The translations under genes and the position numbers were made by a program. A stretch of 64,000 nucleotides of DNA. Source: Spinellus fusiger (Eukaryota > Mucoromycota > Mucoromycetes > Mucorales > Phycomycetaceae). The stretch is from NCBI GenBank assembly GCA_025094145.1, contig JALLLS010000035.1, positions 62,001-126,000 of the forward strand, given 5' to 3'. Shown here piece after piece: positions 1 to 64,000 of this stretch (position 1 is the stretch's first letter; every line of letters starts with the position of its first letter). The notes below the pieces were generated by a model. The model was not told where the DNA came from and searched no databases. It saw nothing but the letters and a program-made list of their open reading frames with translations.

Positions 1-1114
1 CAAACATTTAATAAAAGCAAAAAGGATTAATAGTAGATGAGTGATTTTGTGGATTAATTTATATAATACTTGTATAAAGGGATCATGTACAGTAAAAAGC
101 AGTATCAAGTCTGTCAAATAGATTATTGCTTTAAAAGAGACTTAATGTATTGAGCTGATTTTATTTTATACAATTAATCCATTGGCAAACTATGTCTATT
201 AATATTAAAATGCCAGTTACTCTGATAGAAAACCGTCTATGAAATGAAAGGAAGAGGAGACTATGATCATAATAGATTGGCAATACAAAAGATCAGCTTT
301 ATGCATCTAAGATGGTTATATATCTTTGTTGGATATCTTTTTTTCTAAACATCGCTTGTATTCATGGCAGTTTTTTCATTCTCTTACTATTCTTTTCTAT
401 GACTATAAATTTATGGATACAATAGATTGAGACATAAAACTTTTAGTAGCAGATAAAAATGTGTCTATAGTAATAGGCGTTTTTATTTTATTTATTTATG
501 TTAAAAAGAAAATCAACAAATTACTTTGTAATTTCTATGCTTGTATTTATGTGTTATTAAAAATTAAGAATGATCAGAATATAAAATGATCAAAGTATTT
601 GCTTGTATCGCTTTTTGGGAATACAGAAATATTTATAAATTATCTATTATAAATTTATTTTTATTTTGCAGGAATATAGCTATGCTAAGTATTAGACGCC
701 AATAAGTCCAATAATGAATCACTGTAGCCACAGAAAAATAAATTAATATTATTATTTTAGGTAATAGTTGACCTTTGAAGTTTCAAAGTTTTTAAAGGAA
801 TCTTCTTGTACAAAGTGTCACAAGAGAATAAAAAACTTGGAATCTAATTAACAATGGTAACCTCATGTGTTTACAGAAAAAAAAATTAATGAGGGATTTA
901 TCCTAAATTGTCAGGGTGCTTGTAATGGGTAAAAACAGGAAAAAGGATTGCGGAGACAAAAAACATAGTACTAATAGAGAAAGATAGAATATAACCAACA
1001 ATACACACTTATAAATTAGCCAAAGCAACAGTGTCGGTGTCACTTATCTTGAATACAGTAAAGATTCAACATTTATTAAATAAATCTAATAATGTACAAT
1101 TGATCAATAAATTA
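1..1114. other. AT-rich stretch, no gene seen
   Basis: Very AT-rich sequence with frequent stops in all frames. I see no convincing coding, RNA or transposon signature before the Tc1-A relic that begins near 1115. Confidence 0.5.
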
Positions 1115-1868
1115 AAGTGATGAGAAGAAAAAGGTTGAGCCTTTTGAGTTCTGCGTCATCTTTGTACTAAAAAATAGCATACACTGTTTCTTTTTTCATT
1201 TCCTATAACAAGATCGTTTTTCTTTATATAATGTCTGTGCTATTCAATACTATGAACTTCTCTAGACCCTTAAGATGTATAAAAAAAACACTAATATTAA
1301 AACTACTTTAGATATTCTACACCAAGTCCTGAATATGAATCCTACTCTAGCCGAGACATCTTACCTATTCAACATGGCTGTTTTCACTATGAGAGGTGCA
1401 GTGAGGCATTTCAAAATAAAACAGACATAGTGGAAGCCTTCAGCCAAGAGTGGGAGGCTGCACATAATGTGAAAACCACTCTTTACTGGTGTTTACAAAG
1501 TCCGGATCTCAATCTGATTGAATGCTCGTGGACCCATCTAAAAAATCATCAGGAAAGATATGAGGGTGTATTCTACTAAAAAGATTGAGTTTGTTAAAGA
1601 GCTGAAATGGGGTACAATATCGAAAAAGAGTGATAGTCACTTTCATTTATGGCATGAGACGAAAATACCAGGCCGTTATTGATGTCAAGAGTAGTCATAG
1701 TCTTTATTAATCAACCTTGAAATTAAACCCATCTTGTATTGTAAACACTATTTTCTATATGCTTTAAATATTCTATACTTATATCCAAGGATTTCATGAG
1801 GTTATAACACTATCAAGATAAAGTATATAATATATATATTAAGGGTTGACCTTCGTCCCTCATTACTT
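1115..1868 (+). mobile_element. Degenerate Tc1-A (Tc1/mariner) element
   Basis: The left end AAAGTG after a TA matches the ends of the other Tc1-A copies (6870, 16832, 47970). Shared non-coding sequence leads to a decayed transposase start near 1228. The C-terminal third is recognisable at about 1480-1710: a QSPDLNLIE block (the DDE catalytic Glu region) and a final Tc1-type ending (VIDVKS). The middle of the gene is missing and frames are broken, so it is an inactive relic. The right end is placed at ACTT|TA near 1868 and is the least certain boundary. Confidence 0.65.
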
Positions 1869-3419
1869 TATTTAAGCCATTATATCAAGTCTCAGGCTGT
1901 TATACTAATATGATCTTATAGAAAGTTTAGCCAGCTACTCGTATTTCTTTACTATTATTACTTTATAACGTGCCACTTTATATTCTTTGCTTTGTATTTA
2001 TGCATTGAAGATTTGGAAAAATAAATTGGTTTAAATATTATTAGGCTTAGTTTTTTGTTGATTAATTTTTACATTTGTTATTACATTTTTTTTATTACTA
2101 GGACTGGATAAATCCCTAAAGAAAAGGCAGACGGCTTCTCATGACTGAACTAAAAAAGTTAATCTGTTTATTTGATCGGAGAAAGGATGAATCATCCAAT
2201 TATCATCTTGATTAAAATTAAAGAGTGGGTAACCTTGTTATATCTCACAAAAATTCCCTAATCTGTAGTCGGAATCTTATTAAGCACAAACCAATCTTAA
2301 ATAACACTAAAACAAACTTGGAGATCTGTTATGCTCAACTTTGGTAAAGCAATTATTTCTGAATTCTAAACTGTAAAAAAAAGACGGGGCTTTATTTATG
2401 ACAGGAAATTACTTAAATTAGAACACTTTAAATATCGGGAGTAGAGGTTTCTGTAAGGCTTCTCACGATTTATTTCTGATAAAAAACTATTTCTTAGTCA
2501 AGAAATACTAAAATACTAACTCTCATATTACATAAATATAAAAAAGTACTATGATACTTGTGTTTATGTATCTATTAAAGCAAAAAGGCATTCAAATTTC
2601 TAGAAGAAGCAACAACAAACCTGTTTAAAGAATTACAAAAAACTAACACCAGAAGAATAAAACCATAAATAAATTGGGCATTTTGATTGCAATGACCTAC
2701 AGTGAAGAGTATTACCAGATCGGCTAAAGATACTAGTGTATTTAGATATGAAATATATAACAAATTACATCATTCTTTCTCACAATACCCCAAAATTAGG
2801 ATGTACTTTTCCAAACAACATATTCTGAGAGTACTATGGATTATAGATATAGTTGTAAAATTAGTATAGCCATATAAAGTAAATAATATTCACAAAGCCT
2901 TGACTAGATCAGCTGAATAGTCTATGTTTCTTGGATTTATTAAAAGAATGTAGTCACATATCGCTACTGTATTTTTATAGATCAGAACCATATAATTGCT
3001 TTTCAACTTTAAAATCACTACTCTTAGTGTGATCTAGCGGTGAAATAAAGCACAAGTACTTTGAGACAAATAGAACCATACACACAATATCTTTACATGA
3101 TTACCCATACATCTGTGGCCTAAACTGATTAATAGGTATCTCATCTACTTTGGTAAGATGCGGATATATGCATAGCTTGAGAATAATATGTAGACTATTG
3201 TAAAGTTGGTCTATTATTCATTTTGATAATATATTCATTTTCTGAATCGACATACTTAAATTGTACAAACACTAGTCTATGACAGCTTTTACCTATTTTT
3301 ATTTCTATCTCTATTTCTATTGTCTATTGTATTAAAGGTAGAAGCAAATAATCGATATTGATATAACTATTTTATTTCTTGTTACAAAAAAAGATATATT
3401 GTCTATTTTTTTTATTAAA
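1869..3419. other. AT-rich stretch, no gene seen
   Basis: Only short open frames interrupted by many stops. No domain, repeat unit or RNA structure was recognised. Confidence 0.45.
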
Positions 3420-3465
3420 TAAATTACTACACTAATCTGTGGCTGACATATATTTGACATAAGGT

Positions 3466-3903
3466 TTATCCGCAAGAAGAAGCGTTGGCGTTGTTGAGAA
3501 GGCAGAGACCACCCTGAGTAAGTCTCTGGCCACCAGTGACAGCAGCATTGAGCATGTTGTTTCTGGGACATTGGCTAAGAGCTTGCTGCATGAAGGCCTT
3601 CATTTGTGCACCAGTGTAACCAACAGGGTTTGCATGGGCACCACCACCATATGTGACAACGAGTGTGCAGGAGTCGTTTACGAGAAGCTTGCAACCAATT
3701 TCAATGTAGTGGGTCATACCGGACCATGCACATTTGTAGTTTCTGGGGTCATAAAGGGTGTTGTCCTGGAAGTTCCATCTGTCCAAGAGTGTTTGACAGT
3801 TCCAAGACCAAGCCTGGTGCTTAGGGTTACATTTGATCTTCATATCAGCGCTGACAGCAACTGCAGAGACCAAGAGAGCAGAGAGAAGAGAGAAAGTGCG
3901 CAT
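3466..3903 (-). CDS. Small secreted cysteine-rich protein, paralogue 1
   Basis: A 145-residue single-exon protein. Residues 1-19 form a classic signal peptide (Arg followed by a hydrophobic Leu/Ala/Val core and Ala-x-Ala-like cleavage near residue 19). The mature part of about 125 residues has eight cysteines, all conserved in the paralogue at 12344-12781, suggesting up to four disulphides. About two thirds of residues are identical, and the block NTLYDPR plus the GYTGAQMK segment are invariant. A TATA box lies 54 bp upstream of the ATG. I do not recognise the family. The size, secretion signal and Cys pattern fit secreted effector-like or structural fungal proteins, but no function can be assigned. 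The antisense frame at 3571-3966 is a shadow. Confidence 0.85.
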   Translation of the reverse strand: MRTFSLLSALLVSAVAVSADMKIKCNPKHQAWSWNCQTLLDRWNFQDNTLYDPRNYKCAWSGMTHYIEIGCKLLVNDSCTLVVTYGGGAHANPVGYTGAQMKAFMQQALSQCPRNNMLNAAVTGGQRLTQGGLCLLNNANASSCG

Positions 3904-3956
3904 GATAGAGAAGATGAGTTGGTTGATGATAAAAAAAAAACAAATAATCTAAAGGG

Positions 3957-3964
3957 TCTTTTAT
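3957..3964 (-). promoter_or_regulatory. TATA box of secreted-protein gene 1
   Basis: TATAAAAG on the minus strand 54 bp upstream of the ATG. The same TATAAAAGACC context is preserved at the equivalent place upstream of the paralogue (12832-12839), which supports function. Confidence 0.6.
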
Positions 3965-4392
3965 AGTCTTTTTATTATTATTTAAATTTTTATCCACAAA
4001 CTTATTGGTATCTAAAATTAAAATATTCTATTATTGTGCACATGGCTATGATCTTTATAGAATTAGATGTTGGAGACATATTCTGTTTAAAAGAGTAACA
4101 AAGGTTAATTTAGCATGATTTCTCTGAGTGCCAATCTTAACTTTAAATAAAATAAAATAAATGCACCTGGAATATTTGTCTATTCTTTTAATTGTATTTA
4201 GAATCCAATAAAAATCTATCAAGAAAGACAGGATTATTCTATTGTCAATCATGATCTTATTATCTTCTTATTAAGAACATTGACCGCTCTTGTGAACTTA
4301 GAAGAATTAATGATAGCACATATAATGGCACTCATGTATCTTGAGAAAATCTAAATGCAGAAAGTGAATATTTCTGTGTCTAAATACATATA

Positions 4393-5277
4393 CAGTTCAA
4401 AGTATTTTTATTTTTGGGTGTTGGTTGCTATTGGCGCATTGGGCATGTTGGCCACCCTATGAGAACTTTTGTGAAATAAATGAGAATAGACATAGAAACA
4501 CTTCAAATACGAAAGTGAAAAAAATAATGCAAATGAATGAGAACAGAAGGACCGAGAAATACAAAACCTCAAATGAGGGAAAAATGATAAAAAACGAAAA
4601 AATGATTGTAAATGAGAATTATGAATAGACATCTAAAAAGGCCATAAAGTCAGCAAGGAAAACAGGACACCAAAAAGATAACCATCATCCTGTGGTGATT
4701 TGAAATCCAACGAGGGATACTTAGAGCAACTCGGACAATCCTGAGGACACAAATACAGCAACTATACTAGCAGCTTCTGGCTTTGCTAAACGGGTTAAGA
4801 ATGGGTGGTAGACGAGAGATCGGAGGAAAGGTGAGGATACAGCGTCTGTTGCTGAAGGAGTCTTCTCACTATATGGTGATGTTGGCATTCCCACTCAATA
4901 CACTTATCAGCAGCCTCAATGAGCAAGCTACCAGCTGATCGATCTACCTTAAAGTCTTGAGTAGATGTGGCTTGATCAATAACTTGCAGAAGTATTAGAA
5001 AATTGGGTCGACGATCTCTCTATTGAACACAAAATCCAACTGTACACAGCAAAAGATTTAAACAGTAGTCAATAGAATGAACATCTTGTGGTTGGGTATG
5101 AACTAAGAGGAACAAGAACATGGGATGTTTATGATCAACGAATGTGAATGTGAGAAAGTGGTCCCAATTGGCAAGAGACTGAAGATGTTGATGGTAACCA
5201 AACAACCCTTCATTTGAGTAGACGACGCCTCTCTCTGATTATTCACGGTAGTAGAAGAATTGAAGCCCAAAAAAGTC
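4393..5277 (-). mobile_element. 5'-truncated LINE copy
   Basis: Matches the 3' end of the full-length LINE at 32775-37977, including the terminal CAGTTCAAAGTATTTTTA (minus-strand 3' end) and the last part of the reverse transcriptase ORF, now riddled with stops. It is flanked by an imperfect 8-bp duplication (TACATATA at 4385-4392, TACATCTA at 5278-5285). Its 5' side abuts the end of a Tc1-C relic that starts at 5286. Confidence 0.8.
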
Positions 5278-5285
5278 TACATCTA

Positions 5286-6657
5286 TAGTGACTATAGTAA
5301 GAATAGAAGGTACTAGGGATATTTGTTACATTCTGATATATTTCTTGTATCATAAAGTAATTATTTTTTGTCATAGAACATACATTAAAAACATAGGAGA
5401 GACCCCAAAATTGAATAATATATATATATAATTAATAAGGTAAGAGATACATATTTATTGAGTGATAACCCTCGCGATTTAATGTTTCTACTCTTTGTAT
5501 CTACAATAGCCTAGCATCTCCAATGCATACTCAAAGTGAAGTTGTCTGTAGAATCCTCAGGAATCCTATCCTATTCTTCTAATAAGACAGCTTCTGAATA
5601 TTGAAGACCACTTCTTGATATTCTTCTCTTGAGGATTTCTCAGTCAATTTTATCTCATAGACTATTTATAGGGTTTGGATCAAGGCTTTGTGAGGACCAC
5701 CTATTTATAACAACAATGCCTTTGTCTGTTCTCCTCTCCCACCCTTTTTTCATTCTTTGTTTCTATGACATATGAGGTTGTTCTTTTGAAGAATATGATC
5801 AACCTCCAGATCAATTTTATCGAGGCGAGTCAGCTCTGAGTAGTGTCTCTTAGAATATTAGTGTATATTTTACTGCCAATACTACCTTTTACAGATACCA
5901 ATCATCCAACACTTACCACAAAAAATATCTCATACCATTACACCGACACCAGACTTCTTTTTTGTATTAATCTTCTTTGGATGAAGTCTTTCCTTCTTTC
6001 TTCGTATTCTTCTACTATGATTGTTGGTTTTTATCAACTGATACTTCGACTCATCAGACTATATGATTGTCTTTCAGTAGTTTTCTCTCAATGAAGTTAA
6101 ACACTAACCCAAGAAAGTCTTGTCTTTCCACGTTTCTTTGGTGAGATAAGGCTCTTTGATCACTCTATAGTAATAATAATAAACATTGAGCTTTTTTGAT
6201 ATATTTATGAAAATATTCATGCACACTTGGGTGGTCATTTGCCTATGAAACCGCTCCACTGTTTAAAATGAACTTCTTGCAACTTGGCATAAAATCTCCT
6301 TACTGTCCTGCTCACTAAGAACAGGCTTAATTCTGGTTCTTCTTCTGGCCTTGCAACACCTAGTTTCTTTGTACCTCTTTACAATGTGAGAAACAGACTG
6401 CGTACTAACTCCGGATATCACAGAGATGACAACAGCCAGACTCTCATTTATAGTAGCCTCGTGAGTAATGAGACAACAGGTAAAATTGTCAATATCCTCT
6501 TCTTATCTTCAATAAGTCTTTTGGTTTGTTCAATTCTTTGGATAGACTAGGCATTAAGAGAGAACAAAAATAAAAAAAAAAGGTACTTAACAAAAGATTC
6601 TAAAAGTAGAATTATAGTCTAAATTAAAATAATCTTTAATAATTTTCTTTATTACTG
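5286..6657 (-). mobile_element. Degenerate Tc1-C element
   Basis: A 1.37 kb relic, the same length as the Tc1-C copies at 10632 and 37990. The left end TAGTGACT aligns with the right terminal repeat of the 37990 copy, and the region near 5360-5410 aligns with its 3' non-coding part. On the minus strand, broken pieces of the transposase are legible: a C-terminal CQAV...DTKS block near 5500, and the N-terminal helix-turn-helix region (SHIVKRYKET, then a Lys/Arg-rich stretch) at about 6310-6550. Many stops and frameshifts are present. The right end ACTG|TA at 6657 is inferred. Confidence 0.7.
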
Positions 6658-6869
6658 TAGTAATTTTTATAGAGGAACCGCCGTGATTTGGCTCTGAAAA
6701 CTATTTTGTTTTTTGATTCATATTTTAATTTTCCTGAATTTTTATTATTAGAAAAAAGCTATAAAAAAAGACTATTTCTTGAATGTAGTAAACTCTGTTT
6801 CTATTGAATTTATTTACTAGGATCAATAACTTTTTTTTTGTATTCTACTAATGGTCAATAGTGTAAATA

Positions 6870-8105
6870 AAATGATCAAAAGAATGTAATCGATGATTTC
6901 AGATACCGAGCTATTTTTTTCTTTGTTCATAAGACTACCTTTTTTTTCATAATGTCTCAATCATCCAACACATTAAACATCTTTTCCAAGACTCTGACAT
7001 GTATAGAAAAGATATTAATATTGAGATTTGCTCAGCCATCCTTCACCAGGTGCTGAATCTAAACTCCACCCAATTCGAGATATCTCGTATGTTCAACATC
7101 TCTCTTACTACTGTAAGGGATATCGTGAGGCACTTTAAGAAAAAAGGCTAGGTGATATCTTTTCCCAAAAGTGACTACAAGAAAATATGGATGATAGAGC
7201 CCTCTGTTGGTTGATGAGATAAGGGTTTTACTCTTTCAGTCCAATGGTGAAGTCTCTTCTCACCAAGAAGAATATGGAGGTAAGGCTTCAGTGGGCCCAT
7301 GAGCACATTGATTGGCCTCATGAGCAGTGGAAAGAGGTCTTCTGGTCTTATGAGTCTAAAGTAGAGCTCGTGAGCCTTAATAGAGACATAAAATTCATCA
7401 TAAAATAAGACACGGCCTTCCAGCCTGATCATTTCCTGGAAATAAAGAAGTTTGGAGGAGAATAAGTGATGATATGGGGCTGCTTTAGTGAGGAAGGTGT
7501 TGTGAGACTGGTCGTAGTGGAGGGTAGGATAAACTCCACCAAGTACATCAAGGTACTTGGAGATACCTGATTCCCAGAGCTCGAGCATCTCTCACTCATA
7601 AATCCTAAATCCATTTCCTACCTACATGAAAACAATGCTAGACCCCATAAGAGCAAAGCAACTTGTAAATGGAAGAAAGTAGAGAGAGTGAAAACTCTTC
7701 CTTACTAGCCCTCGCAAAATCCCGATCTCAATCTAATCAAGCATCTGTGGGCCCAACTCAAGAATACTATTAGGAAATACAGGAGTTTATATAAAACTAA
7801 GTAGAAGTTGGAGGAGGCTCTGATGTTGAAATGGGGCAAAACATCGAAAGACAATAAACAACCTCATTGCCAGCATGGGGCGGAGATGTCAGGCAGTCAT
7901 AGATACCAAGGGTGACCATAGTGATTACTAAGTAACCTTACAATAAAACTACTATTATTCATTTTAAACACTCTTATCTTTATGTATTGAAGGTTTTATG
8001 TTTCTATCTAATGAATTCATGAAGCTATTACATTATTAAGAAAAGTATGAATCTAAAAAAGGAAATCTGCATTTGAAAAATTCCAGTTATTTCTTTTTCT
8101 CACTT
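6870..8105 (+). mobile_element. Degenerate Tc1-A element
   Basis: Begins AAATGATC after TA and ends CACTT before TA, matching the inverted ends of other Tc1-A copies. A decayed transposase starts with the codons for MSQSSN at about 6952. It continues through a helix-turn-helix remnant (7020-7150), a WSYESK-like first catalytic block near 7340, and the block NPDLNLIKHLW at about 7721-7750. It ends with RCQAVIDTK near 7890-7910. Stops and frameshifts are scattered throughout. The adjoining LINE copy begins only about 8 bp beyond its right end. Confidence 0.75.
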
Positions 8106-8112
8106 TATTTAT

Positions 8113-9752
8113 TTCTCAGCCGTTGCTCTTGCTACTACAGAACTTGTTTGATGACATTGTGGTGAATGTGGTTCTGAAAAATGTAGCATCCCTGAACATT
8201 TCACCTAAACGAGGAGTCTTACAGGGTAGTATTCTTTCTCCATTCCTTTATTCTATTTTCATTGATACTCTTCCACGTTTCTTGAGGTTTGCTTCGGTAT
8301 CCCCAATACTGGTTGGTATGCACCCACCTACCATGGGACGTTCCATTCATCTCTGTGCTCGAAATCCTTTCTCTTTTGCTTCCCCACAGGCAACTGTTCA
8401 CGCATTGCTTGACGAGTTACAGAATTCCCTTCACAATCCTTTTCCTACTTCTACAGTTTCGGATGACTCTTCTGAGTCGTCAGATTCCTCTTACAGTCCG
8501 TCCCATATCATTGTTACTTGGGCTACTGTGAATTGTTTTTTGTATGCTGATGATGTGGCTCTTATGGGCTGCCCAGAAGATATACATCGAATGCTGGCAC
8601 TTGCCGAATTTCACTCGACACTCCTTGGTTACAAATGGACTCCCTCCAAATGTGTACTCAATGCCCCGGTCAATGTGCCGTTTTATCTCTATGGCAACGA
8701 GCTTTTAACCTGTGATACTTTCAAGTACATTGGCATCCCCTTTTCACGTCAAAGTATTAACCAAGACGCACTTTTCTCACACTCACAAGTCAAGGCAGTT
8801 GCAGTAATGCATAAGCTGAGAGGAATGGGTGTAAACATGTATGGCTTTGGGATTACAGCAGCCCTAAGAGCTTATACTGTTTTTGTTCGGCCTATTATTG
8901 AGTATGGGTTAGCTATTTGTAATGTCAATAGACTAGGCATCCACCCGCTACAAATATGTCAGTCTGCTTGTCTGAGACTTTGTCTTGCTAGATCTGCTAC
9001 TGCTAGGTTTGGAAGGATTCAGGTTGCTCAATTAGCCACCCTCCCTAACATATACTCTCGTTTCCTTTATCTGCAAGCCAAATTTGTTGAGTGCGCAGCT
9101 ACCCTTCCTGAAGACACCCTCCTCTGGTGCCTTATCTCGCAGCTTGAAGCACCCCAGAGTAAAGCCCGATGGATTAAGCTATGTGGTAATGTACTCTGGA
9201 AAAAATGCTCAAAGAATAGGACGGGCTCACAACCCTCCTAAATATCCATTAAAAGTAGCTTATCTTGAACGTCTTCAAAGTGAAATCACTAGTCTAGTGC
9301 ATGGCAAGAATCTGCTGGTGATGGTAGCCTGTGGACTCTATAGAACTGTTTGGGATCCAATTCCTCTACTGTGCACACGTAAAGAGAGACATCGTCTATT
9401 AATATGGAGGATTGCTTGGTTACCCCCAACACTTTCAGTTCTTTGCTAATATGGCCACCCATCTGCCAATAGGGACCACCTTCTCACTTAAAAATTCGTT
9501 GATCATAGACGCTCCATGTTCTTGTTCTTCCTAGTTCTTGCCCCACCACAAGACGTTCATCCTATTGACTATTGTCTAAATCTTCTGCCGCGCACGGTTA
9601 AGTCTTTCTGTTCAATAGATAGATCCTTGGCCCAGTCTGTTAATACTGCTGCAAGCCATTGATAGAGCCACATTTAATTGAGACTTTGTGGTAAGATCAT
9701 CAGCTGGCATCTTTCTTATTGAATTCCAAATCGCCACAGGATAATGGTTATA
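8113..9752 (+). mobile_element. 5'-truncated LINE copy, first part (interrupted)
   Basis: Carries reverse transcriptase from the PLLLLQNLFDD region through GVLQGSILSPFLYS, the YADD active site (around 8538-8549) and the C-terminal domain, closely matching the intact ORF at 33177-36770. A frame change occurs near 9190, and a stop replaces a Cys in the zinc-finger region near 9447. The element continues at 12001-12276 after a 2.25 kb nested insertion consisting of LINE copy 9753-10617 and Tc1-C copy 10632-12000. Its 5' side lies next to the end of the Tc1-A relic (8105). Confidence 0.85.
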
Positions 9753-10617
9753 CAGTTCAAAGTATTTTTTATTTGTGGGTGTTGATTGCTATTCGCGCAT
9801 TGGGCATGTTAGCCACCCTATGAGAACTTTTGAAAAAATAGAATAAACATTTAAACACTTCAAATACGAAAGTGAAAAAAGAATGCAAATGAATGGGAAA
9901 CAGAAGGACCGAGAAATACAAAACCTCAGATGAGGGAAAAATGATGAAAAATGAGAAATGATGGTAAAATGAGAATTATGAATAGACATCTAAAAAGGCC
10001 ATAAAGTCAGCAAGGAAAACAGGACACCAAAAAGATAACCGTCATCCTGTGGCAATTCGAAATCCAACGAGGGATACTTAGAGCAACTCGGACAATCCTG
10101 AGGACACAAATACAGAAACTACACTAGCAGCTTCTGGCTTTGCTAAACGGGTTAAGAATGGGTGGTAGAGAAGATATCGGAGGAGAAGTGAGGATACAGC
10201 GTCTGTTGCTGCAGGAGTCTTTGCGCTCTATGGCGGCGTTGGCGTTCCCGCTCAACACACCCATCAGCAGCCTCAATGAGCAGGCTACCAGCTGATGGCT
10301 CTACCTTAAAGTCTCGAGTAGACGTGGCTCGATCAATGGCTTGCAGCAGTATTAACAAACTGGGCCAAAGGTCTCGCCATTTAACAAAAGACTTAACCGT
10401 GCGCGGCAGAAGATTTAGACAATAGTCAATTGGATGAACATCTTGTGGTGGTGCAGGAACTAGGAAGAACAAGAACGTGGAGCGTTCATGGTCAACAAAT
10501 GTGCAAGTGAGAAAGTGGTCCCGATTGGCAGATGGGTGGCCACATTGGCAAGGAACTGAAGGTGTTGGTGGTAACCAAGCAATCCTCCATTTTAGTAGAC
10601 GATGTCTTTCTTTGCGC
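9753..10617 (-). mobile_element. 5'-truncated LINE copy nested in another LINE
   Basis: The 3' terminal part of the LINE on the minus strand, with a still open C-terminal ORF piece of about 160 codons (10152-10640, only about 10 codon differences from the intact element). It is bounded by a perfect 14-bp target-site duplication GGATAATGGTTATA (9739-9752 and 10618-10631), a hallmark of target-primed reverse transcription. The right-hand duplication runs directly into the Tc1-C element that begins at 10632. Confidence 0.9.
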
Positions 10618-10631
10618 GGATAATGGTTATA

Positions 10632-12000
10632 CAGTGTCACGACAAAAATCTAAAATATTTTTCATTTTCCGACTCTAATTTTGCTAAAAAAAAAAAAAAA
10701 ACTTTTTTTTTACACATTCCTCATTTCTTCTTTTTCCGCTATCATATTCATCATGTCTAACACCACCGAACAAACCACCAAGCCTTTTGGAAACAGAAAG
10801 AAAAATATCAACAACTTTACTTCTAAACTAATTGTACACGAGGCCACTCAACATGGCACCAGCCAAGTGGAGATTGCAGCCATGTTTGGCATCAGTAATT
10901 CCACTGTCAGCCTTATCGTGAAGAAGTACAGAGAAACTGGCTGTTTCAAAGCAGGGAAGAACTCTGGGCGCAAGTCTGTTCTGACTTAGAAGGACGAGAA
11001 AGAGTTTGTATACGAGATGGAAAGGGATTCATTTCAGACAATAGATCAACTTTGCAAGCAGATGACCACCAAAGTGTGCATGAGCACTTTTAGAGAAATG
11101 ATGAAGAATCTTGGCCTTTCTTCTTTCAGGATGGTTAAGAAACCTTCTCTCAGCATTAAACACAAGAAGTTGAGGCTTGCTTAGGCTAAGGCCCACTTCC
11201 ATTAGACTGAGGAAGACTGGAAGGCAGTCATCTGGTCCGATGAGTCCAAGTTCCAGCTAATGAGCAACAACCATCGCAACAGAGTAGTGCGCAGAAAGAA
11301 GGAGGGACTTCTCCCAAAGAATGTGAAGCCTACCATGAAGTTTGGTGGTGGTGGGGTGATGGTGTGGGGTTCCTTTTCTGGTGAAGGTGTTAGTAGACTT
11401 GCTGTGGTGGAGGGATCCATCAATAGTGCCAAATACACCAGTATTTTAAAGAAGACCTATTGCTTTGAGCTGGCTTGTCTTTTGGCACTGAATCCAGTGG
11501 TAGGCTATGTTCTTCAAGAGGACAATGCCAGTTGCCATACTAGTAAGGAGACTAGGAAATAGAAGGATGAGAGGGAGATTGCCACTATGGAGGGGTGGCC
11601 CTCTCAAAGCCCTGACCTGAACCCAATTGAGCATCTTTGGGAGGATCTCGACAGAGCAGTCAGAAAGAAGATGACCCCAAGGAGCACCCTCCAGGATCTG
11701 AAGGCTCTCCTGGTGCAAGAGTGGGAAAAAATACCCAAGACTGTCACCAACGCCCTCATCGACAGCATGCATTGGAGATGTATGGCTGTTATAGAGGCCA
11801 AGGGTGGAAACACCAAATACTAAGGGTTTTCACCTAATAAATCTGTATATATTATCTTGATGACCTTTTTTATACTTTATCCAATTTTCAAGTCTCTACT
11901 GTGTGTTTAATGTGTGTTTTTATGACAAAGAATGAGTATTTCCATAAACAAGAATCATATCGGAATGTAAAAAATATTTTAGATTTTTGTCGTGACACTG
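10632..12000 (+). mobile_element. Tc1-C element with good terminal repeats
   Basis: Terminal inverted repeats of at least 30 bp (CAGTGTCACGACAAAAATCT at the left, its complement at the right), flanked by TA on both sides (10630-10631, 12001-12002). Length is 1369 bp. It contains one transposase frame (10753-11823). It sits inside LINE copy 8113-9752/12001-12276, exactly at the end of the 14-bp duplication of the nested minus-strand LINE. Confidence 0.93.
10753..11823 (+). pseudogene. Tc1/mariner transposase, broken only by four TAG codons
   Basis: A single uninterrupted frame of 356 codons with a TAA end and no frameshift, containing four in-frame TAG codons (10987, 11182, 11203, 11557). The order is: N-terminal helix-turn-helix (VEIAAMFGISNSTVSLIV), a linker rich in Lys and Arg, then a DDE catalytic core. 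The core has WSDESKFQL (first Asp), QEDNASCH (second Asp), SPDLNPIEHLWE (third acidic residue) and a Tc1-type C-terminus ending GGNTKY. The related copy at 37990-39348 has Trp at two of the TAG positions. All stops being TAG is discussed as a finding. As it stands it would not give full-length protein under the standard code. Confidence 0.9.
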
Positions 12001-12276
12001 TATTTTTAGTGTCCTGTTTTCCTTGCTGACTTTATGGCCTTTTTGGATGTCTATTCATAATTCTCATTTTACTATTATTTCTCATTTTTCATCATTTTCT
12101 CCTCATATGAGGTTTTGTATTTATCTGTCTTCTTTTTTCCTCCCTCTTTGCATTTTCTTTTCACTTTTGTATTTAAAGTGTTTTTATTTATATCTTTTTT
12201 TTCAAAAGTTCTCATAGGGTGTCTAATATGCCCAATACGTAAATAGCACATTAAACCCAAAAATAAAATAAAAACA
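12001..12276 (+). mobile_element. LINE copy, second part (3' end)
   Basis: Resumes the LINE interrupted at 9752. The sequence from GTGTCCTGTTTTCC to CCCAAAAATAAAA matches the 3' untranslated end of the full-length element in inverse orientation to 32775-33060. The terminal CTTTGAACTG is eroded. A TATTTTAT after the end resembles TATTTAT before the 5' end (8106-8112), a likely imperfect target duplication. Confidence 0.8.
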
Positions 12277-12343
12277 TATTTTATATTCTTTAATAAATAA
12301 ATCAACCTAGCACATTGTGGATGAAATTTATTTAACATAAAGT

Positions 12344-12781
12344 TTATCCACAAGAAGAGGCAGCAGCGTTGTGGGTAAGACAGAGACCACCTTGAGAAAG
12401 TCTTGAACCACCTCTAATGGCAGCATTGAGCAAGTTGTCTTTGGAACACTGATTAAGAGATTGCTGCACGAATTCCTTCATTTGTGCACCAGTATAGCCA
12501 ACATCGTTTGCATGGGTACCAATACCATAGGTAACAACAAGTGTGCAAGAGTCGACTACAAGTAGCTTGCAAGCAATCTCAAGTCTTGTTGTCATACCAG
12601 ACCATTCACATTTGTAGTATCTTGGATCATAAAGGGTGTTGTCATGAAGCTGCCAGTTATCCAAGATAGATTTACAGTTCCAGACCCAAGCAAGGTTGTT
12701 CTTGTTACATTTTATTTGCATTCCAGAAGTAACAGCAATGGCAGAAATCAAGAGAGTAGAAATGAGTGAGAAAGTGCGCAT
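12344..12781 (-). CDS. Small secreted cysteine-rich protein, paralogue 2
   Basis: A 145-residue single-exon protein with a signal peptide (residues 1-19) and the same eight cysteines as paralogue 1. Substitutions between the copies are spread outside the Cys framework and the DNTLYDPR and GYTGAQMK blocks. An intact frame in both copies, in the middle of heavily decayed transposons, argues that both are under selection. The stop codon lies about 70 bp from the end of a LINE remnant. A TATA box is 51 bp upstream. The biochemical role is unknown. Confidence 0.85.
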   Translation of the reverse strand: MRTFSLISTLLISAIAVTSGMQIKCNKNNLAWVWNCKSILDNWQLHDNTLYDPRYYKCEWSGMTTRLEIACKLLVVDSCTLVVTYGIGTHANDVGYTGAQMKEFVQQSLNQCSKDNLLNAAIRGGSRLSQGGLCLTHNAAASSCG

Positions 12782-12831
12782 GGTAAAGAAGCTGATAAGA
12801 TTGATTGGAAAAAAAAGTTAATGGCAAAGGT

Positions 12832-12839
12832 CTTTTATA
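12832..12839 (-). promoter_or_regulatory. TATA box of secreted-protein gene 2
   Basis: TATAAAAG on the minus strand, 51 bp upstream of the ATG, in the same sequence context as the element upstream of paralogue 1. Confidence 0.6.
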
Positions 12840-13376
12840 GTTTTTATATGAATATAATTTACATACCCAAGATTTTATATATGAATTTTTCATTATATGA
12901 AAGATCAAAAATATCTTTCTATAATTAAATGAGTAACCACAAGTTGATTTGACATGATTTGGTTTAGTTTGGTTTGGCTTGATTTGGCTGAGCATCAATT
13001 CTAAACTTTAAATATCAAAATAAATGCAGCTAGAATGATTGTCTGTTCCTTAAGTGATATTTAGAAACCATTGTTATTGACAGCTGTAACATCAAGAATC
13101 AGATAAATTTACATAAAGAGATATTAGATTATTCTATTTTTTTTACTATTCTCATTGATTATGGCTGCTCTTGTAAATTTAAAAGAATGTACTATACTAT
13201 ATATTATAGCATATCAAATACATGGGTAAAAATGATTAAATCAAATAAAATTATATTCATATTGATTGACATAAAATCTATCATGTAAAAAAAGAAGACT
13301 GAGAGTAGACATAAGTGAATAAATACAATCTGAAACTTTCAGAGGAAATCGGTGTCGGCAAAGGATAAGCTATATA

Positions 13377-14554
13377 CAGTCACACACAATTGAATTTAAT
13401 ACTTGCCTAAATTTTAATAAAAAAAAAACTTTTTTTTTTGCATAAAACTCTTCTTCTTTCCAAATATTATTAAATCAACACAATATGTCAGATACATTTT
13501 CAGAAACAAACACTCGTGGAGAATAGGATAAAGCAGAAAATAAAAAGTTATGGGGCATTTATTACCTGTTTAAGGCTGGATTAAAATTGACTGTAATCGC
13601 AAACGTAGTTGAGATGAAAAAACCCACAGTTCAAAATATTATCAGAAACATCAAAGAACGTGGGTCACTATTGCGTTTAAAGAGTCATGGAAAACCTAAG
13701 AAAGCCAGTGAGAGGAACCTCAGACACCTGGAAAAGGTCATTAGAGAGGACTCATTTGCCTCATATAATCAGTTGAAATTGGAGATGTTGAAGATTCAGG
13801 TTGATGTATGTAGAAACACCATGATCAGTTACTACAATCAGTTAGAATTCGGATCTTTTTCTTTATCTCACAAGCCAACCTAAATTGAAATAACACAAAG
13901 AAAAGTGACTTGGCTGGGCTAAAGAACATGTCAATTGGACGAACGACCAGTGGACAACCGTCGTCTGTTCTGATGAGTCCAGGTACACCGTGAAAGGGAA
14001 CGATGGAGGTACCCTTGTAATCAGAAAAGTTGGAAAAAGGTATGATCCTAATCCTATTGTTCCAACAACGAAGTTTGGTGGCGGTGGGGTCATGATTTAG
14101 AGCTGATTTGGGCGGGTGGATCTGGCCCATTAGTCTTTGTTGATGGCACTGTAAACCAAGACGAATATATCAAAATTTTGACTGGTGAGTTCCATCCTTG
14201 GTTCATGGAATTGCATCAGAAAAAGGATAGGGAGTTTCTGTTACAAGAAGATGGTGCTAGTTGTCATACTGGGGCCTACGCCAGATGATGGAAAGAGACG
14301 CATAAAATTAGGGGCTTTGAGTACTGGCCCGCACAAAGTCCTGACTTAAACCCAATTGAACACATTTGGTATGCCTTGGAAAGACTAATTGAGGAAAGAA
14401 GGGTATCTATTACCAATGTTGAAAGTTTGAAGGCTCTACTTGCAGAGGAGTGGGAGAGGGTTGGTGTTGAACTTGCACAACGATTAGTTCTGAGTATGAC
14501 ATGTAGATGCCAGGCTGTAATTGATGCCAAAGGAGGCCATATAAAATATTAGTT

Positions 14555-14589
<35 letters not shown>

Positions 14590-14743
14590 TTGTTTTCTAT
14601 AATTAAAGATGTTAAGCTTTGGTATGCTTAAGTTTGAAGCTTCTAGATCAAATGTGGAGTGCTTTATCCAATGTTGAACATATTCTAAATATTTCGTCCT
14701 GAAATTTATTTTCAAAAGTATTAAATTCAATTGTGTGTGACTA
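13377..14743 (+). mobile_element. Tc1-B element, degenerate
   Basis: Left terminal repeat CAGTCACACACAATTGAATT preceded by TA, with the inverse at 14716-14742 (TA replaced by CA on the right). The transposase starts at 13484 (MSDTFSE). A helix-turn-helix domain runs to about 13740, a first-Asp block lies near 13960-13990, a second-Asp block (LQEDGASCHTG) near 14240-14270, and SPDLNPIEHIWYALE at about 14337-14380. It ends CQAVIDAKGGHIKY (14510-14549). An early TAG at about 13529, a stop after 13880 and frameshifts inactivate it. An ATT microsatellite (14552-14590) follows the stop codon. Confidence 0.85.
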
Positions 14744-15592
14744 CAAAGAAAATATTTCATTTTCTCGTAGCGATTGAAACTCAAGCAGGAATTCTCTCAG
14801 TGATCTTAAAAATCACTCGAACATAAACATATTAACCATAGTAACATCTTAAGGCTTTGCTAAATGAGATAATAGGAGGTAGTAGATTGAGGATCAAAAT
14901 AATGATAAAATTGATAGGATTTTGGTATCATATTATTAATAATCTACAGTAATGGTATCATTTATTAGTAACAGCCTCACCAGGGTCTTTAGTAAACAAG
15001 CTAACTGATAACGAATATTCCAAAGTCCTGAGTAGGTATGACTTAATCAATTAGTTCACACAAATACTATACTAAAAGATGTTTCATATAGTGCCTTCAG
15101 TTTTATTTATTAAGACATATTTTTCTTTTTTGTAATACATTTAGTATTTTCTTTTATGATTTGTGGACAAGCTACTCTTCTTTTTCTTCCATTCATTTAT
15201 TTTCTTTTTTCTTTTTTCTTCCGTCGGTACACCTTTTCTATTTCTTATGCTGATCCAAATTAGATATCAGCCTGATTATTAACACGCATTCATTGTCCTG
15301 GAAGAAATATAACGTACTAACTGAACAGATCATTTAATTACTATGTACTCAAACCATAGGCTTCTCATAATTATAATTGAAATCAAAGGTCTGCTAATTG
15401 TATCTAAAGTTAATACTCTTTCATTTGATTAAAGATCGATTTTTTAATATATCAAGTTAAAAAGTGAATAAATTGAAAATTAAATACTGCAGTTTATAAT
15501 TATAGTATACTTTCTATGCACACTCACACCATATGCGTCAAGAATTAAAATACAATTAATTTTCAAAAATTAATGTCATATTTGTTAAAATA
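14744..15592. other. AT-rich stretch, no gene seen
   Basis: No coding region of meaningful length and no recognised repeat between the Tc1-B element and the fold-back MITE. Confidence 0.4.
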
Positions 15593-15836
15593 AAGTGATC
15601 CGATAAAAGTAATAAAATATTTTCAAATGTAAATTTCCTTCTTTAGATTCATAATAGTATCATGAATTCATGACTTCATTAGATAGAAATATAAACATTC
15701 TGTTATTTATTATAAACACTCTTATCTTTATCTATTGAAGATTTATATTTCTATCTAATGAAGTCATGATACTATTATGAATCTAAAGAAGGAAATTTAC
15801 ATTTGAAAATATTTTATTACTTTTATCAGATCACTT
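15593..15836. repeat. Fold-back MITE derived from the Tc1-A 3' end
   Basis: A 244-bp near-perfect palindrome flanked by TA (15591-15592, 15837-15838). Each arm of about 100 bp starts AAGTGATC(C/T)GATAAAAGTA, the Tc1-A terminal repeat. It continues with Tc1-A 3' non-coding sequence, as at 7985-8105. The arms differ mainly by an 8-bp insertion in the left arm (GAATTCAT near 15664). The central spacer is about 45 bp and also Tc1-A derived. No coding capacity. Confidence 0.85.
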
Positions 15837-16168
15837 TAATAACACTCTAACTATAAGCTTGACTCTTCATTATTTCTAAGGAAGAGAATATTAAAATAGC
15901 AATACACTTTATACTTTACGAAAAAATGTATATTATCATAAGGAAAAAAAGTTTATTGAAAAAATAAATAGTGTTTTGTTTGTTTAATCCTATGAACACA
16001 ATGGTGTGTCTTTATACAATACTGTTTTGCTAATAAACAAAATATTAGCGTTTTCGTGTTAGTAAAAAGTACTGTTTTTAAATAAAACGTTTAATTTTTC
16101 TATAGATTCAGAATGGGTTCTACGTAGTGTTTATTCTTCTCTTTAATTCTTATAGCCTATTTTTAATA
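15837..16168. other. AT-rich spacer, no gene seen
   Basis: No coding or structural signal recognised. Confidence 0.4.
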
Positions 16169-16247
16169 CATTTCAAAGTATTTTATTTTTATTTCTGAGT
16201 GTAGGTGCTACTTGGCCCAATGCGCAATTAACCACCCTATGAGAATG
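16169..16247 (-). mobile_element. Very short LINE 3' stub
   Basis: About 79 bp matching only the extreme 3' end of the LINE (minus strand; CATTTCAAAGTATTTTA through CCACCCTATGAGAA). It is flanked by a perfect 7-bp duplication TTTAATA (16162-16168, 16248-16254) and is immediately followed by the end of a Tc1-C relic at 16255. This is a bona fide 5'-truncated insertion despite its size. Confidence 0.75.
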
Positions 16248-16254
16248 TTTAATA

Positions 16255-16830
16255 CGGCGAGTGAAAGAAAAGGATTCAAGTTTTAGATTTTTTGAATCTG
16301 TTTTTATTATTATTATATATAATATGCCTTTTTTCTTGTTTATTGTAAAGAAAAAAATCAACATATATTAGAGACTTCAAGCCTATATATAACATAGATA
16401 ATATCAGCATAATAATGGATATAGGTTTATTAGATAGCAAGCATTTGTACTTGGTACTGCCACTTTTTGCTTCAATGATAATTATGAATTTCCTAGGTAT
16501 GTTCTCAACAAGGCTGTTGATCATTTCAATTAGTATTCTCTGCCATTCAAGCAATATTAAAGCTTCCGAATCTCTAAAAGTACTTTGGAAACCCATCCTC
16601 TCTCGAACCTTACAGTCCCAAAATGTCCCATTGGTGCTCGATTAGGTTCAGATCTCGGCTTTGTGGGGGCTAGTCCTTCATCACAACTCTATTTACCTCC
16701 TTCTATTCCTTCTCTAATTTTCACCTGTGGCTACCAGAATTATCCTCTTAAAGAGAATAACTTATTTATGGGTTCATTTAAGAAAGATGGACCAGATCAA
16801 GTAGGTATTTCTCTTTCAAAATCTCAATTT
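16255..16830 (-). mobile_element. Degenerate, truncated Tc1-C element
   Basis: Minus-strand Tc1-C 3' half. The C-terminal IIEAKSGSTKYK lies at about 16440-16476, a decayed SRDLNLIEHQW block near 16630-16665, and a second-Asp block remnant near 16740-16760. The distance from the end at 16255 to the final KY codons (about 190 bp) matches the intact Tc1-C copies (about 183 bp), which fixes the terminus although the repeat itself is eroded (CGGCGAGTGAAAG). The 5' half is lost against the Tc1-A relic at 16832. Confidence 0.65.
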
Positions 16831-16831
16831 A

Positions 16832-17714
16832 AAGTGATAGAGTAAAAGTTTTTTTTTTTCATTTTGAATATAATAATTCTGGGCTATTTCTATATATATT
16901 TCTATTTTTTATAAAATAAAACAATAACAATAACAATAACATACACTATCTTTTCTCTTCTCATAATTGTACTTTTTCATAATATCTGCACCATCCAACA
17001 TCATCAACATCTTTATAAAAAACTTATAAATGAATAGAAAAGATACTAGCATTGAAATACGTTTGGCCATTTTTCACTAAATCCTGAACCTGAAATATAC
17101 TCAGACCAAGGCATCTCGTGTGTTTATTATGCCTACCTCCACTTTAGGGTACATTATGAAGCATTTCAAGGAGACAGACTCAGTGGTGTCTTTAACCGTG
17201 AATGTTAGAATGAGAAAGTTGGACAACAGGGCCCTCTGGTGGTTGAGAAGAACAGTTGTAAGTAGTCCTCAACAAACTGAAAAAGAAAAGGAATCCATCA
17301 TAGCAGAGATGACCATCAATGTCTTGAGACCAACCCTGACAAGGTACCAGGCTGTGATCGATGCTAAAGACTGATGATAGTATTCAAAAAAATCAGAAAC
17401 AAAAAGTGTGTTTGTAATATAAGAAATATATTTCTCAGAACTTTCTTCTATCTAATACATTAGTCTATATGAAAATTACAAAATCAATCTCTTCCAAAAG
17501 CATAGGAAGGATTCCTCATATTAGTATGTTAGGGATAGAGTACTTCCTAATTTTTAATCATAGTTACTAATTAACTTTACAACAAAACCACTTTTTGTAT
17601 TGAAACTATCAGGTCTTTAGCTAATGAATTTATAAGCTTATAACACTATAAAGATAAGGTACATATAAAATAAATCTGTATGTAAACTCATCGATTACAT
17701 TCTTTTGATCATTC
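16832..17714 (+). mobile_element. Internally deleted Tc1-A element
   Basis: Left end AAGTGATAGAG after TA. The right end CATCGATTACATTCTTTTGA followed by TCATTC|TA is the inverse of the left end of the copy at 6870. The transposase start region (near 16983-17180) is joined directly to C-terminal sequence (RYQAVIDAKD, 17341-17374), so the catalytic middle is missing. It is a non-autonomous relic. Confidence 0.7.
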
Positions 17715-18056
17715 TATTTACCCATCAATTTTTACTTTATTTTTACATCAATTTTACTATATGCACCAATAACTTATGAATAAGGTATAGAAAGTGTTTT
17801 TATATACAAGATATTATGTTTTAAGGTTCTATTGAATAAAGAGCATGAATATATATTTAAAAATTTCAATAATTCAACACACAGACCCTAGACTTCTTCA
17901 AAGACAAATATACTATATCACAAAGAGCCCTCTCAGAGAATATCTCATTGCATAGATACCTTTCCTCCTCACCTGTCGGGATTACAATATATTCTACGTC
18001 ACTGATTACGTACAATAGGAAAACCGCAAGACACTTTCTCTGCTTCCATTATTACC
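17715..18056. other. Upstream region of the RPT6 homologue
   Basis: Marks the change from AT-rich repeats to more balanced composition. No transposon was recognised. It presumably contains the RPT6 promoter and 5' leader, but no definite element could be assigned. Confidence 0.35.
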
Positions 18057-19421
18057 ATGAAACAAGGCATCAAAGTCTACTACCAAGCCAAGATAGAGGA
18101 GTGTGAGCTTGTTATCAATGAAAAGGCACAAGACCTGAGAAGACTAGAAGCACAACGCAATGCACTGAATACCAAAGGCAAGTTGGTTATTCTCCTTGTA
18201 AACACGTCTAATGAGTTATTCTCCTTTACAGTGCGTTTATTGAAAGAGGAGCTCCAGTTATTACAAGAGCCCGGCTCCTATGTGGGAGAAGTTGTCAAGG
18301 TCATGGGCAAAAAGAAAGTCCTGGTCAAGGTACACCTCTTCTTTCTTCTATATCAAAGACTCATAAAGTAGGTACATCCTGAAGGAAAGTACGTGGTAGA
18401 TTTGGCAGCCGACATTGACATTGCTCAACTCACCCCAACAACGCGAGTGGCCCTCCGCAATGACTCTTACCAACTCCACAAAGTACTTCCGAACAAGGTC
18501 GATCCTCTTGTTTCTCTGATGATGGTAGAAAAGGTGCCTGATTCCACCTATGAGATGGTGGGAGGATTGGAGCAGCAGATTAAGGAGATCAAAGAAGTGA
18601 TTGAGCTTCCTGTTAAACACCCAGAACTGTTTGAGGCATTGGGTATTGCACAGCCCAAGGGTGTTTTGCTGTATGGACCTCCTGGCACAGGCAAAACACT
18701 GCTGGCACGAGCTGTGGCCCACCATACAGACTGCCGCTTTATACGCGTCTCTGGATCAGAATTGGTGCAAAAGTACATTGGTGAAGGTAGTCGTATGGTG
18801 CGCGAACTGTTTGTGATGGCTAGGTAAGGATTCTTCTGTTCAAAGGAGACCCTGTAGACTTACTCTCTGCAGAGAACATGCTCCCTCTATTATCTTTATG
18901 GATGAGATTGATTCTATTGGCTCTGCTCGTATGGAGAGTGGTGGTGGTGGAGACTCTGAGGTGCAAAGAACAATGCTGGAGCTGCTGAACCAGTTGGATG
19001 GATTTGAGCCGACAAAGAACATCAAGGTTATTATGGCCACCAACAGAATTGATATTTTAGATGCTGCCCTGCTGCGTCCAGGGCGCATTGACCGCAAGAT
19101 TGAATTTCCTCCTCCCAGTGAAGTGGTAAGCCCACCCAATGCTACCACTGGAATATTCATACTGTCTAGGCACGAGCAGACATTCTCAAGATCCATTCTC
19201 GCAAAATGAACCTGACACGTGGTATTAATCTACGTAAGATTGCAGAGAAGATGACAGGCAGTAGTGGTGCAGAAGTCAAGGCTGTGTGTACAGAGGCAGG
19301 CATGTTTGCTCTCCGCGAACGTCGTGTCCACGTGACTCAAGAGGATTTCGAGATGTCTGTAGCCAAGGTCATGAAGAAAGATTCGGACGCCAACACCAGT
19401 CTGAAGAAACTCTGGAAATAA
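18057..19421 (+). CDS. RPT6: 26S proteasome regulatory ATPase RPT6 (PSMC5)
   Basis: Exons 18057-18177, 18232-18329, 18372-18823, 18873-19125 and 19170-19421 give 391 residues, close to the size of other Rpt6 proteins. In order: an N-terminal coiled coil (residues 1-45), an OB-fold region, then the AAA+ ATPase with Walker A GPPGTGKT, Walker [10 protein letters not shown], second region of homology ([20 protein letters not shown]) and the conserved C-terminus ending KKLWK. It is one of six ATPases in the 19S base that unfold substrates and open the 20S gate. The first intron uses GC-AG ends (GCAAGT...ACAG); the others are GT-AG and 42-54 nt long. The start is the first ATG of the conserved region. 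Orthologues have a slightly longer N-terminus, so an upstream exon cannot be excluded. Confidence 0.96.
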
Positions 19422-19560
19422 ACTTGAGATATAAATAGAACTGACTTAATTTTAATTGGAACAAGTGGATACATTTGATTGGCTATGAGTAATATAAAGA
19501 GAGAGAAGGCCTCTGCTTTTTTTTGCTTTCTTTATTCGACATATCCATTGGGTGGTGGTT

Positions 19561-20271
19561 ATGGACTCTCTCTTAGCACAGCAAAAAGCACAGCAAAAAG
19601 CACAGCAAAAAGCACAGCAAGAAACACAGCAAGAAATACAGCAAGATTCTCTCATGGCGCTATTATCTCTGCCACTTGATTTCACAGTTCAGCCGTTGTC
19701 CGCCTCCTCTCCCTCAGAAGCGTCTTCTCCTTCTTCTTCTCCTTCTTCTTCTCCAGCCACGCTAGGTCAAAAGAGAAAGCCACCACAAGCGACAAAAGAA
19801 CAGAGGGCCAGGGACAGAGTACTCCGCAACAGAGCTGCTGCCCAGGAATCCCGTGATAAGAAGCGTCGTTATGTAGCCTCACTAGAATCAGCTATGGACC
19901 AATTGCAGCAAGAAAACCAAACAGTGCACATACACAACCATCATCTCGAAACTGAAAACAGTCTTCTCACTACACAACTGGAATTAGTGCGCCGTCAACT
20001 AAAGGACCTACAGGCTCATGTTGCTGCTTCTTCTCACAGCTTTTGCGATTCAGCACGGATCGCATTGAGGTGTATTTTCTAGTGCTTCTCCAATGTCGTT
20101 TCATATGCAAACCCACCACCCAATGTTGGAGATGCATCTAGACAGTCACCTCTCCCTGCAGCGGAGGTTATGAAAGAAGTAGTGGACTTGCCCTCGCCTA
20201 GTTATTCCGTGGAGACTCTCTCTTCATGTGACTTTCTTGATGAGCTACTGGATTGGCAAGGTGTGCTTTGA
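19561..20271 (+). CDS. HAC1: HAC1/HacA-type bZIP transcription factor of the unfolded protein response
   Basis: From the ATG at 19561: a Gln/Lys-rich repeat (AQQK units, residues 5-22), a Ser-rich stretch, then the basic region RVLRNRAAAQESRDKKRR characteristic of Hac1/HacA/XBP1, and a leucine zipper (about residues 103-150). Read straight through, the protein ends at a TAG at 20080-20082. The same frame reopens beyond it and encodes an acidic tail (SCDFLDELLDWQGVL) ending at 20269-20271. Two stem-loops with 7-nt loops (CAGCACG at 20051-20057, CTGCAGC at 20156-20162) resemble Ire1 cleavage sites. Cutting after the third loop base removes 20054-20158 (105 nt) and fuses both parts in frame (201 residues). 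A conventional 72-nt intron (20070-20141) would also remove the stop and keep the frame. Confidence 0.85.
20045..20063 (+). promoter_or_regulatory. Candidate Ire1 5' cleavage stem-loop
   Basis: Six-base-pair stem GCGATT/GATCGC (one T-G wobble) closed by a 7-nt loop CAGCACG. The family consensus is C-N-G/C-N-G-N. Here all but the sixth position fit. It lies just upstream of the premature stop of the HAC1-type gene. Confidence 0.5.
20152..20166 (+). promoter_or_regulatory. Candidate Ire1 3' cleavage stem-loop
   Basis: Stem CTCC/GGAG with a 7-nt loop CTGCAGC, a perfect match to the C-N-G/C-N-G-N Ire1 loop consensus. Joining after CTG keeps the bZIP frame and adds the acidic C-terminal tail. Confidence 0.55.
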
Positions 20272-20541
20272 GATGAGGACTTTTTCCTGGTCTAGGGAAG
20301 AACGATGGGGGAAAATGTGTTCTTTTGTGTGTGTGTTTGCTATTCTATCTTGCTTTTTCTTTCTTTTTGTGTGTTTAATTTTCATTTTTTTGTGTGTTTA
20401 AATTTTGTCTTATTTGTTCATCTCTTTTTTTTTTATTAAATATGATAGCGGTCCATGGAAATGTGACTCTTTCTTTTTCAATCAACCTTTCTCAGCCACT
20501 GTGCTAAAGGCCCTTTTTCTTTTCCTTCTTTCCCATTCTCA

Positions 20542-22525
20542 ATGTAAAGAAGAAACGCGTCCAACACTTTTCTAATAGTTTAGGGCTTCATCCGCACTCA
20601 AACTCGTCAACCCCAATTCTGATGTGGCACGTCGTGGACAGGCCCTTCAGTTGAACATTACAGCTGCTATTGGACTCCAAGAAGTATTACGGTCCAATCT
20701 CGGTCCACGTGGTACCATCAAGATGTAAGCTACTTCTCTGCTCATTAAAACACAACAAAAGACTCATCATGAGGCGGACTGTGTAGGTTAGTGGACGGTG
20801 CCGGTGCCATTAAATTGACCAAGGATGGCAAGGTTCTCTTGACAGAAATGGTAAGCCCACTCTAACAAAAGAGTCTTTTCTGTTCTTTGTAAGACTTCTT
20901 CTCCTCTCTATTGACAAGTGAAAATACAAACACAAACACAAACACAAACACAAACACAAACACAAACACCAATACAATACAATACAATACAATACAATAC
21001 AATACAATACAATACAATACACAATACACAAAACACAAAACACATACAGCAAATCCAACACCCTACAGCTGCCATGATTGCCAAGGCAGCAGCTGCACAG
21101 GACGAAATCACAGGCGACGGCACCACCTCCATTGTCTTGTTGGTAGGCGAACTCCTCAAACAAGCCGAACGTTATATCTCAGAAGGCCTTCATCCTCGAG
21201 TCATCACAGAAGGCTACGATGCTGCCAAAAAGGAAGCCCTCCGATTCCTCGAAGACTTTAAATCCACCCAGCCTGTGGACCATGAGCTACTGGTGTCGGT
21301 GGCACGTACCTCTCTACGCACCAAGGTCCACAGAGCCCTTGCTGACACGCTGACAGAAGCCGTGGTGGACTCGGTCCTCACCCTCCACCGGGAAGGAGAG
21401 CCCATTGATCTCCATATGGTAGAGATCATGAAAATGCAGCACCGTTCAGAGAGCGAGTCAAGGCTTGTCCGTGGATTGGTGATGGATCACGGTGCGCGTC
21501 ATCCTGATATGCCCAAACGCCTCCAGAACTGCTTTATTCTTACTCTGAATGTCAGTCTGGAATACGAAAAGAGCGAGGTCAACTCTGGCTTCTTCTACTC
21601 TTCTCCTGAACAGCGCGAGAAGTTGGTGGAGAGTGAGCGCAAGCATGTGGATGACAAGGTGCGCAAGCTGATTGAGTTCAAGAACACAGTGTGCTCAGGA
21701 GAGAATGCCGGCCGGGGATTTGTGATTATCAACCAAAAGGGAATTGATCCTCTTGCTCTGGACATGTTGGCCAAGAGCAATATTCTTGGGCTGCGTCGTG
21801 CCAAAAGAAGAAACATGGAGCGTCTCCAGCTGGCCTGTGGTGGTATTGCCCAGAACTCGGTGGAGGAATTGACAGAGGATGTGCTGGGGTATGCTGGTCT
21901 GGTGTATGAGCAGGTCCTTGGCGAGGAGAAGTTTACATTTGTGGAGGATGTGAAGGATCCCTACAGTGTGACGATTCTTATCAAGGGACCCAACCAACAT
22001 ACCATTGCCCAGATCAACGACGCTGTTCGTGATGGTCTGCGTGCTGTCAAGAACAGCATTGAGGACAAGGCAGTGGTAGCGGGTGGAGGTGCCTTTGAGG
22101 TGGCCTGTGCACAGCATTTGGTGGAGTTCAAGAAGAGTGTCAAGGGAAGAGCCAAGATGGGAGTCCAGGCATTTGCAGATGCTCTCCTTGTCATTCCCAA
22201 GGTGTTGGCTCAGAATGCAGGCTTTGATGCTCAGGATGTGATTGTTGCTCTTCAGGAAGAACACGCCGAGGGACATGTTGTGGGTGTGGATCTCAAGACA
22301 GGCGAGACCATGGATCCTCAGTTGGAAGGCATTTGGAGCAATTATCGAGTGCATCGTCATATGCTGCATTCATGGTACGTCTCCTTTATTTCTTTCTTTC
22401 TTTAACCCCCTCCTTTTCTTTTCTTTTTTTTCTCTAGTGCTGTCATTGCTAGCAATCTATTACTAGTGGATGAAATGATGCGAGCAGGAAGAACATCTCT
22501 CAAGGGACCTCAATTGGGAGAATAA
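20542..22525 (+). CDS. CCT6: Chaperonin T-complex subunit zeta, CCT6
   Basis: Exons 20542-20543, 20584-20724, 20787-20850, 21050-22374 and 22438-22525 give 539 residues, the expected size. This is a subunit of the cytosolic TRiC/CCT ring that folds actin, tubulin and other clients. Visible motifs: [20 protein letters not shown] and [11 protein letters not shown] near the N-terminus, the ATPase signature GDGTTS, the apical-domain segment [21 protein letters not shown], and [20 protein letters not shown] near the C-terminus. CCT6 was chosen over other subunits because these segments match the zeta type. The initiator ATG is split by the first intron (AT|G). Intron 3 (20851-21049) is mostly microsatellite. 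The gene is about 270 bp downstream of the HAC1-type gene on the same strand. Confidence 0.96.
20925..21025. repeat. Microsatellites in CCT6 intron 3
   Basis: Tandem ACAAAC units (about 20928-20969) followed by AATAC units (about 20970-21022), entirely inside the 199-nt third intron of CCT6. Confidence 0.9.
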
Positions 22526-22668
22526 ACTGTTTTTAATAATAATAAAAACAGAATAATAAAAAAATAAAAAAATAAAATAGCCAAGCTCTAAAAGACGACA
22601 AGAATCAGCACCAACAACAACAATAAAAAGCAACAGAAAGTAAATAATAAAATAGAGAAAAGGAGAGA

Positions 22669-22908
22669 CTACATGCGTCGTTCTGCAGCCAATTTCTCCC
22701 TCACAGCCATAATATTCTGTTTAATCCAGTGGTCCTTCTCTCGTAGTTCTTGTTCTTCTTGTCGTAGTCTGGCAATCTCTTCTCTCAGCTGCTGTTCTCT
22801 TGTCAATAGATGGTCACGACTCAATGGGCTGCTGCCATAATCTCGTACACTGAGGCTGTCTTCTGTCAGTCTTGGGGACATTTTGCTGCGATGGTAAGAA
22901 TCAACCAT
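22669..22908 (-). CDS. Small coiled-coil protein of unknown function
   Basis: Single open frame of 79 residues. The N-terminal 30 residues are Ser/Arg-rich. Residues 34-79 form a highly charged predicted coiled coil (REEIARLRQEEQELREKDHW) with heptad-like Leu/Ile spacing, ending in basic residues. It lies between the 3' end of CCT6 (144 bp away, convergent) and the RPS3 promoter (divergent, 300 bp). The composition and balanced codon use resemble the neighbouring genes more than the AT-rich spacers, which supports a real gene. An alternative start is the second Met (residue 10). The family is not recognised. Confidence 0.55.
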   Translation of the reverse strand: MVDSYHRSKMSPRLTEDSLSVRDYGSSPLSRDHLLTREQQLREEIARLRQEEQELREKDHWIKQNIMAVREKLAAERRM

Positions 22909-23207
22909 GGAAAGATAAAAGAGAAAAATAGAATAGAATATAGAACCCTATAGGCTATTTATCTTGTTTTTTTATCTTGTTTTTTATCATCTTTTCTAGG
23001 AGACGACTTCTCCTAAATAAGAGTGCCTTGTCATTTCCATGAAGATTGTCCCCTTCCCTTCTCCTTATTTTTTAAAAATGGGGCCCTCCTTGCTATCTTG
23101 TTATCTTGTTTCTGATTGGATAAAGAATAAGGAGTGACAGCGGTTCCCTCGAGCAGTGAGTGTAGGGGAAAAGGGGGAGAAACAAGGATGCTTCCTTCTT
23201 ATTAGCA

Positions 23208-24182
23208 ATGGCTGCCCAGATTTCCAAGAAGAGAAAAGTAAGCGTTGGAATGGATTGGAATGGAATGGAATGGATTGGAATGGATTGGAATGGATTGGAA
23301 TGGATTGAAATGGAATGAAATGAAATGGAATGAACGGATGGATGGATGGATAACTGATGGCCCTTTTACTAGTTTGTAAGTAACATAAAGAAAAGAAGAA
23401 CGTCACTGAAGCTGTAGGTCGCTGATGGTGTGTTCTACGCTGAACTCAACGAGTACTTTACTCGTGAATTGGCAGAGGATGGTTATGCCGGTGTAGAAGT
23501 CCGTGTGACTCCTGCCCGCACAGAGTAAGTCCATGGCCTACACCTTCTGCTTCATACAACACCTCTCTAACAAACGGACGCACGTATGGACAGAATCATC
23601 ATCCGTGCCACCCACACCCAGAACGTCCTCGGTGAAAAGGGCCGTCGCATTCGTGAGTTGACCTTTTTGATCCAGAAGCGCTTCAAATTCGCTGAGAATG
23701 CCGTTGAGCTGTACGCTGAACGTGTCCAGAACCGTGGTTTGTGCGCTATTGCCCAGTGCGAGTCTGTCAAGTACAAGCTCCTCAATGGTTTGGCTGTGCG
23801 TCGTGCCTGTTACGGTGTCGTCCGTTTTGTTATGGAGTCTGGTGCCAAGGGTTGTGAAGTGGTTGTCTCTGGTAAATTGCGTGCTGCTCGTGCCAAGGCC
23901 ATGAAGTTCAGCGATGGTTTCATGATCCACTCTGGTCAGCCTGCCAACGACTTTATCACTACTGCTGTCCGTCACGTCATGTTGCGTCAGGGTGTGTTGG
24001 GTATCAAGGTCAAGATCATGTTGGACAGTGACCCCACTGGTCGCAACGGACCCAAGAACACCTTGCCTGACATTGTCACCATTCTTGAGCCCAAGGAAGA
24101 CTCCAGCATTGAGGTGCCTGTTGTCCAGGATTTCACTCCTGCTCCTGCTCCTGCCGCTGCTCCTGTTGTTGTAGAAGCATAA
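23208..24182 (+). CDS. RPS3: 40S ribosomal protein uS3 (RPS3)
   Basis: Exons 23208-23237, 23373-23375, 23418-23524 and 23594-24182 give 242 residues. It contains the N-terminal QISKKRKF segment, [16 protein letters not shown], the type II KH domain ([13 protein letters not shown] with the GxxG loop), and the uS3 C-terminal domain with the signature [20 protein letters not shown] and [18 protein letters not shown]. The tail is Ala/Pro-rich. uS3 lines the mRNA entry channel of the small subunit. The invariant Phe after KKRK is missing if exons 1 and 3 are joined directly. A TTT between perfect splice signals (ACTAG|TTT|GTAAGT) supplies it as a 3-nt micro-exon. The first intron carries a GGAAT-type repeat. 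Confidence 0.95.
23246..23348. repeat. Minisatellite in RPS3 intron 1
   Basis: Tandem GGAAT/GGATT pentamers (TGGAATGGAT units), then GGAT repeats, lying in the first intron of RPS3. Confidence 0.85.
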
Positions 24183-24410
24183 CCAAAAAAAAGTTATAAT
24201 ATATATCTATTCTTCTTTATAATTGTTTCAGCCTATAAACTAGTAAAACACAACACAACATAAACATGCTAAGCAAATAAGAGAATAATGGAATAAGAGA
24301 CAAGTGAACTTTAGTGTCGGAGCCTTGCCTTTTTTCTTTCTTTCTTTTTTTTTCTCTTTCTCTCTTTCTCTCTCTCTCTTTTTTTTTCTCTCTTCTTTCT
24401 TAGTTGAGTG

Positions 24411-25023
24411 ATGAAGAGAGAAATCATTCAAGGTAAACAAACATACAACGGAACAGGACAAGACCAGGCACTGGGTTGACGTGTGTTTAGGCACTGTTCA
24501 TAAGAGAACACCTCAGAGACCAGCAGCCAATGTGACAGATATCTATGTATCACGCAAGAGTAGAACAGCTGCCATTGTCAAGAGAATAAGAAGCCTCATG
24601 GTCAACCAGAGGTAAAATAGAGTGGACGCATAGACAGCCAACGTCACTGTGGAATAGACACACCACCGTCACACTGCATGGCTTGGGAGCTACCATTAGT
24701 CACACCCTATCCATTGCTCTGGCAGCCCAAGTCTCCATGGCTGGACAAGTGGAGCTAAAGCCAAACACCGACAGTGTGGTGCTTATAGACGATGTTGTGC
24801 CTGAAGACATGGTAAGAGAAGGGTGGGGAGAAGGAGGATCATAAAACGAGTCACATCCACCCACTCACACCATGGACATGTTCAGGACAAGGATCTTGAG
24901 ACTCAGGAGAGAGTGAATTCTGCTGTGCATATCAAAATGATAGCGAAACCAGGCTTAACTGAACTGCAGAGACAGGCAGGTCCTGTCCAAAGTCACCCTT
25001 CCCGTAGTAAAAGAAGAAGATAA
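24411..25023 (+). CDS. POP7: RNase P/MRP subunit POP7 (Rpp20), Alba-like
   Basis: Exons 24411-24432, 24491-24611, 24658-24811 and 24886-25023 give 144 residues in one frame. The protein has the Rpp20/Pop7 order: a basic N-terminus with RPAANVTDIYVSRKS, the Alba-domain core with VTLHGLGATISHTLSIALA, a strand leading to LIDDVVPED, and the segment ETQERVNSAVHIKM. This resembles human RPP20, which has an equivalent HGLGLAINRAINIAL block and a RNNSAIHIRV ending. In RNase P and RNase MRP it pairs with Pop6/Rpp25 and binds the RNA subunit. A Lys/Arg-rich tail closes the protein. A long polypyrimidine tract precedes the start. The 3' end is only about 90 bp from the convergent GCFC gene. Confidence 0.88.
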
Positions 25024-25113
25024 AATAAACACACCCATGCATACAACCCATACACATCCGTAGACTGTTTTCTCTCTCTTTCTCTCTTTTTATATATGTT
25101 TATATATTTATCT

Positions 25114-26494
25114 TTATTGTAGGCGTCCTAGCCATTCAAGCCCTTGTCTTTCTATCTCAGCATCCTGTTGAGAAAGGCGTGGTTGTAATAAGGGGCGCAA
25201 TAACCCATTCATCACCCTATTCCCTAGCATGAAAAGGGTGTCTTTGGGGAGATGTCTTTTCCACAAAGCAAGCGTCTTCAGATACTAATGTGCATAAAAT
25301 TCAGTCACTATCAAATCACATCCATAAAAGAATAGGGTGTACCTTGCACTGTCTATAGCAGAACCGAGATTTCGCCTCCATTTCTACTTCTGTCAGATTT
25401 TCCTTGAGAAGAGTTCTTTCTAAAAGGTCTGCACATCGGACCAACGGTCTTTCTAAGCAAGAGACAATAGCAGAGAGCAAATCCTAAACACAATAGTAGA
25501 GAAGGATTCAGATCCTGCAGAACAGACTTCACCCAGGCTCCTTTACCTGATATGCCTTCTCCTGTCTCTCTACATAATAAGAAACCTGCTCCAGTGTTTG
25601 TACAGCATGACGGATTTCCCTTGTGGAAGCAGTATTCAATGTATCCAATAATACAGTCAGTCTCTTCACCAGCACCTTTTCTACTACTTTGTTCAATAGT
25701 TCAACATCAGCATCTTCCTTATCATTGACTCCATAAGTAGAAAGGACAGAATGCCATGCCATGCTATCAAAATCAATAGACTCCTGTAGTCATGCTTAGC
25801 GTCAGTCCTGTTTAGAAAGAAAGAAAGAAAGAAAAAGAGGGATGGTGGTTGGGACTTACTGAAAATGGATGCCACACCACCAACTCACACCGCACATAAA
25901 ACTCAAATGCACCTGGCAGACATAAACTACCAAATGCCTTTGAATAGTCCTCGTAAAAGTCTGTCTTCCATGCCTGGAATCGATCCATCACTGCTCTCAT
26001 GGGCTTGAAATCACTACTAATATCTGATAGGAGATCCTGAATGCCTTGGTTCTCCAGGGAGGCTAAAGTGAACGAGGTGGATGAGGTAAACAACTAGGAT
26101 AGACGTCCAGGATAGACGTCCTCTCCAGAACTTACCCAATGTCTCTTCTCTCTGGGTTATCCAACTCTCTTGCATATCATCGTCCGATACCATGGCCTGT
26201 TCTGCTAAATCCATGTCTTCAATGGCCATGATAGACATACGCTTCTGTCTCTCTTGCTGTCTGTGGTGTAGGGCATTTGTCGAATTCCATGCCTCTCTGC
26301 CTCTTCCAAACTCATCCAACGACTCACTAGGCTGTGGTTCTTTAGGGAGAATGGCAAAGAGAGAAAGATCATCCATAGCATCCTGCCATCTTCTTTCTGT
26401 GACCACTTCATATTTAGTAAGGAAGAGGGCATGGGCCTTTTCTTCCAGTTGAATGAGGTCTGGAAACTAAACCCCAGTGTTTGAGTACTCAATA

Positions 26495-26526
<32 letters not shown>

Positions 26527-28072
26527 GAGAAAGGGCATAGGGAGTGTCCTACCTTGGCATCCAACATTTCCCCAAGATCATTCACATAGGCCTTTAATTC
26601 TTGGAAATACGTGTATCGTTGACTGCACCGTTCAATCTCTTTCTTCATCTCTTCTTCTGATGAATGCAGATGTGTCCATTGCTGTTGAGCATGGGCTGTG
26701 TGGGTTATTGCCTCCTCCAATGTCTGAGTATGTTGTTGAGAAGTAGTCTCTAATTTCAAAAAGACATCCGCCATGGTAGGAAGAGCAATGGCAATAGGAA
26801 CTGGCAGGTCTTCTTCAGTACGCTTCCTCTATGCTCAAGACAGAGCCATAGTACTTACTCTGTGCTGGTTGGTAGTCTGCAGGTACCTTGAATGGATCTC
26901 TTTCTACATGTGCATACTGGGATCGTACTCCTCCGTGCTTAATTAAGTCTCTCTCCCATCGATCCAGATTATCATCTTCCTCTTCATCTTCTGCTACATC
27001 AATCATCTCTCGCACACCCTCCCTACGCTCCTTTTCTTGCTTTTTGGCTGATGTTTTGGTGAGGTTCAGCTTCTCCCCTACGTATTTCTCATACTCTAAT
27101 CCAGCCTCAAGTCAGTGTCTGTAATGCCAACTATCTTTCTTCTTCTTACCTGCTTCTCCATCATCTCCAATATCATCCTCTTCACGTATCAAACGTGAAT
27201 TCTCTGATGACTAGGATGGTATATAAGATGACATGATTGTCTTGTTAATAAAGTCACTTACACTTTCCAACGAGATATAGTCTTGGTCTTTCTCAGAATC
27301 CACAGCAACACCCTTGCGTAACAACTCTCTCTTCTTCTTGGCAGCATGAATAGCATTAGCATCAGGAATCCCAACAGATCCAAGAGTAGCCTTCATTAGA
27401 TTAGGGAACTTCTCCGCCAAAAGAGCATCATCACTGAGGGCTGTTTCTGTAGTCTTGAGATTAGCAGGCATTTTGGGTGTGTTGGCACGTAGAGAAGCCA
27501 TCAATTCGGCTGTATACAAAGACGTCTCCTTCTTTTCCTCAACAACGTCCATGGGATCCACACTACCCAATAAGACATAAGTCCAACAGTTTCTTTCTTT
27601 CTTTTTTTTTTTCATTTTTGGGGACCCACTGGGGAGTCACTTACTGTAAAAGACGTTCATGTGTCAATCGTTGGCTTGCTTTGCTCTTTTTGATTTGAAA
27701 GGCTTCTCCTCCTCCTTCCTATAATATATATATATATATATAAAGTAGAAGAGGGTATTATAAAGTGTAATGTTCAATAGACTCTTTCCCCACAGGCATT
27801 GTTATACTAGTCAACTTACTTCTTCAAAACTTAATCCAAGCGATTTTTTTCTGTCTTTCTTTTTCTTTTCTGTACTGCTCTTGATGAAGGTCTGTTTTAC
27901 TAAACTCTCGGTCTCTGCTTATCACCGGCAGCAATAAGTCTGTCTGTCTGTCTGCTTGTGTAGGTATGTGTAGGTTTATGCTTATGCTTATGCTTTCTTT
28001 CTTTTTATATGAAAAAGAAAAAAAGGGGGGAGGGAGGAAGGCCTTGTCTACCTTGAATGTCCTGCTGCTCAT
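25114..28072 (-). CDS. PAXBP1: GCFC family splicing-factor homologue (PAXBP1-like)
   Basis: Twelve exons (28052-28072, 27820-27891, 27645-27718, 27262-27562, 27150-27210, 26859-27095, 26553-26812, 26136-26466, 25860-26062, 25547-25783, 25343-25483, 25114-25284) sum to 702 codons without a stop. Features in order: a Lys-rich N-terminus, LSFEE...GEAFQIKKSK, IPDANAIHAAKKKREL, an acidic stretch (VAEDEEEDDNLDRWERD), then a coiled coil with the GCFC-type YTYFQELKAYVNDLGEML. The C-terminal GCFC domain contains FQAWKTDFYEDY, SLCLPGAFEFYVRCELVVWHPF and VVEKVLVKRLTVLL. Homologues (PAXBP1, plant ILP1, Ntr2-like proteins) act in spliceosome disassembly or transcription in the nucleus. An AAT microsatellite lies in the intron near 26497-26526. 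It is divergent from the MBA1-like gene, 260 bp apart. Confidence 0.9.
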
Positions 28073-28332
28073 CGTCACTCGTCTCTATCTTTCGTCGAAT
28101 ATGCTTTGTACGTGTGCCTTTTTTAAACATGAGGATGAACAAGAGAATGCATAGTACCAGCCACGTGCAATACCACCAAGCCACGCATAGAGTGGCTTGT
28201 GACTGGTAAGTAGGAGCAAACAGTAGACAGACGCCTCGGATACATCTTTTCTTCTTCCTACTACTACCACTGCCTTGCTGCTATAATAATAATAATAGTA
28301 GTAGTAGTATAAAAAGAAAAAGAAAAAGAAAC

Positions 28333-29463
28333 ATGACGACAGTAGCACGCGCCCTGACACTAGCAGTTTCTGTACGCCCCTTGGTGGGTCTACGAGTCGC
28401 CTCTTTCCAGTCCCATGTTATGCGACCCACCACTTTCCTGGGTCTTCGTGCTTATTCTACAGAGTTCAATCAAGGAAAACAGGTGCTTGTCAGAGACCAC
28501 GGTGTCTTTGGTGAGTGTATTTCTTATTTATATATATATATGTGTATATAAATATAAAAAGGCCTAGAAACACACTAGATACCTCGTCTTATTGAGTGTT
28601 TAGCCCACTATATTCCTCCTGAAAGCAGCCCTTCTATCACTGATTTTAAGAAGTGGAGAATCTCCAAGTGGCGTAATATGATGAACAATGTACAGAACTT
28701 GCTTAGGTAGATAGATAGTATAAAAAGAGAAAGAGAAAGATTAACCTATGTCTACCTGTCTAGTGTGGGTTTAATCAAGTACAAGTCTCAGTATGAAAAA
28801 TGGAATTCTGCTAAATTCTTGGGAATTGCTGAAGAGACTTACAAGGATATGAATGATGCCTTTGCAAGGTGAATAGTAGCATAATAGAGAGAGAGAGGGT
28901 GTGTGTGTACTAGACTGGCCTGGCCTGGCTTCGACTGACAATAACTAGAGGCGACCGTACTTTGCTTGAAGAAGTGTGCCTGGATGCGATGTACTCGGTA
29001 AGTAGGGACTGCTATTGAATAAAACAGAGTCACTGAACCACAGTCCACCAATTAGAACTTGAAGAACCAATTGAGACAGAGAGGAGCTGTTCGATGGGAA
29101 TGGAAGTACCATGGAAATGCATCCCCCTCTAGAATTGTATGTGTGCGCTGTATGGGTACTTCTGGCATCAGTCGCCATGGATTCTCTGTTGGACAAGTCA
29201 CTGTGAAAATGACCACCCAACAGGTAAATATATCTCTCCATTTGCCTTTATTTCTCAAGGCCCTCTTACTTGTGCATGAATCTCACCTTATCAATATAAA
29301 GTCCATGGCTGTCTATGATAAAAAGAACCGTTTGGTGGGAGGTGATCCTCAACAGATCCACACTGTCGTAGAGTACATTGTCTTCCAAAAGACCATTTCT
29401 GATCCAGAAGATATTTGGCGTATCTATGGCAAGATTGCTCCTGCCAAGGCATTGACCCAATAA
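28333..29463 (+). CDS. MBA1: MBA1/mL45-like mitochondrial protein (Tim44-like domain)
   Basis: Exons 28333-28510, 28604-28706, 28764-28868, 28949-28997, 29056-29223 and 29302-29463 give 254 residues. The N-terminus (about 40 residues, rich in Ala, Arg, Ser and Val, no acidic residues) is a mitochondrial targeting sequence. The rest matches the Mba1/MRPL45 group: a DFKKWRISKWRNMMNNVQNLL helix, then GIAEETYKDMNDAFARGDRTLLEEVC typical of Tim44-like folds, and a C-terminal strand region with VVEYIVFQKTISDPEDIWRIYG. In yeast Mba1 docks mitoribosomes at the inner membrane during co-translational insertion. In animals mL45 is a large-subunit protein. The family is assigned with good confidence, the exact orthologue less so. 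GA and GT repeats lie in intron 3. Confidence 0.8.
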
Positions 29464-32199
29464 AAATAGAATAAGACCTGTGGAAGAAGAAACATCAATT
29501 TAGTCTTCAAAACAATAAACCATTACTAAGTCATCCGTAAAGATCGGTGTTCCTGAATTGGACAGTGTTCTTTTCTTTTTCTTTTTCTTTTTAAAATGTC
29601 ATCTACACACCAGGAGATTTTTCTGGCCTTTAAGCGGTGATATCTCCTTCCTTTTACGAGGGTCCCAATTTTTGCCTTTTATGGATATGTGTCTAAAAAC
29701 AAAGGTTTGAGAGTATCTAAAGAATTGTTTCCTTTTGTGGATACCTCAATATCAAATTGTATTATCAATGGAATATAGTGTTTATTGTCGTCTTTGGCTT
29801 TAACCAAAGGAAATCCGGACAGTTCAAAGAGTAAACAAAGTCTGATCTTTATTGATGGGTCTTTCACACTTCTTTTATACTTTTCTAATGACCGATATCT
29901 ACTAATAAAAGCTATGGAAAGCCCCTTCTTGCTAAAGTATCATCCCCTAGATATACGCCTTGCTAACTAACTCATCTTCTACCATATGGTCCCGTTTAGG
30001 CAGTTTGTGTTTCTATTGACTGGGATGATCTATGGTTCTATTTATGGAAAGTGATTATCCGACATGATGGATGAAATTGTTTATTGTAATAATATAGCTA
30101 CTGTTCTAGGCGTATTCCTTCATAGCAATAGAATCCACAACCTAAAGGCCTTATACTTTGTTCTTGGGAGATAGATAAATATGCTCATGAGTATACCCTA
30201 GACAGCCTAGACACCTTAGACAGTATAGAAAGAAGAAGACCACCTGAGACTGACTTGAGAAAGAGTCTTTACTTGCCTAATAACAATACAATGAGTGTCT
30301 TGTGGATTAAATTGAGCTCAAGCCCAGATGAAGACACTGCTTACCTTTTTATCACTAGAATAGTCCTTGGTAGTGTCTATCACCTCTCTCTATTGTTTCT
30401 CTTTGTTAATAATAGCACATTACCTTGTTTATTTATGCTCATCTTGACGAGTACTTGAGTGTTAAATTGTATGGACAGTGTAAGAAATAACAAAAGGAGG
30501 GGAATATCAAAACAAATAATAACTTCTCTTTCTCTATTCTGGTCATGCATACACTAGCCTCCACTCATAAAATCCACAAGTCAAATTTACAAGTCAAACA
30601 ATTCACACTCTATTTGCCTTGAGCCTAAAGGACAGTATTAGAAACAATGCTTTGTTATCATTGAGCACCACTGTTAATACCAGTTACAACGAGATAATTG
30701 AGGTGATTATAGGTAGTGAGTCAATAAATGAATATACTGTTCTCAATGTAAGTTTGGTTCTATTTTATGGACAATGACCACTAGAGTTAATTCAGTGTGT
30801 CCTATAATACATCTTTCTTAAGCAGTGATATACTGCAAATACTGTGGGCTTATGGATAACAAACTATGTTAAGAGAAGAATATCAGTGACTGATTTGCAA
30901 TGTCAGGTTTACTCCTTCCTTTTATCCAACTTTATAGTGTTTAATTGCACAGTCCATAGTCAATGCTAAAACAGACAGACAGTGAAAAGGTTCTTTTCAA
31001 ACACATTAGTCAACCAAAGAAATAACATAATTTTATTGTTCATATATTTCCCTTTATATCCCAAAAATATTCTGTTGCTATGAGACAAGAGACACACAGG
31101 ACCTCGTAAGGCTGGTTACTCATACGGAGATTGACAGAAAAGAGAAGGGTATGGGCTGACAGAAGGCAAACTAATGGTTGTAATAATAATAGTACCCTAT
31201 GTGAATACAGAAAGAAAACAAGTCGAGAACAAGAAACAGCCAGTTGCTCAAGTCCTTAAAGCCTATCTTGTTTATACTCTAGGAAGCTGTTTGGATCAAA
31301 GTCTATTTTATTAAAGATATAGACAACTAAACTTTTATATTAGTTTGCTATTTATTTTTCATTCTACTATGAATTTGTCTAATTTGCTATTCTCAAGCAA
31401 TGTCTATAGTTTTCATAGAACATTCAAGCAGATTGGGAAGGGTAACTGTCCTGTCCTATAGTATATATAATCTTGGTCCTGTATTTCAAGGCCATAGAAT
31501 TCCATAAAGTGATTTTGTTGTAAAAGAAAAGAAAAAGGGTTTCTCTGTTCCCGTGAAACATACATAAGACAAGAGGAGGGAATCCATCTATGAATTTACT
31601 GAAATGTTATTATAGTATAACTTTGATTCTTATAGCTTAAAGAGATATATAAAAAATTAGCCTCAAAATCCATCTATGTAACCTTGTAAAAATATATCCT
31701 TTATTCTGTAAAAAAGGGCACTGTGGTTATCAACAGGACCACTAGAGAGATGAATCTGTAGTAGTTCGGTCTCTAGCGGGGACAAAGAAATAGAGTATTA
31801 GTACAATGGCTAGTCTAGGGAAATCAAAGAGGGTATATGAACAGGAACACAACACACGACCTGAATATAACGGGTAACTAGGCAACTTCTTTAAGCAATT
31901 CTTTTCTTTTTAAATGTTGTTGTAGTCTACATTACTTTAGTAGTTCTGATTAAGCAAATGACTTGTGAAAATTCGTCTTGTTATCTTCTGCTCGAATATT
32001 AATACCTGCTAATTACACTGTCTGTTGTTCTTCATAACTTCTACCCTCTTTAACTTGTTTGCCTTTGTCTGGCATATAAACCAACAGTTGTGATCTGGTA
32101 AGTGTTTGTGTATGTTTATTATGTCTGACATGTTGGTCAGTTTCTATTTTATATTCTTTTATTTTAATAAACCCAGTGAATCCGTTGCAAAGGCAAAGG

Positions 32200-32772
32200 C
32201 AGGAAGAAGGTGCCAATGCAAGAGTAATACGAAACACCTAGATTACGTTGATACATCTCGAAGTAACTATTTTTACTATTATTTTATTATTAAAAGGGGG
32301 TATTGGCACCTAAAAGGATTGGAGTATGATTTTACCAAACTACCAGTCGTTGCTTATGGCACAGGAATAAAGAGAAAAGATGCTGTCAAGTTTAAAGGCC
32401 ATTGTGTTGGTTTGACGAGAGTTTTATATCAATCATTGAAAAAGAGACAAAAGAGTGATCTTCTTATGGTTGATGTTGATAAGTTTGGAACATCAAGGGT
32501 GAACATGATTGACTTCTCAACCAATATGAAAGGCTCTTCTAACAGTTACTCTTATTTTTGTTCTCAAGATCTGCCACACTTATAACACAAATATCCTCAC
32601 TAAGGTATTCATAAATTTCAACAGTATCCACGCTTGCTAAGTTTATGGAATTGTTTGGGACAGAGATGCGGATGCATCAAAGAATATCTATACAATCACA
32701 GAAGAGGCATTAAATGTTCGCCACCGACTAGCTTCATTCTGTCGAGAAGAATATAGATTTGTATTCATATAC
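32200..32772 (+). pseudogene. Fanzor (eukaryotic TnpB-like) C-terminal remnant, copy A
   Basis: Readable segments in shifting frames: VVAYGTGIKRKDAVKFKG, then LTRVLYQSLKKRQKS, the position of the VxEFxTS motif written as VDKFGTSRVN (its Glu changed to Lys), a zinc-finger region without cysteines, and finally WDRDADASKNIYTI (32656-32698). That last segment is the RuvC-III motif with its Asp. The family is RNA-guided nucleases related to bacterial TnpB. Loss of the zinc-finger cysteines and stops near 32583 show decay. It is cut from its 3' flank by the LINE at 32775. Confidence 0.65.
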
Positions 32773-33176
32773 TACAGTTCAAAGTATTTTTATTTATGGG
32801 TGTTGATTGCTATTCGCGCATCGGGCATTTTAGCCACCCTATGAGATCGTTTGAAAAAAAAAAGAATAAACATTGAAACACTTCAAATACATAAGTGAAA
32901 AAAATAATGCAAAGAGAGAAGAGACGGAAAGAAAAGAGAATATAAAACCTCAATGAGGGAAAAATGATGGAAAATGAGTGGAAATGATGGTAAAATGAGA
33001 ATTATGAATAGACATCCAAAAGGCCATAAAGTCAGCAAAGAAACCAGGACACCAAAAAGATAACCGTCATCCTGTGGCGATTCGAAATCCAACGAGGGAT
33101 ACTTAGAGCAACTCGGACAATCCTGAGGACACAAATACAGCAACTACACTAGCAGCTTCTGGCTTTGCTAAACGGG

Positions 33177-36100
33177 TTAAGAATGGGTGGTAGAGGAGAG
33201 ATCGGAGGAGAAGTGAGGATACAGCGTCTGTTGCTGCAGGAGTCTTTGCACTCTATGGCGGCGTTGGCGTTCCCGCTCAACACACCCATCAGCAGCCTCA
33301 ATGAGCAAGCTACCAGCTGATGGCTCTACCTTAAAGTCTCGAGTAGATGTGGCTCGATCAATGGCTTGCAGCAGTATTAACAAACTGGGCCAAAGGTCTC
33401 GCCATTTAACAAAAGACTTAACCGTGCGCGGCAGAAGATTTAGACAATAGTCAATTGGATGAATGTCTTGTGGTGGTGCAGGAACTAGGAAGAACAAGAA
33501 CGTGGAGCGTTCATGGTCAACGAATGTGCAAGTGAAAAAGTGGTCCCGATTGGCAGATGGGTGGCCACATTGGCAAGGAACTGAAGGTGTTGGTGGTAAC
33601 CAAGCAATCCTCCATTTTAGTAGACGATGTCTTTCTTTGCGCGTGCACGGTAGTAGAAGAATTGGATCCCAAACAGGTCTACATAGTCCACGGGCTACCG
33701 TCACCAGCGGATTCTTGCCACGTACTAGACTAGTAATTTCACTTTGAAGACGTTCAAGATAAGCTACTTTTAATGGATATTTAGGAGGGTTGTGAGCCCG
33801 TCCTATTCTTTGAGCATTTTGCCAGAGTACATTGCCACGTAGCTTAATACATCTGGCTTTACTCTGGGGTGCTTCAAGCTGCGGGACAAGGCACCAGAGG
33901 AGGGTGTCTTCAGGAAGGGTAGCTGCGCGCTCAACAAATTTGGCTTGCAGATAAAGAAAACGAGAGTATATGTTAGGGAGGGCAGCTAATTTGGCAACCT
34001 GGATCGTTCCAAACCTAGCAGTAGCAGATCTAGCAAGACAAAGTCTCAGACAAGCAGACTGACAGATTTGTAGCGGGCGGATGCCTAGTCTATTGACATT
34101 ACAAATAGCCAACCCACACTCAAGGATAGGCCGAACAAAAACAGTATACGCTCTTAGGGCTGCTGTAATCCCAAAGCCATACATGTTTACACCCATTCCT
34201 CTCAGCTTTTGCATTACTGCAATTGCCTTGACTTGTGAGTGTGAGAAAAGTACGTCTTGGTTAATACCTTGACGTGAAAAAGGGATACCAAGGTACTTGA
34301 AAGTATCACAGGTTGGAAGCTCGTTGCCATAGAGGTAAAACGGCACATTGGCCGGGGCATTGAGTACTTCACATTTGGAGGGACTCCATTTGTAACCAAG
34401 GAGGGTCGAGTGAATTTCGGCAAGTGCCAGCATTCGATGTATATCTTCTGGGCAGCCCATAAGAGCCACATCATCAGCATACAACAAACAATTCACAGGA
34501 GCCCAAGTAACAGTGACATGAGACGGACTGTAAGAGGAATCTGACGACTCAGAAGAGTCATCCGAAACTGTAGAAGTAGGAAAAGGATTGTGAAGGGAAT
34601 TCTGTAACTCGTCAAGCAATGCGTGAACAGTTGCCTGTGGGGAAGCAAAAGAGAAAGGATTTCGAGCACAGAGATGAATGGACTGTCCCATGGTAGGTGG
34701 GTACATACCAACCAGTATTGGGGATACCGAAGCAAACCTCAAGAAACGTGGAAGAGTATCAATGAAAATAGAATAAAGGAATGGAGAAAGAATACTACCC
34801 TGTAAGACTCCTCGTTTAGGTGCAATGTCCCGGGATGCTACATTTTTCAGAATCACATTCACCACAATGTCATCAAACAAATTCTGTAGTAGCAAGAGCA
34901 ACGGCTGAGACACGAAGGGCATCAGCGACTCCCATATGACAGAGCGTTCCACACTATCATATGCAGCTTTAATATCTCGGAAGACGACGACTGGAGGTTT
35001 TGGATCTTGCTCTCCTGATCCTTGGGCAGCGTACAACCCCATAAGTTCGTGGAGACAGAGGGCCTGGTCTAGAGTTCCACGACGAGCGCGAAATCCACCT
35101 TGAGCCATGTCCAATGCAGGCATGGTCGAGAGGAGCTCCCCAGCTATACATCTTTCTAAGAGCTTACGAAACACCGATGTCAAGCTAATAGGCCGATAGT
35201 TACTAGGGTCATCCTGCTCTCCTTTGTTTTTGTAAATAGGTACCACCTGTGCTGTTCTCCAGGCCACAGGCGTCCACGACCATCTCCAACACAATGTGAA
35301 GATCTGATGTAACAGAGGCACTAGCACTCGAACTAGGGGTTTGAGCATTTCTGCTCTAATATGATCAATGCCTGGTGCTTTTCGATTTGGCATCTTTCGA
35401 ATAGCAGAGTGAATAAAGTCTACGTCCCATGGGACTGGATTGTCTTGGAGAGTAAACTCCTGACGCTCCTGTCTTTCCGTAGATCCGCCAAACACACTCT
35501 CTAGGTGGTCAATCATGCGATTGGCAGCATGCCGAGGGCCCTCTGGAGATGACAGGGAAATTGGCGAACGTCTCCGCAGCCTCATTCCTTTCACAGCACT
35601 TGTCATCTCTGTTAAGCCCTTACGGACTTTATCACAAAATACATGCCAGGTTTGTCGTTGTGCTTGCCTTATAGCCTTTTTCAAAGCTAAACACGCTTCC
35701 TCATACAAGCGGTGGGCTTCAATGCGTTCAATATCATTGCCTACCCGTCGTCTAAAACGATAAAGTTCTTGACGACGGTCAGCTAACTGTTGTAGATCAG
35801 CATTCCAGTAGCTTTTCCAAGCTTTTGGATGGGATTGTGCGCGCCCTACGCTATCATCCAGGGCCTTGTAGATTGACTCATTGAGTCTCTCAGCAAAGTC
35901 CTCCATCTTAACAGAGCACAACGGGGTTTTGTCTTCCAATATTTTTTGGATCTCTCTTTGCAGTTCACCTGTGTTCTCTACAAAACATCGCTTGTACTGG
36001 TCACAGACTGTTTGTTTGTTTAAACGTTGCAGTCTCCAGAGGCGACGGACAGCTGTTTCTGTCATGAGCGGTGGCATGAGCACCGGCTGAAAGGACAGCT

Positions 36101-36770
36101 CACACAAGTGGTGGTCTGAACCTAACGTCAGATCGTCCCTAATGTGCAAGCACACTTCGGAGAAGTTGTAGCTTCTTGACAGGAACAGGTCAATAATGCT
36201 AGCAAACCGACGACCATCTGCTAGAATTCGCTCATATGTAGGCAAGCCAAATGCCAACTCTGAGTTCCACAAGGTTAGATCCTGACGGCAGATCCAGTCT
36301 TCAAATCCCACATGTCTGTCGTTTATGCCATGATCTCCAGTCAGGCGGCCTAAACGTGTATTCAGGTCACCAAGGACGAGTGTGAAGTCGTCTATGGGTA
36401 GTGAATTCAACCTTTCCGCAGCCTCACTAGACGACAGCCTCGGAGGTAGGTACAGACCATGGAATGTATATGGGCCAATCCTACAGGAGACCACAAAAGG
36501 ATTAGTAATTGGTAAGGAATGTACATGGTAAGGAAAGTCAGGACGAATAAAGAACGAAACTCCATCAAAACCTCGTCCAGCATCACCATGGGCTGTAGCA
36601 TAGTTGTGTATTTGTATCCAGGGGCACCTCAACATTTGCATGTCTTTGGTCAGGAAAGTCTCTGTCACTAAAAGTATATCAATATCATTCTGCACACACA
36701 CATTCAGAACGTTCACCAGTTTGGGCCTGATTCCACAAGCATTCAATAGACCAATCTTCAGTCTATTCAT
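33177..36770 (-). CDS. LINE ORF2: APE endonuclease-reverse transcriptase
   Basis: 1197 residues without interruption. Residues 1-230 are an apurinic-type endonuclease (GLLNACGIRPK, VTETFL, LGDLNTRLG, SIIDLFLS, GSDHHLCEL). Residues of about 440-830 are the reverse transcriptase (NRKAPGIDHI, YRPISLTSVFRKLLE, FRDIKAAYDSVE, GVLQGSILSPFLYS, active site YADD near residue 763). A C-terminal Cys/His cluster (CQCGH...HFFTC, about residues 1064-1078) is typical of L1/Tx1-like elements. The ATG overlaps the ORF1 stop (ATGA), so translation probably couples by re-initiation. The endonuclease is the likely determinant of the Tc1-end/TA target preference described in the findings. Five partial copies lie elsewhere in the window. 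Confidence 0.95.
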   Translation of the reverse strand: MNRLKIGLLNACGIRPKLVNVLNVCVQNDIDILLVTETFLTKDMQMLRCPWIQIHNYATAHGDAGRGFDGVSFFIRPDFPYHVHSLPITNPFVVSCRIGPYTFHGLYLPPRLSSSEAAERLNSLPIDDFTLVLGDLNTRLGRLTGDHGINDRHVGFEDWICRQDLTLWNSELAFGLPTYERILADGRRFASIIDLFLSRSYNFSEVCLHIRDDLTLGSDHHLCELSFQPVLMPPLMTETAVRRLWRLQRLNKQTVCDQYKRCFVENTGELQREIQKILEDKTPLCSVKMEDFAERLNESIYKALDDSVGRAQSHPKAWKSYWNADLQQLADRRQELYRFRRRVGNDIERIEAHRLYEEACLALKKAIRQAQRQTWHVFCDKVRKGLTEMTSAVKGMRLRRRSPISLSSPEGPRHAANRMIDHLESVFGGSTERQERQEFTLQDNPVPWDVDFIHSAIRKMPNRKAPGIDHIRAEMLKPLVRVLVPLLHQIFTLCWRWSWTPVAWRTAQVVPIYKNKGEQDDPSNYRPISLTSVFRKLLERCIAGELLSTMPALDMAQGGFRARRGTLDQALCLHELMGLYAAQGSGEQDPKPPVVVFRDIKAAYDSVERSVIWESLMPFVSQPLLLLLQNLFDDIVVNVILKNVASRDIAPKRGVLQGSILSPFLYSIFIDTLPRFLRFASVSPILVGMYPPTMGQSIHLCARNPFSFASPQATVHALLDELQNSLHNPFPTSTVSDDSSESSDSSYSPSHVTVTWAPVNCLLYADDVALMGCPEDIHRMLALAEIHSTLLGYKWSPSKCEVLNAPANVPFYLYGNELPTCDTFKYLGIPFSRQGINQDVLFSHSQVKAIAVMQKLRGMGVNMYGFGITAALRAYTVFVRPILECGLAICNVNRLGIRPLQICQSACLRLCLARSATARFGTIQVAKLAALPNIYSRFLYLQAKFVERAATLPEDTLLWCLVPQLEAPQSKARCIKLRGNVLWQNAQRIGRAHNPPKYPLKVAYLERLQSEITSLVRGKNPLVTVARGLCRPVWDPILLLPCTRKERHRLLKWRIAWLPPTPSVPCQCGHPSANRDHFFTCTFVDHERSTFLFFLVPAPPQDIHPIDYCLNLLPRTVKSFVKWRDLWPSLLILLQAIDRATSTRDFKVEPSAGSLLIEAADGCVERERQRRHRVQRLLQQQTLYPHFSSDLSSTTHS

Positions 36771-37720
36771 AATTCTTCTCGGTGGATGTTTTGGGCGTCT
36801 CCCTCATCTTCTTCCATAGCTGAGCCTGATCCAAATGCCTGGATGGCCTCTTCTTCAAGGGTGGCGGGGCGGCTGGCAACTGGGGTCTTGGCCTTGAGAT
36901 CCGCCAAGAGCTTCTCAAAGGCAGTGGCAGAGAGGCGGGGAGTGGCATTACCAGAGCCAAAGTGGCGAGCAATGCTGTACCCTAAGTGGGTGGGGGAACG
37001 AAGACAGGTGTTTGATACTCTCTGGTCAAAGAGTTCCTGGGCCTTTGCAGCCTTGGTACTGTTGGTTTCCCCTTGGAGCTTTGGGTCTGCAATGACTGCA
37101 GTGGACACAGGGTTGAAGTCCTTCACTGGACTGATCTTAAGCTTCTCGAGGTGCTCCTCGAGTTCTTTCTTGTAGCTGCTGTGGACCAGCAGCGCAACTG
37201 TTCCCCTTGCCGGGAAGTGGATGTCAATGATCCGTGACTGTTGGATCTTCAACGATCCCAACATCTTGCGGACCTGGCCGTACTTGAGGTATCGGCGGCA
37301 AGGGACGTATACGAATTCGTACACTGAGGGTCCAGTGGGCTCCTGCAAGGCACGTACTGCTTGTGCCTTAAGCACTGCTTTGGCCTTTGTAGGCTTCTTG
37401 GCCTGGGGGTTCTTCTTTGCCATGCTGGCGTAGGTGGTGGGTGTGGGTGTGGGTGTGGAGGTTGGGGCATGCTTTGAAGCAGCAGTCGGGTTGTCCTGCT
37501 TGGCAGGGGTGGCAGGGGTGGCAGTGGTGGTGGTGTTGGTGGTGTTGGTGGTGCTGGTAGTGGCCTGAGCCTGGAGGGATGCAATCATTGCATCCTTGGC
37601 CTTCAATTGGGCCTCCAATTCCTGGATACGGAGTCCAAAGATCTCCATCTGTTTTTGGATTGCCGCCATCATCTGCAGCATTTGTTGGGCGTGGGTGTCG
37701 GCCTTTTCCACCTCGGACAT
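36767..37720 (-). CDS. LINE ORF1: coiled-coil nucleic-acid-binding protein
   Basis: 317 residues from the first ATG (37720). Residues 1-52 are a coiled coil (QMEIFGLRIQELEAQLKAKD). Residues of about 53-105 are Thr/Pro-rich and low complexity, followed by a basic Lys/Ala stretch. A conserved domain of about residues 125-230 (VYEFVYVPCRRYLKYGQVRK...IDIHFPARGTVALLVHSSYK) looks like an RRM-type fold. The C-terminus is acidic. ORF1 products coat LINE RNA. The frame stays open for more than 80 codons upstream of this ATG without another ATG, almost to the 5' end of the element, so the natural start may lie further 5' and this copy could be slightly truncated. The C-terminal third recurs in the deleted copy at 62279-62840. 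Confidence 0.85.
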   Translation of the reverse strand: MSEVEKADTHAQQMLQMMAAIQKQMEIFGLRIQELEAQLKAKDAMIASLQAQATTSTTNTTNTTTTATPATPAKQDNPTAASKHAPTSTPTPTPTTYASMAKKNPQAKKPTKAKAVLKAQAVRALQEPTGPSVYEFVYVPCRRYLKYGQVRKMLGSLKIQQSRIIDIHFPARGTVALLVHSSYKKELEEHLEKLKISPVKDFNPVSTAVIADPKLQGETNSTKAAKAQELFDQRVSNTCLRSPTHLGYSIARHFGSGNATPRLSATAFEKLLADLKAKTPVASRPATLEEEAIQAFGSGSAMEEDEGDAQNIHREEL

Positions 37721-37989
37721 TTTGTTCTCCTCGTTGGTTCTTGCTCGGGTGCGTTTGGCAAGCAATTTTTCTTTTCTGCTTTTAGGGACGTCGTAGGTGG
37801 TGGGGACGTCGGTAAGGCCAAACTCGAAGGGTTTGGCGGGTGGTGCTGAGGTGGGGTCCGTGGTTAATGGATCCAGTGTGATATAGGTGGCGGGGGGTGT
37901 TGGTGTTGACGGATGGGTGATTGTAATGTTTGCTGTAGATTTTATTATAACTCTTTGGGGTAATATTTATTACGCGAATTCATATACTA

Positions 37990-39348
37990 CAGTGGCTCGT
38001 GGAAAACATACGTAGATTTCAAATTCAGACCCTAATTTCTTCCTTAAATTTTTTTTTTATTAAACATTCCTCATTTATTGCTTTTCCACCATAATGTCTA
38101 CCTCATCTAACACCATCAACCAACCCATGAGACCTCGTGGAAACAAGAAGAAAAATATTGATGACTTCACTCGATGCCTCATTGCTCACGAGGCCACCGT
38201 AAATGGGACCAGGCAGGTTGCCATTGCTGCTAGGTTTGGAGTCAGTGCGCAGTCGGTTTCCTTTATCGTAAAAAGATATAAGGAAACTGGCTGCTTCAAG
38301 GCCAAGAAGAGCACTGGGCGCAAGCCCATTCTGACAGAGAGGGACGAGAGAGAAGTTGCCCGCGAAGTGGCAAGAGATTCATTCCAGACAATGAATCAGC
38401 TTCGCAGCCAGATGACCACCAAAGTGTCCATGACCACTTTCTCAAAGACGATAAAGAAGATTGGCCTGCTTTCTTCCAGGGTGGTCAAGAAACCTTCTCA
38501 GCATCAAGCACAAGAAGCTGAAGCTTGATTAGGCTAAGGCCCACCTCCACTGGACCGAGGACGACTGGAAGACGGTCATCTGGTCCGATGAGTCCAGATA
38601 CCAGTTGGTCACCACCAACAACCGTACCAGAGTAGTACGAAAAGTGAATGAAGGACTGCTCCCGAAGAACGTCAAGTCCACTGTGAATTTTGGAGGTGGC
38701 AGCGTAATGGTGTGGGGATCTTTCTCTGGTGAAGGTGTTGGGAGATTGGTGCCTGTGAAGGGCAGTATTGATAGTGCAAGATACATTGAGATCTTGAAGA
38801 AGTAATACTGCCCTGAGCTGGCCCGACTCAAGGCACTGAATCCAGAGGTGGATTATGTTCTTCAAGAGGACAACGCCACCTGCCACAAGAGCAAAGAGTC
38901 CAGGTTGTGGAAGGCAAAAGAGACCATTGCCACCATGGAGGGGTGGCCTTCCCAGAGCCCTGATCTCAACCCCATAGAGCATCTTTGGGAGGTGCTTGAC
39001 AGGGCTATCCGCCAGAGGATGACCCCAAGAAGCACTCTCCAGGATTTGGAGGTGCTTCTGTTGGAAGAATGGGAGAAAATCCCCAAGGACACCACAGACG
39101 CCCTCATTTCCAGCATGCATCGGAGATGTAGGGCCGTCATTGAGGCCAATGGTGGAAACACCAAATATTAATGGTTTCTACCCAATAAAATTATTTTTAT
39201 TATTCTATTGACCTTCTTTATACTTCATCCGATTTTGAAGTCTCTACTGTGTGTTTAATGTGTGTTTTTATGACAAAGAATGAGTATTTCCTATTACAGA
39301 AGTATATTGGAAAATGAAAAATCTACGTAAGATTTCCACGAGTCACTG
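37990..39348 (+). mobile_element. Tc1-C element inserted next to the full-length LINE
   Basis: Terminal repeats CAGTGGCTCGTGGAAA (left) and TTTCCACGAGTCACTG (right) with one mismatch, flanked by TA (37988-37989, 39349-39350). 1359 bp. The left TA is the last two bases of the 12-bp LINE duplication. Copy B of the surrounding Fanzor element (60300-60330) shows the site without this insertion. Confidence 0.92.
38094..39171 (+). pseudogene. Tc1/mariner transposase, frameshifted
   Basis: Starts MSTSSNTINQ at 38094. The helix-turn-helix (VAIAARFGVSAQSVSFIVKR) and linker are intact to about 38490, where a 2-bp deletion shifts the frame, followed by a TAG at 38529. The catalytic core is readable in another frame: WSDESRYQL, a TAA near 38803, QEDNATCHKS, SPDLNPIEHLWE, ending GGNTKY. 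The TAG at 38529 occupies the same codon as the TAG at 11182 in the copy at 10632. Confidence 0.9.
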
Positions 39349-39782
39349 TATATCGCCACATAGAAGGTGGTTTCCTTCGGGATTCAGATTTTTACAGGTA
39401 AATATACTGTTTTTATTTGTTTAAAAACTAACATGAATACATCTGAATTTATTTTTGCTCCTTCTCAAATCGATGTGTTATTTTTAAACCATTGTATTTC
39501 GACTATTTCCTTTTATATCCTAAAGATCTCTTGGTGTGTAAGAATAGATGGCTGAGTTGATATTGTCTAATTTCACAATGATAGACATTTATAAATAACA
39601 TTTTCGAGGGAGAAAGATAAAAATAAAAATAAAATATTAAAAATACTAATATATAATATATACATATAATATATAAAACAAAACAGCAACAGAGGCATCC
39701 TAGAAATCATCATAAATAGAGTGTTATTCTTATCACTACAAAAGAACCTTGCGACTCTGACTAAGACTACTCTGAGATTGCT

Positions 39783-41282
39783 TTATTTACGGGTGCGCTG
39801 GGTGAGAAAAGACCACCACGACTGCTTTGGTGTGCGTCCATAATCATCCATATCATCCGGGTCTGGGGTATTTGCAGAAAAGTAGTTGGCTTGGTTATTT
39901 AAAAATGTATCTGTCTGATGATGGTGAGGCCATTCTTCTGATGCAGTATATGGATCAGCATAAAAATCTTCATCATTCATCTGGCTTTGTTCTTTATGCA
40001 TGGCATGTCTCTTTTGGCGTCTACGGTATAGAACAGCCGCTGATACAATAAGAGTCAAGCCAGCAATAGCCCCCACAGCACTACCAGCAATAACACTAGG
40101 AGAGGTACTAGTGACCTCACTATCAATAGAGGCACTACCAGCAGCAAGAGAGGGGATAAGGGTGCTATAGATGAAATATATGAGCAAGAATGGCAATGAT
40201 TTGGAAATAGTAACTTACACTCTTGGAACAAATGTAGTAACAGCCACTGTCACACCATCAATGACTATCTCGGTTACTGTTTGTACGTTGATAGTGGACG
40301 TCAGCCATACTTGATGGGAGCTTTGAGGATTAAATGAAATAGAAGTGGGTGTAAATGTGCTAGAGGATATACGTACGGGGGTGGGTGTAGGAGTGGGTGT
40401 AGGAATAGGAATAGGTGCAAAAGTAGATGTGGTTGTGGTTGTGGTTGTAGTTGCGGATGTAGGATCTAATGAGGTAGCTTTAACTGTAGTGCTAGTATCT
40501 GCTATTGTTGATGTAACCTGTATTGCTGAGGTGGTTTCTACTGCTGAAGTGATTCCTGTTGCTGTTGATGTAGTTTCTGCTGTTGCTGTCACTGAAGTAG
40601 TAGTCTCTGCTGCAGTTGTGGTGGTTGCTAAGCTAGTTGTGGTGGTTGCTAATGTATTGGAAGTAGTAGTCTCTGCTGCAGTTGTGGTGGTTGCTAATGT
40701 ATTGGAAGTAGTAGTCTCTGCTGCAGTTGTGGTGGTTGCTAATGTATCGGAAATAGTAGTCTCTGGTGTAGTTGTGGTGGTTGCTAATGCATTGGAAGTA
40801 GTAGTCTCTGCTGCAGTTGTGGTAGTTGCTGTTGATATACTGGTAATAGAATCTGCTTTACTTGACGTGGATGATAATGTTACACTAGAACTAGACTTTT
40901 CAGTGCTTGTTGGTATGGTAACTGAAGAGAAGGTATCACTTGATTTGGTTTTTGATATGATAGAAGTCGTCTCTTTTAATATTGTGCCTACTGCACTGGT
41001 CGCTATTGTATGGTGCTCAGGGGAGGAGGTTAGACTTGGTGCCAGTGTAGTTTTGGCTGGTACTTCAGTAGAAATATTATCCTCAGTAAATGTTGGAGTC
41101 AGTACTTTTGGAGAGGCTGAGGAGCTATGTCCAAGCTCCTTTATCGTTTCTTCTGTAGTGATGGTCGCGCTATTTGTTTCATTAACCACTATTTCTCTGT
41201 CAACTTCCACTTCAATAGTTTCATGTTGAGGAGCAGGCTCGCTTGGTGATATAGGATGCGCTGGAAGTTGAGTAGAAGACAT
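39783..41282 (-). CDS. Mucin-like Ser/Thr-rich single-pass membrane protein
   Basis: Two exons (40219-41282 and 39783-40164, 54-nt GT-AG intron) give 481 residues. Residues 1-90 are acidic/Ser-rich. Residues of about 90-320 are an extreme Ser/Thr domain with a 15-residue tandem repeat (TTTTAAETTTSNTLA), expected to be heavily O-glycosylated. It is followed by a Pro/Thr linker, a short conserved-looking segment (STINVQTVTEIVIDGVTVAV), one transmembrane helix (SVIAGSAVGAIAGLTLIVSAAVL), a basic stop-transfer RRRQKR and a roughly 75-residue cytoplasmic tail. This resembles fungal cell-wall stress sensors (Mid2/Wsc type). No signal peptide is seen at this ATG, so an upstream exon may be missing or it inserts by its transmembrane helix. 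The open antisense frame at 40345-41229 is a by-product of the repeat. Confidence 0.8.
40597..40835. repeat. 45-bp coding tandem repeat
   Basis: About four to five imperfect direct units of 45 bp (15 codons) within the Ser/Thr-rich domain of the mucin-like gene. One unit is partly duplicated near 40620-40645. Confidence 0.85.
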
Positions 41283-44200
41283 GAAGAATAGAGAGGAAGA
41301 CTGTTTTTTTTGTATTTTGCGGGGAGAATACTACGAGATAAATGAACACACTGGTATATTTCTATCAGAATTCAATGTACTATAAACAGCAATCTCAGTA
41401 AAAGAATAAATAAGACACTAGAACAGAATATATAGGAATATAAGACTGAGACAATAGAAATAAAAATAGATAGAGCCAAGAAGTAAAATGACAGAATATA
41501 AGATATAAATCTCAATAAATCGGAGGTAAAAGCCAATGGAGGACGAATGATCAAACTTGAATGGATCAAATCCAATGTAGAACCCGCAAGAAATTGGTGT
41601 AGCATAATTAGTTAGAATAGCTAAGATTTAGATGGCAGTAACTATTATTACATCAAACAATAACATAGGTGACTAAAGAGTCAGTGGTACTGTGATGGAT
41701 ATTTGTATCAATTCAGGCAGCTACTCAAATAAATAAGTAGTTTTTAATGGGTCTTGCTACTTTGTTTCTTTAAACACAAGTAGAATATGTAAACAAGTAA
41801 ACAAATAAGGCAGTAGCGAGCAAGATATTTGATGCATTTAATGACATAGTCCCACAAACTGCTCCAGCGTCAATCCTCTGTTCTATTTTAACATGTGTAG
41901 TTCAATAAACCTTCTCTCTAAAAGAAGCCCTCTGCTATAGTAGAGCTAACCCATGCCTATATGCTTTAGACTCTCTATTTTGATTAAGCTCTATAGTGTC
42001 TATGTTTTTATCTATCTTATCTATTAAGCTAATGGCTTGAGCCTTTTTATTATCATTAAGGCTATAATAGCTTGGTGTTTCTTCAAAAGAATGAAAAAGA
42101 ACAAGCCTGAAATTAAGGAGCTGTGTAAAAATAGACTGTAATTTTCATTTGCAACATGAGTTGTTGGCTTAAACTTATCAAAGTTTGTACTAAACTCGGT
42201 ACGACTTTCCAACACTAAAAGAAATAAAAGAGAGTGAAATATAGTCTATTGGCCATCCGACTGTCATCGGAATCATAAATTAAATAGAAAAGGCTTCAAG
42301 GGACTTATACATGCAAAGAACGCGAAATAGAAAGGGCGGTATTAATGTTTTCTTTTCGGTATTGATATAAAATATAAAATAGCTATAGTAAAATGCAATG
42401 CAATATTAGAAAAGCTTCCTGGTTTTTGAGTTTAGATGAACAAGGGTTAATTCTCTCTTACATAGATCTACCAAGAAAGAAAGAAAGAAAGAAAGAAAGA
42501 CTGCGTGCGAATAAAGTATCGTTTATAATATAAAAGATGGCGGAATAAAGGCCTTAGTTAAATATTAAATAGTAATGGCTGAGCCTATGGATAATACCAC
42601 ATCAAATACTATGCTGTAGCCCATAATAGAGTGTTGTGTAAATACATTAGTATTTAACATTCAAAACAATTAATGTTAGGTATTATTACGATAATAAGAC
42701 ATTCAATGCAGATAAAAGAGAATGTCGCAAACAAGCCATAAAGACTAAATACTTTAAAAGCTAAAATTATACATGTGCTATGTACATAGTTTAAATAATG
42801 TATATCGATATTTTTACAGTAGCTCAGAAGGCCAGACACTATTATTAAGTCATTAAATATAACTCCTCATATGATATCTATATTCGATGTTTTCTTTTTC
42901 TTTTTATATCGTGCAATATAAATAGCTTTATTTAACTGTTTGGAGGTTCCCTATGCTACAATAAAAATATGACTGTTAACTGTTGGCTTGATACTATTTA
43001 ATAAAGTATGCTTTAATGATCGATTGTATTGTATTTTAGCACTTACATCAACACTATTTTTACACGGGATAAAATACTGAACATTATACATCAGTTGCAT
43101 CTGCTTAAATTGGATAAGCATGAGATATACTTTTCTGGTCATGCTTAAATTAACAAGAGATATAAAGTTGATGACTTTTTATGAAAGATTTTTCAGTTTA
43201 TTTCTAGTAACAGAGATAAGATCAGAAAATAAGACAAAGATAGGTAACTACTGAGTTACTTACTATTGGGATAGATCGCCGGTCTGTATCAATATAGAAC
43301 AATAGTTTAATATACCTGGCGCCACTTGGTTGACTTTCTTTAGTCTTGATAATTATTCTATACTTAGGACAGAGTTAGTCATGTGTGTGTTTGCTTTATT
43401 TCATTGCATAACTATAATTATTATTTAATAAATATTTGCCTTTGATAATTCTTGACTATTGACAAAATCAATGACTAAAATAATAGACATTAGTCAATAT
43501 CATATATATGCATGAATAGGATAGATTACATTACTCAAAAATACTGGACATAATGTCTAAAGAGTCCACAGTTTATTTCTGTATACATTTGATAGACTAT
43601 GATGGCTCTCACACCTTATCTTCAAGTTGCACACAAGCACTATGATTATCTAAGATATACATTACAATGTATATAGTCAATAGAGCATTTGACTGTACGA
43701 AAGCTGAAAAATAAGTAATGAAAGAACACGCAGGTCTACTATAGTTTCTTATGAAAATATAAAATAAAGGTGTAATAACTATAGATTGTTTATACATGTG
43801 TGTTGTATCTTCTTTATCTCAATTACACTTTGTTGAGGGTAATATTTCTGGTTCAGAGAAATAGATAGAAGTACAATAATAAATAGGAAGGAAATAGTTC
43901 TAAATAATAACCGAATAGTATTATATACTATTTATCATTCATTGCTGTGATATTTTCATCAATGGATTTCTGAAGCCAAAGGTACTCTGCCAATGATAGA
44001 ATGAGTGAGTGTTGATGGTAGAATATTTCTTGCGAGTGCCTGAAGTATATGGTAGTCTTCTCCTTTTGGCTGTTCTGAGCTACAACTGGTGGAAATTTCA
44101 TTTTTGGGAAATGATCTTATAGCAAGAGGTCCAAACTGTTTTTTGTTACTCACAAAGAATAACACATTCAGTAATAAAATGAGTGTCTAATTTGAATGTG

Positions 44201-44550
44201 TGAAACTGTCCAGTAAAAAAATAAACGCTCTTTAACTTTTGATGCTCTTGAATCAGTCTAAAAAAAGAAAGCCTTCTTCTTAGTCATCGTTAGAGCATAG
44301 CCATGATTCAGGTAAAATATTAAGTGATTATATAAATATCATTTAGTTTAATGTAGTTATATTATTATTATATCTCATTGAACTGTTGACATTTGTCTAA
44401 TTTTATATTAAAAACCTGTATTTATGCATCTGCCATATGTATTTAGTGAGCAATATAAAATGGAAAAAAGAGAAGCTAATAGCTTGAGTATATCATTTGT
44501 TTAAACTTGAATGTTGCTTATTGAGATACACTTGTTCTTAATTTTATTAG
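41283..44550. other. AT-rich stretch without recognised genes
   Basis: No coding region supported. Short frames at 41372-41605, 42024-42215 and 43959-44165 lack recognisable features. An AAAG microsatellite lies at 42475-42500. Confidence 0.45.
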
Positions 44551-44559
44551 AGTAATTCT

Positions 44560-45609
44560 ATTTAGAGAGTCATGGAAACCCCTAAAAGGTGAATGAGATG
44601 GATTTAAGACACCTGGAAAGATGTTATTAAAAAGGATCCATTTGCCTCATACAACCAACTGACATTGGGAATATTGAAGTTTGAGGTGAATGTATGTAGA
44701 AACACCATTATCAGTTACTGAAAGCAGTTATGGGTTGTATCTTTTTATGTAGACCACAAGCTAGCTTTAACTGTAAAACATAAAGAGAAAAGGCTTTGTT
44801 GGGCTAAAAAACATGTCAATTGGACGAACGACCAGTGGAAAGGCGTCATCTGGTCTGATGAGTCCAGATACACCGTGAAAGGAAACGATGGAGGTGCCCA
44901 TGTCATCAGAAAAGTTAGAGAGAGGTATGATCCCAATCCTATTGTTTTAACAACAAAGTTTGGTGGCAATGGGGGTCATGCTCTGGAGCTGTTTTTGTAC
45001 GGGTGAATTTGACCCATTAATCTTTGTTGGTGGCACTGTGAACCAAGACAAATATATCAAAATTTTGGCTGGTGAGTTCCATCCTTGGTTCATGGAATTG
45101 CATTAGAAAGAGGACAGGGTGTTACTGTTACAATAAAAGGGTGCTAGCTGTCATACTGGGGCCTATGCCAGAGGGTGAAAAGAGACGCATCAAATTAGGG
45201 TGCTTTGAGTAGTGGCTTGTACAAATCCCTGGCCTGAACCCAATTGAACACGTCTGGTGGGTCTTGGAAAGACGAATTGAGGAAGGGGGGTATCCGTTAC
45301 CAATGTTAAAAGTTTGAGGGCTCTAATTGCAGAGGAGTGGGAGAGGATTAGTGTTGAACTTGCACAACGATTAGTTCTGAGTATGACAGATAGATGCCTG
45401 GCTGTCATTGATGCCAAAAGAGAAAATATAAAATATCAACTTTAATATTATTATTTCATTTTCAATTATTAAAGATGTTAAGCTTTAGTATGCTTAAGTT
45501 TGAAGCTTCTAGATCAAATGTGGAGTGTTTTATTTAATGTTGAACATATCCTAAATATTTCGTCCTGATATTAATTTTCAAAAGTATTAAATTCAGTTGG
45601 GTGTGACTG
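44560..45609 (+). mobile_element. 5'-truncated Tc1-B element
   Basis: Similar to the copy at 13377-14743 from its position 13670 onward: ESWK start, WSDESRYTVKGNDGG near 44850-44900, a decayed second-Asp block near 45130-45160, NPIEHVWWVLER near 45237-45275, and the same 3' non-coding sequence. Ends GGGTGTGACTG followed by TA (45610-45611). Lacks the left terminal repeat and the N-terminus, and has frameshifts and stops. Confidence 0.8.
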
Positions 45610-45929
45610 TATAATATAATGTAAGCAAGGTGGTATTGGTTGTAGATGAATATATATAAATATTCATTCACTCGTGTTTATATAATAATAATAATAATAT
45701 ACAATAAACCATTGACAACACCATCACATCAATGGATGATACATAGTAGCTGATACTATTCAATGTTATTAATAAGAATAAAAAACCATCTACTCTTTTT
45801 CTCACTAAATATCTATCTATTTTCTCGGAACTAAAGATGTTATATAGTCAACAAAATAAAAATGAAGTAAAGAAGATACAATATGCCTATAGAATCAACC
45901 TAGGGTTCTTAAATACATTTGATTTTTAT

Positions 45930-47618
45930 AGGAGACTGATGAAGAGCCTATAGCAAGTTCTTTATTTACAGATCCTACCAGAATAATAACAATCAAGGTA
46001 TCTTTAAATGATACTAGTTAGAGATCGGAATATTTACCTGTTTTACAACATTTCGACAAAAACTGTTCCCAATGCACCCGTAGATTTCTTGAACCAAAAG
46101 GCCATTAGCCAAATACAAGAACTGCTAGCCTGCTATCCTCCCAGTTATAGATTTGCTAAAAACTCCATCTATTATGATGTTAAAGCCAATCCAGCCAAGC
46201 ACATGTACGCATTTGCTAAGCTGGCCCAACTATGCGAAGAGAATGGAAACAAATCTTTTAGTTGTTTCTCGCTTTGTAAAAGCTTCATTCCCTCTCACAT
46301 TACGATAGATACTAAGATACTCAACCACCCTATCTTGAAAGAAAAAAGCTACACGGGCGAAAAGTTTGATCTTTGGGGTCAACTCGTCAATCTAAAATCA
46401 AATGTGTTCAAAAGTTAAGGTATAGATAGGTCAATGAGATTTCAAGGTACAATAGAAACCGATGGTGTGGCAGTGTCGGTGATCAAGCAAAACTTTATAT
46501 CGAGACGTTCTTCAGGTGGTAGCCGCAAAGCACCTATTGATGAGGATCACATTGAGTCTATTGAAGAGTTATCTCAAGCTGTATTGGTAGAGACAAAAGA
46601 CAGATGCGTACTCATCGATCCGGATTGTCGAGACCTATTATTCTGTATGCAAGAAAACAGCACACCCGATAATAAATCCATCTACAAGTATACACGTAAT
46701 CAACGAGCCAAAGAAACAAAGTCAACCCATTTCAAGAAGCTTCGACAGAACCTCAAGCCTCCATCCATCCAAAGACTAGAAGAAAAACTTAGTCAAGTTC
46801 ATGCTTCAACAGTAAAACTCAAAGAATTCATCAAATACATACAAACAAAAGCAAGTGTGTCGGAGGACTTGATATTGTATTACGGCAATGAAACAATGAA
46901 AAATGATAATGAGCAAACAAAAGATAGTGGTATCAAAGAGAAAGGCCCCTCAAGTGCCAATTCTCTTATTATGAAACAATCGTTACTACCATTTCGAAAG
47001 ATGAAGCTATCGAGTCATATCAATAGATTACAGTCTGATAAACGACTAGCCCGAAACTTGAGAGCCAAGCTTGGCGAAGATCGGGTGTTGATCTTGGGCG
47101 ACTGGTCAAGCACAAATATGAGGTTCCATGAACCAATAAAGAGAAAAGACATGTGGAGGATGTTGAAGAAAGATAGATTCAAACTCTATCTTATCAATGA
47201 ATTCAAAATATCGAGTCTGTGTCCTGAGTGCAAGTTCTCACCTTTGGAAACATTTAAACATGTCAAGAACTCCAGGCCCTATCAACGAACAAAAATGCCT
47301 AAAGTTAAATGTCATGGTCTTCTCAGGTCATTTCTTAATTTTATATTAAAAAAGAAACTCATCTTTCTCCCTTCAAATAGGTGTTCAAATCAAAATTGTA
47401 TGAAAGACAAGACATTGAGGCTTTGGAATCGTAATCTAGCTGCTATATTGAACTTTAGACATAGTATAATGTCTCAAAGGGAAAATGGTACCCACCCCTA
47501 GCACTATTGTATATATAACAAAAGAAAGCATGACTCCAAAGATACACCTAGAACCAAAAAAAAAAGGTCCAAGCCTTCTGGTTCATCTCCAGTTATCGCT
47601 GGAGCCTCAGTTGGCTAA
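45930..47618 (+). pseudogene. Fanzor-like nuclease, nearly intact but inactivated
   Basis: A recognisable N-terminal piece (ETDEEPIASSLFTDPTRIITIK, 45943-45993) precedes one frame running 46008-47501 with a single TAA at 46416-46418. After a TAG (47499-47501) the frame stays open to a TAA at 47616-47618. Landmarks: FIPSHITIDTKIL, FQGTIETDGVAVSVIKQNF, RuvC-I around VLIDPDCRDLLFCM, a long helical insertion, LILGDWSSTN, INEFKISSLCPEC (Fanzor-type Glu and first zinc pair), the second zinc pair CSNQNC, and RuvC-III WNRNLAAILNFRH. In RuvC-III the usual Asp (WNRD) is Asn here. The family is RNA-guided DNA nucleases. The stops plus the Asp-to-Asn change indicate a dead copy. No terminal repeats like those of the 29606/57429 elements were found. 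Confidence 0.75.
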
Positions 47619-47621
47619 CTG
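47587..47621 (+). ncRNA. Candidate structured RNA element 3' of the Fanzor gene
   Basis: Two adjacent hairpins: CTCCAG-TTATCG-CTGGAG (47587-47604) and CAGTT-GGCT-AACTG (47608-47621), 85-120 nt downstream of the main Fanzor frame. TnpB and Fanzor guide RNAs are typically encoded at this position, so this is a candidate scaffold. It is only a prediction, because the region can also be read as a C-terminal coding extension. Confidence 0.3.
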
Positions 47622-47969
47622 ACGGAAACCCATGATACAGGCAAACTATCCAAAGAATAATAAACTGTGTCTTATTGAATTTTGTCATGCAAAAAGATAT
47701 TATAATGTCTAGTATCCAAACGCTGGTATTTCTCTATTGTTAAAGCGTATTGAATCTTCGGATATCAGTGAAACATTTGGTATATTTCAATGAGTATAAA
47801 GATAATGCAACACTATATTTAAACTGCTTAAACTCCTAAAGACAGAATAAATAGCATTGCCTTACCTAATTTTAGTCACTGTATTCAATTATGACCATTC
47901 TCTGACAAACCACTTCTTGTATTTGATTAAGATAGGTTCTATATGAGTGCTAACATTAACGACAGAATA

Positions 47970-48105
47970 AAGTGACCTGACAAAAGTAATAGATTATTAT
48001 TATTTTCAAATTCTGGGATATTTTTATACTAAAAATAACATACACTTTTTTTTTTATAAAACTCTTCTTATAATGTCTGCACCATCCAAAGAATATTCTA
48101 GAAAC
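47970..48105 (+). mobile_element. Tc1-A 5' fragment
   Basis: Starts AAGTGACCTGACAAAAGTAA after TA, followed by the Tc1-A leader and the transposase start (MSAPSK at 48074). Homology is lost after about 48100. Confidence 0.6.
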
Positions 48106-48139
48106 AAAGAAGTATGCTCATCAAGTAGCTTTATATGAA

Positions 48140-48298
48140 ACAACTAAAATGGCTACTGCCAATATTAACGACATTACACTTCAATTCGGAAATAAGCTCC
48201 ACATATGCCTAGAGTTTCAAGGCAAGTCTTTCAGCTACTTTCCTTTGAGAACGTTCATACCAAAAATAAGTAATTTTCCTGTACAGTTATCGCTGTAC
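48140..48298 (+). pseudogene. Fanzor fragment
   Basis: A short frame containing LEFQGKSFSYFPLRTFIPK (about 48206-48265). It parallels the ENGNKSFSCFSLCKSFIPSH segment of the Fanzor pseudogene at 46230-46300. Nothing else of the gene remains nearby. It ends with a hairpin having the same TTATCG loop as the one at 47587 (GTACAG/CTGTAC, 48281-48298). Confidence 0.5.
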
Positions 48299-48307
48299 TA
48301 TACAAAT

Positions 48308-48354
48308 TAAAGTGAGTAGTAAAAGGTAATAGAGATTTTACTACTCACTTTACA
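48308..48354. repeat. Short perfect hairpin
   Basis: Inverted repeat of about 17 bp (TAAAGTGAGTAGTAAAA and its complement) with a 12-nt loop. It could be a tiny fold-back element or a transcription-end structure. Function unknown. Confidence 0.6.
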
Positions 48355-48781
48355 ATTGTCAATCAATAAGTGTCTAGCTTTCATCTTAACTAACTTTGAC
48401 CTTTATCATATATTTTCAATAGTTTTAATGGTAACCAAAGATGTTTATGTTAGCATCATGCTCTTTATCCTCCAAGTATCTAAAATGTATTTTTCTTTGG
48501 ATATTCAATAACCACTGAAGAACAACTATCTACACAGTATCTCTTTGTTAATATTATTATTTTTAAGGATACTTCTCTATACATATATTTTCTATGTATT
48601 CTTTCCTATAACTGCACTTCTCTATTACTATTTTTCTCTTTTTTACATTTATTGTTTTCTTCACAGGATAGTTAGGTTAATATGTTTAACGTGAACCTGG
48701 TATTTGAAACAAATAAAAAATACTTTAGACTGTACCCGACAAAAAAATACAAGATAAAATTTATAAAAGTCTGATATACTC
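48355..48781. other. Spacer downstream of CTR9
   Basis: No gene seen. It includes the region 3' of the convergently oriented CTR9 gene, with T-rich runs. Confidence 0.4.
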
Positions 48782-51700
48782 TTAAATCTCATCTTCTTCA
48801 GAGTCTTCGATGACTCTTTTACTTCTGAAGTTCTATTTTAATCCAATGATTAACTTTCGGGTGATATATAGGTTACTAAAACTATGTGAATACCTTTCTA
48901 TCTCTGCGCTTTCTATCCTGCTCATTGTCATTGTCATTATCTTCGTCTTCATCAGATGCTCTTCGGGTCTCCTCTTCCTCCTCCTCTTCCTCTTCGATTT
49001 CCTTTCTTTTCCGTGCACGCTTTTTTGTTTTTCGTTCTGCTTCCAACTCATCTTCTTCTACTTCTCGTGCCGCCATTTGTAAGTTTTCTTCATAGACCCT
49101 TGCCATGAGTTTACGACGCTCTTCATCCATTTTCACTCTTTCCTCTTCTATTTTTTGCAATTTCTTAGCTTCTTCTGCTTTTTTCTTGACAAGATCTTCT
49201 TCACGTTTAACTCTGACTTCATCTATTTTTCGCTGTTTGTCTTCTTCGTATTGTATCTGCTCTAGCATCTTTCTTTCCAATTGCATACGTAATGTTTCTC
49301 CATAACGCTCACGCTGTTCAGTAATCTTTCTGTCATAAAGCACGAATTCCTCAGCTGGTACATGGATCAGCATACGGAATATATTCTGACTGCTGTCTAA
49401 TCCGTTCATTGCACGTCGCATGTCCCTTGATGCCCTCTGATCCTTTGGTAGATCTGAAATAAGCTGAGCATACAGTTGTTGAACAAGAGCAATGTTATAC
49501 AGTGTGGATTTATCAGAAGGAGCAATATGGAATGCCTTTTGTGTATTTTGAAGAGAGCTGAACATGATTTCTGGGTCTTTCTCGGCTTTTGCTAAAATGT
49601 ACTGAGCTCGTGCAAGACAAAGAAGAAGATTTGCATCGGTGTTGTTGAAGAATTTTTTAGATGTGTTTTCATACTATAGATAGAATAGTGGATGAATCAT
49701 CTGTTTACTATAATACTATAATACTATAATAAAGAATACTGCTTACCAAGACAATGGCTTGCCTGTACTGCTTAAGTTCAACAAAAGTGTGAGCCAAATT
49801 GAGCCAGACACAGGGATTGCTAGCAGTGGACTCGCGTACTTGGTTGAAGATATCTTTTGCGTGTTCAATATGACCGTTTTCAGCCAGAGTAATGGCCAGA
49901 CCGTTGGCAGCATATGCATTTTGTGGGTCTCTCTTTAATGCTTGTTGGTAGAAGTTGACAGCAAGTTTGTAAGATTCAGTTCTCTAGAAGAAATACATCA
50001 CCATACAGCGTAAGTACAATAAAGACACTTCCAAATACCTTATACTATTATTACCTGATTGCGAACCTTCTCATTTTTCAACTCTCTAGCAGCAGCAGCA
50101 TGATAGTTACCAAGAGCAATGTGAGTGTAAAGATCATTTCGATCACAATCTTTAAGTACTTTTTCAAATGATCTTTTACACAGTTTCTCATTAATCGTAG
50201 CCTGTGCCTGCCCAATCATGATCCAACCCACTGCATCATTTGGATCTGTATCAAATACTTCTTTATAATGCTCCTGAGCTTCTACAGCACGTCCCATGGA
50301 TTGTTCAATAGCACCCAGACGCAAATGGGCTATTCATATTGAAAAGAATTAAATCAGATGTGAAAGAGAACAAGACACCATGCTAAATTACCATCAATGT
50401 AGGCGGGGTAATCGTCTGCTATCTTCTTGTAAATTGCAGTAGCCTTGTAAGTTTCTAAACGATCTTCATACAATCTTGCAAGATTATAAGTGATAGTTAA
50501 TCGCAGACCTGCTGCGTTTTCTTTTTCCTCTGGACTTGAGGGCTCAGCTGAGGTAGCCTTCTCTGATTCTGTGATAGCCAATCCATAGCAATGCTCCGCC
50601 TCATCCAAATGACCTAACCATCTTCTTGTATAAGCTTCAAGATACAACTCGATACTCAATCTCATGAATATAATTACCAAGGATATGGTGCATTGTAGCA
50701 ATATTATTCAAAACTTCAACTCTCTGACTTGGTTCATCCTTCTTTTTGACCTCCTTATCCATCAAAGCAAGTGCTTGTTCATAATCTAGTGGTGCTTGTG
50801 AGTACATATTGCATCCACTATACTTACATTTCAATGCGCGTGCACTGTCACTTTCATCGTAAAGTTGTGCTATTTCAACTGCCAAAGAAGCATCGTTGTC
50901 TTCTATTTCCAGTGCCTTGTTAAATAAAATCAATGCCTGAGGTTTCTTTTCTGCTATTGCATACAGGGATCCAAGGACCTAATTTATTTGAAGACTGAGT
51001 CATGACATCAATAAGTATTGTAGCAGTCCAAACCTTACCTTCATCACTTCAACACACTGTGGCTCAGTCTCATAAAGTTTCTCAAATATCTGAATAGCAA
51101 GATCATATTCACCTATCAAGTATTATTATTATTATTAGAAGAAGAAGTCAACAACATGAAGACATAGCCAAAACTGGTCCTAGTATTACCTCTTTTGAGA
51201 TATATTTGACCCACACTGTATTGTGCAAGAGTGTGTTCAGGGTTAAGATCAAGGCATTGACGGTAAAATTTGAATGCATCGTTAAACTCTTGCTAAGGAT
51301 CCATGTTGGATGAGTAAAAATAAAAGCAAATATGTTTGTATATATGTTTACCATTTGATGGTGTGCTCTGCCAATCTGGTAGGAAGACTCAGCCTTAATA
51401 ATATTATTAGAGGCTACACCCATAGCCTTGGATGCAGATTTCACAGTCTATAGAACATCCAGATAGACACTCATTCTATCAGTATTTTCCAACAACTAAG
51501 ATAAACTAGCACTACCTTTTCAAAGTCGCGCGTCAAAAAGAAGTAGTTGGCTAACATATTAAGCACAACGGGGTGTTTCTTATCAGCAGTATGGGCTGTT
51601 TTCATATGCTGCAATCCATTTCTCAATGCATTTTCTTGCTGTAAAGCGCCCTGATCCAGCTTCTTGGACTCATTCAATTCAACAATCGCCAACATTATTA

Positions 51701-52679
51701 ATGCTGTAGCATTGGGTTTTTCACTCTAGCAAAAGAGTCAATACACAACCTACAACCCACTACCACTTCCCTCCCCTCCCCTTCAACAACCATTACCAGT
51801 TCAATAGTTCTTTGCAGTGCTACTTTGGTTTCCTCATACATCCCAAGTTGTGCATAACATTGAGCAATGCCCAACCGAATTTCTGCTCCTGCAAACTTTC
51901 CACGAGAATACAATAAGGCAGATTGGTATGTTTTCAATGACTGTTTGTACTGTTTCAAGTGGTACTGGATCTTAGCACGCCCTAATAAAGCAGGGATGCA
52001 GTTGGGTCTTTTGTCTAATAGCATGGAAAATGCTCGAGAAGCCTCATTCACGTCTCTACGTAAAAGATGGTAGTTGCCTTTTACAACAAATGTCTGCTCG
52101 TATTGGTTGTGTATGCGATCGGCTTCGTTGATGTATTGTGTGGCTGCACTCATATACTTTTGCTTCTCGCTGCTTTCTGCTTTTCTTGCTAAACGCAAAT
52201 TCAGAGTGGCAATCAGTGTCAACAAAGGCAATTTCTGTCTAGGCTGTGTTTGAGGGGAGTGGCTTGCTATAAACATAAAGGTGAATAGATAGTTAAATAG
52301 GTATCCAGATGTGGTGTGTTGCTGTCACTATGGCATAGTTACCTGTAGCAAGAGCTGCTTCTACAACAGCAATACTTTCTTCAATTTTCTCTTGTTCATA
52401 GTATTCGATCTATAGATAGAATAAAGGAGGTGACTCAGTGCTGCATACTTTATGGTCTACAAAGAAGTAGTGGTGTGTGTATTTGTATGTAGTAGTTCAT
52501 ACCGCGAGCATTCGATAGTATGGTAGTGCAACTCCTTCTTGTCGGAAGATGTCTGTGAGTTCTGTGGGATTGCCAGGCAGGTCATTACACACGACTTCCA
52601 AGACTTGCTCATGCTGAAGAGGCACCTCAATTGTCTTGGCTCTTTTTGAATAAGCACTTCCAAAGCCTGTGGTAGCCAT
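48782..52679 (-). CDS. CTR9: Paf1 complex TPR subunit CTR9
   Basis: Fourteen exons (52503-52679, 52343-52409, 51797-52266, 51516-51725, 51352-51447, 51190-51292, 51039-51112, 50828-50978, 50678-50794, 50392-50613, 50055-50329, 49747-49983, 48894-49673, 48782-48832) give 1009 residues. The N-terminus (IEVPLQHEQVLEVVCNDLP) and many tetratricopeptide repeats match Ctr9, e.g. AEIRLGIAQCYAQLGMYEETKVAL and NPVCVWLNLAH-like units. The C-terminus is a long Lys/Glu/Arg coiled coil, then an acidic tail ending VIEDSEEDEI. Ctr9 scaffolds the Paf1 complex on RNA polymerase II and supports histone modification and elongation. The 33-nt intron 50795-50827 can alternatively be read through (11 codons, no stop). 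The last exon is inferred from frame and splice sites. Confidence 0.93.
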
Positions 52680-55600
52680 GAGCAGAGTAAAAAAAGGTAG
52701 CTAGACTAGATGTCAATAGAGTGGAATCCATTGTCGGAGTTTAAAATACATCAAGCGTTCTTCCTATGAGTGATGACGTATTATCTCTCTCTTTCTCTCT
52801 CTCTCTCTGGTAACTGTGTTATTTATTATAGACACATTGTTTATGTATTTGTACTGGTATCTTATTCGTATGATAGAGAGAGAAATTGGTCTATTTTGAT
52901 ATTTATAGAAGAAGCTCTTGATGAATGAAAATACTGTGCTGTAAAGAGATAGCATGTTCTTTTATTTCTATTTCTTTGATGCAGTAGGATTCTATAATGG
53001 ACTATATGAAAAGAGATTATAATAACTACACTATAACTATATTATTATTATATTGAGTATCTATCTTTTTCTTCTTCTTTCTATTGAAAATCAATAACTC
53101 TCCATACTAGAAGTATTACTCTGGAATGTTTGATCTTCAGAGCATAACCACAACCTTATCCTGTGAGCATCCTTAAGCTATCATCCCACCAGAGAGAGAG
53201 AGAGATTCAGTAACCATTTTAGAAATAGTGATTTATCTTTTGAAAACAGTGAAGCAACCTTTACTGTTCCCTAGGGATGTGGTAATAGACTACATATTTC
53301 TAGCAGCCATGACATCCCAATTCCAGTCAATATTGTATTTATTGCAAATCAGTATCTAATAGACATAACATGCGTCGTCGTCTATCTCAATCTTGAAGGT
53401 TTAAAATTCTCTTTGAAGACAAGAGCTACATATTTGTATAGAATATAGATACAGTATCGCATTCATATAGGATAATATACTTATACATACGTGTACACAA
53501 ACATGTCTATACTAATATTGGAGTTAGTTTACTCGTTGATATTAACAAGTAGAAGTTCACTCAGCACCTTTCTTCTCTTTCTTTTAGCCCTCTTTATTAC
53601 AAATCAAATTAACATTTGTTGATAGTAAATAGATTCTAATATATAAAAAGAAAAGAGAGTAGCAGAGCACTATTTACAGAATGTGTTTTTGTGATATAGT
53701 AACATACTGTATTACCTCTACATAGACTCCTGTACTTCTTAAATCTAACATAAAGAAATGTTCTACACAGCCATAGTTTGGATGCTTTTTAGCAAAAAAA
53801 TATTCTTCATTGCATTTATTATTTCTGTCCAAGAAGCCTCCACGCATATCTTTCTATTTCGTTTCATAAGAGAGGTTCGGTTTTGTTCTGTACTAAAGAG
53901 AAATAGGCATTAGAATTGTAGATGATACTTGATTTATCTGCTTTTCTTTTTGCATCATCTAATTTTCATTTTCGGATCATCTCGAATTGAATTTTCAACT
54001 GTCTAATTTTAGGATAAAATACTGTAATGAGTAAAAAAAAAAAGTTCTTCTGTTGATGCTGATACAGTTAAAGGGTACTGCTTTTCTATCTAACAGCAAG
54101 TGACTTATTAAGGACTGCTGTTTTTTTAAAAAATAAAATAAAAATAAAAATAAAAAATAGATTATGGATAGTGTGTAAAGAGTCTTTTGAATGGAGACAG
54201 GGATATTCTGGATTACATAAGAAACACTTGAGTTGGAAGCTCATCTGAGTAGGAATTGTATTTCTGACATATTGCTTCAACGGGTATAGAAATTGAAAGA
54301 AGTGGGATCTTTCTGACAGGATGGAAATATTGTAAGCATTACTGAACACACTAAGTTTCGGACAGTAAATTAATAGTTTCTGAGAGGATCCACGCTTAAA
54401 CCCACTGCACTATTCTGTCCATGTCCGTTTACAGATACATGATATCTCTTGGATTGATAGAGACTATTTTACGCCATCTTAATTTAATGCATTATTTTAT
54501 AATACCTATGTGTGTAATAAAACGTCAATGTTAAGAAATAGTACTGCCAATGAATAACCACAAATATAAGAAGAGTCCAATGTATTTACAGTGGAAATTA
54601 AACTCATGAAAGTATAATAATGGCTGATGTAAAAAGAGAATAAGATAGTTGGTATTTTGTATTTCTCCCTATTCAATTCCATGCTTATTGAGCAGAGAAT
54701 GGTAGGCAATACAAAAGCGTGCCCGTTTTCATTGTATTCACAGAAACTTAAATGTTTCCCAAAGCAATAGACGCCTTTTCTCTGTTGCTGGAGTGTCAGT
54801 ATTTGTTACCATACACACATATCTACTATACTATTTATTCTCTATGATTATTATGCTAATTTTAAGTCAAATACTCTTGTCAATAGAGTTTCTTTTTTTT
54901 TCCTGTGGAAAGAGAGAGGGTGGCTACTGCATTTTTAGCATGATGGTGGCTTTACATTTGTTAGTAATCATTCTTTCCTTAAAGATTAAAACATGTCTGT
55001 GTGACACGGAGCGATCGTCAGGTGGATTATTGAAGGACATTTATAAGTCTGTACTATAAAGTGCTTAAAAGTACAGTGTTTAAAGAGTGTTTATAGATGC
55101 AAAAAATAAAGTAAACAAGCGCCCACTATTGGTCATAGTCATAGTTTTGGTTTTAGACTTAATCTCCACTCTGGTCTTGTTCTTCAACTTAGCACTAGCA
55201 TCAAACTATTCGCTGTAGACAAGTGTCAGCCATCAGTACTGCTCCTAAAGATGTGTACTATTTGCTCAGGTATTATAAATTAGGCCAATTCTATTCTAAC
55301 GACGCTGATATGGCATTGACTTTATTTTTAATAAATGTATACTCATAACCTATTATCTTCTAGTATCCATGGTGTATATGACAAATATACCTCATGCCCA
55401 GTGATGATAGCAACACTTAAGATTCTCACCAAAAGAAAGAGAAAAAGAATAGGCTCATACCAATACCTACTGTCAATTGGTAGGGATCTTTCGGTAGCTG
55501 TTTTAACTTTATACAAGTGTACGAATATTTAATAATGGAAGCCCATTGAGTCATTGTTTTTATTTTATTTTATTTATAAAAATAAAAATAAAAACAGACA

Positions 55601-55835
55601 GAGCCAAAAAGAAGGCGAGTGCGGACAAAGATAAAATTATTACGCTCCTTACATCCCGCAAATCTGGTGGTGGCTCACGTAAGCTTTTGATAAAGCGCAC
55701 TAGAGCTAGACTATTAATTGACATCGTTACAGATACTACGGACAGAATTTACCCGAGCTTTAGTATATTTTAGACGTTCTCTTCTTCCTTGGGGCTTCTT
55801 TTCTTTTTTGTAAACAACATTACAGTCTATTGAAT
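52680..55835. other. AT-rich stretch, no recognised gene
   Basis: Contains promoter regions of CTR9 (left) and the Sec14-like gene (right) but no supported gene. A 75-codon open frame at 55546-55773 with a Lys/Arg-rich, Gly-Gly-Gly-Ser segment was not recognised. Confidence 0.4.
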
Positions 55836-57100
55836 ATGAACATCTTTCGTCCCAAGACCTCTCTTCCCAGCAACGAGCCGTTGAGGCCTGCCACCCATTA
55901 TGGTCCTGTAACTCACAAGCCAATTTTATCTCCTCCTGGAGATTATAAACCTATTCCTTCTGCCGCACTCGATGAAGCACAGACGAAAAAAGTGGAAGAC
56001 TTACGTTCTTATATGGACTCAATTATGCTTCCACCTACAGAACCTTATTATCTTAATGAAAAGGGATTTATAACTGAAGCTACAGTGAAGCGATACATGC
56101 GTGCCCGTAAATGGGATTATGATGTAAGTAGAGTGTAGAGGGGGCTGATGACAAATTCAATGTCTTATCTTTTTCAATGTGTGTGTCTGTGTGTTTTTTT
56201 TTTAAAATACTAAAATTGTATACTTGTTTATCTATTATTATCTCTCTTGACAACCGATAGGCAGCCAAAGTTATGCTTGAAAACACAGTGAAATGGCGTC
56301 GTGATTATAAACCTGATCTTCTGGATCCTGACTATATCAAACCAGAGGTAGGCTATTTGATGAATCTCTATGGACAGGTGTTGAATATTCATATAATGAT
56401 GGGATACCTTTCTTACTTAGGCAGAGACTGCTAAAATGTACTTTAATGGCTTTGATTACTCTGGCCGTCCTGTGTGGATTATGCGACCAAGACTTCAAAC
56501 ATCCAAAGATGCCGAAAGACAGATTAAGAATATTGTTTTTAGCTTGGAGCGTGGTATTCGCTTGATGCCAGAGCTAGTTGAAAATATCGCTATCATTGTA
56601 GACTTTAAGGACTCCTCTGCATCTCATAATCCCAGTGTTGGAACATGCAAAAAATTCTTAGACATCCTCGGAAACCATTATCCTGAAAGATTAGGTATGT
56701 ATTTGTTGGATATTATTTATTACAAGGGGATACTCACCCATGTCGGACGTCTCTGATAGGCATAGCATTTGTTGTAAAATGTAAGTTTTAACAATATAAA
56801 TGAGGTACTATTTACTTACATTTCTTATCAGCTCCCTGGTTTTTCTTTGCAACCTTTAAGCTTATCTCACCATTTATGGACCCAATCACCAAACAAAAGA
56901 TCAAGTTTGTATATGACGAAGATGGCAAGAGTGACTCTAAAAGCACTAGTAATGATTGGGTTTCATTGCTTGATTACGTTCCCAAAAACCAGTTAGAAAC
57001 CGATTTTGGTGGGGATTATCACTTTGCCTATGATGTGGAGACATATTGGAATGAACTTCTTGATTCCACAGGCAGACCCCATAAACTGATTGAATACTAA
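55836..57100 (+). CDS. Sec14/CRAL-TRIO lipid-transfer protein, PDR16-like
   Basis: Exons 55836-56123, 56261-56347, 56421-56694, 56760-56780 and 56832-57100 give 312 residues. A Pro-rich N-terminus is followed by the CRAL-TRIO N domain (YMRARKWDYDAAKVMLENTVKWRRDY) and the lipid-binding domain (YFNGFDYSGRPVWIMRPRLQ, ERGIRLMPELVENIAIIVDFKD, FLDILGNHYPERLGIAFVVKSPWFF, LISPFMDPITKQKIKFV). The RPxIxMRPxxQ pattern, the HYPERL block and the PFxDPxTKxK block resemble yeast Pdr16/Sfh-type phosphatidylinositol-transfer proteins more than Sec14 itself. It probably moves PI or sterols between membranes. The fourth exon is only 21 nt but is flanked by good splice sites (GATAG|, |GTAAGT) and keeps the conserved frame. 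Confidence 0.9.
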
Positions 57101-57428
57101 GCACACAATAGAACTGTGCAATCTTCTGGTGTTATCTTTTAAAGTCTACGCTGTGCGTATGCATGCTTACGATGGCACTGTTATATAATTTATCTCCCGA
57201 TCGGATCGTCCTTACTTTGTATATTGGTTAATTCATTCATTTCTTTCTATAAAATACTACCTTCAACTCATAAAAACTCAAGTAAACTGAATTAATGATG
57301 AGTAAATAGTACCCGCAATACTCTTTATCTATTAATTTTATATTAAAACATATTCTATAATGAAGTCTCCTCGCTCTACAAAAACATTTAATTTCAACTG
57401 TTTTCAATAGGGGGATAACCATTTCTTA

Positions 57429-60400
57429 CACACCCAAAGATTTTTTGGCCTTTAAGCGGTGATACAATTTTCCTTTTACATGGTTGAAATAACGCACCTT
57501 ATATGGAACAATGATTAAAATCAAAGGGTTTATGGATGTCCAACTTGTTATTTTCTTTTATAGGATACCTCAATATCAAATTGTATTATCAGTAAAATAT
57601 ATTGTTTATGAATAAAATTGTTTATTGTAATAGTATAGATAATAATATATTATGACTATAGCTACTTCCTAAGTAGATTCCTTCATAGCAATAGAATCTA
57701 CACCCTAAAAGCTTTGTGCTTTATCCTTGGGAGATAGATAACTATGCTCAGTAGTATACCCTATAGACCCTAGACAGTATAGAAGACCACCTGAGACTGA
57801 CTTGAAAGGAGCCTTTACTTGCCTAATAACAATACATTGAGTGTCTTGTGGAATACATTGAGCTCAAGCCCAGATGAAGACACTGCTTACCTTTTTATCA
57901 CTAGAATAGTCCTTGGTAGTGTCTATCACCTTCTATTGTTTCTCTTTGTTAATAATAGTACATTACCTTGCTTAATTATGCTCATCTTGACGAGTACTTG
58001 AGTGTTAAATTGTATGGACAGTGTAAGAAATAACAAAAGGAGGGGAATATCAAAACAAATAATAACTTCTCTTTCTCTATTCTGGTCATGTATACACTAG
58101 CCTCCACTCATAAAATCCACAAGTCAAATTTACAAGTCAAACAATTCACACTCTATTTGCCTTGAACCTAAAGGACAGTATTAGAAACAATGCTTTGTTA
58201 TCATTGAACACCACTGTTAATACCAGTTACAACGAGATAATTGAGGTGATTATAGATAGTGAGTCAATAAATGAATATACTGTTCTCAATGTAAGTTTGG
58301 TTCTATTTTATGGACAATGACCACTAGAGTTAATTCAGTGTGTCCTATAATACATCTTTCTTAAGCAGTGATATACTGCAAATACTGTGGGCTTATGGAT
58401 AACAAACTATGTTAAGAGAAGAATATCAGTGACTGATTTGCAATGTCAGGTTTACTCCTTCCTTTTATCCAACTTTATAGTGTTTAATTGCACAATCCAT
58501 AGTCAATGCTAAAACAGACAGACAGTGAAAAGGTTCTTTTCAAACACATTAGTCAACCAAAGAAATAACATAATTTTATTGTTCATATATTTCCCTTTAT
58601 ATCCCAAAAATATTCTGTTGCTATGAGACAAGAGACACACAGGACCTCGTAAGGCTGGTTACTCATACGGAGATTGACAGAAAAGAGAAGGGTATGGGCT
58701 GACAGAAGGCAAACTAATGGTTGTAATAATAATAGTACCCTATGTGAATACAGAAAGAAAACAAGTCGAGAACAAGAAACAGCCAGTTGCTCAAGTCCTT
58801 AAAGCCTATCTTGTTTATACTCTAGGAAGCTGTTTGGATCAAAGTCTATTTTATTAAAGATATAGACAACTAAACTTTTATATTAGTTTGCTATTTATTT
58901 TTCATTCTACTATGAATTTGTCTAATTTGCTATTCTCGAGCAATGTCTATAGTTTTCATAGAACATTCAAGCAGATTGGGAAGGGTAACTGTCCTGTCCT
59001 ATAGTATATATAATCTTGGTCCTGTATTTCAAGGCCATAGAATTCCATAAAGTGATTTTGTTGTAAAAGAAAAGAAAAAGGGTTTCTCTGTTCCCTTGAA
59101 ACATACATAAGACAAGAGGAGGGAATCCATCTATGAATTTACTGAAATGTTATTATAGTATAACTTTGATCCTTATAGCTTGAAATACGTATATGAGTGG
59201 ACCCAAATTCATACTATGTAACCTTGTAAAAAAATATCCTTTATTCTGTAAAAAAGGGCACTGTGGTTATCAACAGGACCACTAGAGAGATGGATCTGTA
59301 GTAGTTTGGTCTCTAGCAGGGACAAAGAAATAGAGTATTAGTACAAAAGCTAGTCTAGGGAAATCAAAAAGGGTACATGAACAGGAACACAACACACGAT
59401 TTGAGCACAACGGGTAACTAGGCAACTGTTCTTTAAGCAATTCTTTTCTTTCTAAAATGTTGTTGTAGTCTGCATTACTTTGGTAGTTCTGATTAAGCAA
59501 ATGACTTGTGAAATTTCGTCTTGTTCTCTTCTGTTCGAATATTAATACCTGCTAATTACACTGTCTGTTGTTATTCATAACTTCTACCCTCTTTAACTTG
59601 TTTGCCTTTGTCTGGCATATAAACCAACAGTTGTGATCTGGTAAGTATTTGTGTATGTTTATTATGTCTGACATGTTGGTCAGTTTCTATTGTATATTCT
59701 TTTACTATAATAAACCCAGTGAATCCGTTGCAAAGGCAAAGGCAAGAAAAAGGTGCTAATGCAAGAGTAATACGACACACCTAGATTACGTTGATAAATC
59801 TCGAAGTAAATATTTTTACTATTATTTTATTAGTGAGAAGGGGTTTTGGCGCCCAAAAAGATTGGAGTACGATCCTACCAAACTGCTAATTGTTGCCTAT
59901 GGCACAGGAATAAAAGTAAAAGATGCTCTCAAGTTTAAAGATCATTGTGTTGGTTTGACGAGAGTTTTATATCAATCATTGAAAAAGAGACAAAAGAGTG
60001 GAGGTATTCTTCTAGTTGATGTCAATGAGTTCTGAACATCGAGGGTGAACATGGTTGACCTCTCAACCAATATGAAAGGCTCTTCTAACAGTTTTCTTTT
60101 TTCTTTTTTGTTCTCAAGACCTGCCACACTTATATTACAAATAACTTCACCGAGGTATTAGTAAATTTCAACAGTATCCATGCTTGCTAAGTTTATGGAA
60201 TTGTTTGGGACAGAGATGTGAATGCATCAAAGAATATCTATACAATCACAGAAGAGGGATTAAATGTTCGCCTCCAAATAGCTCTATTCTGTTGAGAAGA
60301 ATAAATATTCATATTATATCATATCGCGACATCAAAAGTGGTTTCCTCCGGGATTCAGATTTTTACAGGTAAATATACTGTTTTTATTGTTTAAAAACTA

Positions 60401-60505
60401 ACATGAATACATCTTAATTTATTTTTGCTCCTCAAATCGATTTGTCATTTTTAAACAATTATATTTCGACAATTTTTTTTAATATCCTAAAGATCTTTAG
60501 GTGTG
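57429..60505 (+). mobile_element. Fanzor-bearing TIR element, copy B (uninterrupted)
   Basis: 3077 bp bounded by inverted repeats CACACCCAAAGATTTTTTGG (left) and CACACCTAAAGATCTTTAGG (right, inverse strand), each next to TA (57427-57428, 60506-60507). It is highly similar to copy A over most of its length, so both derive from one mobile element or a recent duplication. It carries a decayed Fanzor C-terminal region 200-700 bp from its right end. Between 57500 and 59750 no transposase or other gene was recognised. The frames at 57819-58001 and 30255-30458 are shared only because the copies are so similar. Confidence 0.8.
59780..60300 (+). pseudogene. Fanzor C-terminal remnant, copy B
   Basis: Readable pieces: LIVAYGTGIKVKDALKFKDH, LTRVLYQSLKKRQKS, VNEF followed by a stop then TSRVN (the Fanzor Glu preserved), and WDRDVNASKNIYTI (60206-60250) with the RuvC-III Asp. 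Two features differ from copy A: the Glu is intact here, and an extra TGA is present. Zinc-finger cysteines are missing in both. Confidence 0.65.
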
Positions 60506-61276
60506 TAGGAATAAAGTATTCCTAATCTATTTCAAGCAAGTAGGCAAATAACTCTTTCTTCTTGGATCAAACGAATATATATTTATATAAAGTAATATAC
60601 ATTGAAACTATTGTTCTTTTATCATGTTTTTTACACTATATGGTTTAATATCTAAAGAATAAATAACAGCTTTTATTATTATTATTAAAAAGATTCAATT
60701 GTTACTTATTTTATAAACTGTATAAAAATATTGCTTTATGAATCAAATGAGTTTGAGCAGTGCACCAAATAAGGTCCAAATCTTGTTCAAATTTAATTGG
60801 ACAGAAAAGCCAGAAAAATCTTTAAGTGTATATGTTTGAAATAGCGCTTGTTAAAATAAGTAAGTTTAGAGTGGTTATAAAATTGTCGTAGGCTCATGCA
60901 CACACTGAGTATGACGAAAAGAATTAAGGTACAACTAGCACAGTTGGTGATCCATCAATGCCTGTGTTCTCTACTGAAAATATCCTTTTGAATTGTAAAT
61001 ACACTTTATGAATGTCAGAATTAACAATATTCCTATTTAATTTTTTATATAATACACTCTTGCAGTATAGAAATACCAATACAACTACTCAATTTCTCAA
61101 CATTAATGAAAATAAAGTTTAGCTGTGTTGTAACAAGTAATCTACTCCTAAATATACTTTTTTATTTCTACTGCTATAAATCACTCTTAATATGTAGTAG
61201 AGATAGGAAATGGATGTTGTATTATTAACGAATAGCGATCTATAGCTATATCTCCCAGTTATATTCTATATTCTAT
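60506..61276. other. AT-rich spacer, no gene seen
   Basis: No coding or structural signal recognised between the Fanzor element and the next gene. Confidence 0.4.
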
Positions 61277-61882
61277 TCACTGTTGAGTCTCCCACTGATT
61301 TTTAGTATGTCGTGCAGCTGCTTCCATTCTCTCAATAAACTCTGCCTTGACACAAGTATCAGTGTTGACCCGTGATAACAATTCATTTCCATGCTGTGTA
61401 AGTATTTTTTGCTTTGATTTGTCTGCATAAACAGTCAGCTCCATCTTGTACAGTCCACAGTCTAAAGATGGTAGAGAAGGCGATAGAAAATAGTAACGTG
61501 GGTGAGCAAAACTAGCAGAAGGCTCGTTGTTCTTGAGTTGCACAGCAGGTACTACAATTGGGTTGGACCTGTCTTCTGGATTTTGAAACTTGGCTTCGAT
61601 ATAAGGCTGTTGAGAACTAACTGGTTTATGCATCTCAACTAGCCAAGAGTAGCTTATAGCAATATTAGTAATAATAATAAGAGGAAGGGTAGAGTAGGGT
61701 AGAGTAGGGTAACATAATTAGGGCTATGGTTTAGTGGTCTGAAGATTTACATACTGTGCACTGAGCTGTTCATTTTTCGCGTTAATAGCAAAGCTCGCTG
61801 ATACATCTTCAAAATGCTTTGTCTTTTTGAAATAAGGCTCTTTCACTCTCTTATCAAATAAACAGCCACAAGAAAAATCCAT
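61277..61882 (-). CDS. Two-exon gene of unknown function
   Basis: Exons 61755-61882 and 61277-61652 joined across a 102-nt intron (CA|GTATGT...CTATAAG|C) give 167 residues. The N-terminal 40 residues include CGC and several Lys/Phe residues. The rest alternates hydrophobic and polar positions suggestive of a beta-rich fold (YSWLVEMHKP, YIEAKFQNPED, NPIVVPAVQL, HPRYYFLSPSL, LYKMELTVYAD), with a helical Glu/Arg-rich end. No signal peptide or membrane segment is seen. The low stop density across both exons and codon use like the other genes support a real gene. I do not recognise the family. The intron contains a GTAGAGTAGG tandem repeat (about 61685-61712). Confidence 0.55.
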
Positions 61883-62278
61883 GCTTTTGAATAGAAAGAT
61901 TAAGAATTAATTCTATCTGACTCCAAAGGGTAATGTTAAAAAGAGGTCATAAAAGCAGTCATAAGAGTGATTGCTGGCTTGGGAGTTATAGTGAGATGTT
62001 TCATTTATTGAACACAGTTATTTATTGAGCTTTTGAATGGTAACAAAATAGGTGTCTGTATTTATTGATGCACATTTCTTACTATAACACTCCCTGATAG
62101 TGTTTAAAATAGTTTAAAAATTTAGTGCTATGAATCGAGAGGTAAAAAAATGTGCTTAGAATAATACAATCTATATTTATCAAAGTTACAAATGTCTAAG
62201 GAGTTGCTAACTTGTATAGTTTTTTCTTCTGAGTATCAGGAGTGACTTATCTTCTATCTAATGCTTGTACTAAGGTGG
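61883..62278. other. AT-rich spacer, no gene seen
   Basis: Contains the 5' target duplication (62268-62278) of the adjoining LINE. No Tc1 end was recognised here. Confidence 0.4.
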
Positions 62279-62840
62279 TACTCTTTGAGCAACGAGTGTC
62301 CAGCACCTGTCTTTGTGCCCCCACTCATTTAGGGTACAGCATTGCTCGCCACTCTGGCTCAAGCATTGCTACGTCCCGTCTATCCAACATTGCCTTTGAG
62401 AAGCTCCTGGCAGACCTCAAGGCCAAGGCCACAGTCACCAGCCCTTCCTCCACCCTTGAAAAAGAAGTCCTCCAGGCATATGAGTCTGACTCAGCCATGG
62501 AAGGAGTTGAGGGAGACAATCAACACACCCAATAAGACTTATAAATAGACCAATCTTTGGTCTATTGAAAGCCTGTAGGATTAGGCCCAAACTAATGTCT
62601 ATGTTTGCATTGTCATTTTCTCCCATCTCTCATATTTCTCTTCACTTTTTTTCCCTCATTTTGAGGTTTTATATACTCTTATCTTTTTGTTTCTTTTTTT
62701 CTTGCATTTTTTTTCCACTTTTGTATTTGAAGTGTTTATATGAATATCTTAATTTTTCAAACGATCTCACAGGGTGGCTAATATGCCCAATGCACAAATA
62801 GCAACCAACACCCAAAAATAAAAATAAATACTTTAAACTG
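62279..62840 (+). mobile_element. LINE copy with a large internal deletion
   Basis: Starts inside ORF1 (LFEQRVSSTCL...GYSIARHSGSS...AFEKLLADLKAKA), passes the ORF1/ORF2 junction and the first 14 or so ORF2 codons (GLLKACRIRPKL), then jumps directly to the 3' untranslated end (CACAGGGTGGCTAATATGCC...CTTTAAACTG). About 4 kb of ORF2 and 3' sequence is absent. It is flanked by an 11-bp duplication with one mismatch (TACTAAGGTGG 62268-62278, TACTAATGTGG 62841-62851). Confidence 0.8.
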
Positions 62841-64000
62841 TACTAATGTGGTGTAGCATAGTGAATCCTTATCGGAACCGAAGCTGTCATTATTTATTTC
62901 CAACATTACCTAAATTCAAGTAAAAAATTTTCATGATAAAGATTCAAATCAATTGATGGTGCCTTCTGATTCAGATGTAGTATCTTAACATTTTCATATA
63001 AAAACATTAATAATGTGTCTTTTATTAATCATTCTATAATCATCTGCTAATTCATTATTAGTAGATAGGTAGATAATAAATGGATCCTTTAAATTAATTT
63101 AGACTTGGCTGATAGTCTTCATAAATTCATATACTCTTCCTACACAACTACACCATAGTGTGAGATATAACTGAATGTGGAATGTATCACCCTTATTTTT
63201 GCTCAAAGTGAATCAGTCTGATTGAATGGACGCTTAGCTTTTTATTTTACTTCTATAGTAAAATAAAATAAAATGATACTTTGCTATACCTGGACAAGAG
63301 CACTATTAGTGGCCCAGTGATACTTTATAGAACAATTTTATTATATAGAGACCCAATAATAGTAGTAGTGATAACAACACTATAGCATAGGAGAAACAAT
63401 TTACTAATTCTGGGTGATATTCATAACTATATTTTAGGGTAACAAATGTTAAATAATGTATAGGCAGCCTTGGCATTATTTTTGTACTCAATCAACCTTA
63501 GAACTTGATGTTTCTCATCTTATTGTGTGACAAGTGAGTGTTAAGAATACTAAACGAATATTCATTACAAGCGTACGCTCATGTATATGGTTCATTGCAG
63601 AATGTTCGACACTTCCTATAGTCACTTTTCTCTACAGTACATATGTTCAAACTAAGAACTATCGGTAGTAAGGCAGTCCAAAAGAATCGCTGTATAATAT
63701 GTTTATTATATTTATTCTTCTGATATAAAAAGTGAATCTAAATAAGTAGATAAGCATTATAATTCATTTAGGTGTTCTCGATTAAAATCCTCAAGAAAAA
63801 TATGAGTTCTCCAGTTAAAATAAATAAGATAAATATACATAAAAAAGAAAATCAATCAATCAAACTTCATTAATCATTTTTAAATAGGGAGCTACAAATT
63901 AGAAAAAGAAACCTCTAGACATTCAAAAGGATTTTATACTTTGTCCATACAAATACAATTCGTATAAAAATACGGCAGACTGTATTTGCCTCATAAAAAA
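62841..64000. other. AT-rich stretch, no gene seen
   Basis: No supported gene or repeat to the end of the window. Confidence 0.4.

Follow-up and report, generated by a model that had tools for sequence, protein, structure and literature searches.

Why do LINE copies in the genome of Spinellus fusiger stand directly against the ends of Tc1/mariner transposons? The question was raised by a 64-kb stretch of DNA (the window, meaning the whole stretch that was analysed), in which the first-pass annotation had placed five of six LINE copies against a Tc1 terminus. Two of the six window copies are at Tc1 for certain (Table 1). The full-length copy, F1, is flanked by 12-bp duplications that include the TA of the adjoining Tc1-C terminus, and the CAGT of Tc1-C follows directly; the 14-bp duplication of the truncated copy was likewise confirmed, with Tc1-B starting immediately behind it. 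Three further copies are decayed yet plausible. The copy at 4393-5277 adjoins a relic in which positions 5478-6502 resemble a transposase, and its duplication is degraded (TACATATA / TACATCTA); the automatic table scored it as lying at neither a Tc1 end nor a LINE tail, because the terminal CAGT of the relic has mutated. Beside the copy from 8114, Tc1-A retains transposase similarity at 7002-7928; the right part of this copy lies beyond Tc1-B, and its duplication is weak because the tail has decayed. The stub (tail TACATTTCAAAG) adjoins transposase similarity at 16447-16807 and has a weak 7-bp duplication. The sixth copy lies away from Tc1.

Table 1. LINE copies, duplications, Tc1 elements and related sites in the window.
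Feature	Position	Strand	Remarks
Full-length LINE F1	32775..37977	minus	5203 bp; 3' end ...ATACTTTGAACTG at 32775, 5' end TCGCGTAATAAATATTACCCC at 37977
ORF2 of F1	33177..36770	minus	1197 aa, open; AP-type endonuclease and reverse transcriptase
ORF1 of F1	36767..37765	minus	332 aa counted from first TTG, open
Target-site duplication ATTCATATACTA, F1 3' side	32763..32774	plus	
Target-site duplication ATTCATATACTA, F1 5' side	37978..37989	plus	ends in TA of Tc1-C
Tc1-C	37990..39348	plus	CAGT...ACTG, TA on both sides; transposase open in no single frame
Uninterrupted paralogue (93%) of 30093-32774 + 39350-39547	57657..60513	plus	corresponds to the site without Tc1-C and LINE (empty site)
5'-truncated LINE copy	9753..10617	minus	covers LINE positions 4335-5203
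14-bp duplication GGATAATGGTTATA, LINE 3' side	9739..9752	plus	
14-bp duplication GGATAATGGTTATA, LINE 5' side	10618..10631	plus	ends in TA of Tc1-B
Tc1-B	10632..12000	plus	itself inserted into older LINE copy
Older LINE copy, left part	8114..9738	plus	beside degraded Tc1-A end; resumes at 12003
Older LINE copy, right part	12003..12275	plus	beyond Tc1-B; decayed tail, end approximate
Older LINE copy	4393..5277	minus	beside Tc1 relic (5286 onward)
LINE 3' stub	16169..16247	minus	beside Tc1 relic; weak
Truncated copy of F2, 1.5-kb relative	62280..62840	plus	off-target between GCTTG and TA; no Tc1
Duplications of F2 copy, TACTAAGGTGGT / TACTAATGTGGT	62268-62279 and 62841-62852		

Judged by its sequence, F1 is an APE-type LINE (non-LTR retrotransposon) of the L1 group, a placement taken from its best solved relative. 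The ORF2 product matched PF03372 (3.5e-06) and PF00078 (2.5e-19), with the AP endonuclease at the N-terminus followed by the reverse transcriptase. When a profile of this protein and 27 relatives was used, human L1 ORF2p was aligned over both endonuclease and reverse transcriptase at 3e-47, while R2-like reverse transcriptases scored 7e-30 at best. The named relatives include Circinella, Rhizopus, Phycomyces and Umbelopsis, and a search of viral contigs for ORF2 relatives found none. The ORF1 product matched no Pfam family at 0.001, and up to an E-value of 10 it gave just weak matches, all under the curated cut-offs. Both LINE hallmarks, 5' truncation and target-site duplications (11-14 bp), were present among the copies. 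The poly(A) 3' end of the mammalian L1 type is absent from F1, which has the fixed end ...TTTGAACTG instead.

The genome (38 Mb) was then scanned for LINE tails and 5' motifs, F1 and its shorter relative F2 being separated by one base of the motif. TA directly followed the LINE tail in 498 of 537 cases, and ACTGTA was found 4-34 bp ahead of 69 of the 85 exact full-length LINE 5' ends, compared with 2 of 85 for the control hexamer TAGTCA, both of these overlapping or abutting ACTGTA junctions. The flanks of 60 of the 69 were fetched: 52 were Tc1 ends, 6 were LINE tails and 2 were neither. Among the 52 calls, 46 were made by alignment to Tc1 ends associated with transposase, with scores higher than that of any of 1200 shuffled flanks, and 6 by eye. 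The end library had been built from loci around LINEs and includes two of the tested ends (L080 in L052, L097 in L031), both with transposase similarity. As for the 16 of 85 5' motifs that carried no ACTGTA upstream, three flanks were read by eye; two were Tc1-like with altered first bases and one was not Tc1-like. The LINE homing to the outer edge of Tc1 elements is real and genome-wide, and the enrichment that the first-pass annotation had proposed to look for beside LINE copies was found.

At the retrieved loci, the 5' end could be read in 43 copies, of which 29 stood at Tc1, 7 at a LINE tail and 7 at neither, one of the last being the window copy whose relic was missed by the automatic rule. 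In this copy table identical contexts were merged, for 19 of the 62 tails the retrieved DNA contained no 5' end, L046 and L050, which have a junction in common, were counted as Tc1 under a looser rule, and the tail pattern missed two mutated-tail copies beside Tc1 (L031 and L036). Loci L009-L038 are those that matched the window copy best and so form a non-random sample; in the subset L039-L063 plus the window the figures were 16 of 22 at Tc1, 1 at a LINE tail and 5 at neither. By all three counts (69/85, 52/60 and 29/43), most copies stand at one fixed position of a repeat, which is the mark of a target-specific LINE. The well-resolved duplications, available in 25 copies, measured 11-14 bp and began with TA in 25 of 25. 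The Tc1 element was on the LINE 5' side, as a tail followed by TACAGT (CTTTGAACTGTACAGT) occurred only 2 times against 537 tails. The variable 5' truncation reported for the window was extended to many different points genome-wide, and the earlier statements on the side of the Tc1 element and on the TA start of the duplication held at this scale as well.

The target elements have the features of Tc1/mariner transposons, namely HTH families and DDE_3, inverted ends starting with CAGT, TA on both sides and a length of ~1.3 kb; their paired ends lie 1322-1373 bp apart and mostly enclose transposase similarity. The two Tc1 families first thought to be hit proved to be many, since the 52 LINE-adjoining ends fell into 24 groups. 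Besides CAGT, these groups have little in common other than an A-run (~+13 to +17) and a purine at position +5, so that no long sequence for direct recognition stands out. The same three features are traits of Tc1 ends in general, and not just of those occupied by LINEs.

Could the association have arisen otherwise? Repeats cluster in such genomes, and the junction common to L046 and L050 could suggest a chance neighbourhood or a single old composite that was copied repeatedly. The copies differ in truncation point, duplication and adjoining Tc1 family, and the genome-wide counts contradict this explanation, whose probability we regard as negligible; the differing duplications and the 24 groups of Tc1 ends led to rejection of a copied composite. 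A reversed order, in which Tc1 inserts into a TA of the LINE target-site duplication, deserves more attention, because TA is the insertion site of Tc1 and, at a locus with a single LINE, either history leaves identical final letters. However, TA is present in both copies of the duplication, yet TACAGT after the tail is nearly absent, whereas a Tc1 end lies next to most of the 5' copies; and Tc1 occupies the outermost TA even though further TAs are present in many of the duplications. Moreover, 9 distinct paired-end Tc1 elements were checked, and in two of them (C116:167338-168659 and C46:570909-572264) each end bears a LINE-type insertion that points away from the element, the two duplications being different, whereas one Tc1 landing hits one TA. 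At loci with both ends occupied, the sequences thus indicate that Tc1 came first. The uninterrupted paralogue at 57657-60513, which has neither Tc1-C nor the LINE, also fits this order. The reversed order is very improbable and was rejected on the TACAGT count and these two elements. Entry of the LINE into a break left by Tc1 excision was also rejected, as Tc1 is still present and the 11-14-bp flank duplication lies in between. A third possibility is that the LINE needs no more than ACTGTA, or microhomology to the LINE tail, and that Tc1 ends happen to carry it. The hexamer is usually present at the junction, the CAGT of the tail equals that of Tc1, and LINE tails bear ACTGTA too, with LINEs standing behind them in tandem arrays. 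But the window contains 56 TACAGT sites, 6 of them Tc1 ends; 46 of the 52 sites outside LINE tails are not Tc1 ends, while 52 of the 54 non-LINE flanks are (binomial 2e-46). By arithmetic from these flank and window-site counts, Tc1 ends are preferred ~200-fold over other TACAGT sites. Selection against genic insertions may explain part of this preference, but not 200-fold, and targeting by the hexamer alone, which we consider improbable, was rejected on these counts.

We therefore propose, with a probability of roughly 0.8, that F1 and F2 use target-primed reverse transcription to insert at the borders of existing Tc1/mariner elements. A nick would be made at or a few bases from TA^CAGT, on the strand that leads out of the flank, across TA and into the transposon CAGT. 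The 3'-OH of the flank would then act as primer, and the RNA end ...GAACUG as template, for a cDNA beginning with CAGTTCAAAG. Cleavage of the second strand 11-14 bp away, on the flank side, would create a duplication with TA at its start. The LINE would thus border Tc1 from outside, its 5' end facing the transposon, and Tc1 and its TAs would stay intact. The site, the orientation, the duplications, the multi-family target and the precedence of Tc1 at loci with both ends occupied are the sequence-based parts of this model. A nick exactly between TA and the transposon end, first offered as explaining all cases, agrees with the TA-first duplications and the one-sided Tc1, but does not cover the 6 of 60 copies behind LINE tails or two off-target insertions. 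One of these, L017, lies between CATTG and TATTGTTATTAGGC, with an unfilled paralogue at window positions 30275-30300; its tail ends in GAACTG even at this site, which means that this C, at least, was contributed by the LINE. The other is the F2 copy at window position 62280. In both, the primed strand retains TA^CA and the duplication begins with TA. We infer that the nick is made by the LINE's own endonuclease, with TA^CA as its core, and that the preference over other TACAGT sites comes from further features of Tc1 ends, such as the A-run, or from proteins bound there.

Such a protein may be the transposase itself. The nicks that Tc1/mariner transposases make at the 5' end lie a few bases within the element, and a transposase that binds or nicks the end could supply the nick or tether the LINE particle, so that the specificity would come from the transposase. 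The wide sequence differences between the ends used and the preference for Tc1 ends are consistent with this, and primers ending in TA, TACA or TACAG would all yield the same junction with a CAGT tail. On the other hand, the two non-Tc1 insertions keep the same core and duplications, and the occupied Tc1-C has a broken transposase, though action in trans is possible. We consider such assistance unlikely on balance. A bolder form, in which the LINE parasitises the Tc1 transpososome, with an end-bound or nicking transposase of any family giving a 3'-OH or a docking site and the 1.5-kb partner riding along, is a speculative and rather unlikely proposal. As the source of the Tc1-end preference, we favour extended recognition by the LINE rather than transposase help.

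The Tc1-end target is common to F1 and F2, and F2, which lacks ORF2, probably depends on F1. HAL1-type elements are also LINE relatives without ORF2. Like them, F2 has kept a region resembling ORF1 and a 3' end of the LINE type; unlike them, it targets Tc1 ends, and it is 1.5 kb long, with ORF1 interrupted in the copy that was read.

Among known systems, Tx1L in Tx1D of Xenopus is a target-specific LINE within a DNA transposon. Like other target-specific APE-type LINEs (Tx1 and R1 clades), F1 combines an AP endonuclease and reverse transcriptase with a fixed position in a multicopy sequence, but its target is a terminus common to many Tc1/mariner families, and it inserts just outside, leaving the transposon whole. 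The targets described in the parts consulted of two reports are rRNA, tRNA and snRNA genes, spliced-leader exons, microsatellites, telomeric repeats and other transposons or transposable elements (PMC4640811, PMC8869645). Grem-LINE1 and other L1-like LINEs of Mucoromycotina share with F1 an ORF1 and an ORF2 with AP endonuclease and reverse transcriptase; they are described as pericentric and under RNAi control, with no Tc1 target given in the sections consulted (PMC7377519), and are by that description set apart from F1 at Tc1 ends. For the telomere-specific SART1Bm, it has been proposed that the 3' end of the RNA anneals to the target strand and so ensures an accurate start of reverse transcription (PMC7265360). 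Similar annealing is proposed here, although SART1Bm has a poly(A) tail and a telomeric target, while F1 has a fixed CAGT end. In the full-text literature covered, which takes in a minority of subscription journals, none of the matches listed describes a LINE located at Tc1 ends.

A LINE that uses Tc1 ends is a new variety of target-specific LINE. The Tc1 terminus common to many families is a safe, self-renewing target, which spreads with the transposon and survives the insertion, so that one mobile element serves as a landing pad for another without being broken. The system makes it testable how an AP endonuclease acquires a multi-family target, and whether a retrotransposon can exploit the protein of another element. 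If the transpososome reading were true, a retrotransposon would be guided genome-wide by a protein of an unrelated DNA-transposon superfamily.

The full-length LINE of the window (F1, 5.2 kb; see table) is flanked on either side by the target-site duplication ATTCATATACTA, the last two letters of the 5' copy being the TA of the Tc1/mariner element Tc1-C, whose CAGT begins at 37990. A profile of ORF2 and 27 relatives matched human L1 ORF2p across both domains (3e-47) and better than R2 proteins. Named ORF2 relatives come from Circinella, Umbelopsis, Rhizopus, Phycomyces and further such fungi, which makes a Mucoromycotina fungus the probable host.

Coordinates and loci of the features (window positions unless a contig, C, or an extracted locus, L, is named)
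Feature	Position	Strand	Description
Full-length LINE	32775-37977	minus	two open frames, ORF1 and ORF2
LINE ORF1			open frame, 332 aa counted from first TTG
LINE ORF2			open frame, 1197 aa; AP-endonuclease and reverse-transcriptase domains
F2			about 1.5 kb, without ORF2; LINE-like 5' and 3' ends, ORF1-like stretch
Tc1 with insertions at both ends	C116:167338-168659 (L031, L097)		duplications: left TATATACACCATGAG..., right TATATTAAACAAAT
Tc1 with insertions at both ends	C46:570909-572264 (L052, L053)		duplications: left TACTCTATTAAA, right TATACATTGGG
Tandem arrays	L001, L016, L032; L038 + L120, L066 + L067		the last two by distance and common duplication
Direct repeats	40523-40880		spacing mostly 45 nt
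Inverted repeat	15591-15838		arms 81 nt, 98% complementary, 86 nt between

In the 38.08-Mb genome, the LINE tail TACTTTGAACTG occurred 537 times compared to 12 times for the reversed pattern, and was directly followed by TA in 498 cases (93%). At L003, a related tail, ataacacTTTGAACTG, perhaps of another LINE subfamily, is followed by TCTCTTACATA instead of TA. Exact matches to the full-length 5' motif GTAATNAATATTACCCC numbered 85, which one base of the motif divided into 41 F1, 43 F2 and one other; by this motif, F2 and the LINE have about equal numbers of full-length starts. The hexamer ACTGTA lay 4-34 bp upstream of 69 of the 85 (F1, 36/41; F2, 33/43; other, 0/1). The control hexamer TAGTCA, composed of the same letters, was found at 2/85, both overlapping or abutting an ACTGTA junction already counted.

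Sixty of the 69 upstream flanks were read inward and aligned to the ends flanking transposase similarity in the examined loci; the others were the window copy (Tc1), an F2 preceded by a LINE tail (C164:105893) and seven further flanks. Forty-six flanks matched Tc1 ends with scores higher than any of 1200 shuffled flanks. Six more (L065, L091, L093, L094, L099, L107) were Tc1-like by eye, five with one common family end and one an end interrupted by another element. Six flanks were LINE tails, and two (L106, L110) were neither. Among 56 TACAGT sites of the window, six are Tc1 ends and four are LINE tails. Tc1 in 52/54 non-LINE flanks against this base rate of 6/52 (2e-46) indicates that the Tc1 neighbourhood is not due to chance; Tc1 ends would be preferred roughly 200-fold per site, by arithmetic that ignores selection against insertions in genes. 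The enrichment of Tc1 termini beside LINE copies, for which the first-pass annotation had proposed a genome-wide test, is borne out by 69/85 versus 2/85 for the control and by Tc1 in 52/60 flanks. Of the 16 motifs without ACTGTA, three were examined: L124 and L125 resemble Tc1 ends with altered first bases, and L126 is unlike Tc1.

The 52 Tc1 ends fell into 24 groups that have CAGT, a purine at +5 and an A-rich stretch from +13 to +17 in common; more than one family is indeed targeted, as first annotated, but the number of two is too low. Ends starting with CAGTC occur in a Tc1-like family (window 13375 and 45611; L045, L051). None of the 52 ends hit by full-length elements starts with CAGTC, so base +5 or the Tc1 family may be relevant to targeting.

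Among 62 distinct tails in the examined loci, the 5' end was readable for 43, which adjoined a Tc1 end (29), a LINE tail (7) or neither (7). The neighbour was Tc1 in 21/27 copies that match the reference at 95% or more, versus 8/16 more diverged ones. Duplications were well resolved in 25 copies (11-14 bp; neighbours 18 Tc1, 6 LINE tail, 1 neither), and TA came first in 25/25, as the first-pass annotation had described. F1 copies beside Tc1 begin at many different LINE positions, so no LINE sequence serves as a recognition site for Tc1, as first argued. Inspection of transposase direction showed that both Tc1 ends serve as target, the transposase being directed towards the LINE at L012, L013, L026 and L031 and away from it at L015, L016, L032, L040, L052, L060, L061 and both window cases.

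The well-resolved copy beside neither neighbour, L017, is young (99%) and lies within a 2.9-kb repeat unit, inserted at CATTG|TATTGTTATTAGGC; by eye, its unfilled counterpart is at about 30275-30300 of the window. Its tail is still GAACTG off Tc1, so the tail is at least partly LINE-encoded. The window F2 at 62280 was inserted at GCTTG|TA. At both sites the primed strand still carries TA^CA, suggesting a TA^CA-like core for the LINE endonuclease and an ability to act without Tc1. A minus copy at L044, after GTAG|TG, fits this core more poorly, and its duplication copies differ at one base.

As read from sequence, the insertions have the layout expected of target-primed reverse transcription that starts from a nick at TA^CAGT, with a second cut that would fall 11-14 bp away on the flank side. 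Because CAGT is common to tail and target, identical letters would result if the nick lay up to four bases within Tc1 and the RNA end annealed to the target. Such annealing of the LINE RNA end is proposed for SART1Bm in a passage of PMC7265360. Tc1 ends may be selected by DNA sequence or shape, or via bound transposase.

The reverse order, in which Tc1 landed in the duplication of an existing LINE, is very improbable. It predicts that both duplication copies are struck, but CTTTGAACTGTACAGT was found only twice versus 537 tails. Moreover, two of nine distinct paired-end Tc1 elements examined have a LINE-type insertion at each end, both directed outward from the Tc1 and with unlike duplications. 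Since one Tc1 landing hits one TA, at least one LINE came later than Tc1 at each. Tc1-C has no open transposase frame, in contrast to the open frames of its LINE, which fits insertion of the LINE after Tc1 without proving it. An uninterrupted paralogue of the Tc1-C and LINE region (30093-39547) lies at 57657-60513, with 93% identity over the joined flanks; the 2.9-kb repeat to which they belong received the composite and, elsewhere, the off-target L017. At 6868-12290, the insertions are nested: Tc1-A carries an older LINE at its end, Tc1-B lies within that LINE, and a younger LINE lies at the Tc1-B end.

In tandem arrays, each element is separated from the next by one recurring duplication, with a Tc1 end outermost on the 5' side; this agrees equally with reuse of one Tc1 end and with targeting of a LINE tail. 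On one contig, two LINE copies (L046/L047 and L050) share a Tc1/LINE 5' junction and upstream sequence with unlike 3' flanks, as if by recombination or joint mobilisation.

F2 (window 62280-62840; also L054, L052, L062) resembles the LINE at its start (74% over about 80 bp), ORF1-like stretch (79% over 725 bp) and last 240 bp (82%), and probably depends on F1. Tx1L targets Tx1D. Full-text literature searches gave no report of a LINE at Tc1 ends among the matches listed. Transposons and other transposable elements are among known LINE targets in passages of PMC4640811 and PMC8869645; Tc1-end targeting is therefore, among those matches, a previously unreported form of target-specific LINE.
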